IMG/VR virus record: IMGVR_UViG_3300025636_000001 | Span: 52,878-116,877 of that record | DNA length: 64,000 nucleotides | Direction: 5' to 3' (one strand) | Source: a virus | Part shown: positions 1-64,000 of the stretch, one piece after another | How positions within the stretch are numbered: the stretch's first letter is position 1 | Layout of the letters: every line of letters begins with the position of its first letter | Translations under genes and position numbers: made by a program | Notes under the pieces: model-generated | What the model was told of the DNA's origin: nothing | The model's input: the letters and a program-made list of their open reading frames with translations, nothing else | The model's database searches: none

Positions 1-3000
1 CAATCAAGTAAAGACATGCTCTTTTTTGTAGCACCAACCTTAGTAGTTGTTTGTGGTGCTGATTCTAAAGCAGCTAATTCTGCATCATATTTAGCATTAA
101 TTTTGTTAGTATTTGTTACACCTTCTTTAAAATTATCTAATTCATTTAATAATGCAAACAATTCATCTCCTAAAAATTCACCTCCAAAAGGTAAAAGTTG
201 AGTTAGTTTATTTTTATATTTAGAATCAACTACCTTATCTCCATTTACAAAAGACATTTTTAATATTTTGTTTTCTAAATTTTCTTTTGTAGGAATATTA
301 TTTAACTCTTCTTGCCTTCTTTTTTCTATATCAGCTTTTTTAGCTTCAATATTAGTTGTTTGTTGTCTTGGTTGTTGACCACTTTTAGAATCTCTAACTT
401 CTTTAGCTTTTTCTATAAGTTCAGTAAATAATTCATTACGTTCATCTACTTCTAATTTTCTAGGTTTTAATCTAGCTAATACAATTTTACCCGTAAGCGG
501 ATCTTTTATAATACCAACATACCCACCTTTTGACAAAGCTTTTCTAAACATGTTAGACCCTTCTTTGGATTTACTATCAGATGCAGGTGTTGATTCAAGA
601 TCTTTAATAAGCTTCTGTATAAAAGCTTCATTCTCTTTAGGATCTTCAATATCTGTTTCAAATCTTTCTCCTACTGTGTCTACGTTTCTTGTATTAACTA
701 TTACAACCTTATGTCCATCATATGTATTCTGTGCTAGATCATCATATGAGTTATCATAGTTTTCTGTATCCTCATACTGACCACCTGTTACTTTAACTGA
801 GAAACCTAGTTCTTCTAAGTCTGCTATAGTAATAGCAGCATTAGTTTTGTCTTTCATGAACTCATCAATCTTCAAAGTAAAGTAGTCTTGCTTAAGCATT
901 TCATTTCTTAATTCAGAAACGCTTACACCTGTAGGTGTTATATACCTATCAATTACTTTATCTTCAAGCTGGCTAATCTTTACAATTTCTTTTGGATTAC
1001 CGTTTTTAGTAAATCTAAAATGATCATTTCTTATAAAACCAATAGAACCATCCCAATTTTGAGGATAGTCAAAACCATCCATATTTTTAGCAATCTCTTC
1101 TCTTAATACTTCAGGTATAAATACTTCTATTGAATATTTATCACCTCTAACAATAAGCTTGTTTTCAGTTGTATCATCACCAGCTCTAAGAAAATTAGAT
1201 GATTGATTTGGATTTGGTCTTATTCTTATTTCTAAAGCAGAGATTTGCTCAGGAGATAATAAAGACAAAACCTTATTAAGTCTTAGAGCTGAATCTGCAT
1301 CAACTGCACCAAATGATTTAGGATATAAACCATTTACTTCACCTGGTAATAATTTTACAGCATCTGTTGAAAGCTTAACACCTTCAAATGTTTCTTCAAC
1401 CTTTGTATATATGTCTGAGAATCCTGCTTCTTCAACTGTAAAAGATGCAAGCGTTTTATCGTTGCCCTCAAGATCTTTTTTATCTAAAGCAATTAATTCA
1501 AGCTTTGCTGCATTTTTAGCAGAAGTTGAAGTACCAAGAACTACAAATTTATTTCCATCTACATCTTCTACAACATCTAAATTTACTAGCGTTGTACCAT
1601 CAAAGTTAAATGGTGTTGTGTCAGGCATTAGTTTCTTTAATTCATCAAAAGCTTCAACAGCCTCATCAAAATTTGTAAATGCTGCCTTGTCTAATCCAGC
1701 CAATTCCAAAAGATCTCCGGATAAAGTATCACCGTTATTATCAGTTAGAACATATATTGTTTCTCTCAACTCAGAAGCATCTTCATTATCAATAGAATCA
1801 ATACTAGCTATTTCTTTTTTAAGAATATTTACACCAGGTCCTTTATCAGCCCATTCCATTAAAGGATCATTCTCAACAACTGAGTCTAATCCTTCATTAG
1901 TCTCATTTCTTTCTATATCAGCTGCTTTTAATCCAGCAAATTCAAGGGATCTGTATACAAAAGTATCATCCTTTTGATCAAGAATCCATTGTTGAAAGCC
2001 TTCTTCACTTTTAGTAATATTGTTTTTAGCTTGCTCTGATAAAGCTTTATTGCTTTCTGAGGCTAGCCATATACCTTTAATTTTTTCTAACCCTGCAACA
2101 GCGTTAGTTCCTTCTTTTGTATTAATCCAATCTGCTTTGCTAAGTATTGTTTTTTTACCTAACTGTTGTTTTTGTTTATACTTTAAATATAAATCATCCA
2201 ATAACAATTTTGAAAAAGGAGATTCATTTTCTTTTAAAATATCAACACCCTCTTCAACATTTGCAATAGGACTATCAGAAGTTAATTTTAAATATTCATT
2301 TAACTCTGATGTTTTATTTGAACTTGTATCTTTCTGATTAACATCTGTTTTTTCTTCTTCAGCTTTTTTATCAGCATTTTCAGTTTCAAACTTTACTCTA
2401 TTGTAATTATCAATAAGTGTTTGTATTTTCTGATAAAGTTCATTGTTATTAGATTTAAAAACTTTACCAGCTTCAGTATAAAAATCTGTTAATACAGATG
2501 TATCACCAGTCTCCATAAATTTAATGGACTGTTCTGTATCTGCATACACACCTCCGTTTTTATTTTCACTACCTATACCAGCTAGAGCTTCAAGTAAAGA
2601 AACTCTTTCTTGATTTTGAATACCTTTTATGACACTCTTCTTAAAATCAGCTTTAATATTATTAAAACGTGTTAAGAATATTTCACTAAGTCTATCTGAC
2701 ATTTCAGTAAACTTAACATTATCACTAAACATAGAAACACTACGGGCATATACTTGAGCTCTCTTGTCTAAATAACTGTGATCTACTAACTGCTTTACCA
2801 AGTATGATAACTTAGCATCATCAATCATTGCACCTTTTGATACAGCCTCAATATATGATTTAAGTGGAGTTTTTAAATTTTCCATCTTATCTCTATCATA
2901 TACATCTGAGTCTTTATCATATATACCTTCTAGAGTTGTTAAGTAACCAGCTAGAGCTACTAGTTTATCTTCCTTATCAGTAAGAATTTTTTTATCTACA

Positions 3001-5483
3001 TTTTCAGAATCCTTTAAAACTCTTATCTCATCTGACAATAAAGCTATTTCTCTTTGTATAGAATCAACAGCTAACAATGGTGTAAGGTCATTAACATCAG
3101 TACTACCTTCAACTGTTGAAAGTTTTAATGCTTGTTCAATAGCATCTCTTCTGTTTGCTGCAGATTTAAAAGATTCTTTACTAACTAGATAAAGCAAACG
3201 TCCGTGTTCTACAGCACTGTATTTTGCCAACTCTGCATTAAATTCCTTTGTACCTTTATCAAATCTTTTAAAAGCATAAGGGTTTTGTATAACATCAAAA
3301 GATGCATCATAATCTTTTTTAAAGTCCTTAACTCTATCAATTGATTTACCAATACGTTCTTTAAACTTACCAGACTCTATATCTTCTTTTTGATTAGGGT
3401 ATGCTTCTATTAAAGCTTCATCTGATAGTTTTTGTAAGTCTTCTAACTGCTCAATATATAAACCTTCAGTTCCATTAGTAACCATGTGATGAGCATTCAT
3501 AATAAAGGAATCATCCTTACTATCTCTCATACCCAACTCATCATCTTCAAACATGTGCTTATCACCGTCATCTTCAGATTGCTTTTGAGCAAAAAAGTTT
3601 AGTTTAGAAGAGCTCATAAAGTTTTGAGGATCTTTAGCTACTTCTTCAGCTATATTATTAACCTCATCTACAAAAGCATCTCTTTGTTTTTTATACTCTT
3701 CATATTGTTTAGGATCTCTTTTTTGTTGTATGTAATCAGGTAATACTTCAAAGAATAATCTTTGAGGTCCTTGAACCAAACCACCCATTAAAAATCCAGA
3801 TAAAAAAGTTTCAAAACCTTGACCTGTCATTTGACTATTAAAGCCTGATTGAAAAGCTGCTTTTTGAAGATCGTGCCTGTTTGCATTTGGGTTTTCTAAT
3901 AATAATGAATGATAATCAACAAGTCCTTGAGATACACCTTCTTGAAACATTTCCTGAAAACCTTCTCCCAATCCACCAGATGAGTATCTAAGTATCCCAC
4001 CTGCTGTATGTTTGATACTACCTTTAACACCTAAAGCTTTTAACTGATTCCAACCAATTAATTTACCAAATATTGTTTTATTAGATGTTTCTTGAAATAA
4101 TTTACCTGCTGTTTTTCCAGCAGCTCTATTCTTAACAAAGTTTTCTACTGTTGTCCTTCTAACAATATTTTTAGAATTACCAAGTTTATTAAATATTCTT
4201 CTTAGTTGTGGAGAAAATCCACCAAGTGCTTTACCTAATGCTATTTTATTAGTTACAAAAATTACAGGAGCATTAAACAAAGCAGCATTTGAAGCCGCCT
4301 TTAATGCTTCTTCATTAATTTCACTTAATTGATCTGGTGTTAATTGAGCACCTCCGTTTTCACGCATCACTCTTTCAACATTTCTACCAAACATATCTTG
4401 ATATACAAAACCTCCTTCAAGTTTTGATTCGCTTATTGTAAGGTTTAATGCTCTAGCATCTCTATAAAAAGCACCAAACCCTTTTGATGTTTTAGCTAAA
4501 TTACTTAAACCTTTTGCCGCGCTTTCTGTTGATTTAAAAGATTTTAATGTAGCTCTTAATTCTGGTGTAAAGAAATCACCTGCAAGTTTACCACCCGTTT
4601 TAGCCACGCTCCAAAAATCTTTTGCTTTATCTGCTGTTCTAAGTGTAGCTAAAACATCCTTACCAAGCCTCATTGTTCTTGTAACATCAAAAATGTTACC
4701 AATACTTTTAACACCCCTAACAAGGTTTTTACCCGTCCTTGCTAAAAACATAGGTGCCGCACCACCTTCAGTGGCAGCAGTAGCACCGGCTAATACTAAT
4801 TCTTCAGCTAAAATCTCACTAATTGTACCTAAAGTTTGAGCTGCGTTTAAATTAAGATTTATCAAAAAACCTGTTGCACCACCTCTTGTGCTTGCCCCTA
4901 ATCTATTTGCTTCAGACATAGCTGCAGCACCTTCTAAATCTGCAGATGTCCAATAACTTTCATCACCTGAAAAAAGATCACCCCAAGATCTAAATGCACT
5001 TCCAAAACCACTAGAAAAATTAGTCAACCAAGGCATTACTGATCTTTTATAATCATCCCATCCTGTTGTGTTTGCATTATAATAAGATTCCATATCCATA
5101 TCAGGTCTCCAACCTAATTTTTCAAAAGCACCCATTCTTGCATACCTATCATAACCGGAAGATTTAATTCCAGATATAATAGGGTCTTGTATTTTCATTT
5201 GCTGTTCACCTCCTAGAAAAGGAGTTGGAGCATTAAAAACTTTTTTAAATGATTCAAAATTATCAAACCCAGGTTTTGGTGAGTTATGTCTTGACATAGG
5301 TAAATCAAGAGGTATAGCAAACTGATTCATCTTTGGTGCCAAAGATTCTAAATCTTTCATGTAATCACCCATATCTTGAACGCTTTCAACGTCAAAGTCT
5401 AAGTCAAACATTTCATCAATTGGTTTAAACTGAAAATCATCTGGTTGATACATAGGATCAGTTTGGATATTTGAATCTTGCAT
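1..5483 (-). CDS. Giant virion/cargo-type protein, C-terminus beyond left edge
   Basis: An open frame runs from the ATG at 5483 (MQDSNIQTDPMYQPDDFQF) to the left edge without a stop, giving about 1827 residues of an incomplete protein. The N-terminal 400 residues are Gly/Ala-rich with amphipathic stretches (for example around 4860-4740 and 4300-4200), followed by long charged, helical segments. Near the left edge it has a basic-acidic helix IEAKKADIEKRRQEELN (about 300-352) and a partner helix INAKYDAELAALE (about 64-105) enclosing some 65 residues. It is the last gene of the late block, 23 bases after the 1022-residue gene. In crAss-like phages this place holds ejected cargo proteins and the giant virion RNA polymerase; no polymerase DxDGD motif was seen in the visible part, so the exact role is open. 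Confidence 0.85.
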   Translation of the reverse strand, partial: MQDSNIQTDPMYQPDDFQFKPIDEMFDLDFDVESVQDMGDYMKDLESLAPKMNQFAIPLDLPMSRHNSPKPGFDNFESFKKVFNAPTPFLGGEQQMKIQDPIISGIKSSGYDRYARMGAFEKLGWRPDMDMESYYNANTTGWDDYKRSVMPWLTNFSSGFGSAFRSWGDLFSGDESYWTSADLEGAAAMSEANRLGASTRGGATGFLINLNLNAAQTLGTISEILAEELVLAGATAATEGGAAPMFLARTGKNLVRGVKSIGNIFDVTRTMRLGKDVLATLRTADKAKDFWSVAKTGGKLAGDFFTPELRATLKSFKSTESAAKGLSNLAKTSKGFGAFYRDARALNLTISESKLEGGFVYQDMFGRNVERVMRENGGAQLTPDQLSEINEEALKAASNAALFNAPVIFVTNKIALGKALGGFSPQLRRIFNKLGNSKNIVRRTTVENFVKNRAAGKTAGKLFQETSNKTIFGKLIGWNQLKALGVKGSIKHTAGGILRYSSGGLGEGFQEMFQEGVSQGLVDYHSLLLENPNANRHDLQKAAFQSGFNSQMTGQGFETFLSGFLMGGLVQGPQRLFFEVLPDYIQQKRDPKQYEEYKKQRDAFVDEVNNIAEEVAKDPQNFMSSSKLNFFAQKQSEDDGDKHMFEDDELGMRDSKDDSFIMNAHHMVTNGTEGLYIEQLEDLQKLSDEALIEAYPNQKEDIESGKFKERIGKSIDRVKDFKKDYDASFDVIQNPYAFKRFDKGTKEFNAELAKYSAVEHGRLLYLVSKESFKSAANRRDAIEQALKLSTVEGSTDVNDLTPLLAVDSIQREIALLSDEIRVLKDSENVDKKILTDKEDKLVALAGYLTTLEGIYDKDSDVYDRDKMENLKTPLKSYIEAVSKGAMIDDAKLSYLVKQLVDHSYLDKRAQVYARSVSMFSDNVKFTEMSDRLSEIFLTRFNNIKADFKKSVIKGIQNQERVSLLEALAGIGSENKNGGVYADTEQSIKFMETGDTSVLTDFYTEAGKVFKSNNNELYQKIQTLIDNYNRVKFETENADKKAEEEKTDVNQKDTSSNKTSELNEYLKLTSDSPIANVEEGVDILKENESPFSKLLLDDLYLKYKQKQQLGKKTILSKADWINTKEGTNAVAGLEKIKGIWLASESNKALSEQAKNNITKSEEGFQQWILDQKDDTFVYRSLEFAGLKAADIERNETNEGLDSVVENDPLMEWADKGPGVNILKKEIASIDSIDNEDASELRETIYVLTDNNGDTLSGDLLELAGLDKAAFTNFDEAVEAFDELKKLMPDTTPFNFDGTTLVNLDVVEDVDGNKFVVLGTSTSAKNAAKLELIALDKKDLEGNDKTLASFTVEEAGFSDIYTKVEETFEGVKLSTDAVKLLPGEVNGLYPKSFGAVDADSALRLNKVLSLLSPEQISALEIRIRPNPNQSSNFLRAGDDTTENKLIVRGDKYSIEVFIPEVLREEIAKNMDGFDYPQNWDGSIGFIRNDHFRFTKNGNPKEIVKISQLEDKVIDRYITPTGVSVSELRNEMLKQDYFTLKIDEFMKDKTNAAITIADLEELGFSVKVTGGQYEDTENYDNSYDDLAQNTYDGHKVVIVNTRNVDTVGERFETDIEDPKENEAFIQKLIKDLESTPASDSKSKEGSNMFRKALSKGGYVGIIKDPLTGKIVLARLKPRKLEVDERNELFTELIEKAKEVRDSKSGQQPRQQTTNIEAKKADIEKRRQEELNNIPTKENLENKILKMSFVNGDKVVDSKYKNKLTQLLPFGGEFLGDELFALLNELDNFKEGVTNTNKINAKYDAELAALESAPQTTTKVGATKKSMSLLD

Positions 5484-5506
5484 GTTGATTATTTTATTTT
5501 AATATG

Positions 5507-8500
5507 TTATTGTGCTGCTTTGTTTTTCTTCTTCCAAGCTTTCTCTGTTTCAATATTTCTTCTAAACTCTTCCATCATTATTAATTGATAATGATTTACA
5601 AAGTTATCAATATTATGCTTACCTGCAGGTCCATTTTCATCTTGAACTAAAATAGGATCTTGTATACCTGCTGAATTAAACAAACCTGTCTTTGGATCTA
5701 GCTGCATCATTTCCATTGCAACATAATAATTGTTATTATTTTTAAAGACTTTAAAAGACCCAGCTTTTTCAGAAAATGCATCATAGTTATAAACTTTATC
5801 TTCTGATAAATCAATGGCTGTTTGAATAGCTGATACATTATACTGACCAGCTCTTTTTGGATTCATGTCTTGTTCTGATGGTACTAATACTTTAATACTT
5901 GTGTATTCGGGTATTTGTGTAGGATTTAACATTGCTGTGTTTTTACCACCCCCTGTACCTTTTGTTGCACCGGAAAATTCTTTAATATAATCATAATCAG
6001 TTTTAAGAGTATATGATGCAAATGATTTACCATCTATTGTTTCAACGGGATTATATTCTATTTGATATGATAGTTTCTTTGAAGCTGCTGATTTTGGATT
6101 AAGCATTGCCTGTCTACTATCTCTTATTATTTCATCAACAATAAATTTAGCATTTGCATTGTTTTCAACTTCAGTTGCAGATTGAGTCATAACAACTTTA
6201 TCCGCTGACATATCATACTGTCTCTTAAAATTAAAAATCATTTCTTGAGCCTTTTTATCCTTAGCTATAGTACTAACACTAAATGTGGCACCATATCCTT
6301 GATAAGTAAACAAATTACTTTCATTCATTTCTTCTAAAGGAACACCTCTAAAAACAGCTTCTGCTGAAAATGGTTGGAATGTTCTTGACCCACCCATTTC
6401 ATTCATATTTAAAGTACCATTTATAGATTGATTTAATAAACCATATTGTACTTTATAAGCTTCTTCAGCATCTTCCTTTGCTCTTTTTTCTACAAATATT
6501 GTATTTCCAAATAATTCATCTGTCTTTTTACCAAGATAATTAGCTATTCCTGGAAACATGCTTATTTCAATAAGATCTTTACTACCATCGTCATTCCTAC
6601 CATTTCTACCTTCTATGTAGTCTTTACCTTTTATTACACCTTTTTTTGCTCTCTCTACATATTCAGCAATAAAATCATCTTTGGATAAAAGAGCTCTTTG
6701 AGTGTCATCATTTTTACTTGTGATAACAAGCTCAGGCATATTAGCTTCAAGTTGTCTTTTTAATTCTGCACCTTGTTTTGTAGTACCTACTTTTAATAAA
6801 TCATAATTTTTACCAAGAACTGTATTTAAACTTTTTTCATAAGCAATAGATTTACTTTGTCTTCCTTGTATTGTATTATACATACTGTAAGCTTCAACCA
6901 GTTGAGGACTTTCTAAAGCTTTAGGATTATTAGTGGGTAGTTTATTTGTAAGAGTCTTTACAGCATTATCATAATTTAAATCAACTAAGTTTTCATTTCC
7001 TTCTTCTGATAGTTTAGCTTTTATTTGATCATAAGATCCTTTAAATGTGCTACCATCATTGAGTTTAATCTCCATACTATTATAGTTAGTATTTTGAAGA
7101 CTTCCACCCATCTTACTAAGTTGATCTATTTTAAGTATAAAGTCAGTTTTACTTTGATTAGTTTCTTGTGCATAAGCTGCTGCTCTCTGAGCATTATCAG
7201 CCATTGCATCTTCAACCTCTCTAACCTCAGTTGAATTTTTTGTTATACCTGTTGTTGAACCACCAAACAAAGCATCAACTAAATTACCATCAGCTGTTGA
7301 TTGCAATGTTGGATCTAATTTTGCCTTTAATTCTATTTCTTTTTTTCTATTAATGTGCTGTTGCTCAATTTTAGCCATGCTATATTTATGCTGAACCTCT
7401 AATTTTTTATAAGGGTTAGCCGTAATAGTTCTGGAATAATCTTTCATACTATGAGCTTTAGCCGCTCCTAAGATATCAGAGCTGAGGTTATAGTTCATCA
7501 AAAGATTAAAGGCTTTATTTAAAAGCTCAGGATCCTCATCAATATTTATATTATCAACTCTTTGTAGAGTTTCTTCATTTCTTTCAAGAGCACCTCTGCT
7601 TTTGTCATACTGCTCAATAGCTTCAAGCATTGCTTTAGCTTCAGGGCTGTTTGGTGTAACACCTGATGTTCTTTCATACTCTTCCCAATTCTCTTTAGCT
7701 TTTAAAGCTTCATCAAATTGTTGTTTGATAATCTCATTGGCAGTAGCATTTCTTTGAGCAAGATCACTTAACTTATCTTTTGCCCATGCAGTCTGTCCCT
7801 CTAACACAGTAGAGTATAAACCGTTGTCTAAACCTTTTTGAGCAAAGTTTCTAGAATCAACATAACCACTTGCTCTGTAGGCATCCATTACTCTTGGATC
7901 CTCTATTAAAGTTTTTTGTAAAAAATTATATGCACCTGGTACTTGTTGTTTACCATTCTTCTCTCTGATAATCCAATGACCTGTTGGATCTGGAATATCA
8001 ATTTCTACATCTCCAAATCCAGCATCTTTTAAAAGTTTAGTAGACATTGAATATAAATCAACGTTTTCTATATATGTTGGTAGACCTTGCTTTAAAGCTG
8101 CATCTCTATCAGCAGTTTTAAAATCTTCCATTTGATAGTTCAAGTATTGCATACCTGTAGACCAATATTTTTTTCTTTGATCTACATTATCAGAATCTTT
8201 AAATGTCAACGCACGTTGTGCATTTTGTTTATACTGTTTTGTATAAACAAGATCTTTTACAATAAGATCATCCTCATAAAAAGGTTTAAAAACGCTCTTA
8301 GCTGAATCAACATTTTGACGTAGAGAAAGATCCATGCCTGAAATTTGTTGAATCTTTGGTGCAAGTTGATTTGCATACTGATCCCTCATTGCAATTGTAT
8401 CTTCTCTTGATAAATCTGCATATACAACCTTACCATATAAATCACTTAATTGTTTATAGTTGGTATCATAGCGATCCTGTCTTGTATCCAATACAGAAGA

Positions 8501-8575
8501 CAAAAACTTATAGTCTGGTGTAAATGGTTGAATCTCTCTTGAATATGTCTTACTTCCTGGTACGTATGTTGCCAT
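5507..8575 (-). CDS. Large conserved virion protein (probable cargo), 1022 aa
   Basis: The protein begins MATYVPGSKTYSREIQPF and its first 120 residues resemble the N-terminal region typical of large crAss-like structural proteins: a pattern of 'three-hundred-residue helical' sequence with YxxLxxxLxxRQxRYD followed by a run of polar helices and 'MDLSLRQNVDSAKSVFKPF' near residues 97-115. No enzymatic motif, signal peptide or membrane segment is visible. It lies between the 891-residue protein and the giant incomplete gene, in the same orientation, which places it among proteins packed in the capsid or tail for ejection. That role is inferred from position and resemblance to crAss-like cargo proteins, not from a catalytic motif. 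Confidence 0.85.
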   Translation of the reverse strand: MATYVPGSKTYSREIQPFTPDYKFLSSVLDTRQDRYDTNYKQLSDLYGKVVYADLSREDTIAMRDQYANQLAPKIQQISGMDLSLRQNVDSAKSVFKPFYEDDLIVKDLVYTKQYKQNAQRALTFKDSDNVDQRKKYWSTGMQYLNYQMEDFKTADRDAALKQGLPTYIENVDLYSMSTKLLKDAGFGDVEIDIPDPTGHWIIREKNGKQQVPGAYNFLQKTLIEDPRVMDAYRASGYVDSRNFAQKGLDNGLYSTVLEGQTAWAKDKLSDLAQRNATANEIIKQQFDEALKAKENWEEYERTSGVTPNSPEAKAMLEAIEQYDKSRGALERNEETLQRVDNINIDEDPELLNKAFNLLMNYNLSSDILGAAKAHSMKDYSRTITANPYKKLEVQHKYSMAKIEQQHINRKKEIELKAKLDPTLQSTADGNLVDALFGGSTTGITKNSTEVREVEDAMADNAQRAAAYAQETNQSKTDFILKIDQLSKMGGSLQNTNYNSMEIKLNDGSTFKGSYDQIKAKLSEEGNENLVDLNYDNAVKTLTNKLPTNNPKALESPQLVEAYSMYNTIQGRQSKSIAYEKSLNTVLGKNYDLLKVGTTKQGAELKRQLEANMPELVITSKNDDTQRALLSKDDFIAEYVERAKKGVIKGKDYIEGRNGRNDDGSKDLIEISMFPGIANYLGKKTDELFGNTIFVEKRAKEDAEEAYKVQYGLLNQSINGTLNMNEMGGSRTFQPFSAEAVFRGVPLEEMNESNLFTYQGYGATFSVSTIAKDKKAQEMIFNFKRQYDMSADKVVMTQSATEVENNANAKFIVDEIIRDSRQAMLNPKSAASKKLSYQIEYNPVETIDGKSFASYTLKTDYDYIKEFSGATKGTGGGKNTAMLNPTQIPEYTSIKVLVPSEQDMNPKRAGQYNVSAIQTAIDLSEDKVYNYDAFSEKAGSFKVFKNNNNYYVAMEMMQLDPKTGLFNSAGIQDPILVQDENGPAGKHNIDNFVNHYQLIMMEEFRRNIETEKAWKKKNKAAQ

Positions 8576-8634
8576 AATACTAAATTACTAAAATTTTATA
8601 AGTTTTAAAAACTTTTTCAATACACTTTTTGAGT

Positions 8635-11310
8635 TTAATAACCCGTTTTACCTGTATAAAAAGGAACAACATATTTTTTCATCTCTTTTCCTTTCTTTCC
8701 AGTTGTTCCTGGATAACCGCCTGTTTGACTTAGCATCTTTAATGCATCCGCATATGGATTAGCCCCATAAGATGGAGCACCTTTTGTAGAAGAAGTTTTA
8801 GAACCAGAACCCATTATGGTTTTAATATCTTCTTCACTAAAGCCGTCTTTTTGTAGTTGTGAATAAGCGTTAGCTCTATCTGTATAACTACCATAATTGT
8901 TAGTATTAGCTGCTGATTTATTAGCAACTATTGCAGGTAAATTATCAGCCACATTTATTACACCACCAGTTGTTGGATCTATATTAAAATATGGATATAA
9001 AGTATTTAAGTTTGCTGTGTTTGCTCTATTGGTTATAGCCGTATTCATCAAACCTGTATACTGCTCCCTATCAAGATTTTTTTCATCCATATAGTTTTGC
9101 AATGTCAACTGCGTATCATCATACAATTTAACATCTCTATCTCTTTGCTCTCTTTTACCTGCTGCTTCTAATTGAGCATTCATTGCTAAACCTCTATTAA
9201 CAGTGCCTATATTTCTTTGATGAACTTGAGCAAAAGTATTTGCATTTTGCGCAAATGCTTTACCTTGAGCTTGTGATGCTCTAGCATTAAATGATTGAGG
9301 ATTACCAAATGAGGCAGCACCTTGAGTTATAATATTTAACTGTTCATTTACATCAGCAAGTTGTCTTGTAGGTTCTTCTAAAACATAATCAGCTTTAGGT
9401 ATTTCTACAGCAGGTTGCCATGGTAAAAACATCTCCCTATCTCTCATTGCAATTGCAGCAAGATTATTTAAATCCTGTGTCCAGTATTCAGGGCGTAAAG
9501 GTGCTAGACTTTTAACTTCAGGAATATCAGATTCTTTTTTCTCTTCCTCTTTTTCTTTCTTTGGTTCTGGTTTTTTTGATTCCTTTACCTGTAATGTTTG
9601 ATTCAAAGTGTTGTTACCGTAAAATCCTTCAGCTTTAGAAATTGTTTTATTATCTGCCCAGTTACCTTTTTGATCAGGTCCGCTAGCAACATAATTTAAA
9701 TTAGGGTTGTCACTTTCATTATCTGCTAAAGTAACAGCTTGAAAAAATAACTGATTCATTTTAGTTGTAGCGTCATCTATTTGATAAGCTTCATACTGAT
9801 CAGGATATAATTCAGCAGTTCTATTAAACAACTTCTGAGTATTTTCATTCTTCTTTACATCAGCTGCCTTATCACTACCTTTATCTAATTGGGTTGCATA
9901 CCTGTATTCATCAGGAACTAAATCTTGAATCTTATAATTATTTTCTTGATACTTCAAAAAGTTTTGCATTGCAACATCTTTTGTTGGTATCTGATCTTCA
10001 GCTATTCCTTGAGCAAGTGCATTTGCTTTAAACGCAGCATAAGCTCTATCAGTTGTTGCTTTCCATTCAGGGGAATCAGAAGTAAATAAACGCTCTAGTT
10101 CTTGATACTGTTTGTATCCAGAACCTAAAGATCTACCACCTTTAAACCCATCTAGATCTATTCTTCTTCCACCTATCTGTCTACCTGTAGTTCTACGTTC
10201 TGTATTAGTATTGCTTTGAGTATTTGTATTAGTGTTTGTATTGGTGTTTTGATTTGCTGCATCTTGATTAACACTTGTTATACCAAAGTCTGTAAGATCA
10301 GGTTCATCTTGCTTTATAGCAGTATTTCCAAAATATTTTTCTTCAAAAGCTTTATTTTTTTCTTCATCTTTTTCAAACTGGTCTTTCGCGTCTTTAAAAT
10401 CAAACACACGTGGTTGAAATACTCTGGTATTATCTTGCGCTACTGTAGGTGGTATAAAATCATACTTAAATTCATAATCATTTTTACCATCTTGAGCCTT
10501 TGGTAATTCACTACCATATTTAGCCATAGGCATTTGTTGCTGTTGTCCAGCTTGTGCCATCATCTGCTGAAGAGCTGCCATTTTTGCTTGTTCTTCAGGA
10601 GGTAAAGATTGTAACATTCTTTGTGCCGCTTGCTCTGCAGTTATATTCTCAACCTTTTGAGTAAACTCTATAGGATCAATACCCATACCTATCAAATACG
10701 GATGAGATGCAAGTGGTACTCCATCTTCAAAATTCTTTTTTGATTCTTGAGCAAAAGCCAACTTAGATAATTTATTTTGATTTTTATCAATCATTAGTTC
10801 AGCACTCTTAAATTTTATAGGATCTATATCCTCAGAGTCCATTGCACCAATAAATTCATTAAGTTGATATTTTTTTGATATCTGTGCTGGAGTCATTTTC
10901 TTTTTTGATTCTATACCAAATTCTGCAAGCTCTCTTCTATTAAGCTTCATCTTTTGTGTATCAGAAAAAACAAATGACTGTTCTGGTAAGAACATAGGAA
11001 CACCACCACTTCCATGTCTAGGACCAGTTATATTATATAAACCAAATTGACCATCATCATTAAGATCAGTAAGAACTGTTTCTCCACCTTCAGCTTCAAT
11101 ATTAGCCATATCTCTAGGTACTGAAGAAAGTGAATATCTTATTGATTTACCATCTTCATCATTAAATTGCTTGGGTGTAAGATTATTTGTAACAAGACCG
11201 TAACCAGATTGATCACCTGTGGTTGCACCACCTTGCTGCATTGTCTTTACAACCTTACCTTTTTTTAATTCAAAACCTTCAGGTAATTTATTTATTTTAA
11301 TTTTTGCCAT
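8635..11310 (-). CDS. Large conserved virion/cargo protein with GG-LPKAQ and AQDNT motifs, 891 aa
   Basis: Residues 60-120 contain a stretch I recognise from crAss-like virion proteins: VPRDMANIEAEGGETVLTDL, then GPRHGSGGVPMFLPEQSFVF and SDTQKM. A short motif KYGSELPKAQDG occurs at residues 264-275 and AQDNTRV at 291-297; related motifs occur in the two preceding large proteins. About residues 350-372 is an Asn/Thr low-complexity linker (NTNTNTNTNTQSNTNT), and residues 595-625 are Lys/Glu-rich. The C-terminus is basic (GKKGKEMKKYVVPF). There is no catalytic motif. It starts 2 bases after the stop of the 680-residue gene, so the two are probably co-transcribed and translationally linked. A structural or ejected cargo role is inferred. 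Confidence 0.85.
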   Translation of the reverse strand: MAKIKINKLPEGFELKKGKVVKTMQQGGATTGDQSGYGLVTNNLTPKQFNDEDGKSIRYSLSSVPRDMANIEAEGGETVLTDLNDDGQFGLYNITGPRHGSGGVPMFLPEQSFVFSDTQKMKLNRRELAEFGIESKKKMTPAQISKKYQLNEFIGAMDSEDIDPIKFKSAELMIDKNQNKLSKLAFAQESKKNFEDGVPLASHPYLIGMGIDPIEFTQKVENITAEQAAQRMLQSLPPEEQAKMAALQQMMAQAGQQQQMPMAKYGSELPKAQDGKNDYEFKYDFIPPTVAQDNTRVFQPRVFDFKDAKDQFEKDEEKNKAFEEKYFGNTAIKQDEPDLTDFGITSVNQDAANQNTNTNTNTNTQSNTNTERRTTGRQIGGRRIDLDGFKGGRSLGSGYKQYQELERLFTSDSPEWKATTDRAYAAFKANALAQGIAEDQIPTKDVAMQNFLKYQENNYKIQDLVPDEYRYATQLDKGSDKAADVKKNENTQKLFNRTAELYPDQYEAYQIDDATTKMNQLFFQAVTLADNESDNPNLNYVASGPDQKGNWADNKTISKAEGFYGNNTLNQTLQVKESKKPEPKKEKEEEKKESDIPEVKSLAPLRPEYWTQDLNNLAAIAMRDREMFLPWQPAVEIPKADYVLEEPTRQLADVNEQLNIITQGAASFGNPQSFNARASQAQGKAFAQNANTFAQVHQRNIGTVNRGLAMNAQLEAAGKREQRDRDVKLYDDTQLTLQNYMDEKNLDREQYTGLMNTAITNRANTANLNTLYPYFNIDPTTGGVINVADNLPAIVANKSAANTNNYGSYTDRANAYSQLQKDGFSEEDIKTIMGSGSKTSSTKGAPSYGANPYADALKMLSQTGGYPGTTGKKGKEMKKYVVPFYTGKTGY

Positions 11311-11312
11311 GA

Positions 11313-13355
11313 TTATAATATTTCTATATCTGCACCTGCAGCTATTAATGCTGCTAGCGTATCATTATCTATTTCTATTTCACCACCACCTTGCATTTCA
11401 TCTTGATGTAAAAAACCTAATTTAGCAAATCTATTATGATCTGCTTCTACATTAGCTTTATAACCTTTTCCTGATACAGGATCAAACATCATATGAGGTT
11501 GAAACTCACCTCCTGATTTATATAGTTCTTTACCATACATTGCTTGAGCATAGTAATCAACAAGATTATCTGGTTCAGCTAAACCTGAATTTGCATCAAA
11601 AGTACCTCTTTTATTTACAGGATTTTCTGTTGCTAAATAAATATTATCTGCAGCTGTTGAATTTCTTAACTTATTTCTGTAATCATCAAACTCTTTTTGT
11701 TGGAATATTTCATTAGCTAAGTTTGCTCCTTTAACAGCAAAATCTGAGACATCACCAAAAGCCCTCATTGCTGGGTTCTCTTTAATAAATGTTTCAGCTT
11801 GATTAATTGCATTACCTATTGTTCTTTTTCTTGCAACTTTAGGTTCTACATTTTCAATAATATCAGTTTCAATATTATTAATGCTAGGTGTAGTTAAACC
11901 AAAATCTTCTTGAGTTTGTTTTTCAAAAGGTGTAGGACCTAAATTAGATTGTTTCTGTTGTAACTGAGCATCTGCTACTATTTGAGTATCTCTAGCATAA
12001 TCACTTTGTCCTTGATTTTGCAAATATTCATTCATGTCAGGTAGTGAATATTGATTTACAAAAGTAGAAAGGCTATTCATATCCGGAATTCCTAATTGAG
12101 CTTTTGGTAAATCACCTCCATATTTAAACTCGGTATTATTATATATTTCTTTAGCTTCAGCTTTACTTTTATCCATTAAAGATTGTGAGTTTTTAACATA
12201 CCATTCTTTAAAGTCTGGTATATTAGCAACCATTGGTTTATCAGAATTTGGTATTGTTAAAATACTTCTTTGATTAGAATTAACCGGAGCTTTAGACTCT
12301 TCAATTTGAAGTGTAGGTATAGCATTAGGTGTTAACCTTTGAATACCCAACATTATATCTCTAAAAGAATCTTGCTGTGCTTTACGCTGTCTGCCTGTAA
12401 GGTTTGCTTGTGTTCCAGGACTATATGATCCAAAGCTTCCTTCTTCATTCATAAACATCCCCCTACCTTTATCATACTGCATTCCTTCCAGTAACATCTC
12501 TTTATCTTCTTTACTGTAGTCAGATATGTTATTAATAAAGTCTTGTAATGCTATTGTGTTTTTGTTTTGATTTTTACCAAATGTTTTAGCTTGATTTTCT
12601 GAAAAAGCAAGAGCTCCTGTATATTTATTTGATTCTGGATCAAAGTTAAGTCTGCTATACTTTGCAACATCTGAGGCTATTTCTTCATTAGTTCTAAGTT
12701 TACCTTTATCTAAATCTTCAGCTGTAACTATATAATCATTAGGATTGTTAGAACCAAAATCTACTTCATAAGATTTATTATCAAGTTGTTTTTGTTTATA
12801 TCTAGCATTTTTAGCTTCCCAATCTTTAAAAGTGCCATCCATTAAACCGTCACCATCTTTATCAGATGTTCCAAAAAATTTACCAGCAGCATCATCTAAT
12901 AAAAATGCAGCACCTAATACATTCCCTTTAGCAGGAACAGGAGGCATATAAATAGGACGCTCATCTTGTGTAGTTGGTGATAAATAACCTGAAGAAACAT
13001 TACCACCATATTGCATTGGAGGTTGCTCTTCATTTTGTGGTTGCATCATTGAAGGTTCAATTGGTGAAGGTTGTTGAGGTTGTTGTTGAGCTTGCTCTTC
13101 TTGAGCCATCATTATCTCAACATTTTGTAGCAACTCACCAAATAATGAAGGATCTAAGCCTGCTGATTCAAAAGCCAATGTAAGCTGATCTACAGGAATA
13201 CCTTGTAGTAAAAAAGTTTTTAATATTTCTTCTGGAGATCCGCCGCTTTCTATATTATTTTTTATAACATCTGAAAGCTCACTAACTACAGGATTTATAG
13301 AATCCTTAGCTACTGAACCTCCTTCTTGATATAAACTTTTTTTGTTTGCTTTCAT
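11313..13355 (-). CDS. Virion protein with repeated GG motifs and a DxDGDG calcium-type loop, 680 aa
   Basis: The N-terminus has SLYQEGGSVAKD (residues 7-18), a Gln/Pro-rich linker at 85-115 ending in MQYGGNVSSGY, a DKDGDGLMDG loop at 165-174 that matches EF-hand/dockerin-type calcium loops, KYGGDLPKAQLG at 411-422 and a distinctive C-terminal segment (YKSGGEFQPHMMFDPVSGKG, then an acidic hydrophobic end). No enzyme domain is visible. A copy of the late promoter-like motif lies 18-30 bases upstream of its ATG, so it may be transcribed separately from the 1546-residue gene before it as well as by read-through. It is followed after 2 bases by the 891-residue gene. A role as tail or ejected protein is inferred. 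Confidence 0.85.
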   Translation of the reverse strand: MKANKKSLYQEGGSVAKDSINPVVSELSDVIKNNIESGGSPEEILKTFLLQGIPVDQLTLAFESAGLDPSLFGELLQNVEIMMAQEEQAQQQPQQPSPIEPSMMQPQNEEQPPMQYGGNVSSGYLSPTTQDERPIYMPPVPAKGNVLGAAFLLDDAAGKFFGTSDKDGDGLMDGTFKDWEAKNARYKQKQLDNKSYEVDFGSNNPNDYIVTAEDLDKGKLRTNEEIASDVAKYSRLNFDPESNKYTGALAFSENQAKTFGKNQNKNTIALQDFINNISDYSKEDKEMLLEGMQYDKGRGMFMNEEGSFGSYSPGTQANLTGRQRKAQQDSFRDIMLGIQRLTPNAIPTLQIEESKAPVNSNQRSILTIPNSDKPMVANIPDFKEWYVKNSQSLMDKSKAEAKEIYNNTEFKYGGDLPKAQLGIPDMNSLSTFVNQYSLPDMNEYLQNQGQSDYARDTQIVADAQLQQKQSNLGPTPFEKQTQEDFGLTTPSINNIETDIIENVEPKVARKRTIGNAINQAETFIKENPAMRAFGDVSDFAVKGANLANEIFQQKEFDDYRNKLRNSTAADNIYLATENPVNKRGTFDANSGLAEPDNLVDYYAQAMYGKELYKSGGEFQPHMMFDPVSGKGYKANVEADHNRFAKLGFLHQDEMQGGGEIEIDNDTLAALIAAGADIEIL

Positions 13356-13372
13356 TGATAGTATTATATATA

Positions 13373-13385
13373 ACTAATATACAAA
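13373..13385 (-). promoter_or_regulatory. Late promoter-like motif before the 680-aa gene
   Basis: On the minus strand this reads TTTGTATATTAGT, a match at 11 of 12 positions to the motif TTTGTATATTAT found before six other minus-strand genes. It lies in the 46-base gap between the stop at 13402 and the ATG at 13355, only 18 bases before the start codon, so any transcript would have a very short leader. Confidence 0.5.
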
Positions 13386-13401
13386 ATATTGACGAGATTG
13401 C

Positions 13402-16400
13402 CTAATCATTACCTGCATTCATTAATACACTTAAAATATAGTTTGGTACAGTTGTTCCAGCTTTCTTTGCATCTTTATAATGTACTCTATTAAGTTTGTC
13501 ATATACTTTTTGTGCTTCTTTTTCTTTTGGTGTATTATCATATATCCCATTTACATAATTGTTAAATACTTGATATTCACCGCCTTTTGCCATTACTTTT
13601 GAATCAAAAGTATTATTATTATTTACATCTGCATACTGTTTTTTATTTTTATTATAAACTTCATTTATGTATCTATTTGATTTAGACACATAACTTTCAT
13701 CACCTTTATCATTAGTAATATCATAAATAAGGTCACCAATACTACCAAGATGATTTAATTTTGTAGATGATACATCTTTTATGTTTCCTTGATATAATTT
13801 TCTTAAACTTTCAATTTGTTCTTCAATTGTTCTATTATCCCCAGGGCCAGATAAATTTCTACCTGTTTTCAATAACAAATTTGTACCTTGATTATGTGCA
13901 AGTATAGACATATTTTTTACATCTTGATCTGATAATCCAAACTCCGGATATTGCTTTGCATAATTTTTAAATAGCTCATAGTGTTTAACTAATAAATAAC
14001 TTGCTGCATCTACTGCTTTATTATCATTGGCCAGATCTTCTGCGCTATTAATATTAAAATACTGTTTTGCAAAATTATCTAAAGAATTAAATTTTACTTT
14101 ACTCACACCTAATGATATATCTTCTGGTGTTTTACCCTTCCATGCATAAGCTAGTCCTTGCAAGCCAAAATTTTGACTAGCCGCTTCTTCTGCAGTTCTT
14201 GGTGTATTAGGTGAAATTCCTGCAGAACTTTCAACACCTGTTATTGCAAATGTTGCTGCTTCCAACCAATTTTTGTCAACTGATGAATTAAGCATTTCAG
14301 GAATAGTTTGTGCATTGTATCTTGACCTTTTCATTATATTACTAACAACATCTTTTTCATTAGTTGTTAAAGGTCTTTCTTTTTTTGCTTCAAAATTAGA
14401 AATAAGATTTTCATCTACTTCTATATTTTGATATTCAGAAGCATCATACTTTTTGTTAAGTTTTATATTTTTGTCTGGTCTTGATATCCAAGTTGTTTGA
14501 AGCTGATCATACGGCTGCTGTAACACTTTACCGTTAACATTATGAGTTATAATGGGTTTACCATTCTTATCAAAATCAGAAACAAAACCAACGTGTGTAT
14601 TAAACGTTTTTGAATTTTTCAAAGTTTCTTCATGGTACTTTGAATTAGGCCAATACAAACCAACAATGTCTCCAACTGCATAATCTGATTCTTTTGTTTG
14701 TGAACGTTGTTTAACTTTTTTGGTTATTGATTTAAGTTCTTCAGCAGATGTATCTGGGCCCAAAGTAACAAATTCAGGTTCATCATATATATTATATATA
14801 CTTTTACTATTACCTGCATTCATCATATTTTCATGAATGTCCCAAGCATTTTTATACTTTACACCTAATGATTCAGTAATTACATTGTTGTCTTCAAGTA
14901 TAGAACACATTCCCGCAGCACACCTTGGATCTTCTAATTTATTAGGTATCTTATTAAATATAAAAGATTGAGGGTCTTCACTATTTATTGAAGAATTATA
15001 TTCTTGAAGAGCCTGTTTAGTTCTATCTCCAAACTTACCATCTATATTAGTTTTACCTTCTTTTGTTTTTTCAGACAAGTAACCTTTTTCTACAAGTTCA
15101 GCTTGAAGTTTTTTAACGGGTATTTTATTATTATTAGAATATTTTTTGTAAAATTTATCTATATTATTTAAACCCAAATCTCCTTCAGAAATTAAACTTT
15201 CATATGCAGCTTTTGTCTTAGGTCCAAACTTACCATCCACACCATTTTCATTATCCCCAAAATCACCCAATAAACTACCATATCCTTCTTTAATTAAAGT
15301 TTTTTGTAATTCTTTAATTTCAGTTTCTGAAGCATTAGTATAATCCTTTTCATATTTATTTTTTGGTTTGTAATCATTTACAGTTTCTGTAAAACCACTT
15401 ATTAAATTGGGTCTTTCATATTCTCTTTCTGCAATATCAAATCGTTCTTTTGTGAATCGTCTATAGTCTATTTGTTTTATTGGTTTTACATATGTATTGT
15501 CTTGAGCTACCGTTGGTTTATCAAATTGATATTCCCTTTGATCAATATCAAATTTTTTTAAATTATTTACCTTAACTAAATCTTTATTAACTGCAGGTAT
15601 ACTAACCCTAGTATTATCTTGTGCAACAATTCTTTGTTCTTGTTCAAACTTATCTCCAACGTTTTTAAAATAAGGTGAATCCATAAGCATAGAATATTTA
15701 GAATCTTCTGTTTTTTTACTAGGTACTTCACCTTTAAGTTGATATTTATACAATTCTCTTAAATCTTTGTATTTATCTTCTTTAGTTGCTTTCTTAAAAT
15801 TTGTTTGAACATCAGGTCTTTTCTCTGTTACCCCATCATAGACAATCATGTCTATGTACTCTCTAGTTTCTTTAGGTAATTGTTTTGTCCAATCATTACT
15901 TTTATAAATATCATTACCTTTAGCTTTTTCTGCTTCTAATATGGCTTTTACTTTACCTCTCCCATAATTATAAGAAGCTAAAGCTTTAATTAATCTATTT
16001 TCTGCAGTAGCACCTGGTTTATCTATAAATGAAGCATTGTATAATTCATTCATAGACCATTCTTGAACATCATGATTCTGTCTTGGATTAAATGGATCTA
16101 CTTCTTTAACACCTGTTGCTTTCTTATAATCTGTTATAACACCTTCTCCTATCTGTCCTAATCCCATGTAGCCTAAACTATTTTTTGCTTTAGGGTCTAA
16201 TCTTGATTCTACAAAAGCCTGCTTATAAAGTAACTGAGGTGTTATTTTATAATTATCAAATGGTTCTGTTTTAACAGCTTTATTTAATTTATCAGATACT
16301 TTTTCAACTTGAACTGTCGCATTCTTTGCACTAGTTGGTTTAAGATCTGTAGTATATCTTTTTCCATACCACACAAATTCATCTTCACCTGCTTCACGTG

Positions 16401-18042
16401 CTGCTCTAAAAGCTTGTTTAAAATCACCATCATCATCTCTATCACTAACACCCCAATTCATAGGATTTAAATAATCACTCCAAGATGTTTCTTCAGGTTT
16501 TTGTACGTTATCTTGTACATTATCTTGTGCAGGAAATTTAATAGTTTGGTTTAATTTAAGATTTTGAATATCTATTCCTGGATTAGCCTTTATCAAATCT
16601 TCTTTTGATATATTGTTTTTATTAGCAATACCATAAAATGTATCTCCTGATTTTACTTTATATTCACCACCTTCTTGTAATTTATCTAACGGTGCTTTTT
16701 TATAAGCCCAAAAAGGATCCTTTTTATAAAAATTAAAATTCTCAACATCTCTCATTTTAGGCTTCATAATAGCAACATCTCCAATTTGTTTATTAAAAAG
16801 CCTTGAGTCAAGAGACATGGTTTTCAAATATGCTGGTTGAAAGTATGAATCCATACCTTGATATTTAATTGGATCTGATGGATTAAACTCAATCAAATAA
16901 TCAGCACTTCCCGATCTTCCTCTAGTATTAGGAATACCATCTAAACCAGGTCTAGACTTTTTGTTATAATCAAAAAATGTTTTTCCCTTTTGAAAAAATG
17001 GTCCCGGATATCTTTTATCTAGTGAAAAACTTACACCTGTTTGTTGGTTTTTTAACGCAGCAAGTTTTTCTGCAAAAAGTCGCGGACTTATTTCTTCACC
17101 TATTTCTCTTACAGTACCTGTTGCTTGTGCATCTCTAATTGCTGGTTCCCCAACTTGTCTTAACCATTTTTCATTTTCTTTATTAAACTGTAAAAACTCT
17201 GGAAGCTTTGAGTTTATATTATTATATGCCCAAGGGTTATATTTATATAAATCTTTCTGAATAAACTCATCCTTATATTTAGCTGCATTTTTAATAACAT
17301 TTTTTCCTGCTTTAGTAGCATTCTTACCTTGCGCTAACCAAGCGGGTACTACAGGTATTGCACCTAATGCATCAAACCCAGCATCAAGATATTCTCCTTG
17401 ATCTACATTACGTTTAGAGGATGCCGCATACTTTGCCCAAGCAAATGGATTGATCATATCAATTACTCCATCAAATGTATTTCTATTTTCTGCACTAATT
17501 GGTAAATTATCTGGTAAGTCTTGATTCCTAGCCAAGTAACCAAAAGCGGTCATAGGACTTGCTAAATAGTCTACTGCTTTTTCATACCAAGCTGGTTCTT
17601 CGTAAGCAGATATAGTTGCCTGTTCACGCCCATTCTGTGCTGTAGGTAAAGCTTCTCCCCCACACTTATGACAAGTTGTTACATCATTACCACCATCTGC
17701 AGCTTTCCATGACCAACCACAACTATTACATTTCATAGTCTTAGTTAAAAGAGCACCTCCTCTTTTATACATTGGAGTTTCAAATACAACATCACCAGGA
17801 AATTTATAATCATTACCTGGTATCATAGCTTTACTATTACCTAAGTTATCTATACCTATAACAGGGAAGTCTACACCTTTCATAGTTATATCACCTGAAG
17901 GTATAATATTAAAAGGGTTATTTACATCAGGACTATCTGATTTATAACCCTCTGTACTAAATATACCTGATACATGAGTTATGTATTCATTAGGTCCACC
18001 CGGTAATCCTATTCTTTCTGTGTATTCAAATTTCTTTTTCAT
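13402..18042 (-). CDS. Multi-domain virion peptidoglycan hydrolase, 1546 aa
   Basis: This protein probably opens the host cell wall during DNA entry. Domains in order: a C4 zinc-ribbon-like segment (C105, C108, C124, C127) ending in GGEALPTAQNG; a LysM repeat at 460-504 (YKVKSGDTFYGIANKNN); a short motif GEDEFVWYGKRYTTD near 552-566; a lytic transglycosylase/lysozyme-like domain at 598-715 with AFVESRLDPKAKNSLGYMGL, E612 the likely acid; two peptidoglycan-binding domains at about 904-950 and 972-1016 (each with DGKFG); a Cys-His domain of NlpC/P60 or CHAP type with C1041/C1046, H1150 and H1167; and a second lysozyme-like region from about 1230 with E1271. AQDNT motifs sit in linkers at 807 and 846. 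Its start overlaps the muzzle gene's stop by one base (TAATG). Enzyme activities are inferred from motifs. Confidence 0.85.
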   Translation of the reverse strand: MKKKFEYTERIGLPGGPNEYITHVSGIFSTEGYKSDSPDVNNPFNIIPSGDITMKGVDFPVIGIDNLGNSKAMIPGNDYKFPGDVVFETPMYKRGGALLTKTMKCNSCGWSWKAADGGNDVTTCHKCGGEALPTAQNGREQATISAYEEPAWYEKAVDYLASPMTAFGYLARNQDLPDNLPISAENRNTFDGVIDMINPFAWAKYAASSKRNVDQGEYLDAGFDALGAIPVVPAWLAQGKNATKAGKNVIKNAAKYKDEFIQKDLYKYNPWAYNNINSKLPEFLQFNKENEKWLRQVGEPAIRDAQATGTVREIGEEISPRLFAEKLAALKNQQTGVSFSLDKRYPGPFFQKGKTFFDYNKKSRPGLDGIPNTRGRSGSADYLIEFNPSDPIKYQGMDSYFQPAYLKTMSLDSRLFNKQIGDVAIMKPKMRDVENFNFYKKDPFWAYKKAPLDKLQEGGEYKVKSGDTFYGIANKNNISKEDLIKANPGIDIQNLKLNQTIKFPAQDNVQDNVQKPEETSWSDYLNPMNWGVSDRDDDGDFKQAFRAAREAGEDEFVWYGKRYTTDLKPTSAKNATVQVEKVSDKLNKAVKTEPFDNYKITPQLLYKQAFVESRLDPKAKNSLGYMGLGQIGEGVITDYKKATGVKEVDPFNPRQNHDVQEWSMNELYNASFIDKPGATAENRLIKALASYNYGRGKVKAILEAEKAKGNDIYKSNDWTKQLPKETREYIDMIVYDGVTEKRPDVQTNFKKATKEDKYKDLRELYKYQLKGEVPSKKTEDSKYSMLMDSPYFKNVGDKFEQEQRIVAQDNTRVSIPAVNKDLVKVNNLKKFDIDQREYQFDKPTVAQDNTYVKPIKQIDYRRFTKERFDIAEREYERPNLISGFTETVNDYKPKNKYEKDYTNASETEIKELQKTLIKEGYGSLLGDFGDNENGVDGKFGPKTKAAYESLISEGDLGLNNIDKFYKKYSNNNKIPVKKLQAELVEKGYLSEKTKEGKTNIDGKFGDRTKQALQEYNSSINSEDPQSFIFNKIPNKLEDPRCAAGMCSILEDNNVITESLGVKYKNAWDIHENMMNAGNSKSIYNIYDEPEFVTLGPDTSAEELKSITKKVKQRSQTKESDYAVGDIVGLYWPNSKYHEETLKNSKTFNTHVGFVSDFDKNGKPIITHNVNGKVLQQPYDQLQTTWISRPDKNIKLNKKYDASEYQNIEVDENLISNFEAKKERPLTTNEKDVVSNIMKRSRYNAQTIPEMLNSSVDKNWLEAATFAITGVESSAGISPNTPRTAEEAASQNFGLQGLAYAWKGKTPEDISLGVSKVKFNSLDNFAKQYFNINSAEDLANDNKAVDAASYLLVKHYELFKNYAKQYPEFGLSDQDVKNMSILAHNQGTNLLLKTGRNLSGPGDNRTIEEQIESLRKLYQGNIKDVSSTKLNHLGSIGDLIYDITNDKGDESYVSKSNRYINEVYNKNKKQYADVNNNNTFDSKVMAKGGEYQVFNNYVNGIYDNTPKEKEAQKVYDKLNRVHYKDAKKAGTTVPNYILSVLMNAGND

Positions 18043-21000
18043 TACCTAAAAGATAAATTTAATTTAGTATTAGCTAGTTTAAAAAGCATTTTTCTATTTT
18101 TAGATTTTTTTCTTCTAAAAAGTATTTTATTATAATAATGTCTAAATTTTTTATGTTGAATTTCTTCTTTATTATAATTAAGATTTACATTATTTAAGTC
18201 TTTAATATAACCATTTACTTGGGTAATAAACTGATTATTTTGAACACCAGTAAATTCACCTCTATCGTTAGTAATGTCATAGAACTGATTAAATCTAAAT
18301 TTTTGTTCTTCTTTAGAATATAGAATTTTAATATCATTAAATCCTACTAAAGGATATTGAATCATTGCATATGGATCTTCTTTAGGATGCATCTCTAATT
18401 TTAATAATCCTGATATTTGTTCTGAATTATATATAATAGATTCATCAAAATTGTAATCTAAATCATGCCATCTATCATCACCACAACCATTTATAAGATC
18501 ACCATCATACACATAAGATTCTAATTGATATTCAACACTTTTTAATGTCATAACATTTTGACCTGTGTTTTCTATTATTTCTACTTCCCATGGGTATTCT
18601 TCATCATAATATTTAGCATAGCTTTGACAAGTTGCATTATGTCTCCATATACCTCCTTTATCTGTAACTGCTGCGCTGTTATTTGTTTTAGTAGTAAAGA
18701 AATGATTAATACTTGGTAGCACAAGTTCAGGATGCCAATCATGAAATGAAATCCAAGTTCTTGATTTAGGATCATATGATACAGTCCATGATGCATCTTC
18801 AAAAAATATAGGGTTTCCTATTTCCAATTTAATTTTAGAAGCACCTACACCCATATAATAAAATGTATTATCAATAAGTAAAACTTTACCTGTTTGATCT
18901 GCTTCTTCATTATTTAAATCAGGTACATATTTTTCCTTTAATTTATAATCTTTTTTAGTAAAATAAACTATATCATAATTAGGATCATAAATTGCTTGAC
19001 AACCAACTCCAACAACAGGGTTATCTGATAATGGGCTTTGTTCTAAATCAGGAAATTGTCTAACTAATATTGATGGTAAATATTTATTAAACCATTGTTT
19101 CATTCCTGCATTAGCAATGTTATCAAGTTTTCCGGTATAATGAAATATCTTACCTTGTGCTTGAGAGATAAAAAATAAACCAAAAGGTGTATTAATAACA
19201 CCTCTCATACTTTCAGATGAACCATATTCATTTGATAAATCTGAATTTACAATATTTTGAAGTGGTTGGTTAAATAGACCACCATCACCTATTGTAACTT
19301 TAGTACCTAGATCTGTTTGTAAAGTATCAACACCTTGAAACATTACAGGAGACTGATATGGAAATAATATCACAGCTCCACTCTTACTAATAGGTTTTAT
19401 AGTATTAACCTTTGTTTTAAAATCTTTATAATTATTTGGTAAGAACACCCTCCAAAAATCTTTTTTAGATTCTTGTTGAGATCTTAAAGAATATAATAAT
19501 CTTTTTGGGTAATATTGATAACAACTTTCGGCAACACTAGGGTCATAATCCCTTGGTTGAACATTACCAAAAGATGTTACTTGTGTAACAAATTTAGAAA
19601 TGCTTAATGATAAATCATATTTATAAAAATTACCTTTCTTTATTATGTCAGCATGAAACAAACCATCCGTTTCTGCATACTCTATATAATCATAATGACG
19701 TTTATCATCTGTATCATCCCAATCTCTATGCGCTAAATTATACTCAGACTCAACAAAAAAATCTTGGATACCATTACAATGAGTATACATGTAAGCATAT
19801 CTCATAGCAAAAGATGGATTAGGATCACTACCACTACCTAATAAACTTCCAATGTTGCTATTACAAGAACTATTACCTCTATCTAAATAAAATAAATCAT
19901 TTGGTAAAGGATCACTTGTTGATGCTAAACTAAAAGTAGCTATTTCTTGACCTAATCCAGTCATATCAAATTTTCTAGTATCCATCCAAAATCTTGGATA
20001 TGGTATATTTATACGTTGTAAATAATCATAAGTATATTGATCAGGTTGTCCATTTAAAAAATCAGAAAATATAGGCATGACTGTTTTTTCTGTATACCTA
20101 TTAATATATACATCTCCACTAAATATAGGTTCACTAGTAAATTTTTGACCAGGGTTGATTGCATTAATAAATTCAATACAACCTCTCATTTGAACTTGCT
20201 TAACTCCATCAAGTTGACCATATTGATTATCAAATTGAAATTTTAAACCTCCATATAAACAAGAAATTGTTTTTGATTGAAATTCTTCTGGTTTTTTTAA
20301 ATATGAGTTTCCAAAATCAGAATCAGCATCTCCACCTACTACATATCTAGAAATATCTTTTGTGCCAGGATCATCTAATTGATCTTCTGTTGCAATAGCA
20401 ACTGTTGCAGGTCTAAATAAATTATTAATTTTATGACCTTCAAATTCTTGAAAAGAACTTCCTAAATAATTTGAATTTAAAGTTTTAGTTCTATATTGTT
20501 GAGTCTTAGATCTTTTTGTAAAATTACTATAGAATCCATGTGAGTTATGTTTAAAAGCAAAATCTTCTTCTTTAACAAGGTTGTATATTAAATCAATTAT
20601 CTCTTGACCACCTATTGCTATATTAGTTGCACCTATCTGAGTACCTAATACAAGTCTGACAAATCTTGGTAAATTTGAAGAAGCTGTATTAAAAGTATAT
20701 GCATTGTTTGTTGTACCTCCTAATATACCAGGAATATTTCCTAAATTTTTTGCAATACCTGCGTCAACTTGTTGGCTTACGTATGCCAATGATCCACCAT
20801 CAACAATAGAAGCTAAAGAAGTTGCATCATCAATAAGAGTTGCTATTATCACATCTGCAGCTGTAGATCCAATTAAACCAGCTCCAACTGCAGCACTAAT
20901 TCCAACTTGTGCTACACCTGGTCCATTACCAACACCTGCTGGACCACCAAAACTAAAGTTAGCTGAAGACATATTACCTTTAGGACCTTCGTATTCAATT

Positions 21001-23084
21001 TCTCTTGTCCCTTGTACTTGATTTATTGCATAACCTACTCCAATAATTGCAGCTATAATAGCACCACCATTTCTAATAAGTTTATTTTGTGGGTGGTTCT
21101 CTGATTTAATAAAATGACCTATTGAAGTTCCATCCAACTCTCCATATATTCTAGTTTCATAAGCGTTTAAAAAAGGTCTTCTAAACATTAAATCTGGCGA
21201 ATGAAAAGTAAAATAATCTTTTTTATAACCTTGAATAGGTTTAAAATCTCTTTTGGAATTTCCAAAATTATCACAACCATCCGTTCTATGTGTATCAGGA
21301 TCAGCCTTACCATCATGAAAATAAACATCAGGTCTTAAATCATTGTAAGGATAGTTAGGGTATAACCCTTTGTCATTACCAAGATTTTGACCACCTTCTG
21401 GGATGGTATATTCTCTCATGTTTCTAAATATACCTTTTGCAAGAATAGATTTATGTCCTTCTCTTGATCCTCTTAGTATTTCATAACCAACTATATTTTC
21501 TAATAAATTACCATCATTATCAACTGGTGGGCTTATATTTTCAAATTGAACACCAAGAACTCTTATTTTTTCTTTTGAATCATTTGTTAATTCAACTTGT
21601 TGAGCCGTTTCTTCTGTTGGCATTTTATGATGTCTAATAGGTAATCCGCAAAGATCACCCCAAATATCAGGTCTTATTGGAGAATATATTTCAGTTGATT
21701 CCCAATATGCCATATCTCCTTTTGCAATCAAAACACCACCATCGTCAAGTGGTATATTTAAATTGTTAGTAAGTGTTGCTGTATTATATACTTGCCAATT
21801 TTTTTCATCAGAACTTAAAGCATTTACATTACTAGTAGATGCTTGTGTTGTTTCATTGATTGTTTGACCAAATTGATTAAACCCATTAACTCTAGGTTCT
21901 CTACCTGGTATATGATATGAACTTGAACGCTCTCCAGTATTATAAATCCAACGTATAAAAAAAGCATATTGTTCATCTCTTAAAAAACCTACTTTATTTC
22001 CGCCTTTATAGTAATAAGTTGAATCATATTCTGCAACTGTCCATTTACATTTAATTTTATTTGCTAAAGGTTGATAGTTAAAATCAAATTGTTCTCTTGG
22101 GCCTTTTCTTATTAAATAATCATTTACCACAAACATTGCATCTGATTTTTCATATGCGGGAGTTCTAAGAGGTATAAGTTCTAAAGGTATAGTAACCAAA
22201 GACTGATCAATGTAATCTACTTGTATAGCTGATGTTTCTGTACTATATAAACCTATTTTTTTTGCAACTGTTTGTTCTTGATTATTAGATAATATAACTA
22301 ATTCAAAATAATCAAATTCTTTATCTAAATTAGATACATTAATCACCAAACTTCCAGAACCACCTAAGTGATCAAACACTGATTGAATATTAGAAATACC
22401 AATATAATCAGTTACTCTTTGTTCATTAACTGTATAAGCTACATATGCTTGATATGATCCATTTCTTAATTGACCACCACTTTCTGATTTTCTTATGTCT
22501 ACACAAGGTGTATCTAATAAAGGTGCTAATCTAATTTTTTCACAATCTAATTCATTTGTATCTTCATATATAACGCAAGGGTCTTTACCTGATACAATAA
22601 TTTGTTTATATGGTATATTATCTATATTAAGAGTTCTTGATGGATTTTTACCATCATCCCAATATACTTGCCAAGAACAATCAAAGTTTTCTTTACCGGC
22701 ACCAACAACTAAATTTTTTCTATTAAATTGTAAACATTGATCATTGACTATTGTTTTATATTCACATTTACTATCATCAAATCTACCTATTTCAGAATTA
22801 ATATCATCTGTAGAATAAATAACCCATTGATCTGCATATAAATGAATAGCACCAATAATAGTGTATGGTGCAGCTGCACAACTAATATTGGCAGGTTCAT
22901 TCCCTAAAACAGCTAAATCTCCATCTACAGAATTATTTATAGCATTACGTGCATGAGACCAAGATTCTTTTGCTTGAAAAGAAGCATTAGTATCTTTAAC
23001 CATCCCCTTTAAAAAAGTTCTACTGTCAACAGTAGATGTATTTTGCATTTTAGGTTTTGCTTTGTTTACTCTTTTCTTTGCCAT
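18042..23084 (-). CDS. Muzzle / tail-tube-type protein, 1680 aa
   Basis: The N-terminus (residues 20-70) has SRTFLKGMVKDTNASF followed by ARNAINNSVDGDLAVLGNEP, the signature I associate with the crAss-like muzzle protein (often annotated as stabilization or tail tubular protein B-like). The rest is long and beta-rich, with many 'YDPKSRTWISFHDWHPE'-type aromatic stretches near 1440-1480, in keeping with a multi-domain tail barrel. A hydrophobic Gly/Ala-rich stretch at about residues 670-760 is notable and could be an internal disordered or pore-contacting segment. It follows two ring-type proteins and precedes the large cargo proteins, as in crAss-like genomes. The C-terminus is strongly basic (KILFRRKKSKNRKMLFKLAN). 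Assignment is by family resemblance and position. Confidence 0.85.
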   Translation of the reverse strand: MAKKRVNKAKPKMQNTSTVDSRTFLKGMVKDTNASFQAKESWSHARNAINNSVDGDLAVLGNEPANISCAAAPYTIIGAIHLYADQWVIYSTDDINSEIGRFDDSKCEYKTIVNDQCLQFNRKNLVVGAGKENFDCSWQVYWDDGKNPSRTLNIDNIPYKQIIVSGKDPCVIYEDTNELDCEKIRLAPLLDTPCVDIRKSESGGQLRNGSYQAYVAYTVNEQRVTDYIGISNIQSVFDHLGGSGSLVINVSNLDKEFDYFELVILSNNQEQTVAKKIGLYSTETSAIQVDYIDQSLVTIPLELIPLRTPAYEKSDAMFVVNDYLIRKGPREQFDFNYQPLANKIKCKWTVAEYDSTYYYKGGNKVGFLRDEQYAFFIRWIYNTGERSSSYHIPGREPRVNGFNQFGQTINETTQASTSNVNALSSDEKNWQVYNTATLTNNLNIPLDDGGVLIAKGDMAYWESTEIYSPIRPDIWGDLCGLPIRHHKMPTEETAQQVELTNDSKEKIRVLGVQFENISPPVDNDGNLLENIVGYEILRGSREGHKSILAKGIFRNMREYTIPEGGQNLGNDKGLYPNYPYNDLRPDVYFHDGKADPDTHRTDGCDNFGNSKRDFKPIQGYKKDYFTFHSPDLMFRRPFLNAYETRIYGELDGTSIGHFIKSENHPQNKLIRNGGAIIAAIIGVGYAINQVQGTREIEYEGPKGNMSSANFSFGGPAGVGNGPGVAQVGISAAVGAGLIGSTAADVIIATLIDDATSLASIVDGGSLAYVSQQVDAGIAKNLGNIPGILGGTTNNAYTFNTASSNLPRFVRLVLGTQIGATNIAIGGQEIIDLIYNLVKEEDFAFKHNSHGFYSNFTKRSKTQQYRTKTLNSNYLGSSFQEFEGHKINNLFRPATVAIATEDQLDDPGTKDISRYVVGGDADSDFGNSYLKKPEEFQSKTISCLYGGLKFQFDNQYGQLDGVKQVQMRGCIEFINAINPGQKFTSEPIFSGDVYINRYTEKTVMPIFSDFLNGQPDQYTYDYLQRINIPYPRFWMDTRKFDMTGLGQEIATFSLASTSDPLPNDLFYLDRGNSSCNSNIGSLLGSGSDPNPSFAMRYAYMYTHCNGIQDFFVESEYNLAHRDWDDTDDKRHYDYIEYAETDGLFHADIIKKGNFYKYDLSLSISKFVTQVTSFGNVQPRDYDPSVAESCYQYYPKRLLYSLRSQQESKKDFWRVFLPNNYKDFKTKVNTIKPISKSGAVILFPYQSPVMFQGVDTLQTDLGTKVTIGDGGLFNQPLQNIVNSDLSNEYGSSESMRGVINTPFGLFFISQAQGKIFHYTGKLDNIANAGMKQWFNKYLPSILVRQFPDLEQSPLSDNPVVGVGCQAIYDPNYDIVYFTKKDYKLKEKYVPDLNNEEADQTGKVLLIDNTFYYMGVGASKIKLEIGNPIFFEDASWTVSYDPKSRTWISFHDWHPELVLPSINHFFTTKTNNSAAVTDKGGIWRHNATCQSYAKYYDEEYPWEVEIIENTGQNVMTLKSVEYQLESYVYDGDLINGCGDDRWHDLDYNFDESIIYNSEQISGLLKLEMHPKEDPYAMIQYPLVGFNDIKILYSKEEQKFRFNQFYDITNDRGEFTGVQNNQFITQVNGYIKDLNNVNLNYNKEEIQHKKFRHYYNKILFRRKKSKNRKMLFKLANTKLNLSFR

Positions 23085-23088
23085 AATA

Positions 23089-23970
23089 TTATCTTAATGT
23101 AGGACTGCTTTTAAACATGTTGTAATAGTTATGGTATTGAGCTTTTCTGTTCACTAACCACATTTTCTTCAATTCAGCAAAGTCTGGAGTATTAATAAAA
23201 GACAAAGCGTTATTTCTTGCAGCTCTTAATCTTTGTTCTATTAACCCCATTTGATTACCTACAGGCTCACCTGCAAAAATCATGTTTTCAAGTATACGCT
23301 GCTTAAGTGCATACTCATAATATTCATTACAGTAAGGATGATCTAAAACTAAAAGATTACCACTATTGTCTTCCATGGCTCCTTGATAATTTATGTAAAC
23401 CTTACCACTCTTAAAATTTGTTTTTAAAAAACCATCTTTAACCTCACCTACGTTATCTGAAACAACGTTTATGTTTGGGCAATCACAAGTAGAATCATTT
23501 ACAGTAGCAATGCGTAAAGGAGCAAAAGCTGTATAAGATCTATATTGACTTCCTGCTACTTTGTGAATTAATTTGTATTCTTCACCATCAGGACAATTCT
23601 TAATAACACAAACATCATTACATTTACCGTCACTACATGAATCTGTAAATCCTGGATCAGGAACATAATCTACATGAACATCTTCAACATGTGTGCCTGA
23701 AGGCATTTGAGTCTCTATAGTGTACTCACCACAAATAAATGCATAATTTAAATATGCAAAATCATGGGGTAATTTAGCTTTATTATGTTCTACTTCTAAA
23801 ACAACTTGTTTTGTTCTATGTATTTTTATACCTAGATCATAATTAACTCTTGTTGCTACTTTAATAAGCTGAGCAGGATCTATCATGCCATCTAAAGCAT
23901 AAGTAGAAAAGTCAATGGAAACATCTTCCATCAAACTATCAAAGGTTCTGTATTTATGTGAAATTGCCAT
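23089..23970 (-). CDS. Ring/neck-type tail protein, 293 aa
   Basis: The sequence MAISHKYRTFDSLMEDVSID followed by IKIHRTKQVVLEVEHNKAKL and PHDFAYLNYAFICGEY resembles crAss-like ring proteins that connect the portal to the muzzle. A Cys-rich insert is present at about residues 111-125 (DSCSDGKCNDVCVIKNC) and another pair at 163-165 (CDC). The C-terminal half is alpha-helical with a YEYALKQRILENMIFAGEPV segment. It begins within one base of the preceding 223-residue gene's stop and ends 4 bases before the muzzle gene, so the three are likely translated as a unit. The exact ring position cannot be told from sequence. Confidence 0.8.
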   Translation of the reverse strand: MAISHKYRTFDSLMEDVSIDFSTYALDGMIDPAQLIKVATRVNYDLGIKIHRTKQVVLEVEHNKAKLPHDFAYLNYAFICGEYTIETQMPSGTHVEDVHVDYVPDPGFTDSCSDGKCNDVCVIKNCPDGEEYKLIHKVAGSQYRSYTAFAPLRIATVNDSTCDCPNINVVSDNVGEVKDGFLKTNFKSGKVYINYQGAMEDNSGNLLVLDHPYCNEYYEYALKQRILENMIFAGEPVGNQMGLIEQRLRAARNNALSFINTPDFAELKKMWLVNRKAQYHNYYNMFKSSPTLR

Positions 23971-24641
23971 TATCTATGTAAATTAATTTTGTTATCTGAA
24001 TCTTCTGAAGGTATCTTAAGAGTGTTCATCATAACTCCTAATACTTGCTGTTCTATTTCAGCAAACAGTGACTCAGGAATATTAATATCCTGTTCATATC
24101 TTGGCGTGCATTGATCTTTGGTTTCACATAACCAATCAGATATATCATCATCAAAAACACCTTCTAGTTTTATTGCATCCCATTCTAAGTCTGGTAAATA
24201 CAAATACCCGTTAAGGTACCAGAAGTACTTTTTGTTATTGTATCTAAATGAAGTTGTTTTTGTCAATGAAGTGTAAGTACCCGGATGAGTAGCTTGAAGC
24301 TCTTGAGAGCCGTCTATTGAACTCACAGTTCTAATTAAAGGACCCCAATATCCTTCTAACATATTAGGGAGTTTATTTTTTGTACGTTTTATTGTACAAC
24401 CTGATTGTATTCCTGTGCAAGTTGCTTCTACTTTATCTACTTCAATTAATTCTATAAAAGGAAGAGTTTTCCATATAGCATTAAATTTCATAAGCTTATT
24501 TGCATTGTCTTGTCTTCTAATTAAGAGTTGTGCAAATTTTTGTATTAAGCTATATACATATCTATCAGTTACAAAAGCATCTTGCGTTTCTGCTTTTACC
24601 TGACCTCTTATTCTTGATATTACTGATCCTATAGTTGTCAT
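23970..24641 (-). CDS. Ring/neck-type tail protein, 223 aa
   Basis: A helical N-terminus (TTIGSVISRIRGQVKAETQD, YVYSLIQKFAQLLIRRQDNA) is followed by a beta-rich middle with YFWYLNGYLYLPDLEWDAIK and a C-terminal helix, the pattern I recall from crAss-like ring/stabilization proteins. Four cysteines lie in the middle region. It directly precedes the 293-residue ring-type gene and the muzzle gene, with a one-base overlap between stop and next start. Role as part of the tail collar is inferred from family resemblance and gene order. Confidence 0.78.
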   Translation of the reverse strand: MTTIGSVISRIRGQVKAETQDAFVTDRYVYSLIQKFAQLLIRRQDNANKLMKFNAIWKTLPFIELIEVDKVEATCTGIQSGCTIKRTKNKLPNMLEGYWGPLIRTVSSIDGSQELQATHPGTYTSLTKTTSFRYNNKKYFWYLNGYLYLPDLEWDAIKLEGVFDDDISDWLCETKDQCTPRYEQDINIPESLFAEIEQQVLGVMMNTLKIPSEDSDNKINLHR

Positions 24642-24646
24642 GATGT

Positions 24647-25213
24647 TTATATTTCAAATTCATCATAGTCCTTTAGTGCTTTGTTAGTATTTTTTAAATT
24701 AGGATCATACAGATGTGAAACTTTCATTTTACTCTGCATCTTTATATACTTTGTCCAGTTCTTAGGATATTCTTTTGCAACTGATCTTTTAAAATCTCTA
24801 CAAGCTGTGAATGACCAAAGCTCTCTATTTTTAAATCTGTATTTAGTTGACCAGTTTGTATAAAATATTTTTCCTATGTTTCCGTCTGTATCCCAATTTT
24901 TATTTCTTAACACTTTACCATACTCATTTGATTTAGAATAATCTATATTAACAGTCTTTGCTGGAGGACATGTTCCTATAAATAAATAACCCAATGAGTC
25001 TGGTAATTCAACACCGTCTCTATGTTTTATTACGCCTTCCCACAATGCTTTATTATATAATTTAATAATACTTTTTAACTTATTATTATCAATATGTGAA
25101 TATAGTGGTCTCTTGTCTTTAAATTCTTTTAACGTTTCTTTGTTTAGTATACCTAAAGTTTTACTTCTATATCTAGGAGCATTTAAATCAGGTTTATTAA
25201 AATTATTAATCAT
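24647..25213 (-). CDS. Conserved tail-region protein of unknown function, 188 aa
   Basis: A basic protein (many Lys/Arg, including RYRSKTLGILNKETLKEFKD) with a central LPDSLGYLFIGTCPP segment and an aromatic-rich KNWTKYIKMQSK region. It lies between a metallophosphoesterase and the ring-type genes, 5 bases before the latter, a place where crAss-like phages carry a conserved small gene. No domain could be named. Its high charge suggests contact with DNA or a negatively charged protein surface, but that is a guess. Confidence 0.75.
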   Translation of the reverse strand: MINNFNKPDLNAPRYRSKTLGILNKETLKEFKDKRPLYSHIDNNKLKSIIKLYNKALWEGVIKHRDGVELPDSLGYLFIGTCPPAKTVNIDYSKSNEYGKVLRNKNWDTDGNIGKIFYTNWSTKYRFKNRELWSFTACRDFKRSVAKEYPKNWTKYIKMQSKMKVSHLYDPNLKNTNKALKDYDEFEI

Positions 25214-25271
25214 ACTTATATTATTAATTTACAAAAAAAACAGCACTTATGAAAGTATAAGTTGTTGTTCT

Positions 25272-26486
25272 TTATATTGCCTGATATGTTAATTCAGTTA
25301 TTGTACCTATAATTGGATCTTGAAGTTCTAATTTACCTGATCTTCTATTGCAAGTATATTTATTTGAATAATGATAGTAATCTGTTTTACCTAAACTTGG
25401 TAAACTCTTTTCAATAAAACCAGCAGTTTCATTAGAAGTCATATATTCTGTTTTTCTATCTGTATGAATGTGACCTTTAAATAATGTTCTGTTGATTGTT
25501 TTACCCCATTCAATAGGATATTCACTAGCATAAACTAATGGTGTATTTTTAGAATGTTTATCTCCATGCTCAAATGCATTAAAATTATTATGATAAACAT
25601 GTACTTTTCTTTCATCATATTTTACATCCCATTCAATTTCATCAGATTTAATTGATTTAGAAAGGGCATGTGCTAAATGATAAGATGATAATCTGTCATG
25701 ATTACCCGGGATATAGACAACTACTAATTTTTCACAAAATGCTTTGATATAATTAATAGCCCAATGCATTGCATCAAAAGCTTGTTGATAAGCCTCTGTA
25801 GCATTCATGCAGTTATCTAAAGGTGTTCCGCTTGTGGTTGTACCAGAAAAGGTGTCCATGTTGATTAGATCACCTCCTAGTACAAAATACATTTTTTCTA
25901 TGTGATGTGTAGGTACAGCTCTTTTTATTAAGTTTTTGATTGTATCCTCAAAATCTTTATCTATTGTTTCATTACCTTCTTTACCAAAATGAATATCTTG
26001 TAAAGACATTACACCACAAACTACATCTTTATTAAGCTTGTTTAATTTTACTTTTGGTATTTTAAAAGTCTTAGGTTTCCATTTTTCTAATAAATCCTTC
26101 AATAAATCTCCAGGACCTTCTTTTACTTTACTAACCAAAGCTGATACACGCCAGTGATCAGACATTTGTTTATTCCAATATTGAGATAATTTCCACTGAG
26201 TTGTGTCAATTTTTAAAAGTTCTATAATCTCCTCTGCTGATTTAGGTTCAGTAGTTGAGGAAATTGAAAGTGTTTTTTCACCTTTATCTAAGTCAACTGA
26301 TTCTGTAAATTTACTAGTTCCATCATTTATAATTTTAGATCTTTTTTTTGCTTTACGTCTTTCTCTAAGTATTTCTTTTTTAATTTTAATATACTCTGAT
26401 TCAAGTATACCTAACCTGGCAGCACAGTATGTTGGATTTTTTTTCCATCTAATTGTTTCTGCAACTTGTTTTTTTAATGAACTCAT
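25272..26486 (-). CDS. Calcineurin-like metallophosphoesterase, 404 aa
   Basis: All five metal-binding blocks of the calcineurin-like phosphoesterase fold are visible: D164-x-H166 (LQDIHFG), G-D at 205-206 (VLGGDLINMD), GNHD at 261-264, HGD at 307-309 and GHIH at 338-341. The enzyme should hydrolyse phosphoester bonds using two metal ions; the substrate (nucleic acid, nucleotide or protein phosphate) cannot be told. The first 60 residues are basic (RERRKAKKRSK) and a helical segment at 84-118 precedes the catalytic domain, which may recruit DNA or a partner. It sits between adhesin genes and the ring-protein genes, a usual site for such an enzyme in crAss-like phages. A strong terminator separates it from the upstream 198-residue gene, so it needs its own promoter. 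Confidence 0.9.
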   Translation of the reverse strand: MSSLKKQVAETIRWKKNPTYCAARLGILESEYIKIKKEILRERRKAKKRSKIINDGTSKFTESVDLDKGEKTLSISSTTEPKSAEEIIELLKIDTTQWKLSQYWNKQMSDHWRVSALVSKVKEGPGDLLKDLLEKWKPKTFKIPKVKLNKLNKDVVCGVMSLQDIHFGKEGNETIDKDFEDTIKNLIKRAVPTHHIEKMYFVLGGDLINMDTFSGTTTSGTPLDNCMNATEAYQQAFDAMHWAINYIKAFCEKLVVVYIPGNHDRLSSYHLAHALSKSIKSDEIEWDVKYDERKVHVYHNNFNAFEHGDKHSKNTPLVYASEYPIEWGKTINRTLFKGHIHTDRKTEYMTSNETAGFIEKSLPSLGKTDYYHYSNKYTCNRRSGKLELQDPIIGTITELTYQAI

Positions 26487-26530
26487 ATAAAAAATATTTA
26501 TAAATTAACCAAATGTATGAAAAAAAATTT

Positions 26531-26568
26531 AATAAAAAAAGAGAAGGCCCCTATAAAGGGACCTTCTC
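26531..26568 (-). terminator. Intrinsic terminator after the 198-aa adhesin gene
   Basis: On the minus strand a GC-rich stem (GAGAAGGTCCC pairing with GGGGCCTTCTC, small loop) at 26541-26568 is followed by a run of seven T. It lies 40 bases after the stop at 26608. Confidence 0.9.
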
Positions 26569-26607
26569 CACCGTTAGTAGTAGAAAACCAACAAACCACT
26601 ACTTTTT

Positions 26608-27204
26608 TTATACTAATGTTTTAACTAAAATTTCAACACTGTCACATAATGCACTTCCGTCAGTTGACGTAAGTTTTATTTTATATTCAGTATCTGGACT
26701 TAAAGTTGTAATATTAAAATCATTTATTGATGATGTTAATAATACACTGTTGGCTTGAACCCATCCTGATGGACTTGTTAAAGTATCATAAAATACATTT
26801 ATACCTAAACTTAAAGAGGAAGTATTATTCCAAACTATAGATAAACTTGTGTCTGTAATATTTTCAGCGTATACATTATAAGGAGCGTGATGTACATTAT
26901 TTGCTGTACATGTACCTAATCCATTTGCAATCATTAAGGCAAACTTTTGTATTACTTGATCTAACCGTTCACCTGAATCTATTTTTAAAATACCATTGGT
27001 TGTTTCTATTTGAAAAGATGTACCACAATAACTAACACACTCAACACATTGAACATCATCACATCTTTCATTACCAACACCACATTGAGTATAACCGCAT
27101 TGTGTTTCATATGCTACATCAGAGCAACCACATGGTAATTTTGAACAAGAGCAATTTGAATTTTGACATCCATTACAATTTTCACAGTTATTATTACAAG
27201 CCAT
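26608..27204 (-). CDS. Cys-rich protein with C-terminal fibronectin III-like domain, 198 aa
   Basis: The first 65 residues contain about 20 cysteines (CNNNCENCNGCQNSNCSCSK onward), followed by a short helical linker and a C-terminal domain at about 105-198 with the fibronectin type III pattern (APYNVYAENITDTSLSIVWN, then LSPDTEYKIKLTSTDG). It follows the 732-residue von Willebrand protein by 24 bases and ends at a strong terminator, so the two are one transcription unit. The Cys pattern could bind metal or form disulfides once outside the cell. A virion-surface role (head or tail fibre) is inferred. Confidence 0.8.
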   Translation of the reverse strand: MACNNNCENCNGCQNSNCSCSKLPCGCSDVAYETQCGYTQCGVGNERCDDVQCVECVSYCGTSFQIETTNGILKIDSGERLDQVIQKFALMIANGLGTCTANNVHHAPYNVYAENITDTSLSIVWNNTSSLSLGINVFYDTLTSPSGWVQANSVLLTSSINDFNITTLSPDTEYKIKLTSTDGSALCDSVEILVKTLV

Positions 27205-27228
27205 TTTATTTAATTTTTTATATTTTTA

Positions 27229-29427
27229 TTAACAAGATGCTATTATTTGGTCATTTATAATTGTAGCATCAAAGGTACTATTAAATCCACCATCTGTTGC
27301 AGTAGCTAAATATTGCCATGGATAAACAGTTTCTCCGTATGATGTTGTAAAAGTAGCATTAACACCTGCTCCTAAGATAAATATTTTAACTCCTTGACTC
27401 TGAGCCGAAGCTGCTAACGATTGAATAAATGTCCAATCACTATCTTCAAAAGATCCATCATCACCACCTGGTAATACGTCTGTACCAACAATAATATATT
27501 TAGCAACATCAGGTCTCCATGCGTTTGTAAAATCGTAACTCAATACTCTACTTATAGCTTGATCTGTACATTCAGGTCCAGTAGAACCTCCATTACCCAT
27601 ATTAATACAAGTATCATCAACACCACCATTAAGCTTATTTAATGCTGCTGTTGCAGAAGCCCCATTATTATCTTGGAACATTTCCCAAGCAGTAATAAAT
27701 AATTGATGGGAATCGCCACCTGTATAATTTAATCTTTGTGCTTCAGGTAAACTTGTATAATCTTCACAAGAAGCATAAGCTGGAACAGTTGAAGATATTT
27801 TTTCATCTGCTGTAACAATAGAAAGTCTATAGTTATTCACTCCAGATGAACTTTGTATGGTAGTAATTAAATTTGCAAAACCAGTTTTTAATGTTTCTAT
27901 TTCATCTCCCATACTTCCTGTATAATCCATAATAAAGGCTACATCCATACCATTAGAACAAGATGTTTCAGCTGATATAAAAGTAACCGGACTACAAGTT
28001 TGAGTAACACCATTTAATGATATTTCTAATACAACTTCATAATTAGTATTTGCTTCCAAACCTGTCAGATCTACTGAAGGATTAAAAGGTAAATTAGAAA
28101 CCGATATTATATTATTACTACTACCATCATCTAAATCTGTAATAGTAAATTTAAAAATTGCACTTGTACCTAATGTATTTGTAAAACTTAATATAGCTGA
28201 TTCTTCAGTTATATCACTTACTCCTAAGTTTGTAGGACAAGTTATTGCAGCTTCAACTGAAGAAGTTACTGTTTCTTCACATTGGTCTGTTCCATTTGTA
28301 ACACAAAAAGAAATAGATGTATTTAAATTAGAATATAAATTTAAAGTAGAACTAGATAGATTAAACTCATATGTTGTATTTGTTCCGGCATAATTAGAAA
28401 ATGTAAAATTATTATTAGCTAATACACCATTACTATCAGTGATAGAAATTGTTGTTTGACCACCACAATCTGTAAAACCACTAGGAATATTAGAATTAAC
28501 AAAATTAAATTCTACTCCAGTTGGATTTCCTACACTGTTTGTTATAATAGAAGTTTCATATGAAAAAATAGTTTCATCACAAGGACCAGGACAACAATTT
28601 GTTTGAATTGTTTTAATAGCTTGATACATGTCACATATTACTATCCAAGCGTTACCTACTGCATGTGCTAAAGTTGTTGGTGTTTCAATCCAACCAGTTA
28701 TATTATCATAAGTTCCTGAAGAACTTAACATAGGTTCACTATTTGTAATACAAACAGCTTGATTAATTGCTGCATTAACTAATGGAGGTGTACCTACAGC
28801 TTCTCTTAAATCACAAAAAGCAGTTTCTAATGCTAATAATAAAGTAGATGCTGCTATAGTTTGATTTTCTAAAATACAAGTTGAAAAAACATTAGGATCT
28901 CCTCCTCCAAGATTACAATCACCGTTTGAATCTAATACACAAGACTCAATAACTTGTATTCTTGTTTCATGATCTTCAAGTTGCGTATTAATTTCATTTA
29001 TTTGTTCTAATATAGAACATATTTCATTTGCTATAACTTCAGCATATATATCTAATTGTAAAGCTGTATATTCATCACCGTTACCATCTGTGTAGGGTGA
29101 TAAACATGTAGGTAGTTCTAAGATAGGTAGTTCAGAATTTTCTTCTGTTTGTAAATTACATACATAATCAATAATTAATTGAACAACATCTTTTAATTTA
29201 GGTGGTTCAATTTGACCTTGAGGTAATACACATAATAAATCTAAACCATTTGAATCTGGTTCTGGTATAACTAAATCACATAATTTTTGTGCTAATGCTG
29301 CAACCACATCACTTACTGTATCACCTGTGCATAAATCTATACAAGAAATATCCGGCCCTTGCCAAACAACACAGTTTGAAGATATATTAGTACATGGTGC
29401 AATACCATTGTTAGTTTTTGGCAACAT
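27229..29427 (-). CDS. Virion adhesin with fibronectin III and von Willebrand A domains, 732 aa
   Basis: The N-terminus has the Cys-containing CVVWQGPDISCIDLCTGDTV segment (residues 19-38) that I associate with surface fibre proteins of Bacteroidota phages. Residues 80-290 are helical with scattered Cys; 290-395 and 396-488 are beta-rich, the second fitting fibronectin III (LTGLEANTNYEVVLEISLNG). Residues 490-732 are a von Willebrand A domain with the metal-ion-dependent adhesion motif D501-Y-T-G-S505. Such domains bind protein or polysaccharide ligands through a divalent ion. A promoter-like motif lies 44 bases upstream, and the start codon abuts one arm of a 20-base inverted repeat. It probably decorates head or tail and binds a host or environmental surface. 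Confidence 0.85.
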   Translation of the reverse strand: MLPKTNNGIAPCTNISSNCVVWQGPDISCIDLCTGDTVSDVVAALAQKLCDLVIPEPDSNGLDLLCVLPQGQIEPPKLKDVVQLIIDYVCNLQTEENSELPILELPTCLSPYTDGNGDEYTALQLDIYAEVIANEICSILEQINEINTQLEDHETRIQVIESCVLDSNGDCNLGGGDPNVFSTCILENQTIAASTLLLALETAFCDLREAVGTPPLVNAAINQAVCITNSEPMLSSSGTYDNITGWIETPTTLAHAVGNAWIVICDMYQAIKTIQTNCCPGPCDETIFSYETSIITNSVGNPTGVEFNFVNSNIPSGFTDCGGQTTISITDSNGVLANNNFTFSNYAGTNTTYEFNLSSSTLNLYSNLNTSISFCVTNGTDQCEETVTSSVEAAITCPTNLGVSDITEESAILSFTNTLGTSAIFKFTITDLDDGSSNNIISVSNLPFNPSVDLTGLEANTNYEVVLEISLNGVTQTCSPVTFISAETSCSNGMDVAFIMDYTGSMGDEIETLKTGFANLITTIQSSSGVNNYRLSIVTADEKISSTVPAYASCEDYTSLPEAQRLNYTGGDSHQLFITAWEMFQDNNGASATAALNKLNGGVDDTCINMGNGGSTGPECTDQAISRVLSYDFTNAWRPDVAKYIIVGTDVLPGGDDGSFEDSDWTFIQSLAASAQSQGVKIFILGAGVNATFTTSYGETVYPWQYLATATDGGFNSTFDATIINDQIIASC

Positions 29428-29428
29428 A

Positions 29429-29534
29429 AAATCCTATTTTACAACTTAGAAAACTTATTTGTATCTATACATAATATACAAAAGTTTTTGTAATCAAGCA
29501 AGAACTTAACCACTTAAGTTATAAAATAGGATTT
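29429..29534 (-). repeat. 20-base inverted repeat enclosing the promoter of the vWA gene
   Basis: Arms at 29429-29448 and 29515-29534 are complementary at 19 of 20 positions, with 66 bases between them. The promoter-like motif at 29471-29482 lies inside. The inner arm touches the ATG of the 732-residue gene. A short second hairpin (AAATCT/AGATTT, about 29536-29556) lies just downstream of the stop of the 96-residue gene on the minus strand and may be a weak terminator. Confidence 0.75.
29471..29482 (-). promoter_or_regulatory. Late promoter-like motif before the vWA adhesin gene
   Basis: The minus strand reads TTTGTATATTATG, matching the recurring motif at all 12 core positions, 44 bases before the ATG at 29427. 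Confidence 0.6.
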
Positions 29535-29559
29535 ATATAAATCTAAAAAAAGATTTTTA

Positions 29560-29850
29560 TTATTCTGAAACTACTTCCATAGAAGAATTTTCTTCAACAG
29601 GTATATCTGAAATAGTACCATCAGCAAGAGAAATATTTACTTGCCCATACTTTTCTTCAAGTTTAGCTGAAGCTTTTTGCATTTCTGATTTCATAGTAGC
29701 ATGATCTTGTAATAATTCATACTTTGAAATTTCAATACTTGCAAGATTATTTACAATAATACCAATTTTTTGTTGTAAGCCTCTTAATGTTTCTAATTCT
29801 TCAGCAGTAATTTTTTTATCTGCTACTTCTTTTGTTGCTTTTTTTGCCAT
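29560..29850 (-). CDS. Small coiled-coil virion-region protein, 96 aa
   Basis: After a Lys-rich start (MAKKATKEVADKKITAEELE) residues 17-75 form heptad-like helical sequence (LRGLQQKIGIIVNNLASIEI onward), followed by a short acidic tail. It has a promoter-like motif 32 bases upstream and is separated from the vWA gene by a weak hairpin and an inverted repeat. Function unknown; the placement among fibre genes suggests an assembly chaperone or fibre connector. Confidence 0.75.
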   Translation of the reverse strand: MAKKATKEVADKKITAEELETLRGLQQKIGIIVNNLASIEISKYELLQDHATMKSEMQKASAKLEEKYGQVNISLADGTISDIPVEENSSMEVVSE

Positions 29851-29881
29851 GGTTATTTTTAATTAAATAATTATTATTATT

Positions 29882-29894
29882 ACAAATATACAAA
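29882..29894 (-). promoter_or_regulatory. Late promoter-like motif before the 96-aa gene
   Basis: The minus strand reads TTTGTATATTTGT, matching the first ten positions of the recurring motif. It lies in the gap between the stop at 29910 and the ATG at 29850. Confidence 0.45.
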
Positions 29895-29909
29895 TTATTA
29901 TTTAATTAC

Positions 29910-30266
29910 CTAATTATTTATAGGATCGTCAGCTACAGTTAGTGTAACTGATACAGGTGTGATTAAAGCGTTAATTTGATTTTCAATACTTTCCTCTATA
30001 CTAGCAACCTGCTCCTCTCCCATAGCTTCTTTAACCCATCCTATAACATCGCTATGTACTACAGTATCAAAAGCTGTAAAATTAGATAAGTCTTCTGTAC
30101 TTAAAGATTGTGTTCCTATGTTAGTACTTGAGTAAGGATTGCCTTGAGGATCAACTTGATCTGAAGTACCTGTTACTCTCCAATGCACATTATACACTAC
30201 ATCAGATTCTCCTCCGTGTGTTGGGTATGTGTCAACCGTTTTGCAATTCCAATTATACGTTATCAT
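29910..30266 (-). CDS. Small fibre-associated protein, paralogue of the gene before it, 118 aa
   Basis: It begins MITYNWNCKTVDTYPTHGGE and aligns over its length with the 124-residue product before it (shared MITYNW start, xxV..H..(Y/W)..TGT middle, and a WVKEA/WAKAN helix near residue 75). The start overlaps the end of that gene by 14 bases in a different frame, indicating tight coupling. The family is common next to tail fibre genes in aquatic phages, but its function is unknown to me. It could be a fibre chaperone or tip protein. Confidence 0.8.
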   Translation of the reverse strand: MITYNWNCKTVDTYPTHGGESDVVYNVHWRVTGTSDQVDPQGNPYSSTNIGTQSLSTEDLSNFTAFDTVVHSDVIGWVKEAMGEEQVASIEESIENQINALITPVSVTLTVADDPINN

Positions 30267-30627
30267 CTTCTATATTTGTTTCTGGTTCTACTGGCTCTTC
30301 TGTTGCTAACCAGTCTAATTCTGTTACATCTTCGTTAGTAGGCACAACCTTAGCTTTAATACCTTTTTCAATAACTTCATTCATATGATCTACAGGGTGA
30401 TTTGCTTTTGCCCACTCGATAACCATATCTTCAGTTAATGTTTCAATACTTGCAAAGTTTTCAGCAGATGGTGCTCCTACGGGGCAAGCTCCATTAAATG
30501 TGTGGGACTCTCCAGATTCCGCATCAGTACCTGTATAATCAAATTTAATGTGTGTAATCACATTAGACAATCCGTCTAGCGTTGGTGCTTTCTTTAAAGC
30601 CGTGATTTTCCAATTGTAAGTAATCAT
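30253..30627 (-). CDS. Small fibre-associated protein, paralogue of the gene after it, 124 aa
   Basis: MITYNWKITALKKAPTLDGL starts a small soluble protein related to the following 118-residue one, with an added acidic tail (EEPVEPETNIEDDNV). It begins 3 bases after the stop of the long self-cleaving fibre gene, so it is produced with it. Function unknown; the pair probably arose by tandem duplication. Confidence 0.8.
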   Translation of the reverse strand: MITYNWKITALKKAPTLDGLSNVITHIKFDYTGTDAESGESHTFNGACPVGAPSAENFASIETLTEDMVIEWAKANHPVDHMNEVIEKGIKAKVVPTNEDVTELDWLATEEPVEPETNIEDDNV

Positions 30628-30629
30628 AA

Positions 30630-33600
30630 TTATTTATTTTCTAATGTTTGTATTCTTGTTTCTAATAATTCTATTTTTTGTATTGCCTCTTTTAGTGCTG
30701 CTGTAAGGACAGGAATCACTTTACTATAATCTAGATCTTGATAAACAGGATTACTATTCTCATCTACTGCATCTTTTACTCCTGTTACAGCTTCTGGGAC
30801 TACCTCTGCTACTTCATGAGCTATAAAGCCGTCAACTTCAATGCCGTTTTCAATCCATTCAAATCTGCTTGGTTTTAATTTTTTTACTTTTTCTATACCA
30901 TTTTCTAAGTCTACCACGTTTGTTTTTAACCTATAGTCTGAGGTAGTTCCGTAGTTAACAGTTGTAGAAGAAGGCATTGATATTTTACCGGCTTGAGTAT
31001 TCGCTGAATTTCTAAAATCAATAACAGAACCCCCGTTGCTTATATTTTTAATTTGTATTAAGTTAGATGTTGTAGGATTAGTTGACCCAACTACGGTTAT
31101 TTTAGCAACAGGGCTGTAATCTCCAAGACCTAAATTACCGTTTGTCTTAAACGTCATGTTAGTTGAAGTATTCGCAGAAGTACCTATTACTTCAAATCTA
31201 CTGTTAGTAGCAGAAGCGTCATCAGGTGTATTTACCAGTAACCTACCGTCATCCGTTAAACGCATTTTTTCCGTTTGACCAGATCCTGTTCTAAAAGCAA
31301 TCTTATAAGTGCTGGATATATTTAAAATAGTATTAAATGGATTTATAGAACCCATAAGAGCGGAGCCATCATAAAAGTCTATGCCATTTCCACTATCAAT
31401 TCTCATGGTTCCACCTTTAACGTGTAGTCTTGCCGAAGGGTTTCTGTTTCCTATACCTACATATCCATTAGATTTTATATTTAGGTTATTACTACTCCAT
31501 CCGCTAGAAGCTCCTAGACCCATTATACCGTTTCTAGATACAACATACATATCGTCAACAGTATCCGATATTTTTAAACTTGTATTTATTCCAACAGTGT
31601 TTTCAAATACTGCAACAGTTCCCGCGTTGGCCTGAGCAGAAACTCTAAATGGTCCTATTCCAGTTGCACCATCATTTGTATTTACAACGTCTAGCTTATA
31701 ATCTGTTGGACTAGTAGTCCCAATCCCCACGTTGCCTGTATCAGTCAATGACATCATAGTGCCAACACCTGTAGTGGTTTTACCCATATAGAAGTCAAGT
31801 CTTGCTGAGTCTGTTCTTACTACTGAATGCGTAGAGTAGCCTTCAAAAAGAGTACCTTGACTACCAGTAGTAAAATTACCAAAACTTAAAGTTGAAACAA
31901 ATTTACCGTGATTTAATCTAGAAGTGCTTGCTGGGTTTAAATAATAATTAGTGTCGTTACTGTCGTAAAAAATAGGTGCTCTTGATGACCCTGGGGATAA
32001 TGTGTATGAGTTAAAAACTTGAAACTCAAGATTATTGTCGCAATAAAGCTCTAATGGGTTTGTACCTGTTTGAGTTCTAACCGCCCAATTACCATCATTA
32101 TCTAACAACCCGAATCCTGTTCCATCAGCAAATACATACCCTTTTCTAGTACCACCACCGTTTAAAAACTTTATACCACCTGTAGTAGCATCTCCATACT
32201 TAAAGTTTAAATAACTATCATTACCATCATCATAGAACCTTACGTTGTCATTAAAATGTAGTTGAGAAACGTAATTTACTTCTGTGTTATTCACATTTAT
32301 GCTTCCACCCATAGTCAAAGCATATCCAGCAGATATAGAGGTTCCTCCAATACTCATTTGACCTCTTAAATATACATCGTTTCCAGACTCTCCAAGATAC
32401 ATTCCTTGTGAACTTGTATCTCCATACCAATGCTGTCCCTGTATAACATAAAAAGCAGTATCATACCTAGGGATAGCACCAGATGAAGAGGTTTGTATTT
32501 TATTAAATCTTGAAGTACTATTTGGGTCTACATAAAAAGCTGTGTCGTTTGAGTCATAAAATATAGGTGCTCTCATATCTACCGTACTTCTTAGTGAATT
32601 CACAAAGTTTGTATCAGTATAATTCCAAGTGTGAGTTATAAGGTTTGATCCTTCATATAATCTCCAATTTACATTAACACCATTTCCATTAGCGCCGTCA
32701 TTAAAATGTGGATAGTGATTTCCATTAGAGTCATGCGGATTAAGATAATAATGCCCACTATAAACATTATTTCCGCTTAAAAGTGAAACAGCAGTATCTG
32801 TACTCGCACCTCTTGCTGTTACGGTAGCTAAAGTATCTGTTTCCGAGTATGATGTAAGAAAAGCAGAAGCATGCTGCCCATCTAACAAATCAGCATCTAA
32901 TCCTGAGTCTGAGCCATCGTTGCCGTCTGTCCATATTTTTTGCCAAGAGCTCCACGCTGTGTTAAAACTTCTAGTGTAAGGCAACCCTGAAACAAAATGA
33001 GTAGCTAACTGCCCTGTTACATTATCGTTATTACCAAAAGTAGTTATAGCGTAATGCTCGTTTGTAGGATTACTAGCGTTAGGATCAACCCTTCTGCTAG
33101 AAGGAGTAGTATAATCAGGTGAGGTTGTGTTTCCTAATTGTTTTACAAAACCCGTAGAATCAATACCATCTAAAAGGTCAGAGTCTGCGGCTTTACCTGT
33201 TGTTGTTAAGTAACCACTTAAATCTTGATCTCCTGTGTTAGTACCAGAAAGATTAGTTGCAAAAATATCTCCACTAAAAGTTCCTCCATTAGCAGCTGAT
33301 ACAAAATCAGTTGGAATAGTGTTTGTATCCTGTGTTAAATCTCTCCAAGAATACCAAGTTCCATTATAGTATTGTCTTTGGTATACATTTATAGAGTTAT
33401 ATTTACTATATCTTTGTACTGTAAATAAACCGTTGCCGTAATCATCGTTGTATACTTCTAAAATACCAGCTGAATCTGTTGGATAATTACTACCGCTAGC
33501 TGCATCAGCATTGGCGTTTTGACAAAATATACCTGTAGTTCTATATGTATTTAAATCTACACTTCCAGGTATTTCACCTCCTTGTAATCTGAAAGCCCCT

Positions 33601-34067
33601 GAATCTAAGTTTATACCTGTACCTGCTGTGTATGTTGTATTTGCATCAGTTCTCCACGCTGGATTACCTGTTGCATCAGTTTTCCACACTTTATTTGCCT
33701 GTCCTGATCCTTGAGCAACATAACCATCTGAATCAACTGCGTTAGCCCTCCAAGTGTTAGTATCTGTCCAAGGCACGTTTATAACCGCTTGGTTAGAAGA
33801 GTTTAATTGTAGCCCATAAGTTCTATTTGCTGTTGTTGTAACTGCGTTAGCGGCTACTGTTTGGTCGGTGTTATTAAATAACTTAATTAAACCTAATGTA
33901 GTATTGGTTGCAACAGTTGTATTTAATAAGTACCCACTTAAATCTTGAGTACTTTGATCTATCCAAGCGACACCTGTACCTGTAGATGATAACACTTGTC
34001 CATTAGTACCTGTACTGCCACCAATCTCTACACCTGCCTGTATTTTTATGTCACTTTTAAATTTCAT
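30630..34067 (-). CDS. Tail fibre with C-terminal self-cleaving chaperone (peptidase S74), 1145 aa
   Basis: The N-terminal 40 residues (MKFKSDIKIQAGVEIGGSTG) look like a virion-attachment segment. Residues about 180-270 and 335-385 have pyocin-knob-like repeats (FTVQRYSKYNSINVYQRQYY, YNGTWYSWRDL). A repeated module APIFYDSNDT(A/N)(F/Y)Y(V/L) occurs twice (near 500 and 700). The last 100 residues are an intramolecular chaperone of the endosialidase/S74 type: TTSDYRLKTNVVDLENGIEK, then VDGFIAHEVAEVVPEAVTGV, with a terminal coiled coil. In this family the serine before the D-x-R-L-K block is the self-cleavage residue, releasing the chaperone after the trimer forms. It should be a receptor-binding fibre. 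Confidence 0.9.
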   Translation of the reverse strand: MKFKSDIKIQAGVEIGGSTGTNGQVLSSTGTGVAWIDQSTQDLSGYLLNTTVATNTTLGLIKLFNNTDQTVAANAVTTTANRTYGLQLNSSNQAVINVPWTDTNTWRANAVDSDGYVAQGSGQANKVWKTDATGNPAWRTDANTTYTAGTGINLDSGAFRLQGGEIPGSVDLNTYRTTGIFCQNANADAASGSNYPTDSAGILEVYNDDYGNGLFTVQRYSKYNSINVYQRQYYNGTWYSWRDLTQDTNTIPTDFVSAANGGTFSGDIFATNLSGTNTGDQDLSGYLTTTGKAADSDLLDGIDSTGFVKQLGNTTSPDYTTPSSRRVDPNASNPTNEHYAITTFGNNDNVTGQLATHFVSGLPYTRSFNTAWSSWQKIWTDGNDGSDSGLDADLLDGQHASAFLTSYSETDTLATVTARGASTDTAVSLLSGNNVYSGHYYLNPHDSNGNHYPHFNDGANGNGVNVNWRLYEGSNLITHTWNYTDTNFVNSLRSTVDMRAPIFYDSNDTAFYVDPNSTSRFNKIQTSSSGAIPRYDTAFYVIQGQHWYGDTSSQGMYLGESGNDVYLRGQMSIGGTSISAGYALTMGGSINVNNTEVNYVSQLHFNDNVRFYDDGNDSYLNFKYGDATTGGIKFLNGGGTRKGYVFADGTGFGLLDNDGNWAVRTQTGTNPLELYCDNNLEFQVFNSYTLSPGSSRAPIFYDSNDTNYYLNPASTSRLNHGKFVSTLSFGNFTTGSQGTLFEGYSTHSVVRTDSARLDFYMGKTTTGVGTMMSLTDTGNVGIGTTSPTDYKLDVVNTNDGATGIGPFRVSAQANAGTVAVFENTVGINTSLKISDTVDDMYVVSRNGIMGLGASSGWSSNNLNIKSNGYVGIGNRNPSARLHVKGGTMRIDSGNGIDFYDGSALMGSINPFNTILNISSTYKIAFRTGSGQTEKMRLTDDGRLLVNTPDDASATNSRFEVIGTSANTSTNMTFKTNGNLGLGDYSPVAKITVVGSTNPTTSNLIQIKNISNGGSVIDFRNSANTQAGKISMPSSTTVNYGTTSDYRLKTNVVDLENGIEKVKKLKPSRFEWIENGIEVDGFIAHEVAEVVPEAVTGVKDAVDENSNPVYQDLDYSKVIPVLTAALKEAIQKIELLETRIQTLENK

Positions 34068-34083
34068 ATATTATTTTTTATTA

Positions 34084-35436
34084 TTAGCCTATCAACTGTA
34101 TCAAAGCTATTACACCTGTTGGTTCAGTTACTCCATAAGTAACAGAAAAAGTTGTAGTACTTAATCTTTGTACATCTGCGTGTACTGTTTCTCCGTTTGA
34201 ATCAACTAATTGTATTAATACATTATTTGTACTTGTAGCTTCCATACTGTTAGGGTATGTATATGTTGCTGAGGTTGGGACAGCAATACTTCCAGATTTT
34301 GCAGTAATTAATGTATTAACTTCATTAGTTAAATCAGAAGAAGTTAAAGCCGTTACATGACCATAGTCATCTAATGTTACATCTTGTATAACTGTAAGAC
34401 CTGAATTGTCTACTGATGCTTGATCAGAAGTGTCTGCGTGAGATATTGTGATTGTTGTAGCATCTGCATCATTAGCTGTAAACGTTCCTGAACCTATAAG
34501 TCCATTAGTTCCTTCTACTGTTAATATTGCATCATTAATATCATCTAAAAGAGCAATAGTACCTGTAGCGTCTGGTAATGTAATTGTTCTATTTTCTGTA
34601 AGAGTGCCTGCTAATAATGTTAATGCAATATCATCTGAAGCTACATTACCTTCAAAAATAACTCCATTACTTGTAGATACTGTTTCTACATTATTTGTAG
34701 TTGTTGTACCTACAACTTGTAAATCACCAGGAATAACAATAGTAGATGTTTGACCACCAAGTGTTAAACTATTAGCACCAATAGATGCACCAATAGTTCT
34801 ATCACCAGCAGCAAAATCTAAAGATGTTAAACCATTTAACAATGTTGATGCACCTCCTAATGAAATAACTGTTGTACCAATAGTGATTGAACTATTAACA
34901 AGTTTATCATTAGTAATAGAGTTGTTATCTATACCAAGAGTAATTACACCATCGCTTGTAATTGGAGATCCTGAAACATTAATACCATCATTACCTGATA
35001 TACCAATAGATGTTACTGTACCTACAGTTGAACTCCAATTTTGATCATTTTCAAAATTACTTAATTTAATTTCAGAAGCTGCTTTTCTACTTTCAGTTTC
35101 ACCATCTTGCAAAATGAATTCAGTAGCTCCTGTAATATCAGCAGTCATGTCAGTTAACTCTGAGAAGTCAAGATCAAGAGTTATAGAACCAACTGTACCA
35201 CCTCCTGATAAACCTACGCCTGCTATAATATCTGTAATATCACCAGATGCTGAAACCCAGTTTGCCCCATCCCAAACCTCTAAAGCTTTTAATGTTCCAT
35301 TATAAACTGTTTGACCAACTGTAGGGTTTGCAGGCCTAGTTGCAGTAGTTAAAGGATGTATTACCACATTGGATAATACATTTTGTTGCATATCTATTGC
35401 TAAACTTTCTATATTAGAAAAATATTTAATTGCCAT
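34084..35436 (-). CDS. Fibre/baseplate-type structural protein, 450 aa
   Basis: A Ser/Thr/Gly-rich beta sequence with repeats such as GVGLSGGGTVGSITLDLDF and GNDGINVSGSPITSDGVITL, typical of phage fibre shafts. Near residue 45 it has a short VGQTVYNGTLKALEVWDGAN segment common in phage fibre N-termini. The C-terminal 90 residues (TYTYPNSMEATSTNNVLIQL onward) could be a tip domain. It sits directly before the self-cleaving fibre gene with 16 bases between, so both may form one fibre. Confidence 0.82.
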   Translation of the reverse strand: MAIKYFSNIESLAIDMQQNVLSNVVIHPLTTATRPANPTVGQTVYNGTLKALEVWDGANWVSASGDITDIIAGVGLSGGGTVGSITLDLDFSELTDMTADITGATEFILQDGETESRKAASEIKLSNFENDQNWSSTVGTVTSIGISGNDGINVSGSPITSDGVITLGIDNNSITNDKLVNSSITIGTTVISLGGASTLLNGLTSLDFAAGDRTIGASIGANSLTLGGQTSTIVIPGDLQVVGTTTTNNVETVSTSNGVIFEGNVASDDIALTLLAGTLTENRTITLPDATGTIALLDDINDAILTVEGTNGLIGSGTFTANDADATTITISHADTSDQASVDNSGLTVIQDVTLDDYGHVTALTSSDLTNEVNTLITAKSGSIAVPTSATYTYPNSMEATSTNNVLIQLVDSNGETVHADVQRLSTTTFSVTYGVTEPTGVIALIQLIG

Positions 35437-35473
35437 AATTGTTTTTATTTATTTATTTTTACTTATTGTTTTA

Positions 35474-35995
35474 TTAATTTAAATAAGCTGTACCAGATAA
35501 AGGAACAGCAAAAATTATTTTTAATGTGTTTAAATCTATATAATCAATTTCAGCAACAATATCATTTCCTGCTAAATCTTCAATTCTAACAGAAGGTTTT
35601 TTTTCTAAATCATGTGTTATAGTCCAAACAGCAAGAGCTGTTGATTGTGTATGAACATAGTTTAAATCTTTTTCATCAACCGCATTTGCAAAAGTTTCTT
35701 CAAGTATTTGAAGTCTATCAATTAAAGCTTGCACATCAACTGAAGTCCAAGTTGTTGTTCCTGTTTCTGTAGGTGTTAGACAAACTTCAACTCCTAACAT
35801 TGAAGAATAAACATCTGATAATGCTACATCTGAATTTAATTCTTGCCAGTCAGATAATTCTTTTTTAATAGATACTTTTTCCATATCTAAAATACAACAA
35901 GGAGTCATACCAAAACGTATAGAATTAAAATTTTTATATACAGCCGTAGCAAATTTTTTTTCAGTTTCTATAGTTTTTATTAGTTTGCTATCCAT
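35474..35995 (-). CDS. Tail/fibre-tip structural protein, 173 aa
   Basis: The C-terminal 65 residues carry a pattern common in phage fibre attachment domains: YVHTQSTALAVWTITHDLEK, then KPSVRIEDLAGNDIVAEIDY and a final SGTAYLN. The N-terminal part is helical with two Cys (CCILDMEKV). It starts 3 bases after the 41-residue Cys-rich gene. Likely a fibre adaptor or tip protein, by resemblance only. Confidence 0.78.
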   Translation of the reverse strand: MDSKLIKTIETEKKFATAVYKNFNSIRFGMTPCCILDMEKVSIKKELSDWQELNSDVALSDVYSSMLGVEVCLTPTETGTTTWTSVDVQALIDRLQILEETFANAVDEKDLNYVHTQSTALAVWTITHDLEKKPSVRIEDLAGNDIVAEIDYIDLNTLKIIFAVPLSGTAYLN

Positions 35996-35998
35996 TTT

Positions 35999-36124
35999 TT
36001 ATTTTTTTTCTAAGCTTTTTTCTTCATATGCTTTAACACAAGTTTTATGGACTATTGATCCATCAGACGCTTTTGTTTTTTGACAGCCACAACTAAAGCT
36101 TTTATTACATTGTTTACAATTCAT
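35999..36124 (-). CDS. Tiny Cys-rich (zinc-finger-like) protein, 41 aa
   Basis: A 41-codon gene reads MNCKQCNKSFSCGCQKTKAS with a second half containing H26, C29 and a Lys/Glu tail. Cysteines at 3, 6, 12, 14 and 29 suggest a small zinc-binding fold. It fills the gap between the 183- and 173-residue genes with 21 and 3 bases to its neighbours, in the same direction, and ends in TAA, all typical of a real operon gene. Function unknown. Confidence 0.72.
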   Translation of the reverse strand: MNCKQCNKSFSCGCQKTKASDGSIVHKTCVKAYEEKSLEKK

Positions 36125-36145
36125 AATTTGTTGGTTTTTAAAAGT

Positions 36146-36697
36146 TTAACATCCAATTGTTTTACAAGATATTTTTTGCAGTCTTTTTTTAGCATAATCA
36201 TATAAATCCATTCCTTCCCCAGGACTGTTACAATATTCAACTTTAGCTATAGCTGCATCAATTAATGTTCTAATATATTTCATTTCATTAATTAAATCTT
36301 TTCTTTCACTATGTGGTTCACAATCATTTACATCAATGTGACATAATGTTTCATAATATAACTTTAAAAGATTTGTAGTTCTAAGATGATTGTATTCAAC
36401 ATAAACTTTATTAGTTGGTGCTACACTATACTTAATAATGTAAATACCATCGGCTAATGCAGTTCTCATATCACCACAATTTTCAGTTTGTGTTCCTAAT
36501 AAACAACCATTTAAGTTAAGATTAAAATTAGGGTTTAATTTAATCAGTACAGGAACCGTATAACCAGGACTAGTTATTAATAATTCTCCACAGTCAATAT
36601 TTAATTGTTCAACGTATTGACTTGTATCTTTGATGCTTAAAATTTCACAATTAGAAACTGCAGGTAATTCTAAACTTAATATATGTTTGCTTGCCAT
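36146..36697 (-). CDS. Conserved virion-region protein, 183 aa
   Basis: The N-terminal half is beta-rich with Cys (VSNCEILSIKDTSQYVEQLN, TVPVLIKLNPNFNLNLNGC); the middle has ADGIYIIKYSVAPTNKVYVE followed by YNHLRTTNLLKLYYETLCHI; the C-terminus is helical and ends KTIGC. I recall this layout in Bacteroidota phage structural proteins but cannot name its place in the virion. A promoter-like motif lies 36 bases upstream, and it follows the terminator of the 403-residue gene, so it starts a new transcription unit leading into the fibre genes. Confidence 0.78.
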   Translation of the reverse strand: MASKHILSLELPAVSNCEILSIKDTSQYVEQLNIDCGELLITSPGYTVPVLIKLNPNFNLNLNGCLLGTQTENCGDMRTALADGIYIIKYSVAPTNKVYVEYNHLRTTNLLKLYYETLCHIDVNDCEPHSERKDLINEMKYIRTLIDAAIAKVEYCNSPGEGMDLYDYAKKRLQKISCKTIGC

Positions 36698-36732
36698 ATC
36701 AATCTTATTATAATATAGTTATATTACTATAT

Positions 36733-36746
36733 ATATAATATACAAA
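36733..36746 (-). promoter_or_regulatory. Late promoter-like motif before the 183-aa gene
   Basis: The minus strand reads TTTGTATATTATATAT, a full match to the recurring motif, 36 bases before the ATG at 36697 and immediately after a terminator. Confidence 0.65.
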
Positions 36747-36764
36747 AAAAAGCTGATATTTTGA

Positions 36765-36799
36765 AATAAAAAAAGGCAGGAGATTTACCCCTGCCTTTT
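36765..36799 (-). terminator. Intrinsic terminator after the 403-aa protein
   Basis: On the minus strand AAAGGCAGG pairs with CCTGCCTTT (9 bp, 36772-36798, 9-base loop) followed by seven T. It lies 24 bases after the stop at 36822. Confidence 0.92.
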
Positions 36800-36821
36800 A
36801 TATTAAAAACTTTTATTAATC

Positions 36822-38033
36822 TTATTGATCAATAGAATCTTCTCTTTCAATTGGATTACCTGATGCATTTGCAGCAGCTACTAAAATATCCAATAAAGCT
36901 TCCACTTCACCTTGAGTTGTAGTATCATCACACTTAACAAAGATTTCATATACATATTGATCATTATCAAATACGCTAGTTGCATTGTTTAAACGTGGTA
37001 CACTGTGTTGTACATAGTATGTTTTATAAAGAGCAGAACGGTCTACTGCAGAAATTACTTCTTCAGAACCTTCAATCTCACGCATACGTACAGCATCTAC
37101 ATTACCTTGGTGATAAGGAGCTTGACCGTAAGACTCAGTTAAAAGAATATTTCTCAATACGCTTTCACCTGTTTTTTGTTGCATTGTACCTGGAGTAGTT
37201 ACTACATCTCCACAGTCATTACAAGGATTTCCGCTTTCATCCATAATAGATCCTATTAATTGAATAGGTTCTTTTCCAAAGTAATCACGTGTGTCAAAAG
37301 AACAATCACCAAATTTAGTGTCAACATAAGCACCTATAAAAGTTACAGTAGCTGATACTTCATCACTAATTGGATCAACAGAAGGAGTATAAGTTCCATC
37401 TAACACTTCTTCAATTGTATAAGTAGTTGTTACAGCAGAACCTGAAGCACTTGAAGTAACAGAAACACCACCACCTGCAGCTTCTTTAACAAAAGGTTCA
37501 ATGATTGGATCAGCCAATAACATTTTAGCTGCTTCAGCAATAGCTAATGCAGGATCAATAAATTCTTGACCATCTTCACAACAAACACCAGCAGAATCAC
37601 CGATAGCATAAGCATTATGATTTAAAAAACGTAAAGCAGGAGCACCTTTAACATCCAATCTCATCATAAGAGATGATCCACATGGTGCACATTTAGGTCC
37701 TACAGAAATAGCAACAGTTGCAGAAGTAGCATCAACACAGCTAGATTCCCACACTCTTGTTAAGTATTTAGGATTAATTCCTTTAGATTTTACAGATTCA
37801 GCGTAACCACCGTGAAATTTATTCCCACCAATAGTATCACTATTGTGTAAAGAACCTTGTACAAGGTACGCTAATCCTGGTTTTGGGAAAGCACCAGTTG
37901 CATGAGCAGTCCAGTCTTTTCCATCAACTAATGCTAATTGACCAGCAGCCAACGCAGAAGTTTTTGTTCCATTAGCAGCAGAAGCATCTGTTGCTAAAAA
38001 GCTTTTATAAAAAGCATGATTAAAATAAGCCAT
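36822..38033 (-). CDS. Abundant-type virion protein (possible capsid decoration or major auxiliary), 403 aa
   Basis: MAYFNHAFYKSFLATDASAA begins a soluble, Gly/Ala/Ser-rich protein with ten or so Cys, including CAPCGSS, GVCCEDG and NPCNDCGD. A long helical segment (FIDPALAIAEAAKMLLADPI) lies in the middle and the C-terminal third is beta-like. It is the only gene between a promoter-like motif with a leader hairpin and a strong terminator, and so is made on its own transcript, as expected for a major virion component. No family could be named; a head-decoration or major auxiliary protein is the best guess from position between capsid and fibre genes. Confidence 0.82.
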   Translation of the reverse strand: MAYFNHAFYKSFLATDASAANGTKTSALAAGQLALVDGKDWTAHATGAFPKPGLAYLVQGSLHNSDTIGGNKFHGGYAESVKSKGINPKYLTRVWESSCVDATSATVAISVGPKCAPCGSSLMMRLDVKGAPALRFLNHNAYAIGDSAGVCCEDGQEFIDPALAIAEAAKMLLADPIIEPFVKEAAGGGVSVTSSASGSAVTTTYTIEEVLDGTYTPSVDPISDEVSATVTFIGAYVDTKFGDCSFDTRDYFGKEPIQLIGSIMDESGNPCNDCGDVVTTPGTMQQKTGESVLRNILLTESYGQAPYHQGNVDAVRMREIEGSEEVISAVDRSALYKTYYVQHSVPRLNNATSVFDNDQYVYEIFVKCDDTTTQGEVEALLDILVAAANASGNPIEREDSIDQ

Positions 38034-38066
38034 TTTTTCAAAAATTTAAATTTAACAAATATATAA

Positions 38067-38097
38067 TTGTGCGTCATTGCACATATATAATATACAA
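38067..38097 (-). promoter_or_regulatory. Late promoter-like motif plus leader hairpin before the 403-aa gene
   Basis: On the minus strand TTGTATATTATATAT (38085-38097 core) is followed directly by a small hairpin (TGTGC/GCACA, 38068-38083) at the presumed 5' end of the mRNA. The ATG at 38033 is 34 bases further on, in a leader ending AATTTAAATTTTTGAAAA. Confidence 0.6.
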
Positions 38098-38117
38098 TAT
38101 TTCTTTTAATTTACCAA

Positions 38118-38594
38118 TTAACTAAGAAATAATAATTTATACTTAGCAGAATTAATTTCATCTTTGATAAGATCTAAATTATTAACCACTTCTGAATGAG
38201 GTATCACATTTTGAGCCTCAGCTACTTTGGAGGATAACATTCTTAAATATTCTACAGCACCTTCTACACTTGTTAAAGTAACAGGAGCCTTATCTGGATA
38301 GTTGAGTATTACCTCACAAGCACCTTGATAACCTTCTGCTACTGTATCAATAAGATCTGGTAATGCATCATATATTTCATTTAATGCTTTATGTTGTGCA
38401 TAAGAACCCTCACCTGTTACTTGTAAATGTAGTTTATGAAAACTAGTTCTAGCATTCATAACTTCAACAACTAAATCTGCAGTTAAAGCATCAATTTGTT
38501 TCATCTCTGAAGATCTTTCCATTGTAGCTTTTTTTACAGAAGGTCTTTTTAATCCTTCAGATCCTTTTGCTTTTAAAGGTCTTTTATATTCCAT
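38118..38594 (-). CDS. Helical virion-region protein, 158 aa
   Basis: A basic N-terminus (MEYKRPLKAKGSEGLKRPSV) is followed by an almost wholly helical protein with amphipathic segments (QIDALTADLVVEVMNARTSF, VTLTSVEGAVEYLRMLSSKV). It begins 2 bases after the 233-residue ring-type gene and ends before the next promoter. The helical bundle pattern resembles small ferritin-like (Dps-type) bundles: the helix with SFHKLHLQVTGEGSYAQHKA is suggestive of the Dps start, but metal ligands are not clear enough to claim it. Confidence 0.75.
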   Translation of the reverse strand: MEYKRPLKAKGSEGLKRPSVKKATMERSSEMKQIDALTADLVVEVMNARTSFHKLHLQVTGEGSYAQHKALNEIYDALPDLIDTVAEGYQGACEVILNYPDKAPVTLTSVEGAVEYLRMLSSKVAEAQNVIPHSEVVNNLDLIKDEINSAKYKLLFLS

Positions 38595-38596
38595 AA

Positions 38597-39298
38597 TTAA
38601 TTATTTCTTTCAGCATCTTGCTGATTAGTTTGATATTGATTAAAATTTTCAATGTCACCTGCAATTACAGCTGCTGTTTCATCTAATAAAATTTCCACTA
38701 TATCATTTTTAAATTCACATGAAACATCAGCAGTTGTAGTACTTCCATCATAAGGATTTTGACAACCGGCTATTTCAATAAGTACAGGTTGTCTATAGTA
38801 TGTTAAATTAACATCTGTAATATTAAAATCTCTTTTGTATATTCTAATATCATTTCCAATCCAAGTACAATATGTTTCACCCCAATCATAATCAGGCCTC
38901 TTTAAAGGATCTCTCATAAGTAGATCTACATTGGCTTCCTCAGCTAAATAAACTGTCATTGATCTAGGTTGAGGACAACATTCACTGGTAGCAAATGCTG
39001 ATATTCTTTTGAATTCCATATAGTCACCTGGTATAGCTGTTGATTCAAAATAATTATTTGTGGAAAAACCAGGTAACTTGGCTTCTTCTAATAAATTTTG
39101 TAAATCATCAATTCTTCTTTTAGACATTTCATCTCCCTCACGGAACATGTTATTTCCATGTAATTGACGTCTAACCCATTCTATTTGAGCTTTATTAAAA
39201 GCTTCAACTATTTGCCAGCATTCTATATTATCATAGTCATTACTGGCAAGTTTGTTAAGCCTTTGTTTTAATTTAATTTGAAGAGTCTGATTATTCAT
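38597..39298 (-). CDS. Ring/neck-type tail protein, 233 aa
   Basis: The N-terminus LKQRLNKLASNDYDNIECWQ and IVEAFNKAQIEWVRRQLHGN, a middle STAIPGDYMEFKRISAFATS, and a strand-rich IRIYKRDFNITDVNLTYYRQ region match the pattern of conserved crAss-like ring (tail stabilization) proteins. The last 40 residues return to helix and end polar. It is 10 bases after the 338-residue gene and 2 before the 158-residue one, in one operon. Role inferred. Confidence 0.8.
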   Translation of the reverse strand: MNNQTLQIKLKQRLNKLASNDYDNIECWQIVEAFNKAQIEWVRRQLHGNNMFREGDEMSKRRIDDLQNLLEEAKLPGFSTNNYFESTAIPGDYMEFKRISAFATSECCPQPRSMTVYLAEEANVDLLMRDPLKRPDYDWGETYCTWIGNDIRIYKRDFNITDVNLTYYRQPVLIEIAGCQNPYDGSTTTADVSCEFKNDIVEILLDETAAVIAGDIENFNQYQTNQQDAERNN

Positions 39299-39308
39299 TA
39301 TTTATTGT

Positions 39309-40325
39309 TTATGAGTTCCAATATGGTTCAACCTTGGACAATAAACTTAATAATGTATCTTCATTTCCTGGATTTTTTAGATATTCAATTACTTCACTAG
39401 ATCTTTTACCTAGTTTTTCTGAACTATCTATTGTTTCAATCCAACCTGAAGATTTAGGTACTAAAAATCTATAATACAAAGAATCTTTAACTAAAGCTCT
39501 TACTTTAAGATTTTCCATAGAATCTTTAGCAGCATCTAAGAAAGATTGAGCTGCTCTTTTTTTGTTAGATTCTGTACCTTCACCATTTATATACATGTCC
39601 ATATTTTCATACATAATGTCATTAGGTGTTGACTTAGTGTATTGTACACTTTCCACATCAACACTTTTAGCAACATACATTAGCTTAGTAACATCTGTAT
39701 CATACAATTTTTGTAATTCAGATAAAGCTCTATTTCTAAGTTTAGTATATTGTGTTCTTTCACTTATGGTTTCTTCTAATTGATCTAGATAAAATTTAGG
39801 TGCATTAACTGCTTTTTTTGCTTCTTTTAATGTTCTAGCCACCATAGCAAAACCTCCAGCATTAATAGCATAAATTTTAATTAAATCATAAGCATCTTTT
39901 TGTGGATCTAAAAAAACAGGATCATTACCACATCTTAAAGATATTTTAGACCAAAAAGCATCATTATCTGGTTTAAGTAATGTTACTTTATTCCAAAAAT
40001 CTTTATCTTCTACATCTATAACATTAGCAGCTAATTCTGCTTCTAATTGTGCTACAGTATTTCTTATTTCTTTAATCTTAATTTCTTTTTCTCCGGGAGA
40101 CAATTTTTTTACTTCAGGAGCAAACTCATTTAATCCTGTAAGATATCTTTTAACTCCATTCATCTCTAAACATGCTAGAGACTCTTCATGCCAAACACCT
40201 TCATGCAAAGCCATCCCATAATTTTGTAATCCCATATTATCTTTATTAGGATTAAAAAATGGTCTTATTGCAATAGCAGTGTTTTTATTTTGTTGGTACT
40301 TTTCTACAATAGTGTAATCACTCAT
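39309..40325 (-). CDS. Structural protein of unknown position, 338 aa
   Basis: MSDYTIVEKYQQNKNTAIAI opens a soluble protein with a helical central segment (EKEIKIKEIRNTVAQLEAEL) and a helix-rich C-terminus (SERTQYTKLRNRALSELQKL onward). Near residue 25 is NPNKDNMGLQNYGMALHEGV. No enzyme motif is seen. Position between major capsid and ring-type genes suggests a head completion or tail protein. A 16-base perfect palindrome lies 47 bases upstream of its ATG. Confidence 0.78.
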   Translation of the reverse strand: MSDYTIVEKYQQNKNTAIAIRPFFNPNKDNMGLQNYGMALHEGVWHEESLACLEMNGVKRYLTGLNEFAPEVKKLSPGEKEIKIKEIRNTVAQLEAELAANVIDVEDKDFWNKVTLLKPDNDAFWSKISLRCGNDPVFLDPQKDAYDLIKIYAINAGGFAMVARTLKEAKKAVNAPKFYLDQLEETISERTQYTKLRNRALSELQKLYDTDVTKLMYVAKSVDVESVQYTKSTPNDIMYENMDMYINGEGTESNKKRAAQSFLDAAKDSMENLKVRALVKDSLYYRFLVPKSSGWIETIDSSEKLGKRSSEVIEYLKNPGNEDTLLSLLSKVEPYWNS

Positions 40326-40371
40326 TTAATTTGGTTTTAAAAATTAATAATTATTTGTTTTAAACTCAAAG

Positions 40372-40387
40372 GTACATAATTATGTAC
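40372..40387. promoter_or_regulatory. Perfect 16-base palindrome before the 338-aa gene
   Basis: GTACATAATTATGTAC equals its own reverse complement. It lies between the terminator of the 59-residue gene and the ATG at 40325, where a promoter is expected, and on the minus strand it carries a TTGTACATAATTATG form that resembles the recurring motif. It could be a promoter, an operator or both. Confidence 0.5.
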
Positions 40388-40409
40388 AATTTATTATTAA
40401 TATTTCTAA

Positions 40410-40428
40410 AGTCAGGTTATACCTGACT
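40410..40428 (-). terminator. Small hairpin terminator after the 59-aa gene
   Basis: AGTCAGGTATAACCTGACT on the minus strand is a 7-8 bp stem with a tiny loop followed by TTTAG, 22 bases after the stop at 40450. Confidence 0.6.
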
Positions 40429-40449
40429 AAAGTTCTTTGAATTTACAAA

Positions 40450-40629
40450 CTATGCAGGATTTTCAAGACCTGCAACTGTTGCTTTTAAAGCTGCAATTTC
40501 AACTTCTAATTCATTTATTTTTTCAACAAGTACATTATTATGAGCAAATGTTGAAAAACCATGCTCTGATCTTTCGCTTTTTTTAAGCACTGGATCATTT
40601 ACTATTTGTTTTTGTTTTGTTAATGCCAT
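40450..40629 (-). CDS. Small coiled-coil protein, 59 aa
   Basis: A 59-codon gene begins MALTKQKQIVNDPVLKKSER and ends in a heptad-patterned helix (VLVEKINELEVEIAALKATV). It lies between the major capsid gene's terminator and a further hairpin, with an AT-rich leader. The short coiled coil suggests an oligomerising assembly factor or fibre stub, by analogy only. Confidence 0.7.
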   Translation of the reverse strand: MALTKQKQIVNDPVLKKSERSEHGFSTFAHNNVLVEKINELEVEIAALKATVAGLENPA

Positions 40630-40656
40630 TGTTTTAGTATTAAAAGGTTAAAATAA

Positions 40657-40685
40657 AAAGGGAGGAGGTATTAACCCCTCCCTTT
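40657..40685 (-). terminator. Intrinsic terminator after the major capsid gene
   Basis: AAAGGGAGG and CCTCCCTTT pair (9 bp, 11-base loop), followed on the minus strand by TTATTTT. It lies 12 bases after the capsid gene's stop and would limit read-through into the 59-residue gene. Confidence 0.9.
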
Positions 40686-40697
40686 ATATTACAATTC

Positions 40698-42314
40698 TTA
40701 GAATGATCCTCCAGTTACTGGGTTTCTCATTACAATTTTTAATACTTTGGTTGGATCCTTCACCCAAATAGCTGGCATAGTTTGAGTCATATAAACTCTA
40801 TAACCATTAAAGTTACCGCTAGATGCAAAACCTTGAGTTCTTCCCATGTAGTCCATAGTACCATTTTGGTAGAACCACTTAAGTTGATTATCCCAAGATA
40901 ATTTCAATAAGTGAATGTTATCATTTCCATTTTCACTTACATCAAAGATGATAAAGCTATAAGAGCTTAAAGGACGTCCATCAATTAATGGATTCTCAAC
41001 ATCATTAGTATGTAAGTTGTCAAATGCAGGATTCAATACAAATTTAACATTTGCAAGGAAAGGAATAGTAAAGCTTGTATAAGCAAAACCAAAATCTAAA
41101 TCCATACCAGAACCTTTAACTGCACCAATTTCAGAAGCATTTTGAACTAATCCAGAACCATATACTTCATCAGCAATAGCTTTGTTGATTAATTGCATAC
41201 CACCAATACCAGTTTGTACAACTAATTGTCTTTGTGGGTCCGGTCCTTTAAATTCAACTTTACCTTGGTAGAAGTTGTATAATTCAGACTTGAACATGTC
41301 TAAAGTGAAAGAAGACTTGTTGTATACTCTCTTGAAAGAGTTATCCAACTGAGACCATAAACCTACAGATAATCTGATATCATCTGGTCCATCTTGTTTT
41401 ACTTTTCCACCTTTACCCCACATTAAGTAAGTTTCAATGTCATTTGCAATTTTGCTTAAGTGAGCAGCTTCCATATTAGTAACAAACGTTCTTGATAAAC
41501 GTCCATCTTCCATTGCTTCACGTGCACCGGCTTTACCCATTGATGCTACTAATTGCTCAATAGAAGATACAGAAGGATTTCCACTTTCATCAAAGTTTCT
41601 CCAGATTTCTGTTACAGGTACAGTACCGTCAGCATTTAAACCACCTTTGATCATAAGATCAGCACGGCTAGAAATAGAGTAATGTACATGTGCTTCAGCT
41701 CCACCAACAAAGTTGTAAAACTCACGGAATCCAGATCCAGTTTCAATGTCTGAGAATCTTTCACCATACTCACCACGCGCAGAACCTTTTCTAAAGAATT
41801 TAGTTCCTGGTGCTAAATAAGCGTTATCTAATGATACTGCACTATTATTATTTACAAGTTGTACAGTGTAGATAAATCCATCACCTGCAGGGATAATATC
41901 ATCTGCTGTAATGTATAATTCTAAACCATTATACTTGTCATAAGTAATAATGTCACCATGTCCAAAAGCTCTTTTAGACACTTTAATTTTAAAAGTAGTA
42001 CCGTCAATACCTTTTTCATCATTTGCAGGCTCAATGTCTGCAACTACAAAAGGTAGGTCTTGTGCAATTGGCGTTTGCCATTTGTACTCACCACGAGCGT
42101 TATCTACTAAGATTGTGTTCTTTCCACCAAAAGAAGCCATTTGATACAAAGGCATTTCTACCTTCTGGGTCATAGCCCAAAGATCAACTGGTCCCATATC
42201 CATAGGCTCAGAAGATCCAAGCATTTGGGTAAGGTGATAAGAATCAACGTGAGAACTTGCTTTATAAGCAGTATCTCTAAGGAAAATTCCATTGTTTAAT
42301 ACAGGAGTTGCCAT
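40698..42314 (-). CDS. Major capsid protein, 538 aa
   Basis: The protein follows terminase, portal and an acidic head protein in the usual order and is about the length of crAss-like major capsid proteins (HK97 fold). Features include an N-terminal region with AYKASSHVDSYHLTQMLGSS, a long helix-like segment (NMEAAHLSKIANDIETYLMW), and a C-terminal part with LANVKFVLNPAFDNLHTNDV and PAIWVKDPTKVLKIVMRNPV. No protease-cleavable signal is obvious. A strong terminator follows directly. The assignment rests on order, length and resemblance. Confidence 0.88.
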   Translation of the reverse strand: MATPVLNNGIFLRDTAYKASSHVDSYHLTQMLGSSEPMDMGPVDLWAMTQKVEMPLYQMASFGGKNTILVDNARGEYKWQTPIAQDLPFVVADIEPANDEKGIDGTTFKIKVSKRAFGHGDIITYDKYNGLELYITADDIIPAGDGFIYTVQLVNNNSAVSLDNAYLAPGTKFFRKGSARGEYGERFSDIETGSGFREFYNFVGGAEAHVHYSISSRADLMIKGGLNADGTVPVTEIWRNFDESGNPSVSSIEQLVASMGKAGAREAMEDGRLSRTFVTNMEAAHLSKIANDIETYLMWGKGGKVKQDGPDDIRLSVGLWSQLDNSFKRVYNKSSFTLDMFKSELYNFYQGKVEFKGPDPQRQLVVQTGIGGMQLINKAIADEVYGSGLVQNASEIGAVKGSGMDLDFGFAYTSFTIPFLANVKFVLNPAFDNLHTNDVENPLIDGRPLSSYSFIIFDVSENGNDNIHLLKLSWDNQLKWFYQNGTMDYMGRTQGFASSGNFNGYRVYMTQTMPAIWVKDPTKVLKIVMRNPVTGGSF

Positions 42315-42366
42315 AATTGTTAATTGTTATTTAGTTAATTATTATTGTTTATTGTTGTTTTACTTA

Positions 42367-43653
42367 TTAAAACCTTTTAAATATGTTATTGCTTCTTGGT
42401 ATCTTTCTTTTTGTAGAACGTGATTTTGTTTCTTCTTCACGTTGATCTACTCCAAGAGAGGAACCTCCAGCATTAGCTTGCTCAGTCTTTAGCTTTCTTA
42501 CTGTTTTTTCAACACTACTTTGTGCTCCTTTATCCATGATCTTGGACTTATATCCATCAGGATCAGATAACAACCATAGTGCTTCAGAAATTAAAGTATA
42601 GTTTGGTTCTACAAACTGATACTTCTCAAGCAAATGACCTAACAAGTTTGTGTTCTTTCCACTAACAGAAGGGTAATTAGGTTGAACTAATCCGTTATAT
42701 AGCATAGACTGTGTCTTTCTATCAACTTTTAAATCACCCAGTGATCCTTCTTTTAATGTGTTATACACATTCTCCATATACTGTTGAGATGCTTTTTGCT
42801 GTTGTGCTTTACGCATCTCTTGTTCTTCTAGCTTTTTAGCTAAAACTTTTTCTTGCATCTTGTCCAACTTAGGTTTAAATTTCATAGCCTGTTGTTCAAG
42901 CTTTCCTAAATCTTTCCAGATCTCAATCTCTTCAGCAATCTCTTCAGCATTACCGTAGCCTGTTGCTTGCAAGTAGTCACTGATTATAATTTCTTGGTCT
43001 TTTTCTTTGGTAACATCTAAGCTTTTTTTTGTCTCAGCTTCTGCTAACGTAGAAAACAAACCTTTTAAATCTTGACCACCATCAGCTACATAACGTGCAG
43101 CAATTTGGAGTTCTTGTGGTAAACTTTCAAAGAACTGTTTAGGAGTTTCTCTTCTAACCTGATTTGCTTTTTCTTCCAAGTTAGCTTCTATAAGCTCCTG
43201 CCAATCCTTAGCAGAATAATCTGCTAAATCTTTATCATCATCAAAAGGAACAATTTTGTCTTCTTTAATAAGCTTTGAAAAAACATCACTTATACCAGAA
43301 ATCTTTTTTCTTCCTCTTGTTTCTTTTTCTTCTTTCTCTTCTTCTTCTGATGATTCATCATTAAATGCATCTAAAAAATCTTCTGCATCTTTTTTATCAT
43401 CATCACTAATTTCTTTAGACTCTGATTTTTTTTCAGTGTCTTTACTTGCTTCAGCTTCTTTGTCATCCTCCTCTTTATAATCAGGATCTGCAAATGACAT
43501 GTCTACTTTTTCTGGTTTGGTAAATATAGATTTAGGTTTATTTTCTTCAGGTACCGTAACACTTTCTGCTCCGGCTGCACCATCAAATAAGCTATCTAAA
43601 TCAATATCCACTTGAGCTACATTGCTCTCAACTGTTTTACTTTCTGTTGCCAT
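42367..43653 (-). CDS. Acidic head protein, probable scaffold or capsid-assembly factor, 428 aa
   Basis: The first 115 residues are extremely acidic (DDKEAEASKDTEKKSESKEI, DAFNDESSEEEEKEEKETRG), the middle is helical with a long coiled-coil stretch (KLEQQAMKFKPKLDKMQEKV), and the C-terminus is basic (RSTKRKIPRSNNIFKRF). An acidic helical protein with a basic tail between portal and major capsid genes is the usual profile of a scaffold. It has its own promoter-like motif 37 bases upstream, allowing more product than terminase or portal. Confidence 0.82.
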   Translation of the reverse strand: MATESKTVESNVAQVDIDLDSLFDGAAGAESVTVPEENKPKSIFTKPEKVDMSFADPDYKEEDDKEAEASKDTEKKSESKEISDDDKKDAEDFLDAFNDESSEEEEKEEKETRGRKKISGISDVFSKLIKEDKIVPFDDDKDLADYSAKDWQELIEANLEEKANQVRRETPKQFFESLPQELQIAARYVADGGQDLKGLFSTLAEAETKKSLDVTKEKDQEIIISDYLQATGYGNAEEIAEEIEIWKDLGKLEQQAMKFKPKLDKMQEKVLAKKLEEQEMRKAQQQKASQQYMENVYNTLKEGSLGDLKVDRKTQSMLYNGLVQPNYPSVSGKNTNLLGHLLEKYQFVEPNYTLISEALWLLSDPDGYKSKIMDKGAQSSVEKTVRKLKTEQANAGGSSLGVDQREEETKSRSTKRKIPRSNNIFKRF

Positions 43654-43689
43654 AATATTGTTGGTTTTTGTAATTAATCTTTCTTACAT

Positions 43690-43703
43690 ATATAATATAC
43701 AAA
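43690..43703 (-). promoter_or_regulatory. Late promoter-like motif before the scaffold and capsid genes
   Basis: The minus strand reads TTTGTATATTATATATG, a full match to the recurring motif, 37 bases before the ATG at 43653. About 20 bases upstream is a TTTTG element, so a host-type pair of TTTG boxes is also possible here. Confidence 0.62.
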
Positions 43704-43729
43704 ACATTTTCATAAATAAACTTACAAAA

Positions 43730-43757
43730 TGCAAAAAGAATTTGCCATTTTTTGCAG
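43730..43757 (-). terminator. Possible terminator after the portal gene
   Basis: TGCAAAAAA and TTTTTGCA pair around a small loop, and TTTTG follows on the minus strand, about 50 bases after the portal stop. It is AT-rich and so weaker than the other terminators. Confidence 0.45.
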
Positions 43758-43803
43758 TATATAGCTATCTATGTTTTTTTTCTTTTAAAAGTATCTAAAA
43801 AGT

Positions 43804-46557
43804 TTATTTTTCCTTCTTAGAATCTTTAAAATCATATTTGTTTTTGTTCTCTCTTGCTATTTGTAACTGTTTGTCAGCAATATCTTTTTGAGCTGCAATT
43901 TTTTCTCTTTCTATCTGAAGTTTTGTCTGATCATTAGAATTTTTTAAAGTTGCCTGCTGTCTTTGAAAGTCCATTTTTTCTCTGTCTTTTCTATCAGCTC
44001 TAATGTTTGCCATTTCATCTTGGTAGTCATTAATCTTATTTTCATTAATGTCTGACATAGAACCATAACCAGCAGCTCTGATTTGAGCCACCTCTAAATC
44101 ATTCTGACGTTCTTTATCAGCTTCCATAAGTTCAAACTCACGTTTCAGTTTTTGTTCTTCAGCACTTGCTTTAAGTTGCTGTTCTTGCATTTCACGTTGC
44201 TGTTGCATTTCTTGCTGTCTTTGAGCTTCTTGTTTGCCCTCAGCATCTTTTAATATATCAGTTACTTCAGCAATAGAATCAGCTTTGATTATATTACCTA
44301 AATCATAAATGCTTGCTCCTGAAGTATTATTTGTAATTGCTAATTGTTTCAATTGATCTAATACAGATCTGTGATTTGTTTTAGTTGTTGCAAATACGTT
44401 AAAGTCTCTTAATAAAAGATCAGTACCATTTATAGTAAAATTAACTTTTTCAGCTTCTGAACTGATATAAGATAGTCTTACGCTTGGGTTATTGCTATAA
44501 TAGTATTGTGCAACATCAGTTCTCATTTGATGAACTCTAGGCATTAGGTGATCTGAATGCTGTGTAAAGTAAACTTCAGTTTGAGCATAAGATTGATTTA
44601 ATGCTTGCGTAACACCTGTTGCTGTTTGTTGTGCTATAGGTGCACCTAATCTTTGAGGATTAACACCAATTGCATCAAATGCTTGTTGTTTAAAATAATT
44701 AGCTAATTGAATACGTGACATTAATCTACCTGTCTGCTCCATGTTAAGAGTTTGATAATGATTAAAGTTTGTAGCATTCTCAGTATTAGTAATTGATGTA
44801 TCTAATGGTAACATGCTAAAATCTTTCATAGCAGTGTATGCCTTAGCATAATTACCTTTACCCCAATCTTCACCCATGGAGTGACGCGGTAAGGCATTTT
44901 GATCAAACATAATTATAGTACCTAACTCATCTACCAGAATATCTGCTATTTGATTATTTACCATGTTATATCCCACTTGATAAGCTTTCATTAAATCAAC
45001 TAAAGATGTTGATCTTGTGTTTCTATCTGAAAACACTCTACCTTCAACAGGTAATTTACAACCATATAAAGAATTGTCACCTTTAAATTGAAAAGGTACT
45101 CTACCTGGTTTCTTTTTATTAATACCTAAATAAATAGGATTAATATTATCACTTGCATTAGATTTCCAAAAAGCTGGAAGGTTTGGTCCTATCTTAACAC
45201 CACCCCATGTTTCATTAATCCAAATCCAATCTATATGTTCACCCTGCAATAATGTTTCTTTGTTTTTATTCTTAAACAATGAATCATCATATATAGGTTT
45301 TTCTGTTACTTTAAAAGTTTCATCAATGATTTCTTGAATGACTTCACCTGTTTCTGTTATTTTAGTAAGATGACCAACCTTACGTTGAGTCTTCCAGTAT
45401 ACAGTTGTTACTCTCATTAGAGAACCTTCACCCCAATTTGTAACGTCATCACCTTCACTTAATATGGAACTAATAACATCACCACCATATTCAGGAGAGG
45501 TGTTCCAATTAGAAACAAATTGTCTATAACCTAAACTTGGAGAACCTGTATTCCACTCATGTGATTTAGTAGCATCATAGTAAGCACCATCATTTTGATA
45601 ACCTGACACTTGATATGCACCTGATTTTGCTGGATATATTTCCTGCAAAGATTCCAGTTGTTTTTGATTCATCAAATAACCATACTTATCTATCACATCA
45701 GCAATGGTCATAAGATCCATTTTACCTGCATAATTAGATTGTGATATATATCTTGTATCTGGAGATTTTTGATAGAATGTAAGAACAGGGTTCCATAATT
45801 CTAATTCATAATCATCCTCAAGCATTCTAAAATGCCAGAACTCTCTATCCGTAATAAGCATATCACGGAAAGCACGTTCCTCTAATTCTTGCATTTTAAA
45901 TCTTTCTTCATCAACATTTAATTGATGAGATGCCCATTCCTCAACCATACTTCTATAATCCTTAGAAAAGAAGTCTTCTATTTCAGGTAATGTTTTAAGA
46001 TTTTCTGGAGAAAGTTTTTGTTGAAATTCAGGATCTTCCGGGTTGGCACCCATTTCAATCATTCTGAATAAAAGTTTTTCTTGTGCATCTGCTAATAAAT
46101 TTTCCTCAACCAATGCTCTTTTTTGTTCAAGCATTTCATTGTAAGATAAATCATCTACAGCTCTAAACTGAACTTTAGAATATCTTTTAGAAAATTCTCC
46201 TGATAGTACATTTACAACATTTGGTATGATTGGATAAAACTTAAGTTCTAGTGCTGATTCATCTTCTTTAGTTAATACATCAACTAAATCTTTATAATCA
46301 TTATCCTCTTCTACAATGTAGTCAGTTTTATCAATAATCCCTTTAGCAAGCTTATAATTCTTTAATAACTTTCTAGAATTTTGTTTTAAGAACTGCATAC
46401 CCTGCAATTCAAGCCAGTCTAAATTCCATGCAGCCCAATCTTCATTTTTCTTTTTTGAAGGTAAAAACTGTATTGGTTGTGTAAGGCTGGAAGTTGACGG
46501 ATAGCCGCTATCAGCTTTAGCACCGTTCTTCAATTGCATTGCATTAAACACTTTCAT
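43804..46557 (-). CDS. Portal protein, 917 aa
   Basis: The gene follows terminase by 2 bases. Its product has the size and layout of a crAss-like portal: a helix-rich N-terminal wing (EEDNDYKDLVDVLTKEDESA), a central LVDLMKAYQVGYNMVNNQIA helix, a GVNPQRLGAPIAQQTATGVT segment typical of portal stems, and a long Gln/Glu-rich coiled coil at the C-terminus (about 770-910: EAQRQQEMQQQREMQEQQLK). The extended coiled coil could form a barrel into the capsid. DNA passes through the dodecameric ring during packaging and ejection. Confidence 0.88.
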   Translation of the reverse strand: MKVFNAMQLKNGAKADSGYPSTSSLTQPIQFLPSKKKNEDWAAWNLDWLELQGMQFLKQNSRKLLKNYKLAKGIIDKTDYIVEEDNDYKDLVDVLTKEDESALELKFYPIIPNVVNVLSGEFSKRYSKVQFRAVDDLSYNEMLEQKRALVEENLLADAQEKLLFRMIEMGANPEDPEFQQKLSPENLKTLPEIEDFFSKDYRSMVEEWASHQLNVDEERFKMQELEERAFRDMLITDREFWHFRMLEDDYELELWNPVLTFYQKSPDTRYISQSNYAGKMDLMTIADVIDKYGYLMNQKQLESLQEIYPAKSGAYQVSGYQNDGAYYDATKSHEWNTGSPSLGYRQFVSNWNTSPEYGGDVISSILSEGDDVTNWGEGSLMRVTTVYWKTQRKVGHLTKITETGEVIQEIIDETFKVTEKPIYDDSLFKNKNKETLLQGEHIDWIWINETWGGVKIGPNLPAFWKSNASDNINPIYLGINKKKPGRVPFQFKGDNSLYGCKLPVEGRVFSDRNTRSTSLVDLMKAYQVGYNMVNNQIADILVDELGTIIMFDQNALPRHSMGEDWGKGNYAKAYTAMKDFSMLPLDTSITNTENATNFNHYQTLNMEQTGRLMSRIQLANYFKQQAFDAIGVNPQRLGAPIAQQTATGVTQALNQSYAQTEVYFTQHSDHLMPRVHQMRTDVAQYYYSNNPSVRLSYISSEAEKVNFTINGTDLLLRDFNVFATTKTNHRSVLDQLKQLAITNNTSGASIYDLGNIIKADSIAEVTDILKDAEGKQEAQRQQEMQQQREMQEQQLKASAEEQKLKREFELMEADKERQNDLEVAQIRAAGYGSMSDINENKINDYQDEMANIRADRKDREKMDFQRQQATLKNSNDQTKLQIEREKIAAQKDIADKQLQIARENKNKYDFKDSKKEK

Positions 46558-46559
46558 AC

Positions 46560-48749
46560 TTATCTAAAATTTTTATATGCTGATCTTTTTATTTTTGGAC
46601 CACCGTTAGCAGTTTTAATCCTTCCAATATTCTTGAACGGACTATACTTTAATTTATGGAATTTTTTTGAATTATCCAAGTAATCACCTGATTCAGATTC
46701 ACTTCTTCTTAAATAACCTCTATTTGATTCTTGTATTCTTACAAAAGCAACCAATGCTGCAAAAGTTACAAGCCTATCCACGTTGAGTCCTGGATAGTAT
46801 GCAAGCATTTCTTTTAATAACATTGGATCTGGTATTCTTTCTATACCTAAAGTTGTTTTTATTATGTTACCATCATCATCTGTTTCTTGATCTATTTCTT
46901 CTCTAAGAAATTCAATAGCATAAGAAATTAAATGATTTTTAAATAATGTACCTGTATTTTTCCAACCATATTCTTGATAAACAGATTTGTTTGAACCAAG
47001 ATCTTTTAAAAACATAATCTGTTGTTTTGGCACAAGATACTTTTGTTTCTTTTTAGATATCATATGTTGTATAAATAATGATATATTATTCTCAACAATA
47101 GTCCAAGCATTATACCATTCAACAATTAATTCTAATTGCTGATGTGTTTTATTAATATCATCATATCTACCACACCAAGATGCTACAATTTTACCAGGTT
47201 CTATAAAACGTTCAATACCCTGGGGACCTTCTCTTGTTATTTCAACAGAGTTCTTATATACAATAATACTACACAATGAATCTGAAGTAGTTGTCTTACC
47301 TTCTGATACAGGGTCAATAGATGCATAATAGGCACCAAACTCAGGATTAGAAACAGGTCTTTCCCATGTAACCAAACATCCAGTTTTATCTTGTGCTTTT
47401 TTACTTAATGGGAATTCAGATATTGGTAACTTATTTGATCTTTTAGCAAGAATACCATCACTAACTCTTTCAAGTTCTATATGCTCATATGCATATTCTT
47501 TCTCTTCAATTCTTTTTTGTTGTTGTGATAAAACACCTTGAGGAAATACTGATTCTTTTCTATAAGCAAAAGCTTCAGCAATATTAGTTGGTTTCTGAGA
47601 AATACGTAATTGATATTGCTCAGGACTTAAATCAGCTTTCCATTGAGCTCTTTCTGCTTTTATTGCATCAAGTGCTTCTTGTATCTTGGAGTTACCGTAA
47701 TTATCAATATAAGGGGGCATAGACCATTGCTCTGGAATAAATAAACCAGCTAGTCCAATAGTACCATCTTTGTCCATTAAATCAGTTTCTACAGCATATA
47801 TATCATTTGCTGTAGGATTCAATATCATTTGTTTCAAAGGCTCACACTGATCAAGATCCCCTACGGAACCTGCAGCTATAAACATACCTGTTGTTACCAT
47901 ACCAGAAGACATTGCAGGTCTAAGGTACTCATATGTTTTATCCATTTTAGGTGCAATACCAGCCTCTTCATGAAAAAAGATTGTTGTAGGTCCACCAACA
48001 CCTGTTGTAGCATTCTTCTCAAAAGATGCACCTTGTATCTTAGACTTAAGACCTCTAGATGTTTTTCTATTACCTACTTTTACTTCAATCTGCTGTTGCC
48101 ATAATAAAACCTTTTCAGGATTACTAGGTCTATACCAAGCAGTATGCTCATTTAAAAATGTTTTGTATTCATCAAGAAACTTCCATGAACCTTTATCATT
48201 AATGTAATCCTTTAGAGAAGCACCTATCTTACAAGTACTACCCTCTTCAAACCAATATGTATTAATGATCTTACCCATGTGAAAGTAAGAAGATGCAATC
48301 TGACGTTTCTTTAAAATAGCAGAATGCTTATAACTAAGCTCAGCAAGCATCTCATATAAAGCCATATGATATTGTGCATCTCTGACTTTAGCAAATCCAT
48401 ACTTCTTTTCCTCTTTATCATAGATGGGTAAGAAGTTTAACCACATGTAATAATCACGTGTTAAATACCAAGTAAGGGGCCCATCTTTATAGATAACCCC
48501 CACACGGCATTTGTTTTTTTGATCATTCCAGTAACTTATAAAATCTGTTGATCTAAAAGGAGCTGAACAATAAAATCCATCTTTGTTAAAATTAATAGCC
48601 TCTTGGTTAAAAATTAAAGATGTATCATTAAACTCATACAAACCAGGTTCTTTAAAAATTGATAATACAAATTCTTTAAAACTATCTCTTGTATCAAACT
48701 TGGTTTCAGTCCATTTACCAGATTCATATGTTGGAATGGAAATATACAT
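46560..48749 (-). CDS. terL: Terminase large subunit, 729 aa
   Basis: This is the DNA-packaging motor. The ATPase part has a degenerate Walker A region around 147-154 (KKRQIASS), a Walker B with the catalytic acid, IFFHEEAG (257-264), and a coupling segment GSVGD (294-298). The nuclease part begins at about 470 with YYASIDPVSEG, D479 being the likely first metal ligand. An adaptive lid-type SQKPTNIAEAFAYRKESVFP stretch (384-403) lies between, as in phage terminases. The start overlaps the stop of the GroES-like gene by one base (TAATG), so translation is coupled. No small terminase subunit is recognisable. Confidence 0.93.
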   Translation of the reverse strand: MYISIPTYESGKWTETKFDTRDSFKEFVLSIFKEPGLYEFNDTSLIFNQEAINFNKDGFYCSAPFRSTDFISYWNDQKNKCRVGVIYKDGPLTWYLTRDYYMWLNFLPIYDKEEKKYGFAKVRDAQYHMALYEMLAELSYKHSAILKKRQIASSYFHMGKIINTYWFEEGSTCKIGASLKDYINDKGSWKFLDEYKTFLNEHTAWYRPSNPEKVLLWQQQIEVKVGNRKTSRGLKSKIQGASFEKNATTGVGGPTTIFFHEEAGIAPKMDKTYEYLRPAMSSGMVTTGMFIAAGSVGDLDQCEPLKQMILNPTANDIYAVETDLMDKDGTIGLAGLFIPEQWSMPPYIDNYGNSKIQEALDAIKAERAQWKADLSPEQYQLRISQKPTNIAEAFAYRKESVFPQGVLSQQQKRIEEKEYAYEHIELERVSDGILAKRSNKLPISEFPLSKKAQDKTGCLVTWERPVSNPEFGAYYASIDPVSEGKTTTSDSLCSIIVYKNSVEITREGPQGIERFIEPGKIVASWCGRYDDINKTHQQLELIVEWYNAWTIVENNISLFIQHMISKKKQKYLVPKQQIMFLKDLGSNKSVYQEYGWKNTGTLFKNHLISYAIEFLREEIDQETDDDGNIIKTTLGIERIPDPMLLKEMLAYYPGLNVDRLVTFAALVAFVRIQESNRGYLRRSESESGDYLDNSKKFHKLKYSPFKNIGRIKTANGGPKIKRSAYKNFR

Positions 48750-49033
48750 TACTCTTCTTCTTTTAAAATTGCATGAATATCCCCAACATTAATAAGTAAA
48801 TGCATAGCACCCTCATGCTCCATTTCAGTTGGAACACAGTATTCAGCATATTGTATTAAATCACCTTCATTAATTTCAGTAACTTCTGTACCTACACCAA
48901 TAACATAAGCTTTATACTCTTTTTGTATTGCTGAGTCTGGTATAATAATGTTAGTTCCCGGTACTAATCTTGTTACTTCTTTTGGTTTTACTAAAACCTT
49001 TTTCCCTACTGGTATTACTTTTGTTTTTATCAT
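48749..49033 (-). CDS. GroES-like co-chaperonin (Cpn10 family), 94 aa
   Basis: Length and sequence fit the 10-kDa chaperonin: VIPVGKKVLVKPKEV at the start, then GTNIIIPDSAIQKEYKAYVI where GroES has its mobile loop and roof, VIGVGTEVTEINEGDLIQYA, and an end HLLINVGDIHAIL that matches the family's terminal strand. The protein would cap host GroEL and adapt it to a phage protein, as T4 gp31 does for its capsid protein. It sits directly before terminase with translational coupling (one-base overlap). The mobile loop lacks the exact GGI(V/M)L motif (here PGTNIII), so binding specificity may differ. Confidence is high for family, moderate for function. Confidence 0.85.
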   Translation of the reverse strand: MIKTKVIPVGKKVLVKPKEVTRLVPGTNIIIPDSAIQKEYKAYVIGVGTEVTEINEGDLIQYAEYCVPTEMEHEGAMHLLINVGDIHAILKEEE

Positions 49034-49124
49034 TTTTTGTTGATTTATTATTTATTGTTTTATCTTCTTCAAAGTGTGGTTCATCCCAATAACAAAACAC
49101 CCATTTTTCTTTTATTTCTTGCAT
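48951..49124 (-). CDS. Small overlapping ORF, 57 aa
   Basis: An ATG lies 2 bases after the stop of the 172-residue gene, the same spacing seen at other real junctions here. It encodes MQEIKEKWVFCYWDEPHFEE and then a Lys/Asn/Ser-rich tail that overlaps the first 83 bases of the GroES-like gene in another frame. The aromatic start fills the 93-base gap, which otherwise has no gene. The low-complexity tail and overlap keep the call tentative. Confidence 0.45.
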   Translation of the reverse strand: MQEIKEKWVFCYWDEPHFEEDKTINNKSTKNDKNKSNTSREKGFSKTKRSNKISTGN

Positions 49125-49126
49125 TA

Positions 49127-49645
49127 TCAAAGTTGATCATAAGCTAATCCTGCACCACCTCTAACTGAACTTTCTTGTTCTTCCTTCATATCACTAAATG
49201 CACCCTTATAAGAATTTCTTATTTGTTCAAATTTAGCGGCAGCGTTTACCATAGAATTAATGTTACCATCTCTACCATGTTCTATTGCTGTAGTTTCCAT
49301 GTATCTAGCCAATCTATCAAGCATTGATTTAATACCAACATAAGCTCTATATGTAGGTGTTTCATAAAGCTTTCTAGCCATCTCTAAAGAATACCTAATT
49401 TTAGCATCTTCTGTTGATTCTTCAAGACCTATTTCTTCAATTATAATATCTTCTTTCTCATGCTCTGGTAAATTAAAGAAAGGATTTAAATCTGGATTAG
49501 GACAAGACATGTAAAATAAATATTGATAAACACTCATGTATGTATCAGGATATTCATCCATTAATTCTTTTAAAAACTTTAAAGTATAACAATGTTCTGT
49601 TGGTATAACTTTACCGTTTTGTATATCAAATAATCTTACTATCAT
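49127..49645 (-). CDS. Conserved protein upstream of terminase, 172 aa
   Basis: Begins MIVRLFDIQNGKVIPTEHCY and includes YMSVYQYLFYMSCPNPDLNP and an internal helix YRAYVGIKSMLDRLARYMET. I associate this sequence with a conserved crAss-like protein near terminase. Its position and size could suit a small terminase subunit or packaging factor, but no DNA-binding motif is clear. The start overlaps the nuclease gene's stop by one base (TAATG). Confidence 0.78.
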   Translation of the reverse strand: MIVRLFDIQNGKVIPTEHCYTLKFLKELMDEYPDTYMSVYQYLFYMSCPNPDLNPFFNLPEHEKEDIIIEEIGLEESTEDAKIRYSLEMARKLYETPTYRAYVGIKSMLDRLARYMETTAIEHGRDGNINSMVNAAAKFEQIRNSYKGAFSDMKEEQESSVRGGAGLAYDQL

Positions 49646-50457
49646 TATATATTGTCTTTATGCCACATCATTAAAGTTCTAACTTCATCTTTTAGATATG
49701 GTAAATTATACATTTTAATCTCTTCAATTACAGGTTCCCCATTAACGTGTTCATTAATTGGGTATCCATTTTTATCTGTACCAACTTGTTTAAATTTAAC
49801 GTGTTGAACAACAAGCTCACCTATTTTTAATTTAGGGTTGTGCTTTTTAATAATATACGCATAAATACTGAGTTGTAAGTTATAATGATTCAAATTACAA
49901 TCATCTAAGTGACTTACAGGATTATACATTTTTGATGTTATACCTTCCCAATTAGTAAAACCTTTTTCTTTTATTTCTTTATTTGTTTTGTAATCTGTAA
50001 TATTAATGTATCCATTTACAACTTCCACTAAATCAGCTTGCCCACACAACTGTGCTGATTTTAAATAAACAAAATGTTCAGGATATACTCCGTCTTTTAA
50101 CTTCTGCTCAGGAGCAGTTTTAACTCCGTCATCATCAACTAAAGGTTTGATTATAGGTACTTCAATACCATGCCTTTCAATAGTTTTAAAGTCTAGCATA
50201 TCCGCCTCTCTCTGATTATGATACCAGTTACCTAAACCTATTGCTCTTTGTGTTTCTGATTCCCATGCAGCTAGTATTTCTTTTTGAGTCATACCATACC
50301 ACTTAGATCTTTTATTATTAGCTGATTTTTTAGCCTGACCTTTTGCATCAAATTTAGGTTTAAACTTACCTATAAAAGATGTAACACTTGTCCAATCTAT
50401 TTTTTCTTGGTCATTGCTTTCATAAATATGACCTTCTTCTTTAAATATTACTGCCAT
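49645..50457 (-). CDS. PD-(D/E)XK (RecB/Cas4-like) nuclease, 270 aa
   Basis: The catalytic pattern of RecB-type nucleases is visible: H80 (GNWYHNQRE), E127, D142 in LCGQADLVEVV, D155-Y-K157 in INITDYKT, and QLSIY at 195-199. Such enzymes cut or resect DNA with metal ions. crAss-like phages carry one beside terminase, where it could trim packaging substrates or take part in recombination. The gene overlaps the end of the gene before it by 17 bases. Family call is firm; role is inferred. Confidence 0.88.
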   Translation of the reverse strand: MAVIFKEEGHIYESNDQEKIDWTSVTSFIGKFKPKFDAKGQAKKSANNKRSKWYGMTQKEILAAWESETQRAIGLGNWYHNQREADMLDFKTIERHGIEVPIIKPLVDDDGVKTAPEQKLKDGVYPEHFVYLKSAQLCGQADLVEVVNGYINITDYKTNKEIKEKGFTNWEGITSKMYNPVSHLDDCNLNHYNLQLSIYAYIIKKHNPKLKIGELVVQHVKFKQVGTDKNGYPINEHVNGEPVIEEIKMYNLPYLKDEVRTLMMWHKDNI

Positions 50458-50701
50458 CTATATCTGCTTTTAGGTTATTACAATCCATTGAACCACCTGT
50501 AGTACTGCTATACCAAAAAGGATGACCTGGTTCAACAGGAGTTATGTTTGGTACACCTATCGGTTGAAAAGGTTGTAAAGGTGTTGTATTAAATTTTTTA
50601 TTGGCCTTAGCTTCTGATTCAGCTTTTAATAAAACAATAGCTGCTTCTGCAGTTATCATGTTATTATCTAATAACTCTTGTACTATTTCTGTTACTGTCA
50701 T
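50441..50701 (-). CDS. Small conserved protein, 86 aa
   Basis: I chose the ATG at 50701 (MTVTEIVQELLDNNMITAEA) over a farther upstream in-frame start because it lies 2 bases after the stop of the Zn-ribbon gene and leaves a natural helical N-terminus. Residues 1-35 are a short helix pair followed by a Pro-rich region (PLQPFQPIGVPNITPVEPGH). Function unknown; the helical start resembles short oligomerisation or HTH-like segments. Confidence 0.72.
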   Translation of the reverse strand: MTVTEIVQELLDNNMITAEAAIVLLKAESEAKANKKFNTTPLQPFQPIGVPNITPVEPGHPFWYSSTTGGSMDCNNLKADIDGSNI

Positions 50702-50703
50702 AA

Positions 50704-51006
50704 TTATAAATTTAGTTTTTCTTCTTGTTCTTCTGTCAACCAAGCACCCCATTTTTCTTTAGGACAATTTGATGATAAAGATCTTGTTTTAAATTGCAAA
50801 CTACAACCACATTCAGAACAACAAGGTTGAGTTCCGGGAGCTAAACAGCTACTTCCTTGATTATCAAGGTGTTCACAATTTAAACAAATTTTAAATCTTT
50901 CTTCTGCAATTATTTCTACTTCCTTTTTTGTAAAAATAGTATTTAAGACACCTTCTTTTATCTGATCAAGATTTTTAAATGCGTTTAGTAGTTTTTTTAA
51001 ATTCAT
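50704..51006 (-). CDS. Zinc-ribbon protein, 100 aa
   Basis: A central domain has the spacing CLNCEHLDNQGSSC, then CCSECGC and SSNCPKEKW, giving at least six Cys that suit one or two zinc sites. The N-terminus is a short basic helix (MNLKKLLNAFKNLDQIKEGV). The start overlaps the end of the IHF-like gene by 32 bases. Small Zn-ribbons of this sort lie near terminase in crAss-like phages. DNA or protein binding is possible but not shown. Confidence 0.82.
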   Translation of the reverse strand: MNLKKLLNAFKNLDQIKEGVLNTIFTKKEVEIIAEERFKICLNCEHLDNQGSSCLAPGTQPCCSECGCSLQFKTRSLSSNCPKEKWGAWLTEEQEEKLNL

Positions 51007-51361
51007 TTTTTTTCTGTTTAAAATCTGCTTTATCTTTTTCTACTTCCTCAATCATACTTTGCATTTTTTCTAACTCTTTAAGTTTTTCAGATACTGCAAT
51101 ATGCTTTTCATACCCTTTGTATGTTTGTTTTTCAATATTACCTAAAATACTTTTATTTTTAATTATAGAATTATTTAAAGCTTTTTTTCTAATTTTAAAT
51201 GTTCCAAGACCTGTTACTGTAATTGAAGGATAAGTTAGACTTGAAAGGTTCTTCCTAAGTTTAGCATAATAAAAAGTAATAAGTTCATCCACCATGTCAG
51301 GATGCACTCCAACTTTAAATGCAATATCTTTTTTAAAATTTTTATAACTTTTAGCTTTCAA
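50975..51361 (-). CDS. IHF/HU-like DNA-bending protein, 128 aa
   Basis: The first 75 residues match the HU/IHF fold: helices KNFKKDIAFKVGVHPDMVDE and LITFYYAKLRKNLSS, followed by YPSITVTGLGTFKIRKKALN where HU has its (G)xGxF strand and DNA-contacting arm. The arm tip is not the usual R-N-P but the Lys-rich IIKNKSILG region. A 45-residue charged helix is added at the C-terminus. IHF-like proteins are a known crAss-like core family and could bend genome DNA for packaging or transcription. Confidence 0.85.
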   Translation of the reverse strand: MKAKSYKNFKKDIAFKVGVHPDMVDELITFYYAKLRKNLSSLTYPSITVTGLGTFKIRKKALNNSIIKNKSILGNIEKQTYKGYEKHIAVSEKLKELEKMQSMIEEVEKDKADFKQKKNEFKKTTKRI

Positions 51362-51713
51362 TCCCTAATATTTTATAATCTAGTAATACAGGACCTTTTA
51401 TCTGTATATTTAAATCTTTATTTACAAATATTTTCTTTTTATTATTTCCATCTTTTATAACAAGATTTTTTTTACTTGCTTTTGTAATTGCATTACGTGC
51501 TGACTGAGCACTTTTAAAAATGCCCATGTCAGTAACGTCATTACAAAATAAAGTAAGCTCTACTTTTTCTTTTTTAGCTAATTCAGATAAACATTCTAGA
51601 TCAGCATTGCTTATTTTTATATTATTAAAAAAACAGTAGGTTACTATTTGATATTTGATTGTCGTATCAATATCAACTTTAGCTTTTTGATCTACTTTAT
51701 TTACTATTGCCAT
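51351..51713 (-). CDS. Conserved small protein, possible winged helix, 120 aa
   Basis: Residues 20-95 have the helix-helix-turn-helix-wing look of small DNA-binding proteins: TIKYQIVTYCFFNNIKISNA, DLECLSELAKKEKVELTLFC, FKSAQSARNAITKASKKNLV and a following strand pair. Its ends overlap the IHF-like gene by 11 bases. A transcriptional role is possible, but no exact family match is recognised. Confidence 0.72.
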   Translation of the reverse strand: MAIVNKVDQKAKVDIDTTIKYQIVTYCFFNNIKISNADLECLSELAKKEKVELTLFCNDVTDMGIFKSAQSARNAITKASKKNLVIKDGNNKKKIFVNKDLNIQIKGPVLLDYKILGIES

Positions 51714-51714
51714 A

Positions 51715-52629
51715 TTATAAATTTAATAACATATCAATCAAGTCAGGATGTGGGTAACAATCAAATTTATCTCTTCTAACATTTGTATGTGTTAAAAGAC
51801 CTTTGACTTTACCATAGTATGCATCCTCTTGAAATTCAAATGCTTTGGTTGGTCCATATTTTTTAATCCATTGTACTAATCCAATACGTATATCAATATT
51901 ATCTCTATCAGCTATATATCTTAACCATAAATCCAACGCTTCTATTTGTGCAGGTGAATAATTGTGCCATTCAATATAACCTTTAAAAGGTTCTTTTAAT
52001 TTACATATTTGATCTTCATGTGCAGTAGTTCCTGCATATGTCTTTCCATTTTTGATATAACCAAAGTTATTAATCTCAATACCTACAGAATGACGGTTCA
52101 TAAAACCAGATCCTGTTTTACCAAGATGCCAACCTTGACCACCTTCTGGGAATGCTTGCACCATTACACCATCATACTCATCATCATTATTTTTGATATT
52201 CTGACCTCCTAGTACAAATTCAGTAGCAACTTTTCCACGGCTATCTCTACCCCAACTATCTATAGTTTTGTAGGGATTATTCCACCCTGCTGTATGATGT
52301 ATAAAAACATAATCATTAGTAACAGGACCTTCTAAGTATTCTCCTTTAGGTAAAAAATATTTATGAATTGTTTGATTGTATGAAGTTGTAAAGTATTGTT
52401 TTGCAACATCAGTATCTTCATCTATGGCTTCAAATTCAGGACCGTTTGTAATTAAAAGCGTCCATGTTTCATTACCTACAATACCATCTGCACTTAAATT
52501 ACGCCCAAGTTGAAATCTAATAACTGCTTTTTTAGTAGCCGGTCCAAAAATACCATCTTTTTTAAGACCAAGTAATTGTTGTAGTTTACTTACGTCTTGA
52601 CCTTTTGAGCCCTCTTTTAACATCTCCAT
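51715..52629 (-). CDS. N-acetylmuramoyl-L-alanine amidase endolysin, 304 aa
   Basis: An N-terminal peptidoglycan-binding domain (residues 5-60: LQQLLGLKKDGIFGPATKKA, GIVGNETW) is followed by an amidase-2/PGRP-like domain from about 100, with zinc-ligand HHTAG at 111-115, catalytic-site E185 (SVGIEINNFG), H281 and C291 in the T7-lysozyme-like arrangement. It cuts the bond between muramic acid and the stem peptide for host lysis. Its start overlaps the stop of the preceding coiled-coil gene by one base. No signal peptide is visible and no neighbouring holin is certain. Confidence 0.9.
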   Translation of the reverse strand: MEMLKEGSKGQDVSKLQQLLGLKKDGIFGPATKKAVIRFQLGRNLSADGIVGNETWTLLITNGPEFEAIDEDTDVAKQYFTTSYNQTIHKYFLPKGEYLEGPVTNDYVFIHHTAGWNNPYKTIDSWGRDSRGKVATEFVLGGQNIKNNDDEYDGVMVQAFPEGGQGWHLGKTGSGFMNRHSVGIEINNFGYIKNGKTYAGTTAHEDQICKLKEPFKGYIEWHNYSPAQIEALDLWLRYIADRDNIDIRIGLVQWIKKYGPTKAFEFQEDAYYGKVKGLLTHTNVRRDKFDCYPHPDLIDMLLNL

Positions 52630-52946
52630 TACTTTTGTTTTTTAAGGGTTCTTGTTTTTGTTTCATTGACTGCATTCATAGCAGCTTCAAAATCAGCTCT
52701 AGCTTCTGATGGTTGTTCAGGTTCATCTTCTTGTTCTCCTTCTTCTCCTGCTGCATAAGCCTGAGCTAAAAACATTTGAGATTGTAATCTTTCAGCACGT
52801 GCTTTTTCTACATCTCTTAATAGTTCTTCATATTCTTTTTGAACCTTTAAGTGTTTGATGTTGTCTTTGTAAAAAGCAGTGATTTCTTCTCTACGCTTTT
52901 GTAGTTCTTCTTTGGAAAGTTCTGTTGGTTTTTCTTGTGTTGACAT
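52629..52946 (-). CDS. Acidic coiled-coil protein, 105 aa
   Basis: The ATG at 52946 (MSTQEKPTELSKEELQKRRE) is preferred to a TTG further up because it has a typical AT-rich leader. The sequence is a long heptad-patterned helix (HLKVQKEYEELLRDVEKARA) followed by an acidic loop and a short basic end. It is the first gene of the operon leading to endolysin and IHF-like protein; translational coupling to the endolysin is by a one-base overlap. A structural or assembly role is inferred. Confidence 0.78.
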   Translation of the reverse strand: MSTQEKPTELSKEELQKRREEITAFYKDNIKHLKVQKEYEELLRDVEKARAERLQSQMFLAQAYAAGEEGEQEDEPEQPSEARADFEAAMNAVNETKTRTLKKQK

Positions 52947-53008
52947 ATTTGTTAATTTTTTTATGTTTAACAAATATATATAATTAAAAGTTTAAATGCA
53001 AAAAGTTT

Positions 53009-53055
53009 AACCGTTTATTTATAAAACCGTTTTAATTTTTATATATTAACCGTTT
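53009..53055. repeat. Three AACCGTTT repeats upstream of the coiled-coil/endolysin operon
   Basis: The octamer occurs at 53009-53016, 53025-53032 and 53048-53055 in one 47-base stretch of the 145-base gap between the genes ending at 53092 and starting at 52946. Spacing is 16 and 23 bases. They look like protein-binding sites. Confidence 0.55.
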
Positions 53056-53091
53056 GTATTACGATTCCACGCATTCAAAAAAAGAATATTA

Positions 53092-53376
53092 TTATTTTAT
53101 CATTTTATGTAGTGTAGCGCATTTTTCATATTCTTCAAATTCAGCAAACCAGTCTATCATAATCTCTATAGTTTCTTTGTTGAATCCTTCATCAATATCA
53201 TGCATGACAACAGTATAACTTTCATTGTTTTCTATGTCTTCAGCAAGTAGCTCTTCAAAACTTAATTTTTCTGTTAGTATTCTAAAAGAGTTATCATATG
53301 CTTTTTCAAGCATTTCGTCAGAAACATCTATATCTTCAATGCCATCTAAGTTATCCCAAAAATCGTCTTCACTCAT
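53092..53376 (-). CDS. Acidic small protein, 94 aa
   Basis: MSEDDFWDNLDGIEDIDVSD starts a strongly acidic protein (over a quarter Asp/Glu), with helical patches LEKAYDNSFRILTEKLSFEE and MIDWFAEFEEYEKCATLHKM. A promoter-like motif lies 25 bases upstream. Such acidic small phage proteins often act as DNA mimics or bind host factors, but nothing specific can be claimed. Confidence 0.75.
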   Translation of the reverse strand: MSEDDFWDNLDGIEDIDVSDEMLEKAYDNSFRILTEKLSFEELLAEDIENNESYTVVMHDIDEGFNKETIEIMIDWFAEFEEYEKCATLHKMIK

Positions 53377-53400
53377 AGTAATATTATTAGACCTTTATAA

Positions 53401-53414
53401 ATATAATATACAAA
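53401..53414 (-). promoter_or_regulatory. Late promoter-like motif before the 94-aa gene
   Basis: The minus strand reads TTTGTATATTATATT, a full core match to the recurring motif, 25 bases before the ATG at 53376. Confidence 0.58.
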
Positions 53415-53439
53415 ATATTTAGCATATTGTTACTTTATA

Positions 53440-53685
53440 CTATATATTGTCAAATACTTCTATTGTTTGTTTTATATATTCCTTTTGTTTATCCTCTAAA
53501 TAATTTATTTCTCTTTGTAAGTAATCTAATGCTTTGCGTAAGTCCTGTAACTCGTCATTCTTCTTACCTGCTCTTGCTACATACTTTAAAATATTACCTC
53601 TGTTAAAGTTAAGAGAGTAATCCTTACACACGTCTATAATATCGTAGTCCTTACCTGTTTCATAATGTAATTGTGTACTTCTCAT
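53440..53685 (-). CDS. DUF3310-family protein, 81 aa
   Basis: The family pattern is clear: LHYETGKDYDIIDVCKDYSL, NRGNILKYVARAGKKNDELQ and DLRKALDYLQREINYLED. DUF3310 proteins are common in phages and often called nucleotide kinases, but their activity is not settled. The start overlaps the end of the gene before it by four bases (ATGA). Confidence 0.88.
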   Translation of the reverse strand: MRSTQLHYETGKDYDIIDVCKDYSLNFNRGNILKYVARAGKKNDELQDLRKALDYLQREINYLEDKQKEYIKQTIEVFDNI

Positions 53686-54083
53686 AGTTTTTCTAATCTT
53701 TGTGTTAAAAGTTTAATTTTATCTTCTAAATCTTTCTTTTCTAATTTTTTATTTTCTTCTTCCTTTATTAAATGTTTTGCAACTTCATCATTAACCCAAC
53801 CCATTAACTGTTCATCATTAAAAGATAAAATTTGTTTTGGTATATATGAAAAATCATTAGTAGTATAGTCTTCATATGGTATTTGGTCATCATTAAAAAT
53901 ACAAATTTCATCTTTATCTATTCTAAAACTATAATGTTCTATAAAATAATCAAAACCTTGAATATAATAACAAGACATATTTCCTAATAAATCAGGATAA
54001 ATATCTTTATCATTTAAAATGTGTTCTTGTTCCGATATAAAATTTAATATCTCCCAAATTCTGTACAGGTCTAATGTTTTCAT
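53682..54083 (-). CDS. Small protein of unknown function, 133 aa
   Basis: First gene of the minus-strand block. MKTLDLYRIWEILNFISEQE leads an acidic, aromatic-rich protein with a C-terminal charged helix (HLIKEEENKKLEKKDLEDKI). It stops within the DUF3310 start (ATGA). No domain is recognised. Confidence 0.72.
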   Translation of the reverse strand: MKTLDLYRIWEILNFISEQEHILNDKDIYPDLLGNMSCYYIQGFDYFIEHYSFRIDKDEICIFNDDQIPYEDYTTNDFSYIPKQILSFNDEQLMGWVNDEVAKHLIKEEENKKLEKKDLEDKIKLLTQRLEKL

Positions 54084-54454
54084 AACCTCTATTCTATTAT
54101 ATTTTTTAGTTCTTTTGTTTCAATTTTATATAAAATAAAAGAGAGGCTTCGGGTCTTTCAAGGTTACTGACTAAGCCTGATTTTACCTATACCTACTGTT
54201 AACCTTTTTTCAGTATAGTCACCTTTATCAGTGGTGTGCTCGTTACAGCTTCACTACCTCTTTTTTATTTTTTCAAATATAGTAAATTTTTTATATCCCC
54301 CCAATTTTTAAATGTGATAACATACCCCCCCCGGTCCTGCTAAAGTTTTGTGTTTGGCATTGTTAGGAGGTGCTAGCTAAACCATTCCCCAGTAAAGTTC
54401 TGGGATAGTCTACCCCCCTAGAAGTGGTAGACAACATTTAAACATTTAAGCATT
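54084..54454. other. Divergent intergenic region with RNA folds and C-runs
   Basis: This 371-base gap separates the late minus block from the plus block and should hold promoters in both directions. It contains a structured element (54131-54272), two poly-C runs (54297-54303 and about 54326-54333), and two strong hairpins close to the plus gene: CCCAG/CTGGG (54388-54404) and GTCTACC/GGTAGAC (54408-54432). No ORF with a plausible start was found. It is also a candidate for an origin or control region, but AT-rich direct iterons were not seen. Confidence 0.6.
54131..54272 (+). ncRNA. Candidate structured RNA with 15-bp closing stem
   Basis: AAAATAAAAGAGAGG (54132-54146) pairs with CCTCTTTTTTATTTT (54257-54271) over 15 bp with one G-T pair. 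Inside lie smaller hairpins: CTT/AAG around 54147-54175, TACTG/CAGTA around 54194-54215 and CACC/GGTG (54220-54236). The 3' arm is a U-rich tract on the plus strand. The orientation is uncertain, because the outer stem is U-rich read either way. Confidence 0.5.
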
Positions 54455-54739
54455 ATGTATTTTTACAAATTCACACAGACAAAGAAAGGTATCGTGACTA
54501 GCACTGAACCACTAACAGGAATGAAGACTACAACCAAGATGATTGGTGGAGTAGAAGTAGAAGTGAGAGAGCAGGCTGGTGCACAAGGTGAAGTTAAATT
54601 TGGTTTTACTGCTATAAAGCCGGAATTAGCATCACAAATGAACGTGGCTGTTGGAGATGAGTTGCCATTGGAGATAACTGAGAAAGCAGTTGTTGACGGG
54701 AATGGTGAGGCTATTCCAAACTTGTTCTGGGCACATTAA
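54455..54739 (+). CDS. Small conserved early protein, copy A, 94 aa
   Basis: MYFYKFTQTKKGIVTSTEPL begins a compact beta-rich protein ending IPNLFWAH. It is closely related to the product of 54939-55229: both share the KFTQ start, GGVE..VR..(A/T)GA middle, FGFTA(I/V) and VGDELPLEIT blocks. I recall similar small proteins in other Bacteroidota phages but no named function. It is first in the plus block, with a hairpin leader, and is followed by a stem with a GAAA loop (54755-54778). The structured leader and position suggest high, early expression. Confidence 0.85.
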   Translation: MYFYKFTQTKKGIVTSTEPLTGMKTTTKMIGGVEVEVREQAGAQGEVKFGFTAIKPELASQMNVAVGDELPLEITEKAVVDGNGEAIPNLFWAH

Positions 54740-54754
54740 GCCAAGATCAAGAAC

Positions 54755-54778
54755 AGAGAGGTGGGAAACCATCTCTCT
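54755..54778 (+). terminator. Ten-bp hairpin with GAAA loop after copy A
   Basis: AGAGAGGTGG pairs with CCATCTCTCT around a GAAA tetraloop. There is no following T-run, so it may be an mRNA 3'-end stabiliser or an attenuator rather than a full terminator. Confidence 0.55.
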
Positions 54779-54789
54779 TGCTCACCATG

Positions 54790-54904
54790 TTGCATTCACT
54801 AGTTAGTGGACTAAACTTTTCCCTAGCTGTGCTTTGCAATTGCATTCACTAGTTAGCATACTGCAACATGTGGCTATTAAACTTTTCCCCAGCCACATCT
54901 TGCA
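54790..54904 (+). promoter_or_regulatory. Repeated leader element before copy B
   Basis: TTGCATTCACTAGTTAG occurs twice 50 bases apart (54790-54806, 54840-54856). TAAACTTTTCCC(T/C)AGC occurs at 54812-54827 and 54878-54893, and a variant TAAACCATTCCCCAG at 54378-54392 upstream of copy A. The second copy sits in the loop of a stem of 5 plus 8 bp (54862-54875 with 54891-54904) with a single C-C mismatch. The element is thus conserved, repeated and placed in a loop, as expected for a protein- or RNA-recognised control site. Confidence 0.65.
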
Positions 54905-54938
54905 ATTATTATTAATTCATATAAAAAACAAAACAATT

Positions 54939-55229
54939 ATGGCTTACTTTTTTAAATTCACTCAGTCTGGTAAAGGTATAGTAACCAGCTCTGAGCCGTT
55001 GAACCAAACAATGGAAACAAAAAATATTGGTGGTGTTGAAACTCAAGTACGCGTACAAACAGGTGCTGCGTCTGGAGAAATTACATTTGGCTTTACCGCT
55101 GTTAGTCCAGAGGTATCTAGTCAAATGCAAGTAGCAGTGGGAGATGAACTTCCACTAGAGATCACAGGGAAACCAGTGATTGACAACACTACAGGTGAGG
55201 CTGTGCCTAACTTATTCTGGGCACACTAA
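54939..55229 (+). CDS. Small conserved early protein, copy B, 96 aa
   Basis: The ATG at 54939 (MAYFFKFTQSGKGIVTSSEP) matches the start of copy A, so farther upstream in-frame starts are rejected. It shares about half its residues with copy A, including the AVGDELPLEIT block and final PNLFWAH. A strong terminator follows (55237-55275). No domain is recognised; small beta proteins of this sort could bind nucleic acid, which is a guess. Confidence 0.85.
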   Translation: MAYFFKFTQSGKGIVTSSEPLNQTMETKNIGGVETQVRVQTGAASGEITFGFTAVSPEVSSQMQVAVGDELPLEITGKPVIDNTTGEAVPNLFWAH

Positions 55230-55236
55230 GATAATT

Positions 55237-55275
55237 GGTGGGGATGTAACAATCCTCACCATTTTATTCTTTTTA
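55237..55275 (+). terminator. Intrinsic terminator after copy B
   Basis: GGTGGGGAT pairs with ATCCTCACC (9 bp, one G-T) at 55237-55260, followed by a T-rich tract (ATTTTATTCTTTTT). Confidence 0.88.
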
Positions 55276-55559
55276 ATGCATAAACTATTTATTTCTGTGT
55301 GTTAAGTAGAGAAGGTGTGTCATCATACACCATATTCTTTACCTTCACACTCACTATAATTTTTATTATGCCGTATATATATTTATATAGCTATAAAACA
55401 TACACATGCACTCAACTTGCACTCAATCTATAATCATAATTAGTATTGTCTCTCTCTATATGTTTCTTTATAAGAGAAGTATACTATTACCCGCAATATC
55501 AAAACAATTACAAACAATTATTAATAAACTAAAGCTGGAGAGCATTGTACTAAAACATT
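55276..55559 (+). other. Non-coding stretch with a long imperfect hairpin
   Basis: Between copy B's terminator and the 86-residue gene there are about 280 bases without a convincing gene. A long imperfect stem runs from 55297 to 55350 (GTGTG/CACAC, GAGAA/TTCTT, GGTGT/ACACC). Downstream is an AT-rich stretch (about 55355-55400) that could hold a promoter. A 64-codon ORF at 55406-55600 with a hydrophobic N-terminus is possible but not convincing. Confidence 0.5.
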
Positions 55560-55820
55560 ATGGACATAAAGATTATAAGACTTATTACTACACGTTATGA
55601 TTATGATGTATTACCTGTAGTTAAAAAAAATATTATAGGTGTTGTCAATGTAGATGAAGATATCACTGACTTGGTAGATTTGTATCATGAAAAACATAGA
55701 ATGACGTGGGATAGTCCTGATACACCTGAAGAATATAAAGGTATGTGTGAAGAGGAAATACGGACAGAGATAGTAAAAGTATCTACTGTACAAGAATTAA
55801 TAACTGAATATAACTCCTAA
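55560..55820 (+). CDS. Small protein of unknown function, 86 aa
   Basis: MDIKIIRLITTRYDYDVLPV starts a soluble, acidic protein with a C-terminal helix (EIRTEIVKVSTVQELITEYN). It is followed at once by a stable structured element (55821-55902). No family recognised. Confidence 0.68.
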   Translation: MDIKIIRLITTRYDYDVLPVVKKNIIGVVNVDEDITDLVDLYHEKHRMTWDSPDTPEEYKGMCEEEIRTEIVKVSTVQELITEYNS

Positions 55821-55902
55821 GTATAACTAGAGAGATGAGTCAAGCAATACCACTTACTATTCTGAAATAGTGTAAGCCATAGGATAAGCACTCTAGTTAT
55901 AT
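55821..55902 (+). ncRNA. Candidate structured RNA element with perfect 11-bp stem
   Basis: TATAACTAGAG (55822-55832) pairs perfectly with CTCTAGTTATA (55891-55901). Inside, ACTATT (55856-55861) pairs with AATAGT (55866-55871) around a CTGA loop, extended by CTT/AAG. The element fills the gap between two genes and ends 19 bases before the next ATG. It could be a leader switch or a processed small RNA. Confidence 0.5.
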
Positions 55903-55920
55903 ATTTTAAAACTAATAACC

Positions 55921-56112
55921 ATGTTTTACTCAGAAGAATCAGAAAAAATATCAGAAGTTAAAATATTAAAATCAGCAGCAGGATATTACATAGGTTACTT
56001 GTACTTTGATACAGATATGAAAGTATGGTTACCTTATGATAGAATATCTGGCTACTATGCAACCAAAGAAGATGCAGCTGAAGACTTACCTTCATTTATA
56101 GAAGAAGCATAA
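55921..56112 (+). CDS. Small protein of unknown function, 63 aa
   Basis: MFYSEESEKISEVKILKSAA leads a protein with a compact beta pattern (GYYIGYLYFDTDMKVWLPYD) and an acidic helical end (YATKEDAAEDLPSFIEEA). This looks like a small conserved phage domain with a strand-strand-helix layout. Function unknown. Intergenic spacing and AT-rich leader are like the neighbours. Confidence 0.72.
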   Translation: MFYSEESEKISEVKILKSAAGYYIGYLYFDTDMKVWLPYDRISGYYATKEDAAEDLPSFIEEA

Positions 56113-56136
56113 ACTATTTACTTAAAACTTAAAATC

Positions 56137-56319
56137 ATGAAAAAAATAACTTATTACTTTTTCCTATTAGCATCACTATACTTGTCATTCCAATTATTCA
56201 GGGTTGCTTATATAGAATTTACTAAGGATAATATATTAACAACAATACTATTTGCTGTACTAGCATTAGCAACAACACAAATTCCTTCAATATTAAAACC
56301 ACATAAACCTAATTCGTAA
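56137..56319 (+). CDS. Small two-helix membrane protein, 60 aa
   Basis: Two hydrophobic segments (ITYYFFLLASLYLSFQLFRV and ILTTILFAVLALATTQIPSI) suggest two membrane passes with a short charged loop. It could be a holin-like or superinfection-related membrane protein, but in this early-type region a host-membrane modifier is equally likely. Only 4 bases separate it from the ParB-like gene. Confidence 0.7.
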   Translation: MKKITYYFFLLASLYLSFQLFRVAYIEFTKDNILTTILFAVLALATTQIPSILKPHKPNS

Positions 56320-56323
56320 TCAA

Positions 56324-57043
56324 ATGAAACACATTAAATCTAAAACCAGTAAGAACTACAGCATGTTTAGTTTACTTCCAATGAATCGTGAAATAAATCC
56401 TAAGCATGTTGAGAAAATGTTAATGTCACTTAATACAGTAGGCTGTATTCGTGATGTAATTGTAGTTACAACCAAAGCCTTTGAAGGTGTAAAGAAGAAC
56501 TACATCATAGATGGTCAACATCTATACACTGCCTTAGTTCGTGAAAACTTACCTATATCATACAGAACTCTTAATATTACAAGCGTTGATGATATTATAA
56601 AAACTATGGCAGGTCTTAATAACTCAAGTAAATCTTGGGGTCTTATTGATTATGTTAATGCTTATAAAGTAGTTAACAATGATTACATGAAGCTCTTAAA
56701 GTATATCAACATGTATAACTTAGAAGCATCAATGATTGCTATGATAGCAACAAGTAATCCTACACCAGGAAGAATCGGCAAACTTATTAAAGAAGGAGAC
56801 TTTGTTATCACTAACTCTAAGACAGAGGCTATGTGTAAAGAATTCTCTGATATCTTTATTAAGATAGGCAAAGCAGACAGATGGGTGAAGTTTAACTTCT
56901 TATCAGTCTTCATGTCAGTTTATGGTAAATATAATCATAAAAAAGCTTTAGTTAGTTTAGATAAACATCTACCTACAATCAAAGCAATGTCTGATCAGCA
57001 TTATGCATCTGAGTTTATAAGAAAGAAAATATTCAATGCATAA
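56324..57043 (+). CDS. ParB/Srx-fold protein, 239 aa
   Basis: The N-terminal 90 residues have ParB/sulfiredoxin-like features: LLPMNREINPKHVEKMLMSL, then IRDVIVV and YIIDGQHLYTALVRENLPIS (the DGQH block). The remainder is helical with a KVVNNDYMKLLKYINMYNLE segment and basic end. ParB-like proteins may bind or nick DNA and hydrolyse CTP; the phage member could be a nuclease or transcription factor. Activity cannot be determined from sequence. Confidence 0.8.
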   Translation: MKHIKSKTSKNYSMFSLLPMNREINPKHVEKMLMSLNTVGCIRDVIVVTTKAFEGVKKNYIIDGQHLYTALVRENLPISYRTLNITSVDDIIKTMAGLNNSSKSWGLIDYVNAYKVVNNDYMKLLKYINMYNLEASMIAMIATSNPTPGRIGKLIKEGDFVITNSKTEAMCKEFSDIFIKIGKADRWVKFNFLSVFMSVYGKYNHKKALVSLDKHLPTIKAMSDQHYASEFIRKKIFNA

Positions 57044-57059
57044 ACTAATATAAAACAAA

Positions 57060-57269
57060 ATGAAAAACACTAAAGTATTTCTTATATCAACTTTGGTACT
57101 AATAATCACATTTATCCTTATAACCACATTAGCGTGGTGGGTTTCAGAATCTATGACATGGAAAGCATGTATGACACATGGCTTTACCATAGTTACTATG
57201 ATTTTTTTAGGATGGATACCAGCTGTAATAGTTGGCTGTGATTATGAAGACTATTTAAATAACAAATAA
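57060..57269 (+). CDS. Small two-helix membrane protein, 69 aa
   Basis: Segments VFLISTLVLIITFILITTLA and GFTIVTMIFLGWIPAVIVGC are hydrophobic; the loop has WWVSESMTWKACMTH and the end is charged (DYEDYLNNK). It begins 16 bases after the ParB-like gene. Unknown membrane role. Confidence 0.7.
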   Translation: MKNTKVFLISTLVLIITFILITTLAWWVSESMTWKACMTHGFTIVTMIFLGWIPAVIVGCDYEDYLNNK

Positions 57270-57270
57270 C

Positions 57271-57555
57271 ATGCGTATATACATTAATAACCCAGAATCG
57301 TTTGCCTATAATGGAGGCAAAGTCGTAATCAAACTAAACACCGTGAATTATAATTCTTTAATTCGTGATCACTTAGGTGATTATAAAACCGTAAAAGAAA
57401 GTTCATTAACAGGAATTACCTTAGATGAACTCAAAGAAGAACTAATGAGTAATGCTATACTACGTGAAGCAGCAGTAAGTGATAACCTAATAGAAGTTGG
57501 GGACTATCACAATGATGATAACAACTATATGAGTTACATGTCATCATACTCATAG
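57271..57555 (+). CDS. Small protein of unknown function, 94 aa
   Basis: MRIYINNPESFAYNGGKVVI starts one base after the preceding stop. A middle with LTGITLDELKEELMSNAILR is helical and the tail is Asp/Asn/Tyr/Ser-rich (YHNDDNNYMSYMSSYS). It is followed by a terminator. No family recognised. Confidence 0.7.
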   Translation: MRIYINNPESFAYNGGKVVIKLNTVNYNSLIRDHLGDYKTVKESSLTGITLDELKEELMSNAILREAAVSDNLIEVGDYHNDDNNYMSYMSSYS

Positions 57556-57564
57556 TAAAAAAAT

Positions 57565-57596
57565 AGAGATGGGATTTTATTATTCCATCTCTTTTA
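57565..57596 (+). terminator. Intrinsic terminator after the 94-aa gene
   Basis: AGAGATGG pairs with CCATCTCT (8 bp) followed by TTTT. It lies 10 bases after the stop at 57555. Confidence 0.85.
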
Positions 57597-57625
57597 ATAT
57601 CTTTACTAGTCTAAATAATAATATT

Positions 57626-57778
57626 ATGGATACTAAAGAATGTACTTACACTTACTTTAAGGATGGATATGAAATGATTACTCCATCTTTAGATCATGCA
57701 ATAGAAAGAACAGATCAAAAAAAAATAAAATGTAAATGCTCTGATGATAAGGAGTATAAAATTATAGAGTTAAAATGA
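57626..57778 (+). CDS. Small basic-acidic protein, 50 aa
   Basis: The ATG at 57626 (MDTKECTYTYFKDGYEMITP) is preferred, since the upstream in-frame start lies within the terminator. It has three Cys, including CKC, and ends EYKIIELK. Its stop overlaps the next start (ATGA). Confidence 0.6.
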   Translation: MDTKECTYTYFKDGYEMITPSLDHAIERTDQKKIKCKCSDDKEYKIIELK

Positions 57779-57891
57779 AACAACTAACAACCATATTAAA
57801 TTTTACAGTAGCACTTTTTTTAGCTACTCTATTATTATTTGCTGTTACTGGGATAGTAACTGCAATATATTATTTATTTACAAACTTATAA
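57775..57891 (+). CDS. Small single-pass membrane peptide, 38 aa
   Basis: This 38-codon gene reads MKQLTTILNFTVALFLATLL, then FAVTGIVTAIYYLFTNL: one or two hydrophobic segments. The start overlaps the stop of the gene before it (ATGA), a strong sign that it is translated. It is in the size range of phage holin or toxin-like peptides; nothing more can be said. Confidence 0.65.
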   Translation: MKQLTTILNFTVALFLATLLLFAVTGIVTAIYYLFTNL

Positions 57892-57903
57892 AAACATTAA
57901 ACC

Positions 57904-58029
57904 ATGAAGAAAATTAAATTTCACATTCAATTTGCAGAATTTGTAGGACTAGGTCTTGCATATCAACCAGGGACATTTGCAATCCTAATACCATTTGCAA
58001 TGATAGAGATATCATGGAAAAGAAGATAA
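57904..58029 (+). CDS. Small hydrophobic peptide, 41 aa
   Basis: A 41-codon gene begins MKKIKFHIQFAEFVGLGLAY and continues through a hydrophobic AILIPFAMIEIS to a basic end (WKRR). It follows the membrane peptide by 12 bases and overlaps the next gene by 16, in one direction. Likely membrane-associated. Confidence 0.6.
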   Translation: MKKIKFHIQFAEFVGLGLAYQPGTFAILIPFAMIEISWKRR

Positions 58030-58598
58030 GACAACAGTTAGATCTAAAAGTAAAAGAAAGAGCTTTAAAAGATTACTTACATGTAAATATCTTGAAATCA
58101 CAACAAGGTAAGTTGTTTAAAGGACATAGAGTAAACATAAGTTATGATGAGGGTGAAGGTAGACAGTATATAACTTTTATGAATAGGTACTATAATTCTG
58201 TAGTACTTAACAAGTATGACTTTACAACAGGTATGTCAAGGATAATTGTATCGGTGACTGCACCTATGACAAAGTATCTTGAAAGATTTTTCAATAACAT
58301 TACTGATAACGGTAAACTGGAGATCAGTTCTGTTGAGATAAATGATATTCATAAGAATTATAACAGAATTGATATGTATGGAGGATTCATGGAGTTGCAG
58401 TATTGTGTATTTATAGATCGTTTTACCGCATTCAATCATGAAAACAATATAGAACTATGCAATGAGGCAAAAAGACGTCTTAAAACGTTTAAATCAATAA
58501 TCCGTGAAAATGGAGATGATCTTGACTTTTGCAAAAGGGTCACATATGTAGACCATTACTTTGCCAAAGTTTATATAAGTGAATCACTATATACATAA
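58014..58598 (+). CDS. Protein of unknown function, 194 aa
   Basis: MEKKIRQQLDLKVKERALKD starts with basic helices, followed by beta-rich sequence (HRVNISYDEGEGRQYITFMN, SRIIVSVTAPMTKYLERFF). The C-terminal half has a Cys-containing helix (FKSIIRENGDDLDFCKRV). No family recognised. After its stop lies a direct repeat. Confidence 0.7.
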   Translation: MEKKIRQQLDLKVKERALKDYLHVNILKSQQGKLFKGHRVNISYDEGEGRQYITFMNRYYNSVVLNKYDFTTGMSRIIVSVTAPMTKYLERFFNNITDNGKLEISSVEINDIHKNYNRIDMYGGFMELQYCVFIDRFTAFNHENNIELCNEAKRRLKTFKSIIRENGDDLDFCKRVTYVDHYFAKVYISESLYT

Positions 58599-58605
58599 AA
58601 AAAAG

Positions 58606-58683
58606 GAAACTATAGTTACCCCTAACAGTACCAGTATACTAATAGAGTATATTACTATAAGGGAAAAAGAAACTATAGTTACC
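58606..58683. repeat. Direct repeat GAAACTATAGTTACC with palindromic core
   Basis: The 15-mer occurs at 58606-58620 and 58669-58683 (period 63). Its core AACTATAGTT is a perfect palindrome. The pair lies in the 116-base gap before the 164-residue gene, so it may be a pair of regulator-binding sites. Confidence 0.6.
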
Positions 58684-58714
58684 TTTTTACATAACCTTTT
58701 AATACAGTAACAGT

Positions 58715-59209
58715 ATGGATGATAAAACCAGATATAAAATATTCAAGAAAGGATTAGAGAATAAATCAAAAAATAAAGATCTTGTACTGTCTATAATGTT
58801 TAAGAACATTACTTCTAATACATCAGATTACTTACTTGATTTACTATATAGTGATGAAGAAGCAACCGTATTTAGGAAAGGAGACTATATTAAAACACCA
58901 ATTGAAGCATATCATGCCAGAACATATTTTAACTATGATACATTGCTTGAAATGGGTTTAATATGTGTAGAGACATATTCTGTTTATGGTTATATAGTTG
59001 ATGACGGTAGTTGGGGTAATGATTTTGACCCTCATTATGGCCAAATGAAAGTAGATTTATTATATCATGATGATGATGGTAATATATTTAAACATCAAAC
59101 TACTCTAAATACTACAAGTTTAACTAGAGTAAATAAAAAAGATATAAAACATTTTAAATTTACTAAAAATGGCACTAATAAACCATCACCTATTAAGAAA
59201 GGAAATTAA
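58715..59209 (+). CDS. Protein of unknown function, 164 aa
   Basis: MDDKTRYKIFKKGLENKSKN starts a protein with beta-rich ETYSVYGYIVDDGSWGNDFD and a YDTLLEMG helix. The C-terminal 15 residues are basic. The end overlaps a second ORF in another frame by 41 bases. No family recognised. Confidence 0.7.
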   Translation: MDDKTRYKIFKKGLENKSKNKDLVLSIMFKNITSNTSDYLLDLLYSDEEATVFRKGDYIKTPIEAYHARTYFNYDTLLEMGLICVETYSVYGYIVDDGSWGNDFDPHYGQMKVDLLYHDDDGNIFKHQTTLNTTSLTRVNKKDIKHFKFTKNGTNKPSPIKKGN

Positions 59210-59366
59210 GAATTGGGGTACACTAAAAAGAATGTACTCAAGACAAGTACATAGCTTTGGAAGTTATATGAATAAAAAATATCATTTTAATAATGATAAA
59301 CTAGTTGAAACTATTAGTAGTATATCAGCTATTAAAATAATTCTTGAAAGACATGTCAAATATTAA
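59169..59366 (+). CDS. Small basic ORF, 65 aa
   Basis: MALINHHLLRKEIKNWGTLK begins inside the preceding gene and runs to overlap the next by 14 bases. It is basic with a helical C-terminus (VETISSISAIKIILERHVKY). Without it there would be a 143-base gap, which supports it; the long overlap argues against. Tentative. Confidence 0.5.
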   Translation: MALINHHLLRKEIKNWGTLKRMYSRQVHSFGSYMNKKYHFNNDKLVETISSISAIKIILERHVKY

Positions 59367-59601
59367 AAGATTTGGTATAGTTAATCAAGAAGTTTTAAAA
59401 GATCCTGAATTAAGTCTTCAAGCTAAAGGTTTATATAGTTTTCTATGTACATATGCAGATAAAAATAGAGAGTGTTTTCCATCAAGGAACACTATAGCAG
59501 ATCACTGCAATATATCTGTAACATATGTTGGAATACTAATTAAACAGTTAAAAAAAGCTGGATATTTAAAAAGGGATGGTAGAATAATAACATTAAAATA
59601 A
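59353..59601 (+). CDS. Winged helix-turn-helix (HTH_36-like) protein, 82 aa
   Basis: Starting at the ATG at 59353 (MSNIKRFGIVNQEVLKDPEL), the product has the replication-initiator-like wHTH pattern: LSLQAKGLYSFLCTYADKNR, CFPSRNTIADHCNISVTYVG and LIKQLKKAGYLKRDGR. Such domains start phage replisome organiser or repressor proteins. Here it ends after the wing, so it is a stand-alone DNA-binding module. Confidence 0.82.
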   Translation: MSNIKRFGIVNQEVLKDPELSLQAKGLYSFLCTYADKNRECFPSRNTIADHCNISVTYVGILIKQLKKAGYLKRDGRIITLK

Positions 59602-59689
59602 TATACTTAGCTATATACTGCTAATTATATTTAGAATTGAGACCTTAAGATGGCTATTATATTTTCACAATATAATTAATATATCTAAA

Positions 59690-59709
59690 TTTACAACAAT
59701 AGTTGTAAA
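59690..59709 (+). promoter_or_regulatory. Perfect hairpin directly before the 93-aa gene
   Basis: TTTACAAC pairs with GTTGTAAA around AATA, ending 4 bases before the ATG at 59714. In the mRNA it would cover the ribosome-binding area. Confidence 0.55.
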
Positions 59710-59713
59710 TAAA

Positions 59714-59995
59714 ATGATATATCAATTACCAAACGGACGTATAATAGAAATTTCTGTAGAGCAGTATTTAGAATTAACTGACACAGATATTAAAGATCTT
59801 AATGGGCTTAGCTCGTCATACAGTCTTGAATGTAATAATCCATTTTATAATTTATTTGCAGGATCAAAAGTACAACAAAAAATAGGAGAAGAATTGGAAT
59901 CAGATGATGAATTTGAACCAGATCTCTTTGATGTTATAACAACTGATCCAAATGATAGATTATCAGATGATTATTTTCATTCAGATGACATATAA
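59714..59995 (+). CDS. Acidic protein, 93 aa
   Basis: MIYQLPNGRIIEISVEQYLE starts a protein with strongly acidic second half (ESDDEFEPDLFDVITTDPND). The first 35 residues fit a short beta hairpin plus helix. No family recognised; an inhibitor or DNA-mimic role would fit the charge, without proof. Confidence 0.72.
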   Translation: MIYQLPNGRIIEISVEQYLELTDTDIKDLNGLSSSYSLECNNPFYNLFAGSKVQQKIGEELESDDEFEPDLFDVITTDPNDRLSDDYFHSDDI

Positions 59996-60019
59996 GTTAA
60001 ACAATTAAATTTTTAAAAA

Positions 60020-60631
60020 ATGCAAAACAAAGTTCAAATTAACCCAGATGAAATGGGTAACGTAATCCGTGTGTCTAAAAATAACTCAGAATTTGGTCAC
60101 GTTAGACTAACACAAGAAAGAGTATCATTTGGTAATACAGGTTGGGTAAACCGTAAACAACTAAGTACATTATTACATGGTAAAGTAGAAGACTTAAGAG
60201 AAATGGGTATTCACAATATGAAAGATTTACCAGGTAAAATTGTAGTGCGTGAATCATTAGAACCATTTAGTTCAACTGATCCTGATCGTGATCTTAAGAT
60301 TGCTGGAGAAACAGGTATTATTTGTTGTCAAGATGGGCAACCTATTTATAGGAAAACAATGTACGTTGCTGATGTAACAGCTGAAGACGTACTTGTAGCA
60401 CACAATAATGGTGATGCAATCCGTGAAGCAAACGGTACTGAATCTAAATTAGCTTCTTTTAATAAGCCACAAACAAATAATGTGACACCATCTGAAGCCT
60501 TTGATATAGAAACAGAAGCAGAAGAAGTTGTATCAGAAGATAATCAAATTGATTTAGAAGATTCAATTGCTGAAGTTAATGCAGAAGCAGAATTAGAAGT
60601 AGTGGAAGATGACACTGCTTTTGAATTATAA
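60020..60631 (+). CDS. Possible single-stranded DNA-binding protein, 203 aa
   Basis: The N-terminal 130 residues are strand-rich (GHVRLTQERVSFGNTGWVNR, PGKIVVRESLEPFSSTDPDR), compatible with an OB-like domain. They are followed by an acidic tail ending EVVEDDTAFEL, recalling the acidic, hydrophobic C-terminus by which SSB proteins recruit partners. No exact family match is known to me. A strong terminator follows, and the leader (TTAAACAATTAAATTTTTAA) is of the AT-rich Bacteroidota type. Confidence 0.68.
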   Translation: MQNKVQINPDEMGNVIRVSKNNSEFGHVRLTQERVSFGNTGWVNRKQLSTLLHGKVEDLREMGIHNMKDLPGKIVVRESLEPFSSTDPDRDLKIAGETGIICCQDGQPIYRKTMYVADVTAEDVLVAHNNGDAIREANGTESKLASFNKPQTNNVTPSEAFDIETEAEEVVSEDNQIDLEDSIAEVNAEAELEVVEDDTAFEL

Positions 60632-60661
60632 TAGTACTTATTAAATAAATCTTTTATTTAG

Positions 60662-60695
60662 GAGGGTTGGTAGAAATACTAACCCTCTTTTTTTA
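60662..60695 (+). terminator. Intrinsic terminator with GAAA loop
   Basis: An 11-bp stem (GAGGGTTGGTA with TACTAACCCTC) and GAAA tetraloop at 60662-60687 is followed by seven T. It ends the operon after the 203-residue gene. Confidence 0.95.
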
Positions 60696-60723
60696 TTACT
60701 CACCTTTATATATACTTTAAAAC

Positions 60724-61236
60724 ATGTTAACAAATGAACAAAAACAGATCCTTAAGCTTGAGAAGCAAATTCAAGAATTACAAGCCCGTAAAGAAAGATA
60801 TGAATACTTAGGAATATTAAGTGAATATCAAATTCAACCTGAGATTATAGCACAAAGGTTAGATTACACAAAACTTAACCCACAACAACACTTTCTATTT
60901 AAGAGAGTGCTACATGGTTTAAATGTTTATAGTCCTGCAGAGCAGGCTAAACTTCACTGGGATAAGAAAAGAAGAATCAAAAAAGTATGGCAGCGTGGAC
61001 AAAGAGAGGTAAATGCTTGGAAACAAGTGATTACAGCTAAGAAAATTCAAACTATTTTTAGTATCTTTACAAACACACAGTTTGGTAGAGATTTAAATTC
61101 CATACCTGTTGATGAGATTGATCCTAATTACATTAATACTGTAAGTTTAAAAGATCTAAATATCAAATATGAAGATTTGATTTTATTTTATATGAAGAAA
61201 GGCTTATTGCCTAAAAACTTTTTAACTGTCAAATGA
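60724..61236 (+). CDS. Conserved helical protein, 170 aa
   Basis: A leading coiled coil (NEQKQILKLEKQIQELQARK) precedes WDKKRRIKKVWQRGQREVNA, a basic helix, and an end KYEDLILFYMKKGLLPKNFL. I recall similar proteins in crAss-like phages without a function. Its stop overlaps the next start by four bases (ATGA). Confidence 0.78.
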   Translation: MLTNEQKQILKLEKQIQELQARKERYEYLGILSEYQIQPEIIAQRLDYTKLNPQQHFLFKRVLHGLNVYSPAEQAKLHWDKKRRIKKVWQRGQREVNAWKQVITAKKIQTIFSIFTNTQFGRDLNSIPVDEIDPNYINTVSLKDLNIKYEDLILFYMKKGLLPKNFLTVK

Positions 61237-61637
61237 TTGAGAAAAAGAAAAAGCTATGCAATAATTGCAATACTGAGCAGTTTATCTGGAAAAATGATAA
61301 AGGTAGCCGGTATTGCAAGAATTGCTGGTATAAATCAAAAGAGAAAGATAGTAAACCACTTCAAAAGAAACCTATTAATAGGAAATCTAAAAAGATGGCT
61401 ATACTTGATTCTGCTTACACTAAACTTAGAAGAAAGTTTATGGAGGAAAATCCAATGTGTCAAGCAGCACTACCAGGCTGTAATCATAATTCAACTGATG
61501 TACATCATAAAAAAGGCAGAGGTGTTAATTACTTAAAAGTCAGCACTTGGTTATCCGTATGTAGGCAATGTCATACATATATAGAAGAGCATCCAAAAGA
61601 AGCTAAAGAATTAGGATTTTCAGAAGATAGATATTAA
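61233..61637 (+). CDS. HNH endonuclease-like protein with Zn ribbon, 134 aa
   Basis: An N-terminal C4 Zn ribbon (CNNC at residues 9-12, CKNC at 28-31) precedes an HNH-type core with MCQAALPGCNHNSTDVHHKK and WLSVCRQCHTYIEEHP; the HH at about 92-93 and the H of CRQCH are likely metal-site residues. Stand-alone phage HNH proteins may be nicking enzymes in replication or packaging. Translation is coupled to the gene before it (ATGA). Confidence 0.8.
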   Translation: MIEKKKKLCNNCNTEQFIWKNDKGSRYCKNCWYKSKEKDSKPLQKKPINRKSKKMAILDSAYTKLRRKFMEENPMCQAALPGCNHNSTDVHHKKGRGVNYLKVSTWLSVCRQCHTYIEEHPKEAKELGFSEDRY

Positions 61638-61647
61638 ACTTAAAAAG

Positions 61648-61953
61648 ATGATACCAGGGGTACAACCTAAATTACTATTAAATTTAGATACAGGAGAACC
61701 TAAATACAGGTTAATTAGAGAAAGAGACAAGCTAGTAAAAGAATCAGCTAGGATATTATGGTTAGAGTGGAATGAGGATGGTACATTCAAAGATAATTTT
61801 GAAGAACCAGCCGTAGGTCGTTCATTAATTATGTCTCCATTCAATGATTTCTTTACTTGGCAGACTACAACAGTAACAGAGATTGTAGAGCAAAGAGAAG
61901 ACTACATAAAGTTTAAGACAGAGAATAGTAACTACGAATTATTTAATATATAA
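61648..61953 (+). CDS. Small conserved protein, 101 aa
   Basis: MIPGVQPKLLLNLDTGEPKY starts a mixed alpha/beta protein with PFNDFFTWQTTTVTEIVEQR near the end. It begins 10 bases after the HNH gene. No family recognised. Confidence 0.72.
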   Translation: MIPGVQPKLLLNLDTGEPKYRLIRERDKLVKESARILWLEWNEDGTFKDNFEEPAVGRSLIMSPFNDFFTWQTTTVTEIVEQREDYIKFKTENSNYELFNI

Positions 61954-61961
61954 AAACAGAT

Positions 61962-62462
61962 ATGATGTGGAAAATTAAAAGATTAATATATAGATTAAAA
62001 CGAGTTATAGAATTCATTCCTGTAATATGGAAAGGGTATGATTTTGATTACGGTTCATCCATAGAACTGTTTAAATATCAGCTAAAACGAACAGCTAAAT
62101 ACTTAGAATCAGATAAAGCTTATACTGTAGAAGCAAAAACAAATGCTACTAGAATATGGACTGCTGTTGAATTGATGGAGAAAGTATATGATGAAGAGTA
62201 TATTACGGAGTATATAGATATCATTGAGAAACTTTATGGTAAAACTCATTATGAATTTGTTGAGTTAGAAGATAAAGATGAAAAAGGTGATCCATTTTAT
62301 GAAATGAAAATATGGAATGATTTCGCAGTAGATGAAACTCATCAGAAAGTAATTGATGAAGTAAGACATCAAATGTTCTTATTAGGTAAAGATAAACAAA
62401 AACGTGCTCATAAGTTACTTTGGGATTATATAGAACACAACATTCAAAATTGGTGGGATTAA
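61962..62462 (+). CDS. Conserved helical protein, 166 aa
   Basis: A basic N-terminus (MMWKIKRLIYRLKRVIEFIP) leads to a mostly helical sequence with AKTNATRIWTAVELMEKVYD and a final aromatic end (IEHNIQNWWD). This resembles a family found in large phages without known function. It begins 8 bases after the 101-residue gene. Confidence 0.75.
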   Translation: MMWKIKRLIYRLKRVIEFIPVIWKGYDFDYGSSIELFKYQLKRTAKYLESDKAYTVEAKTNATRIWTAVELMEKVYDEEYITEYIDIIEKLYGKTHYEFVELEDKDEKGDPFYEMKIWNDFAVDETHQKVIDEVRHQMFLLGKDKQKRAHKLLWDYIEHNIQNWWD

Positions 62463-62464
62463 GT

Positions 62465-62794
62465 ATGTTTGAAAATATATTAAAGGGATTACAAAAAGAT
62501 CTAGTAGGTTTAGATTTTGTTTACAAAAGCAAATACGGTGGTGAAGTAAAAGGAACTGTTAAAGGAGTTTCAATCACACATCAACTTAATGCTGATAAAG
62601 AAACTAATCGAAAAATGTTAGTAGGTTTAAGTAAAAGAACCTCTAAAATACAAATAACTGAAGAGGATGAAATTGAACTAACACCTGATTTTAAATGGTC
62701 TGGTTGGAGTTTTGAAATAATGATTACTTCCGAGAATGGAATTTCATACAATATGAAGAAAGATAACATATATTTTATAAATAAAGATGAATAA
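62465..62794 (+). CDS. Small protein of unknown function, 109 aa
   Basis: The ATG at 62465 (MFENILKGLQKDLVGLDFVY) comes 2 bases after the preceding stop and is preferred to an in-frame start inside that gene. It has beta-rich segments (KYGGEVKGTVKGVSITHQLN, TPDFKWSGWSFEIMITSENG). No family recognised. Confidence 0.75.
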   Translation: MFENILKGLQKDLVGLDFVYKSKYGGEVKGTVKGVSITHQLNADKETNRKMLVGLSKRTSKIQITEEDEIELTPDFKWSGWSFEIMITSENGISYNMKKDNIYFINKDE

Positions 62795-62819
62795 ATGAAA
62801 AATAGTTAAACCCAAATTT

Positions 62820-62975
62820 ATGATGTTCGGTCATATCCATAACAATGAAGATATAATAAATGTAGGTATTAGAAAGGTCTATGGTTTAGATACTATATTC
62901 TCAAACGGTTCTGTGGTTACTGATAGAAAATTTGGTAAATTAACAAGTAACGGAAATATATTCGAATTAGTATAA
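62820..62975 (+). CDS. Small protein, 51 aa
   Basis: This 51-codon ORF reads MMFGHIHNNEDIINVGIRKV and ends FGKLTSNGNIFELV. It fits the gap between the 109- and 97-residue genes in the same direction. Two adjacent ATG codons occur at 62820 and 62823. No family recognised. Confidence 0.6.
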   Translation: MMFGHIHNNEDIINVGIRKVYGLDTIFSNGSVVTDRKFGKLTSNGNIFELV

Positions 62976-63005
62976 TAAAAATAATAACTTATAAAAATAA
63001 TTAAA

Positions 63006-63299
63006 ATGGCAAAATTTAAAGTAATTGATGAGGCGTGTATTAAATACCAAATGACAACCTGGCAAGGTGAAATTGAAATCAATGGAGAAACAATCCTATA
63101 TCGATACTCTGAAGATGATAACGGTGCAGGGTTATATGTATATAATGAAGCAGATGGATGGAACAGAGTTGAAGCAGATGATAACGAAAACTACGCTATA
63201 TTGTATGCTGCTATCGGTGAGTGGGGAAATCCAGAAGAATTTGGAGCAAAGGGTGAAGAAGTTGAAATTGATGATACAATCGTCGAAGATTATATATAA
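63006..63299 (+). CDS. Small acidic protein, 97 aa
   Basis: MAKFKVIDEACIKYQMTTWQ opens a protein with strong beta pattern (GEIEINGETILYRYSEDDNG) and an acidic tail. It has a typical AT-rich leader. It is followed after 3 bases by an HNH gene that lacks its own ATG. No family recognised. Confidence 0.75.
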   Translation: MAKFKVIDEACIKYQMTTWQGEIEINGETILYRYSEDDNGAGLYVYNEADGWNRVEADDNENYAILYAAIGEWGNPEEFGAKGEEVEIDDTIVEDYI

Positions 63300-63302
63300 G
63301 TA

Positions 63303-63821
63303 TTGGAGGAACAAAGTAAAACACTTGTATTAGATTCTAGCCATACACCTCGTGGAATTATAACTAGCCTAAGAGCTTTTACTATAGTTTATAAAGGAAA
63401 TGCAGATGTAGTTCATGAACATAAAGAATCATTTAAACTATGCAATCCAGAACTTATAATAAAAAAGCCTTCTATTATTAGAGTTCCTAAATATGTTTAT
63501 ACTAAGAATCACAAAGTTCCAATGACTAGGAAAAACATATACCGTAGAGATGGAAACACATGTGTTTATTGTGGTGAAAAAATGCACAAGGAATTAACAC
63601 TAGATCATGTAATTCCTAGATGTAGAGGTGGTCAAAATACTTGGGAAAATTTAGTAACAGCCTGTAAAGACTGTAATAACGAAAAGGGTGATATTAGTTT
63701 TGAAGAGTACTGTATTTCAATAGGTAAAGATATAAAATATCCTAAGAAACCACATCATTTAATGTTATTAAGTAATATTAAAGGAACTCCAGAAGAGTGG
63801 AAAATATATTTAAATTATTAA
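63303..63821 (+). CDS. HNH endonuclease, 172 aa
   Basis: The C-terminal half has a classic HNH nuclease site: RRDGNTCVYCGEKMHKELTL, DHVIPRCRGGQNTWENLVTA and CKDCNNEKGD, with two CxxC pairs and the D-H pair. The N-terminal 60 residues (KTLVLDSSHTPRGIITSLRA, FTIVYKGNADVVHEHKESF) match a domain common to free-standing HNH proteins. No ATG precedes the conserved region; the only usable start is TTG at 63303, next to GGAGG. The enzyme probably nicks or cuts DNA. Confidence 0.85.
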   Translation: MEEQSKTLVLDSSHTPRGIITSLRAFTIVYKGNADVVHEHKESFKLCNPELIIKKPSIIRVPKYVYTKNHKVPMTRKNIYRRDGNTCVYCGEKMHKELTLDHVIPRCRGGQNTWENLVTACKDCNNEKGDISFEEYCISIGKDIKYPKKPHHLMLLSNIKGTPEEWKIYLNY

Positions 63822-63879
63822 TATTAAATTGAAACAAACGAATTTTAAAACATATAAATACTATTAAATAAATAAAATT

Positions 63880-64000
63880 ATGAAAATATTATACTTTAGT
63901 GCAGCATGGTGTGGACCTTGTAGATCATTAGCTCCAATCATGGAAAGCCTAGCAGATAAAATCGAATATGAAAAGATAGATGTAGATGCAAATCAAGATT
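63880..64000 (+). CDS. Thioredoxin, cut by the right edge
   Basis: MKILYFSAAWCGPCRSLAPI carries the thioredoxin active site WCGPC at residues 10-14, followed by MESLADKIEYEKIDVDANQD, the family's second strand. The gene continues past the window. A phage thioredoxin could reduce ribonucleotide reductase or assist a DNA polymerase. Confidence 0.9.
   Translation, partial: MKILYFSAAWCGPCRSLAPIMESLADKIEYEKIDVDANQD

Follow-up and report, generated by a model that had tools for sequence, protein, structure and literature searches.

The window analysed here, 64 kb of a 116.9-kb IMG/VR phage record with 116 ORFs in the whole genome, belongs to a crAss-like phage, as revealed by a muzzle protein of the crAss001 gp44 family, the ring proteins R1 and R2, and a gp49-type RNA-polymerase-associated protein. 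Judged by the muzzle and major capsid proteins, the nearest named records are Lbo-JY46 (L050, PP438436), csAssE-Sib, and the Cellulophaga phi4:1 group, none of which reaches 30% identity. The closest of these by both proteins, Lbo-JY46, has the cyanobacterium Leptolyngbya as its recorded host; to our knowledge, the hosts of Crassvirales are otherwise Bacteroidota. Three ORFs that the initial annotation had read as proteins of 891, 680, and 1546 aa were confirmed on the minus strand, and with their neighbours they form the following block:

5507 to 8575, minus strand: 1022-aa protein in the C2 cargo position, without the motif discussed below; a positional assignment from gene order in 33 records
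8635 to 11310, minus strand: 891-aa protein, probably of the cargo protein C1 family (family membership, phi4:1 gp040 match, hhalign to gp45)
11313 to 13355, minus strand: 680-aa protein, referred to as MID, with constant N and C termini and a variable middle
13402 to 18042, minus strand: 1546-aa modular protein, referred to as LYS, with zinc-ribbon-like, LysM, SLT, and PG-binding modules (Pfam)
18042 to 23084, minus strand: muzzle protein (crAss001 gp44 family), without the motif; iterative HMM to gp44, 1e-133
23089 to 24641, minus strand: tail ring proteins R1 and R2; Pfam CrAss_Ring_1 (PF24228) and CrAss_Ring_2 (PF25702), above curated cut-offs

The order muzzle, LYS, MID, C1, C2, RNAP, RNAP-associated protein is constant wherever a record is long enough (33 records). 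The cargo block is adjoined by ORFs of 4701 and 1920 aa, both without the motif (window 1-5483 and leftward; G000:44255-58360 and 38485-44247), and the 1920-aa protein, left of the window, belongs to the gp49 RNA-polymerase-associated family (3e-249 to gp49 after iteration). Elsewhere in the window, a calcineurin-like phosphoesterase/exonuclease gene lies among the tail genes (25272-26486) and a match to PHROG 858, a starvation-inducible regulator, near the capsid genes (38118-38594).

The 891-aa family comprises 37 members in the pool, csAssE-Sib included, and its profile is matched by phi4:1 gp040 (E=1.5e-10), a protein annotated from virion MS/MS. Residues 57-193 align with the portal-bound domain of crAss001 gp45 with an hhalign score of 72.5 and a probability of 94, all controls (one reversed and 20 column-shuffled) scoring 24.4 or less; in single-profile HMMER the gp45 link is weak. 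Foldseek searches with the model of residues 1-265 (pLDDT 74) and with the full chain gave no significant match to a solved structure, crAss001 C1 included, and HMMER against PDB sequences returned no relative of the protein. Because neither the Foldseek nor the PDB sequence searches added support, membership of the C1 family is probable and not proven, the proposed homology resting on profile-profile comparison and synteny. By analogy with homologues in phi4:1 and crAss001, the 891-, 680-, and 1546-aa proteins would all be located in the virion. Another virion protein detected by MS, phi4:1 gp041 (L111 26518-28737), contains two HExxH sequences, THEFTHAMG and AHELNHAMN, and metallopeptidase-like modules may thus occur in the cargo block of relatives.

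All three proteins carry a short segment with the consensus [K/R]-Y-G-G-x-L-P-K-A-Q-x-G, a short linear motif at the protein level. The three copies pointed out in the initial annotation were recovered at the residues given there, and they are placed among the following modules:

10486 to 10521, minus strand: motif KYGSELPKAQDG, residues 264-275 of the 891-aa protein; conserved island in a disordered linker
10552 to 11115, minus strand: folded N-terminal domain, residues 66-253 of the 891-aa protein; AlphaFold pLDDT mostly 70-94, with residues invariant in 17 orthologues
12090 to 12125, minus strand: motif KYGGDLPKAQLG, residues 411-422 of the 680-aa protein; homology breakpoint against G038
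15913 to 16257, minus strand: transglycosylase SLT domain, residues 596-710 of the 1546-aa protein; Pfam PF01464, E=2e-13
16531 to 16662, minus strand: LysM domain, residues 461-504 of the 1546-aa protein; Pfam PF01476, E=2.7e-11
16675 to 17628, minus strand: module between motif and LysM, residues 139-456 of the 1546-aa protein; missing in G001
17629 to 17661, minus strand: motif GGEALPTAQNG, residues 128-138 of the 1546-aa protein

The copy in the 1546-aa protein has one extra residue and a lower profile score, and the G001 orthologue reads GGEALPKAQDG at the same place. Directly before it lies a CxxC...CxxC zinc-ribbon-like segment, CNSCGWSWKAADGGNDVTTCHKCGGE (residues about 103-131; window 13402-18042). 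Across the records, LYS proteins bear LysM, SLT, YkuD, or PG-binding domains, and constant ends with a variable middle are found in each of the LYS, MID, and C1 families. The C-terminal tails are family-specific and strongly conserved, reading GKEIKK-x-AVPFYTGKMG, LAALIAAGADIEIL, and YDKLNRxHYKDAKxxGMxxPNYIM in the 891-, 680-, and 1546-aa proteins, respectively.

A profile built from 46 distinct copies and applied to 33 related records at a threshold of at least 12 bits detected 89 sites, far more than the 0.67 obtained with shuffled proteins. Invariance of G, G, L, P, A, Q, and G among the seeds was built into the seed pattern, while the unforced positions are strongly preferred as well: Y in 34 of 46 copies, K before Y in 24, S in 24, and the K of LPK in 39. 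In the genome of the window (116 ORFs), matches of at least 12 bits occur only in the 891- and 680-aa proteins, and in six whole-length records (637 ORFs) all 24 such matches fall within 15 adjacent ORFs, the cargo block. The motif is confined to a run of two to four neighbouring genes, with the muzzle gene as the upstream limit and the C2/RNA-polymerase cargo genes on the other side, the C2-position gene being the downstream limit. Throughout the 33 records, every match lies in a LYS, MID, or C1 protein or in a large ORF without assignment, most of them at the same place, and the muzzle, C2-position, and RNAP-block proteins gave no profile match. Up to five copies are present per protein, mostly internal. 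C1-type proteins can also have an N-terminal LPKAQ/LPKAK form, as in JY46 (MKIRIIGLPKAQIG) and G028 (MARVRIISLPKAKSG), and Lbo-JY46 has this form only. The two checks proposed in the initial annotation, occurrence in non-virion proteins and conservation of position, both came out in its favour: the motif is absent from the other proteins of the same genomes, and its place is kept in orthologues.

Beyond these records, a DNA back-translation scan for the exact YGGxLPKAQxG, with a roughly estimated chance expectation below one match, located it in many aquatic crAss-like phages, at 42 IMG/VR loci; all but one give the exact peptide, in frame, in large ORFs with differing flanks. The same scan found no match in 84,980 bacterial and archaeal genomes, one per species, and the LPKAQ-type profile had none in the crAss001, csAssE-Sib, phi4:1, phi14:2 (first half), and Fpv1 regions. 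No published description of the motif was found in the literature searched, a body that leaves most subscription journals outside.

Codon-level comparison revealed the level at which the motif is maintained. In 39 distinct copies, third codon positions vary roughly as genome codon usage does, somewhat less for Leu and Lys, and copies from the same genome differ at synonymous sites. Since wobble positions vary as they do elsewhere, selection acts on the peptide; a DNA-level site for recombination or packaging was rejected as the main cause on the same ground, although recombination inside the motif does occur. The placement of the motif in linkers and not in folds, as originally claimed, was upheld for the 891-aa protein, in which residues 254-309 have an AlphaFold pLDDT of about 30 and adjoin the folded domain 66-253, the motif lying inside the low-pLDDT segment. 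Among orthologues of this protein, mean column identity is 0.63 over residues 263-276 versus 0.21 over 277-400, and even orthologues with no more than about 25% identity retain the C1 copy at the same position. Short linear motifs typically show up as such conserved islands in disordered linkers.

The looser motifs of the initial annotation fared differently. YxxGG segments, proposed there as further instances of the tag, are not significantly enriched (7 in 3117 aa versus 40 in 34107 aa, p = 0.09), and the idea that they form a separate tag in the window was rejected. AQDN(T/V), described as a second motif, does occur at the four positions reported and is enriched (4 versus 0, p = 5e-5):

10426 to 10440, minus strand: AQDNT, residues 291-295 of the 891-aa protein
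15493 to 15507, minus strand: AQDNT, residues 846-850 of the 1546-aa protein
15610 to 15624, minus strand: AQDNT, residues 807-811 of the 1546-aa protein
16516 to 16530, minus strand: AQDNV, residues 505-509 of the 1546-aa protein

Apart from one variant, VQDNTYV, in a phage further removed, it is found only in the genome of the window and in the relative closest to it, and this lineage-specific distribution led to its rejection as a second general tag.

The strongest property of the motif, missed in the initial annotation, is that it marks the borders of swappable modules. Among 64 distinct motif-bearing proteins, 13 ends of local homology lie no more than 15 residues from a motif in each of the two partners, where 0.36 would be expected; with the motifs masked the count is again 13, against an expectation of 0.46 (maximum of 4 in 500 simulations). 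These events are not all independent and reduce to some nine or ten junctions. The pair G015 and G019 gives the clearest example: their DNA is about 97-98% identical in this gene, and they differ by exactly 716 residues, the distance between motif copies 1 and 3 in G019. The crossover lies inside GGAGGTTCATTACCAAAAGCACAA, matching copy 1 upstream and copy 3 downstream, and falls in a 24-bp shared stretch. Within one gene, the sequences flanking different copies show no relationship (about 33-36% DNA identity). Similarly, the extra segment of G030 relative to G026 starts right after LPKAQDG, and residues 139-456 of the window's 1546-aa protein are missing in the approximately 80% identical G001, where LysM directly follows the motif. 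Taken together, these data make it very probable that the motif is a real, protein-level tag of module borders.

A degenerate counterpart is present in gut crassviruses. The C1 protein of crAss001 has [YF]GGxL at 208, 331, and 426 (208-212 and 426-430 among them) and AYGGDTNPYG at 560. Two long segments of it are visible in the virion structure, residues 214-245 inside the tail barrel and residues 425-552 on the portal (PMC10172136), and both begin at or just after [YF]GGxL motifs (208-212 and 426-430). In 12 gut C1 proteins, the density of [YF]x0-2GG is 7.7 per 1000 aa versus 2.1 in the muzzle and 0.5 in C2, and when two more gut cargo proteins are included, 28 breakpoints fall at such sites against 3.2 expected. 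The gut homologues were taken from phage records, as a scan of viral contigs for close homologues of crAss001 gp45 returns near relatives only. A module of 66-135 residues with SYPIPTKADARDALRLAGLHG, about 47-74% identical, is common to crAss001 gp45 (L051), p-crAssphage gp47 (L135), and crAss002 gp30 (L136); outside it, these cargo-position proteins are too dissimilar to be matched by that search. Another module, related to HIKKKNRGKFT...ARNAxKW, is common to gut C1 and the MID proteins of the window's clade and has GG at its C-terminal end in both, and the degenerate and strict motifs are therefore linked by position. Given this position and a partial similarity, [YF]GGxL and YGGxLPKAQxG may be of common descent.

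The explanation favoured here, with a probability of roughly one half, combines a module-border tag with docking in cargo proteins. The motif would be a short linear tag punctuating the disordered linkers between exchangeable modules of the proteins encoded from muzzle to C2. LYS, MID, and C1 would be the cargo that leaves first, and before ejection would occupy the portal and tail barrel like C1 in crAss001, where homologues of R1/R2 hold the C1 tail segment (PMC10172136). Each tag would act as a docking or threading site that anchors its linker to the inside of the portal or barrel wall, the folded modules hanging as beads on a string and leaving from the N to the C terminus. Because every joint would carry the same tag, modules could be gained, lost, or swapped in frame with the tag retained. 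Docking, cleavage, and unfolding are all possible functions, of which docking appears the most likely; taken by itself, docking falls a little short of an even chance. A point against it is that one tag per protein would suffice for simple docking. An extension is held more tentatively still: a repeated tag, docked module by module, would load a string of exchangeable enzymes along the portal and barrel, order their ejection, and make the cargo programmable by recombination at the tag.

The main rival, which we consider unlikely, is that the motif is a processing site at which a phage or host protease cuts (for example LPKA|Q), so that the long chains fall into separate modules, either while the head matures or once the proteins have been ejected. 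A polyprotein would require just such a tag at each junction, the N-terminal LPKAQ/LPKAK form of C1-type proteins resembles a T4-type N-terminal propeptide, and the onset of resolved crAss001 C1 density at or just after the motifs would fit as well. Against cleavage, no protease family was detected among the structural-block proteins scanned with Pfam or PHROGs (not all with both), a scan that divergent proteases escape, and the crAss001 structure paper mentions no proteolysis, treating gp45 as one chain spanning head and tail. Moreover, 11 residues are long for a prohead protease site, and no report of cleavage at the motif was found in the literature searched.

Less probable than cleavage is a passive seam, a flexible linker kept alike by homologous recombination between copies and read by no partner. 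The recombination product of G015 and G019 shows that such exchange happens, but the reading is partly refuted by wobble positions that vary about as much as in other places, with L, P, A, Q, and G nevertheless retained; the synonymous differences within a genome and the fixed place of the C1 copy in distant orthologues argue in the same direction. Lower again ranks a general virion packaging signal like the T4 capsid targeting sequence (CTS). Restriction to cargo-type proteins and the existence of an N-terminal form would agree with it, but the motif is never on C2-position or RNA-polymerase-block proteins, whose crAss001 counterparts are packaged (PMC10172136), and this absence, together with multiple, mostly internal copies, disfavours a universal signal. 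Of the shared tag originally proposed as a cleavage site, packaging signal, or unfolding handle, the presence of a tag in linkers of neighbouring virion-type proteins stands, by its restriction and conserved position, whereas universal packaging is weakened. Finally, the reading that the copies arose by chance, or are simply one repeated domain inherited vertically, has only the low complexity of the linkers in its favour. It is refuted by the excess of profile matches over shuffles and the unrelated flanks within one gene, and its probability is negligible.

Crassviruses store and eject megadaltons of protein. For this cargo, the motif offers a way to predict where modules end in phage proteins that cannot otherwise be read, to find cargo genes in metagenomes, and to test docking against cleavage directly; a module-border tag would explain the ready gain and loss of cell-wall enzymes and other domains in cargo proteins.

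Among known systems, the closest is crAss001 C1 (gp45; PDB 7qog, 8ckb; PMC10172136), whose gene likewise follows the muzzle gene and which has a helical C-terminal region, a probably common N-terminal/portal-bound domain, and [YF]GG-type motifs at the borders of folded units. It differs in having only the degenerate [YF]GGxL, without LPKAQ, and in domain order, the portal-bound domain lying at 425-552 in crAss001 C1 and at the N terminus in the 891-aa protein, and its fold was not matched to the 891-aa model by Foldseek; of the crAss001 cargo, no more is resolved than two long pieces and a short one without assignment. The CTS of T4 internal proteins (PMC9026906) is also a tag of about 10 residues on otherwise different cargo proteins, but it is N-terminal, single, and removed by gp21, whereas the motif described here is mostly internal, repeated, and absent from other cargo; of the two marks of a T4-type CTS, N-terminal location is limited to the form seen in some C1-type proteins, and general presence on packaged internal proteins is contradicted by its absence from C2-position and RNAP-block proteins in 33 records. 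The prohead-protease sites of SPN3US gp245 (A-X-E; PMC10052503) are likewise short motifs in virion cargo, with another consensus and, apart from self-cleavage, yielding N-terminal propeptides; no protease was found here among the structural-block proteins scanned. Modular phage endolysins and polymorphic toxins share the architecture of constant ends and exchangeable enzyme modules, but a conserved LPKAQ joint motif is not described for them in the literature searched. Tags on phage cargo and modular phage enzymes are both known; what appears new, in the literature searched, is that one conserved peptide recurs at the joints between exchangeable modules of the cargo.

Follow-up and report, generated by a model that had tools for sequence, protein, structure and literature searches.

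A GroES-like co-chaperonin gene directly upstream of the terminase gene in a lineage of crAss-like phages

Why does a phage keep a gene for a GroES-like lid immediately ahead of the gene for its large terminase subunit, and which GroEL and which client protein would such a lid serve? This question is raised by a small minus-strand gene in the virus record IMGVR_UViG_3300025636_000001, from whose 116,877 bases we analyzed one stretch of 64,000 bases (the window). Overall, the co-chaperonin gene is real and well conserved, and genes of this kind near terminase are already annotated in gut crAss phages. The features discussed below are collected in Table 1.

Table 1. Positions of the co-chaperonin gene, two of its segments and neighboring genes in the window
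Feature	Position	Strand	Size	Basis or remark
Cpn10/GroES-like co-chaperonin	48749..49033	-	94 aa, 10.4 kDa	Pfam PF00166, PHROG 3188, predicted fold, purifying selection
Mobile-loop segment KEVTRLVPGTNIIIPDSAIQK	48920..48982	-	residues 18-38	GroES alignment; hydrophobic III(P) GroEL-docking tripeptide kept
Shortened roof TEVTEINE	48866..48889	-	residues 49-56 (8 residues)	between two conserved glycines
Terminase large subunit (TerL)	46560..48749	-	729 aa	PHROG 6681, 1.8e-60; start overlaps Cpn10 stop
Portal protein	43804..46557	-	917 aa	PHROG 6547, 6.4e-94
Major capsid protein (proposed client)	40698..42314	-	538 aa, 59.6 kDa	Pfam Crass_capsid, 2.2e-32
Conserved gene upstream of Cpn10	49127..49645	-	172 aa	hhalign 97% (Suoliviridae), 92% (Steigviridae)

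Identity and setting of the co-chaperonin gene

The 94-residue product belongs to the Cpn10 family of co-chaperonins and is a phage-encoded lid of the GroES type. In a Pfam profile search it matches PF00166 (Cpn10) with an E value of 2.8e-10 and a score of 40.5 bits, above the cut-off of 21.1, and its residues 5-89 span profile positions 1-92 of 93, which is the whole domain. Matches were also obtained to the PHROG GroES family (3.6e-9) and, with phmmer, to solved GroES chains (1.6e-6 and weaker). The first-pass annotation of this DNA had assigned the product to Cpn10 on the motifs IIIPDSA, VIGVG, INEGDLIQYAEY and VGDIHAIL, all of which are present, and had proposed a structure prediction against GroES as a check. 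The AlphaFold2 model was built from 52 aligned rows, one of which (L007), entered from a wrong start, covers the domain incompletely and includes a tail, with no effect on the conclusions, and it has a mean pLDDT of 79 and the GroES beta-barrel fold. With this model as the query, Foldseek returned GroES/Cpn10 chains on top (best 2.2e-6), and VIA-align gave Z scores of up to 11.3 with GroES chains, the best matches, and of 8.0-9.2 with T4 gp31. The whole barrel is conserved, and the dN/dS of 0.12-0.24 denotes purifying selection. Thus family membership, fold, selection and conservation together rule out a chance or artefactual reading frame. The annotation was also right that the Cpn10 stop overlaps the terminase start by one base, as the TAA of Cpn10 and the ATG of TerL have base 48749 in common. 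It did not give the strand of the gene; the rest of its description is accurate.

Read along the minus strand, the gene order is PD-(D/E)XK exonuclease, 172-aa protein, Cpn10, TerL, portal, a 428-aa protein and a crAss-type major capsid protein, and with its crAss terminase and portal PHROGs and its Crass_capsid match the genome reads as crAss-like. The 172-aa protein has homologues in the Suoliviridae, where the gene immediately precedes TerL, and in the crAss-like phages of the Steigviridae, where it is gp16. It is conserved near TerL in three lineages of crAss-like phages, has no named function, and by position only is a candidate small terminase. As for the capsid protein, its match to Crass_capsid is confined to profile positions 71-192 and 279-493 with a divergent part between them, and it is longer than in the relatives that were measured.

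The coupling of Cpn10 to terminase extends across the clade. We collected 160 loci, some of which overlap on one contig, from IMG/VR searches with Cpn10, TerL and a Cpn10 profile plus two genome contigs. Both genes are present in 153 of the 160, and in all 94 distinct copies Cpn10 directly adjoins TerL on its upstream side, as the first-pass annotation had described for the single locus. Spacing was measured in 82 loci, and in 80 of them the two genes overlap, usually by 1 or 8 bases. Cpn10 is missing from seven loci. In six of these, no more than about 260 bases separate the TerL start from the end of the contig, and the locus is read as truncated there. The seventh, in the relative L024, is a true loss of Cpn10 with TerL intact; the place directly before TerL is taken there (4447-4692) by an unrelated 81-aa gene of the clade that sits near Cpn10 in relatives. 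In the TerL tree, which is rooted at the midpoint only, a long branch (2.47) separates the clade from the sampled Suoliviridae, Steigviridae, Intestiviridae and Flavobacterium-phage rows, and in the Cpn10 tree (90 columns) the clade is monophyletic (0.98).

Mobile loop and roof hairpin

The mobile loop had initially been thought to differ from that of bacterial GroES in a manner hinting at a changed GroEL partner or client. This suggestion did not survive alignment. Specifically, the loop reads KEVTRLVPGTNIIIPDSAIQK in the phage protein and APAEEKTIGGIIIPDTAKEK in B. finegoldii, beside a 20-letter segment in E. coli, and the phage docking stretch NIIIPDSA matches GIIIPDTA of Bacteroides GroES, with the phage III occupying the IVL site of the GroES tripeptide. 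Since the docking stretch is that of Bacteroidota GroES, we rejected the idea that a divergent loop denotes a new GroEL. Part of the phage family has a one-residue insertion just ahead of the docking stretch and a changed GG, features that, as judged from the alignments, do not point to a new partner. The lengthening of the loop seen in gp31 (24 aligned residues) is absent from the phage protein, which has 21, as compared with 20 for GroES. In the structural model, pLDDT is lowest (55-60) over residues 21-40, the place of the mobile loop in GroES, as is expected of a disordered loop.

A clearer departure from GroES than the mobile loop, and one that the first-pass annotation missed, is the short roof. 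We measured the roof as the stretch enclosed by the glycines on either side of the E. coli hairpin (G44 and G62). By this measure the roof is 8 residues long in the window protein and in 60 of the 63 distinct family members, and the model of the window protein has no strand pair between E41-47 and E59-62. The roof also has 8 residues in crAss001 Gp15, cr116_1 and SJC03. It has 10 in gp31, where the roof loops are described as absent and the chamber as larger (PMC6318259), and 17-21 in three other phage lids. Among cellular proteins, the roof has 17 residues in E. coli GroES, as in all 32 Pseudomonadota sequences sampled, and 12 in four sequences from Bacteroidales; the Bacteroidota GroES compared with the window protein (from B. 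finegoldii, P. distasonis, P. massiliensis and Prevotella) have 12 as well. In having a shortened roof the window protein resembles gp31-type co-chaperonins, but this property is not diagnostic. The short roof was at first convincing as a phage signature, but this view was weakened by 14 of 25 Campylobacterota GroES that also have a roof of 8 residues, so that a short roof does not speak against an ordinary role in the cell. Taken alone, a missing roof hairpin is no marker of a capsid-folding lid.

Related lids in other phages and in bacteria

The position of Cpn10 by the terminase gene had been called unfamiliar for crAss-like genomes. However, Gp15 of the isolate crAss001, encoded four genes upstream of TerL, is already annotated as 'putative 10kDa chaperonin', and on finding it and its relatives we rejected the idea of a new genomic position. 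Gp15 has homologues in 50 phage records, and the neighborhood survey that had been proposed as a check, here run on the clade loci and on Steigviridae examples, located the homologue two to four genes before TerL or a TerL-sized gene in cr112_1, cr116_1, cr126_1, cr111_1, cr108_1 and DAC17; in cr111_1 and cr108_1 a GroEL gene lies upstream too. A profile of the Steigviridae proteins aligns with the clade profile at an hhalign probability of 97.5% (pairwise E 7.3e-12), as compared with 0.1-0.2% for unrelated control profiles. The main text of three principal papers on crAss001 and crAss-like genomes makes no mention of the lid.

The Steigviridae 10kDa chaperonins (crAss001 Gp15, cr112_1, cr116_1, cr126_1 and DAC17) are homologous to the window Cpn10, lie like it in the head block near TerL and, in the two that were measured (crAss001 and cr116_1), share its 8-residue roof. 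However, there are several differences. The Steigviridae proteins have about 126-154 residues and carry an additional loop as well as a C-terminal extension, and the two that were scored do not reach the Pfam cut-off that the window protein exceeds. Their gene order is HU, Cpn10, gp16-like, gp17-like, TerL as opposed to gp16-like, Cpn10, TerL in the window, so that their Cpn10 lies across the gp16-like gene from the window position and has no direct coupling to TerL. Some members also have a phage GroEL close by. Searches with PF00166 detected no Cpn10 in the tested Suoliviridae, Intestiviridae and Fipvunavirus records, nor in phi14:2, which is a GroEL carrier. Capsid size as the factor deciding which crAss families carry Cpn10 was considered and found unsupported, as cr130_1, which is without Cpn10, has a capsid frame of 505 aa against 506 in crAss001. 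Thus carriage of the lid does not follow capsid size across crAss families, and size by itself does not explain why a phage has one.

Other phage lids resemble the window protein to varying degrees. T4 gp31 and RB49 CocO share with it the Cpn10 fold, the lack of a full roof hairpin and the usual reliance on host GroEL, and the capsid protein is about 56 kDa or more in T4-type phage and in the window phage alike. Nevertheless, gp31 has no close sequence kinship with the window protein, its mobile loop is longer (24 versus 21 residues), and T4 gene 31 does not adjoin terminase. The function of gp31 is also proven, whereas the window Cpn10 is known from its sequence and predicted fold. Bacteroidota GroES resembles the window protein in size and in its near-identical docking stretch, IIIPD(T/S)A, but differs from it in the roof (12 versus 8 residues) and in having groEL next door.

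Phage Cpn10 proteins are likewise found in phages of Bacteroidota in the groES-groEL pairs of SJC03 and immuto and in the Cpn10 plus GroEL of phi38:1, and a study of marine Bacteroidetes phages has reported GroEL in a group to which phi38:1 and IAS virus belong (PMC5332604). Unlike the window, SJC03, immuto and phi38:1 have a phage GroEL nearby and no adjoining terminase in the stretches inspected. The pair in Bacteroides phage SJC03 (8995-9258 and 9272-10894), whose GroES has the 8-residue roof given above, is located at the genome end and is annotated as hypothetical, and the same GroES homologue is present in five DAC phages (DAC16, 19, 20, 22 and 23).

Partner, client and host

In regards to the partner, 9 of 11 near-complete clade genomes carry Cpn10 without GroEL, which makes host GroEL the natural partner. 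The 116,877-base record itself holds one Cpn10 and no GroEL gene. The other two near-complete genomes (those of L083 and L145) encode a full-length GroEL far from Cpn10 (G007:91476-92969 and G109:113897-115381), about 60% identical to B. finegoldii GroEL.

We consider it rather likely, though far from assured, that the phage lid acts on host GroEL late in infection and helps to fold head proteins, among which the capsid protein is the likeliest client. Specifically, Cpn10 would be made together with the late head-assembly block, would form a heptamer, and would displace host GroES on host GroEL, where it would give an open or roomier dome that aids the folding of phage head proteins. The major capsid protein (59.6 kDa) would be the likeliest client because TerL (84.1 kDa) and portal (105.9 kDa) appear too big for enclosure. 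A role in capsid folding is plausible by analogy with gp31, which GroES cannot replace in folding the capsid protein gp23 (PMC3012670), a protein whose mass of about 56 kDa lies just beyond what the GroEL-GroES cage can hold (PMC6318259). The tight conservation of the gene suggests that the lid matters for head assembly, and its overlap with TerL is more readily read as close co-expression within a morphogenesis operon than as a sign of TerL being the client. Against this whole reading stand the short roof, which is not phage-specific, the capsid size, which does not separate crAss-like phages with the lid from those that lack it, and the absence of Cpn10 from L024.

It is possible, although on balance unlikely, that the protein is instead a general substitute for GroES that raises the chaperonin capacity available during infection to a wide range of proteins, both host and phage, in which case there would be no special capsid client and the short roof would be meaningless. 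The Bacteroidota-like mobile loop, the short roof of cellular Campylobacterota GroES, and the ability of gp31 itself to replace GroES for E. coli proteins (PMC3012670) all agree with a general substitute. However, every copy found has a fixed place in the head-assembly block before TerL, host GroES would normally be available, and the roof is shorter than in any of the four Bacteroidales GroES sampled.

Takeover or inhibition of the host chaperonin, with the lid binding host GroEL to redirect or stop host folding, would also need an intact mobile loop and would agree with the usual lack of a phage GroEL. We regard this as quite improbable given that the gene is within the packaging and head block and not away from it, that the whole Cpn10 barrel is kept, and that two relatives have their own GroEL, which suggests productive folding. 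There is likewise only a slim chance that terminase or portal is the client. This would account for the translational coupling implied by the stop/start overlap in nearly all loci measured, but the masses of both proteins are beyond the understood capacity of the closed GroEL cage, the crAss001 Cpn10 is encoded four genes away, and L024 keeps TerL without Cpn10. Finally, a virion or scaffold part of Cpn10 fold that no longer works with GroEL, which the structural neighbor genes might suggest, is barely credible for a small single Cpn10 domain that keeps the GroEL-docking tripeptide.

The Cpn10 gene described here extends the known range of a phage gene, that for a GroES-like lid, to a deep crAss-like lineage from public virus collections. 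A broader reading, which we hold to be doubtful, is that environmental and gut crAss-like lineages have in common a head-assembly chaperonin module near terminase, with an open-dome lid and an optional GroEL, that would have been tuned, in the manner of T4 gp31 but separately from it, to give the crAss capsid protein a larger GroEL cage. If this were true, some crAss-like families would need a phage lid for capsid folding and others would not. Since only some crAss-like families have the lid and a homologue is present in culturable Steigviridae, the dependence of capsid folding on the lid is testable.

As for the host, the clade contigs L102 and L103 are in MAG bins assigned to Pseudomonadales and Campylobacteraceae. 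These assignments contradict each other, so we did not take a host from them, and the placement of clade contigs in these bins is probably a binning error. A Shine-Dalgarno-like site was found upstream of 1 of the 29 genes checked, and near absence of Shine-Dalgarno sites is usual in Bacteroidota. The host may thus belong to Bacteroidota, a putative assignment that fits the scarcity of these sites better than do the MAG bins.
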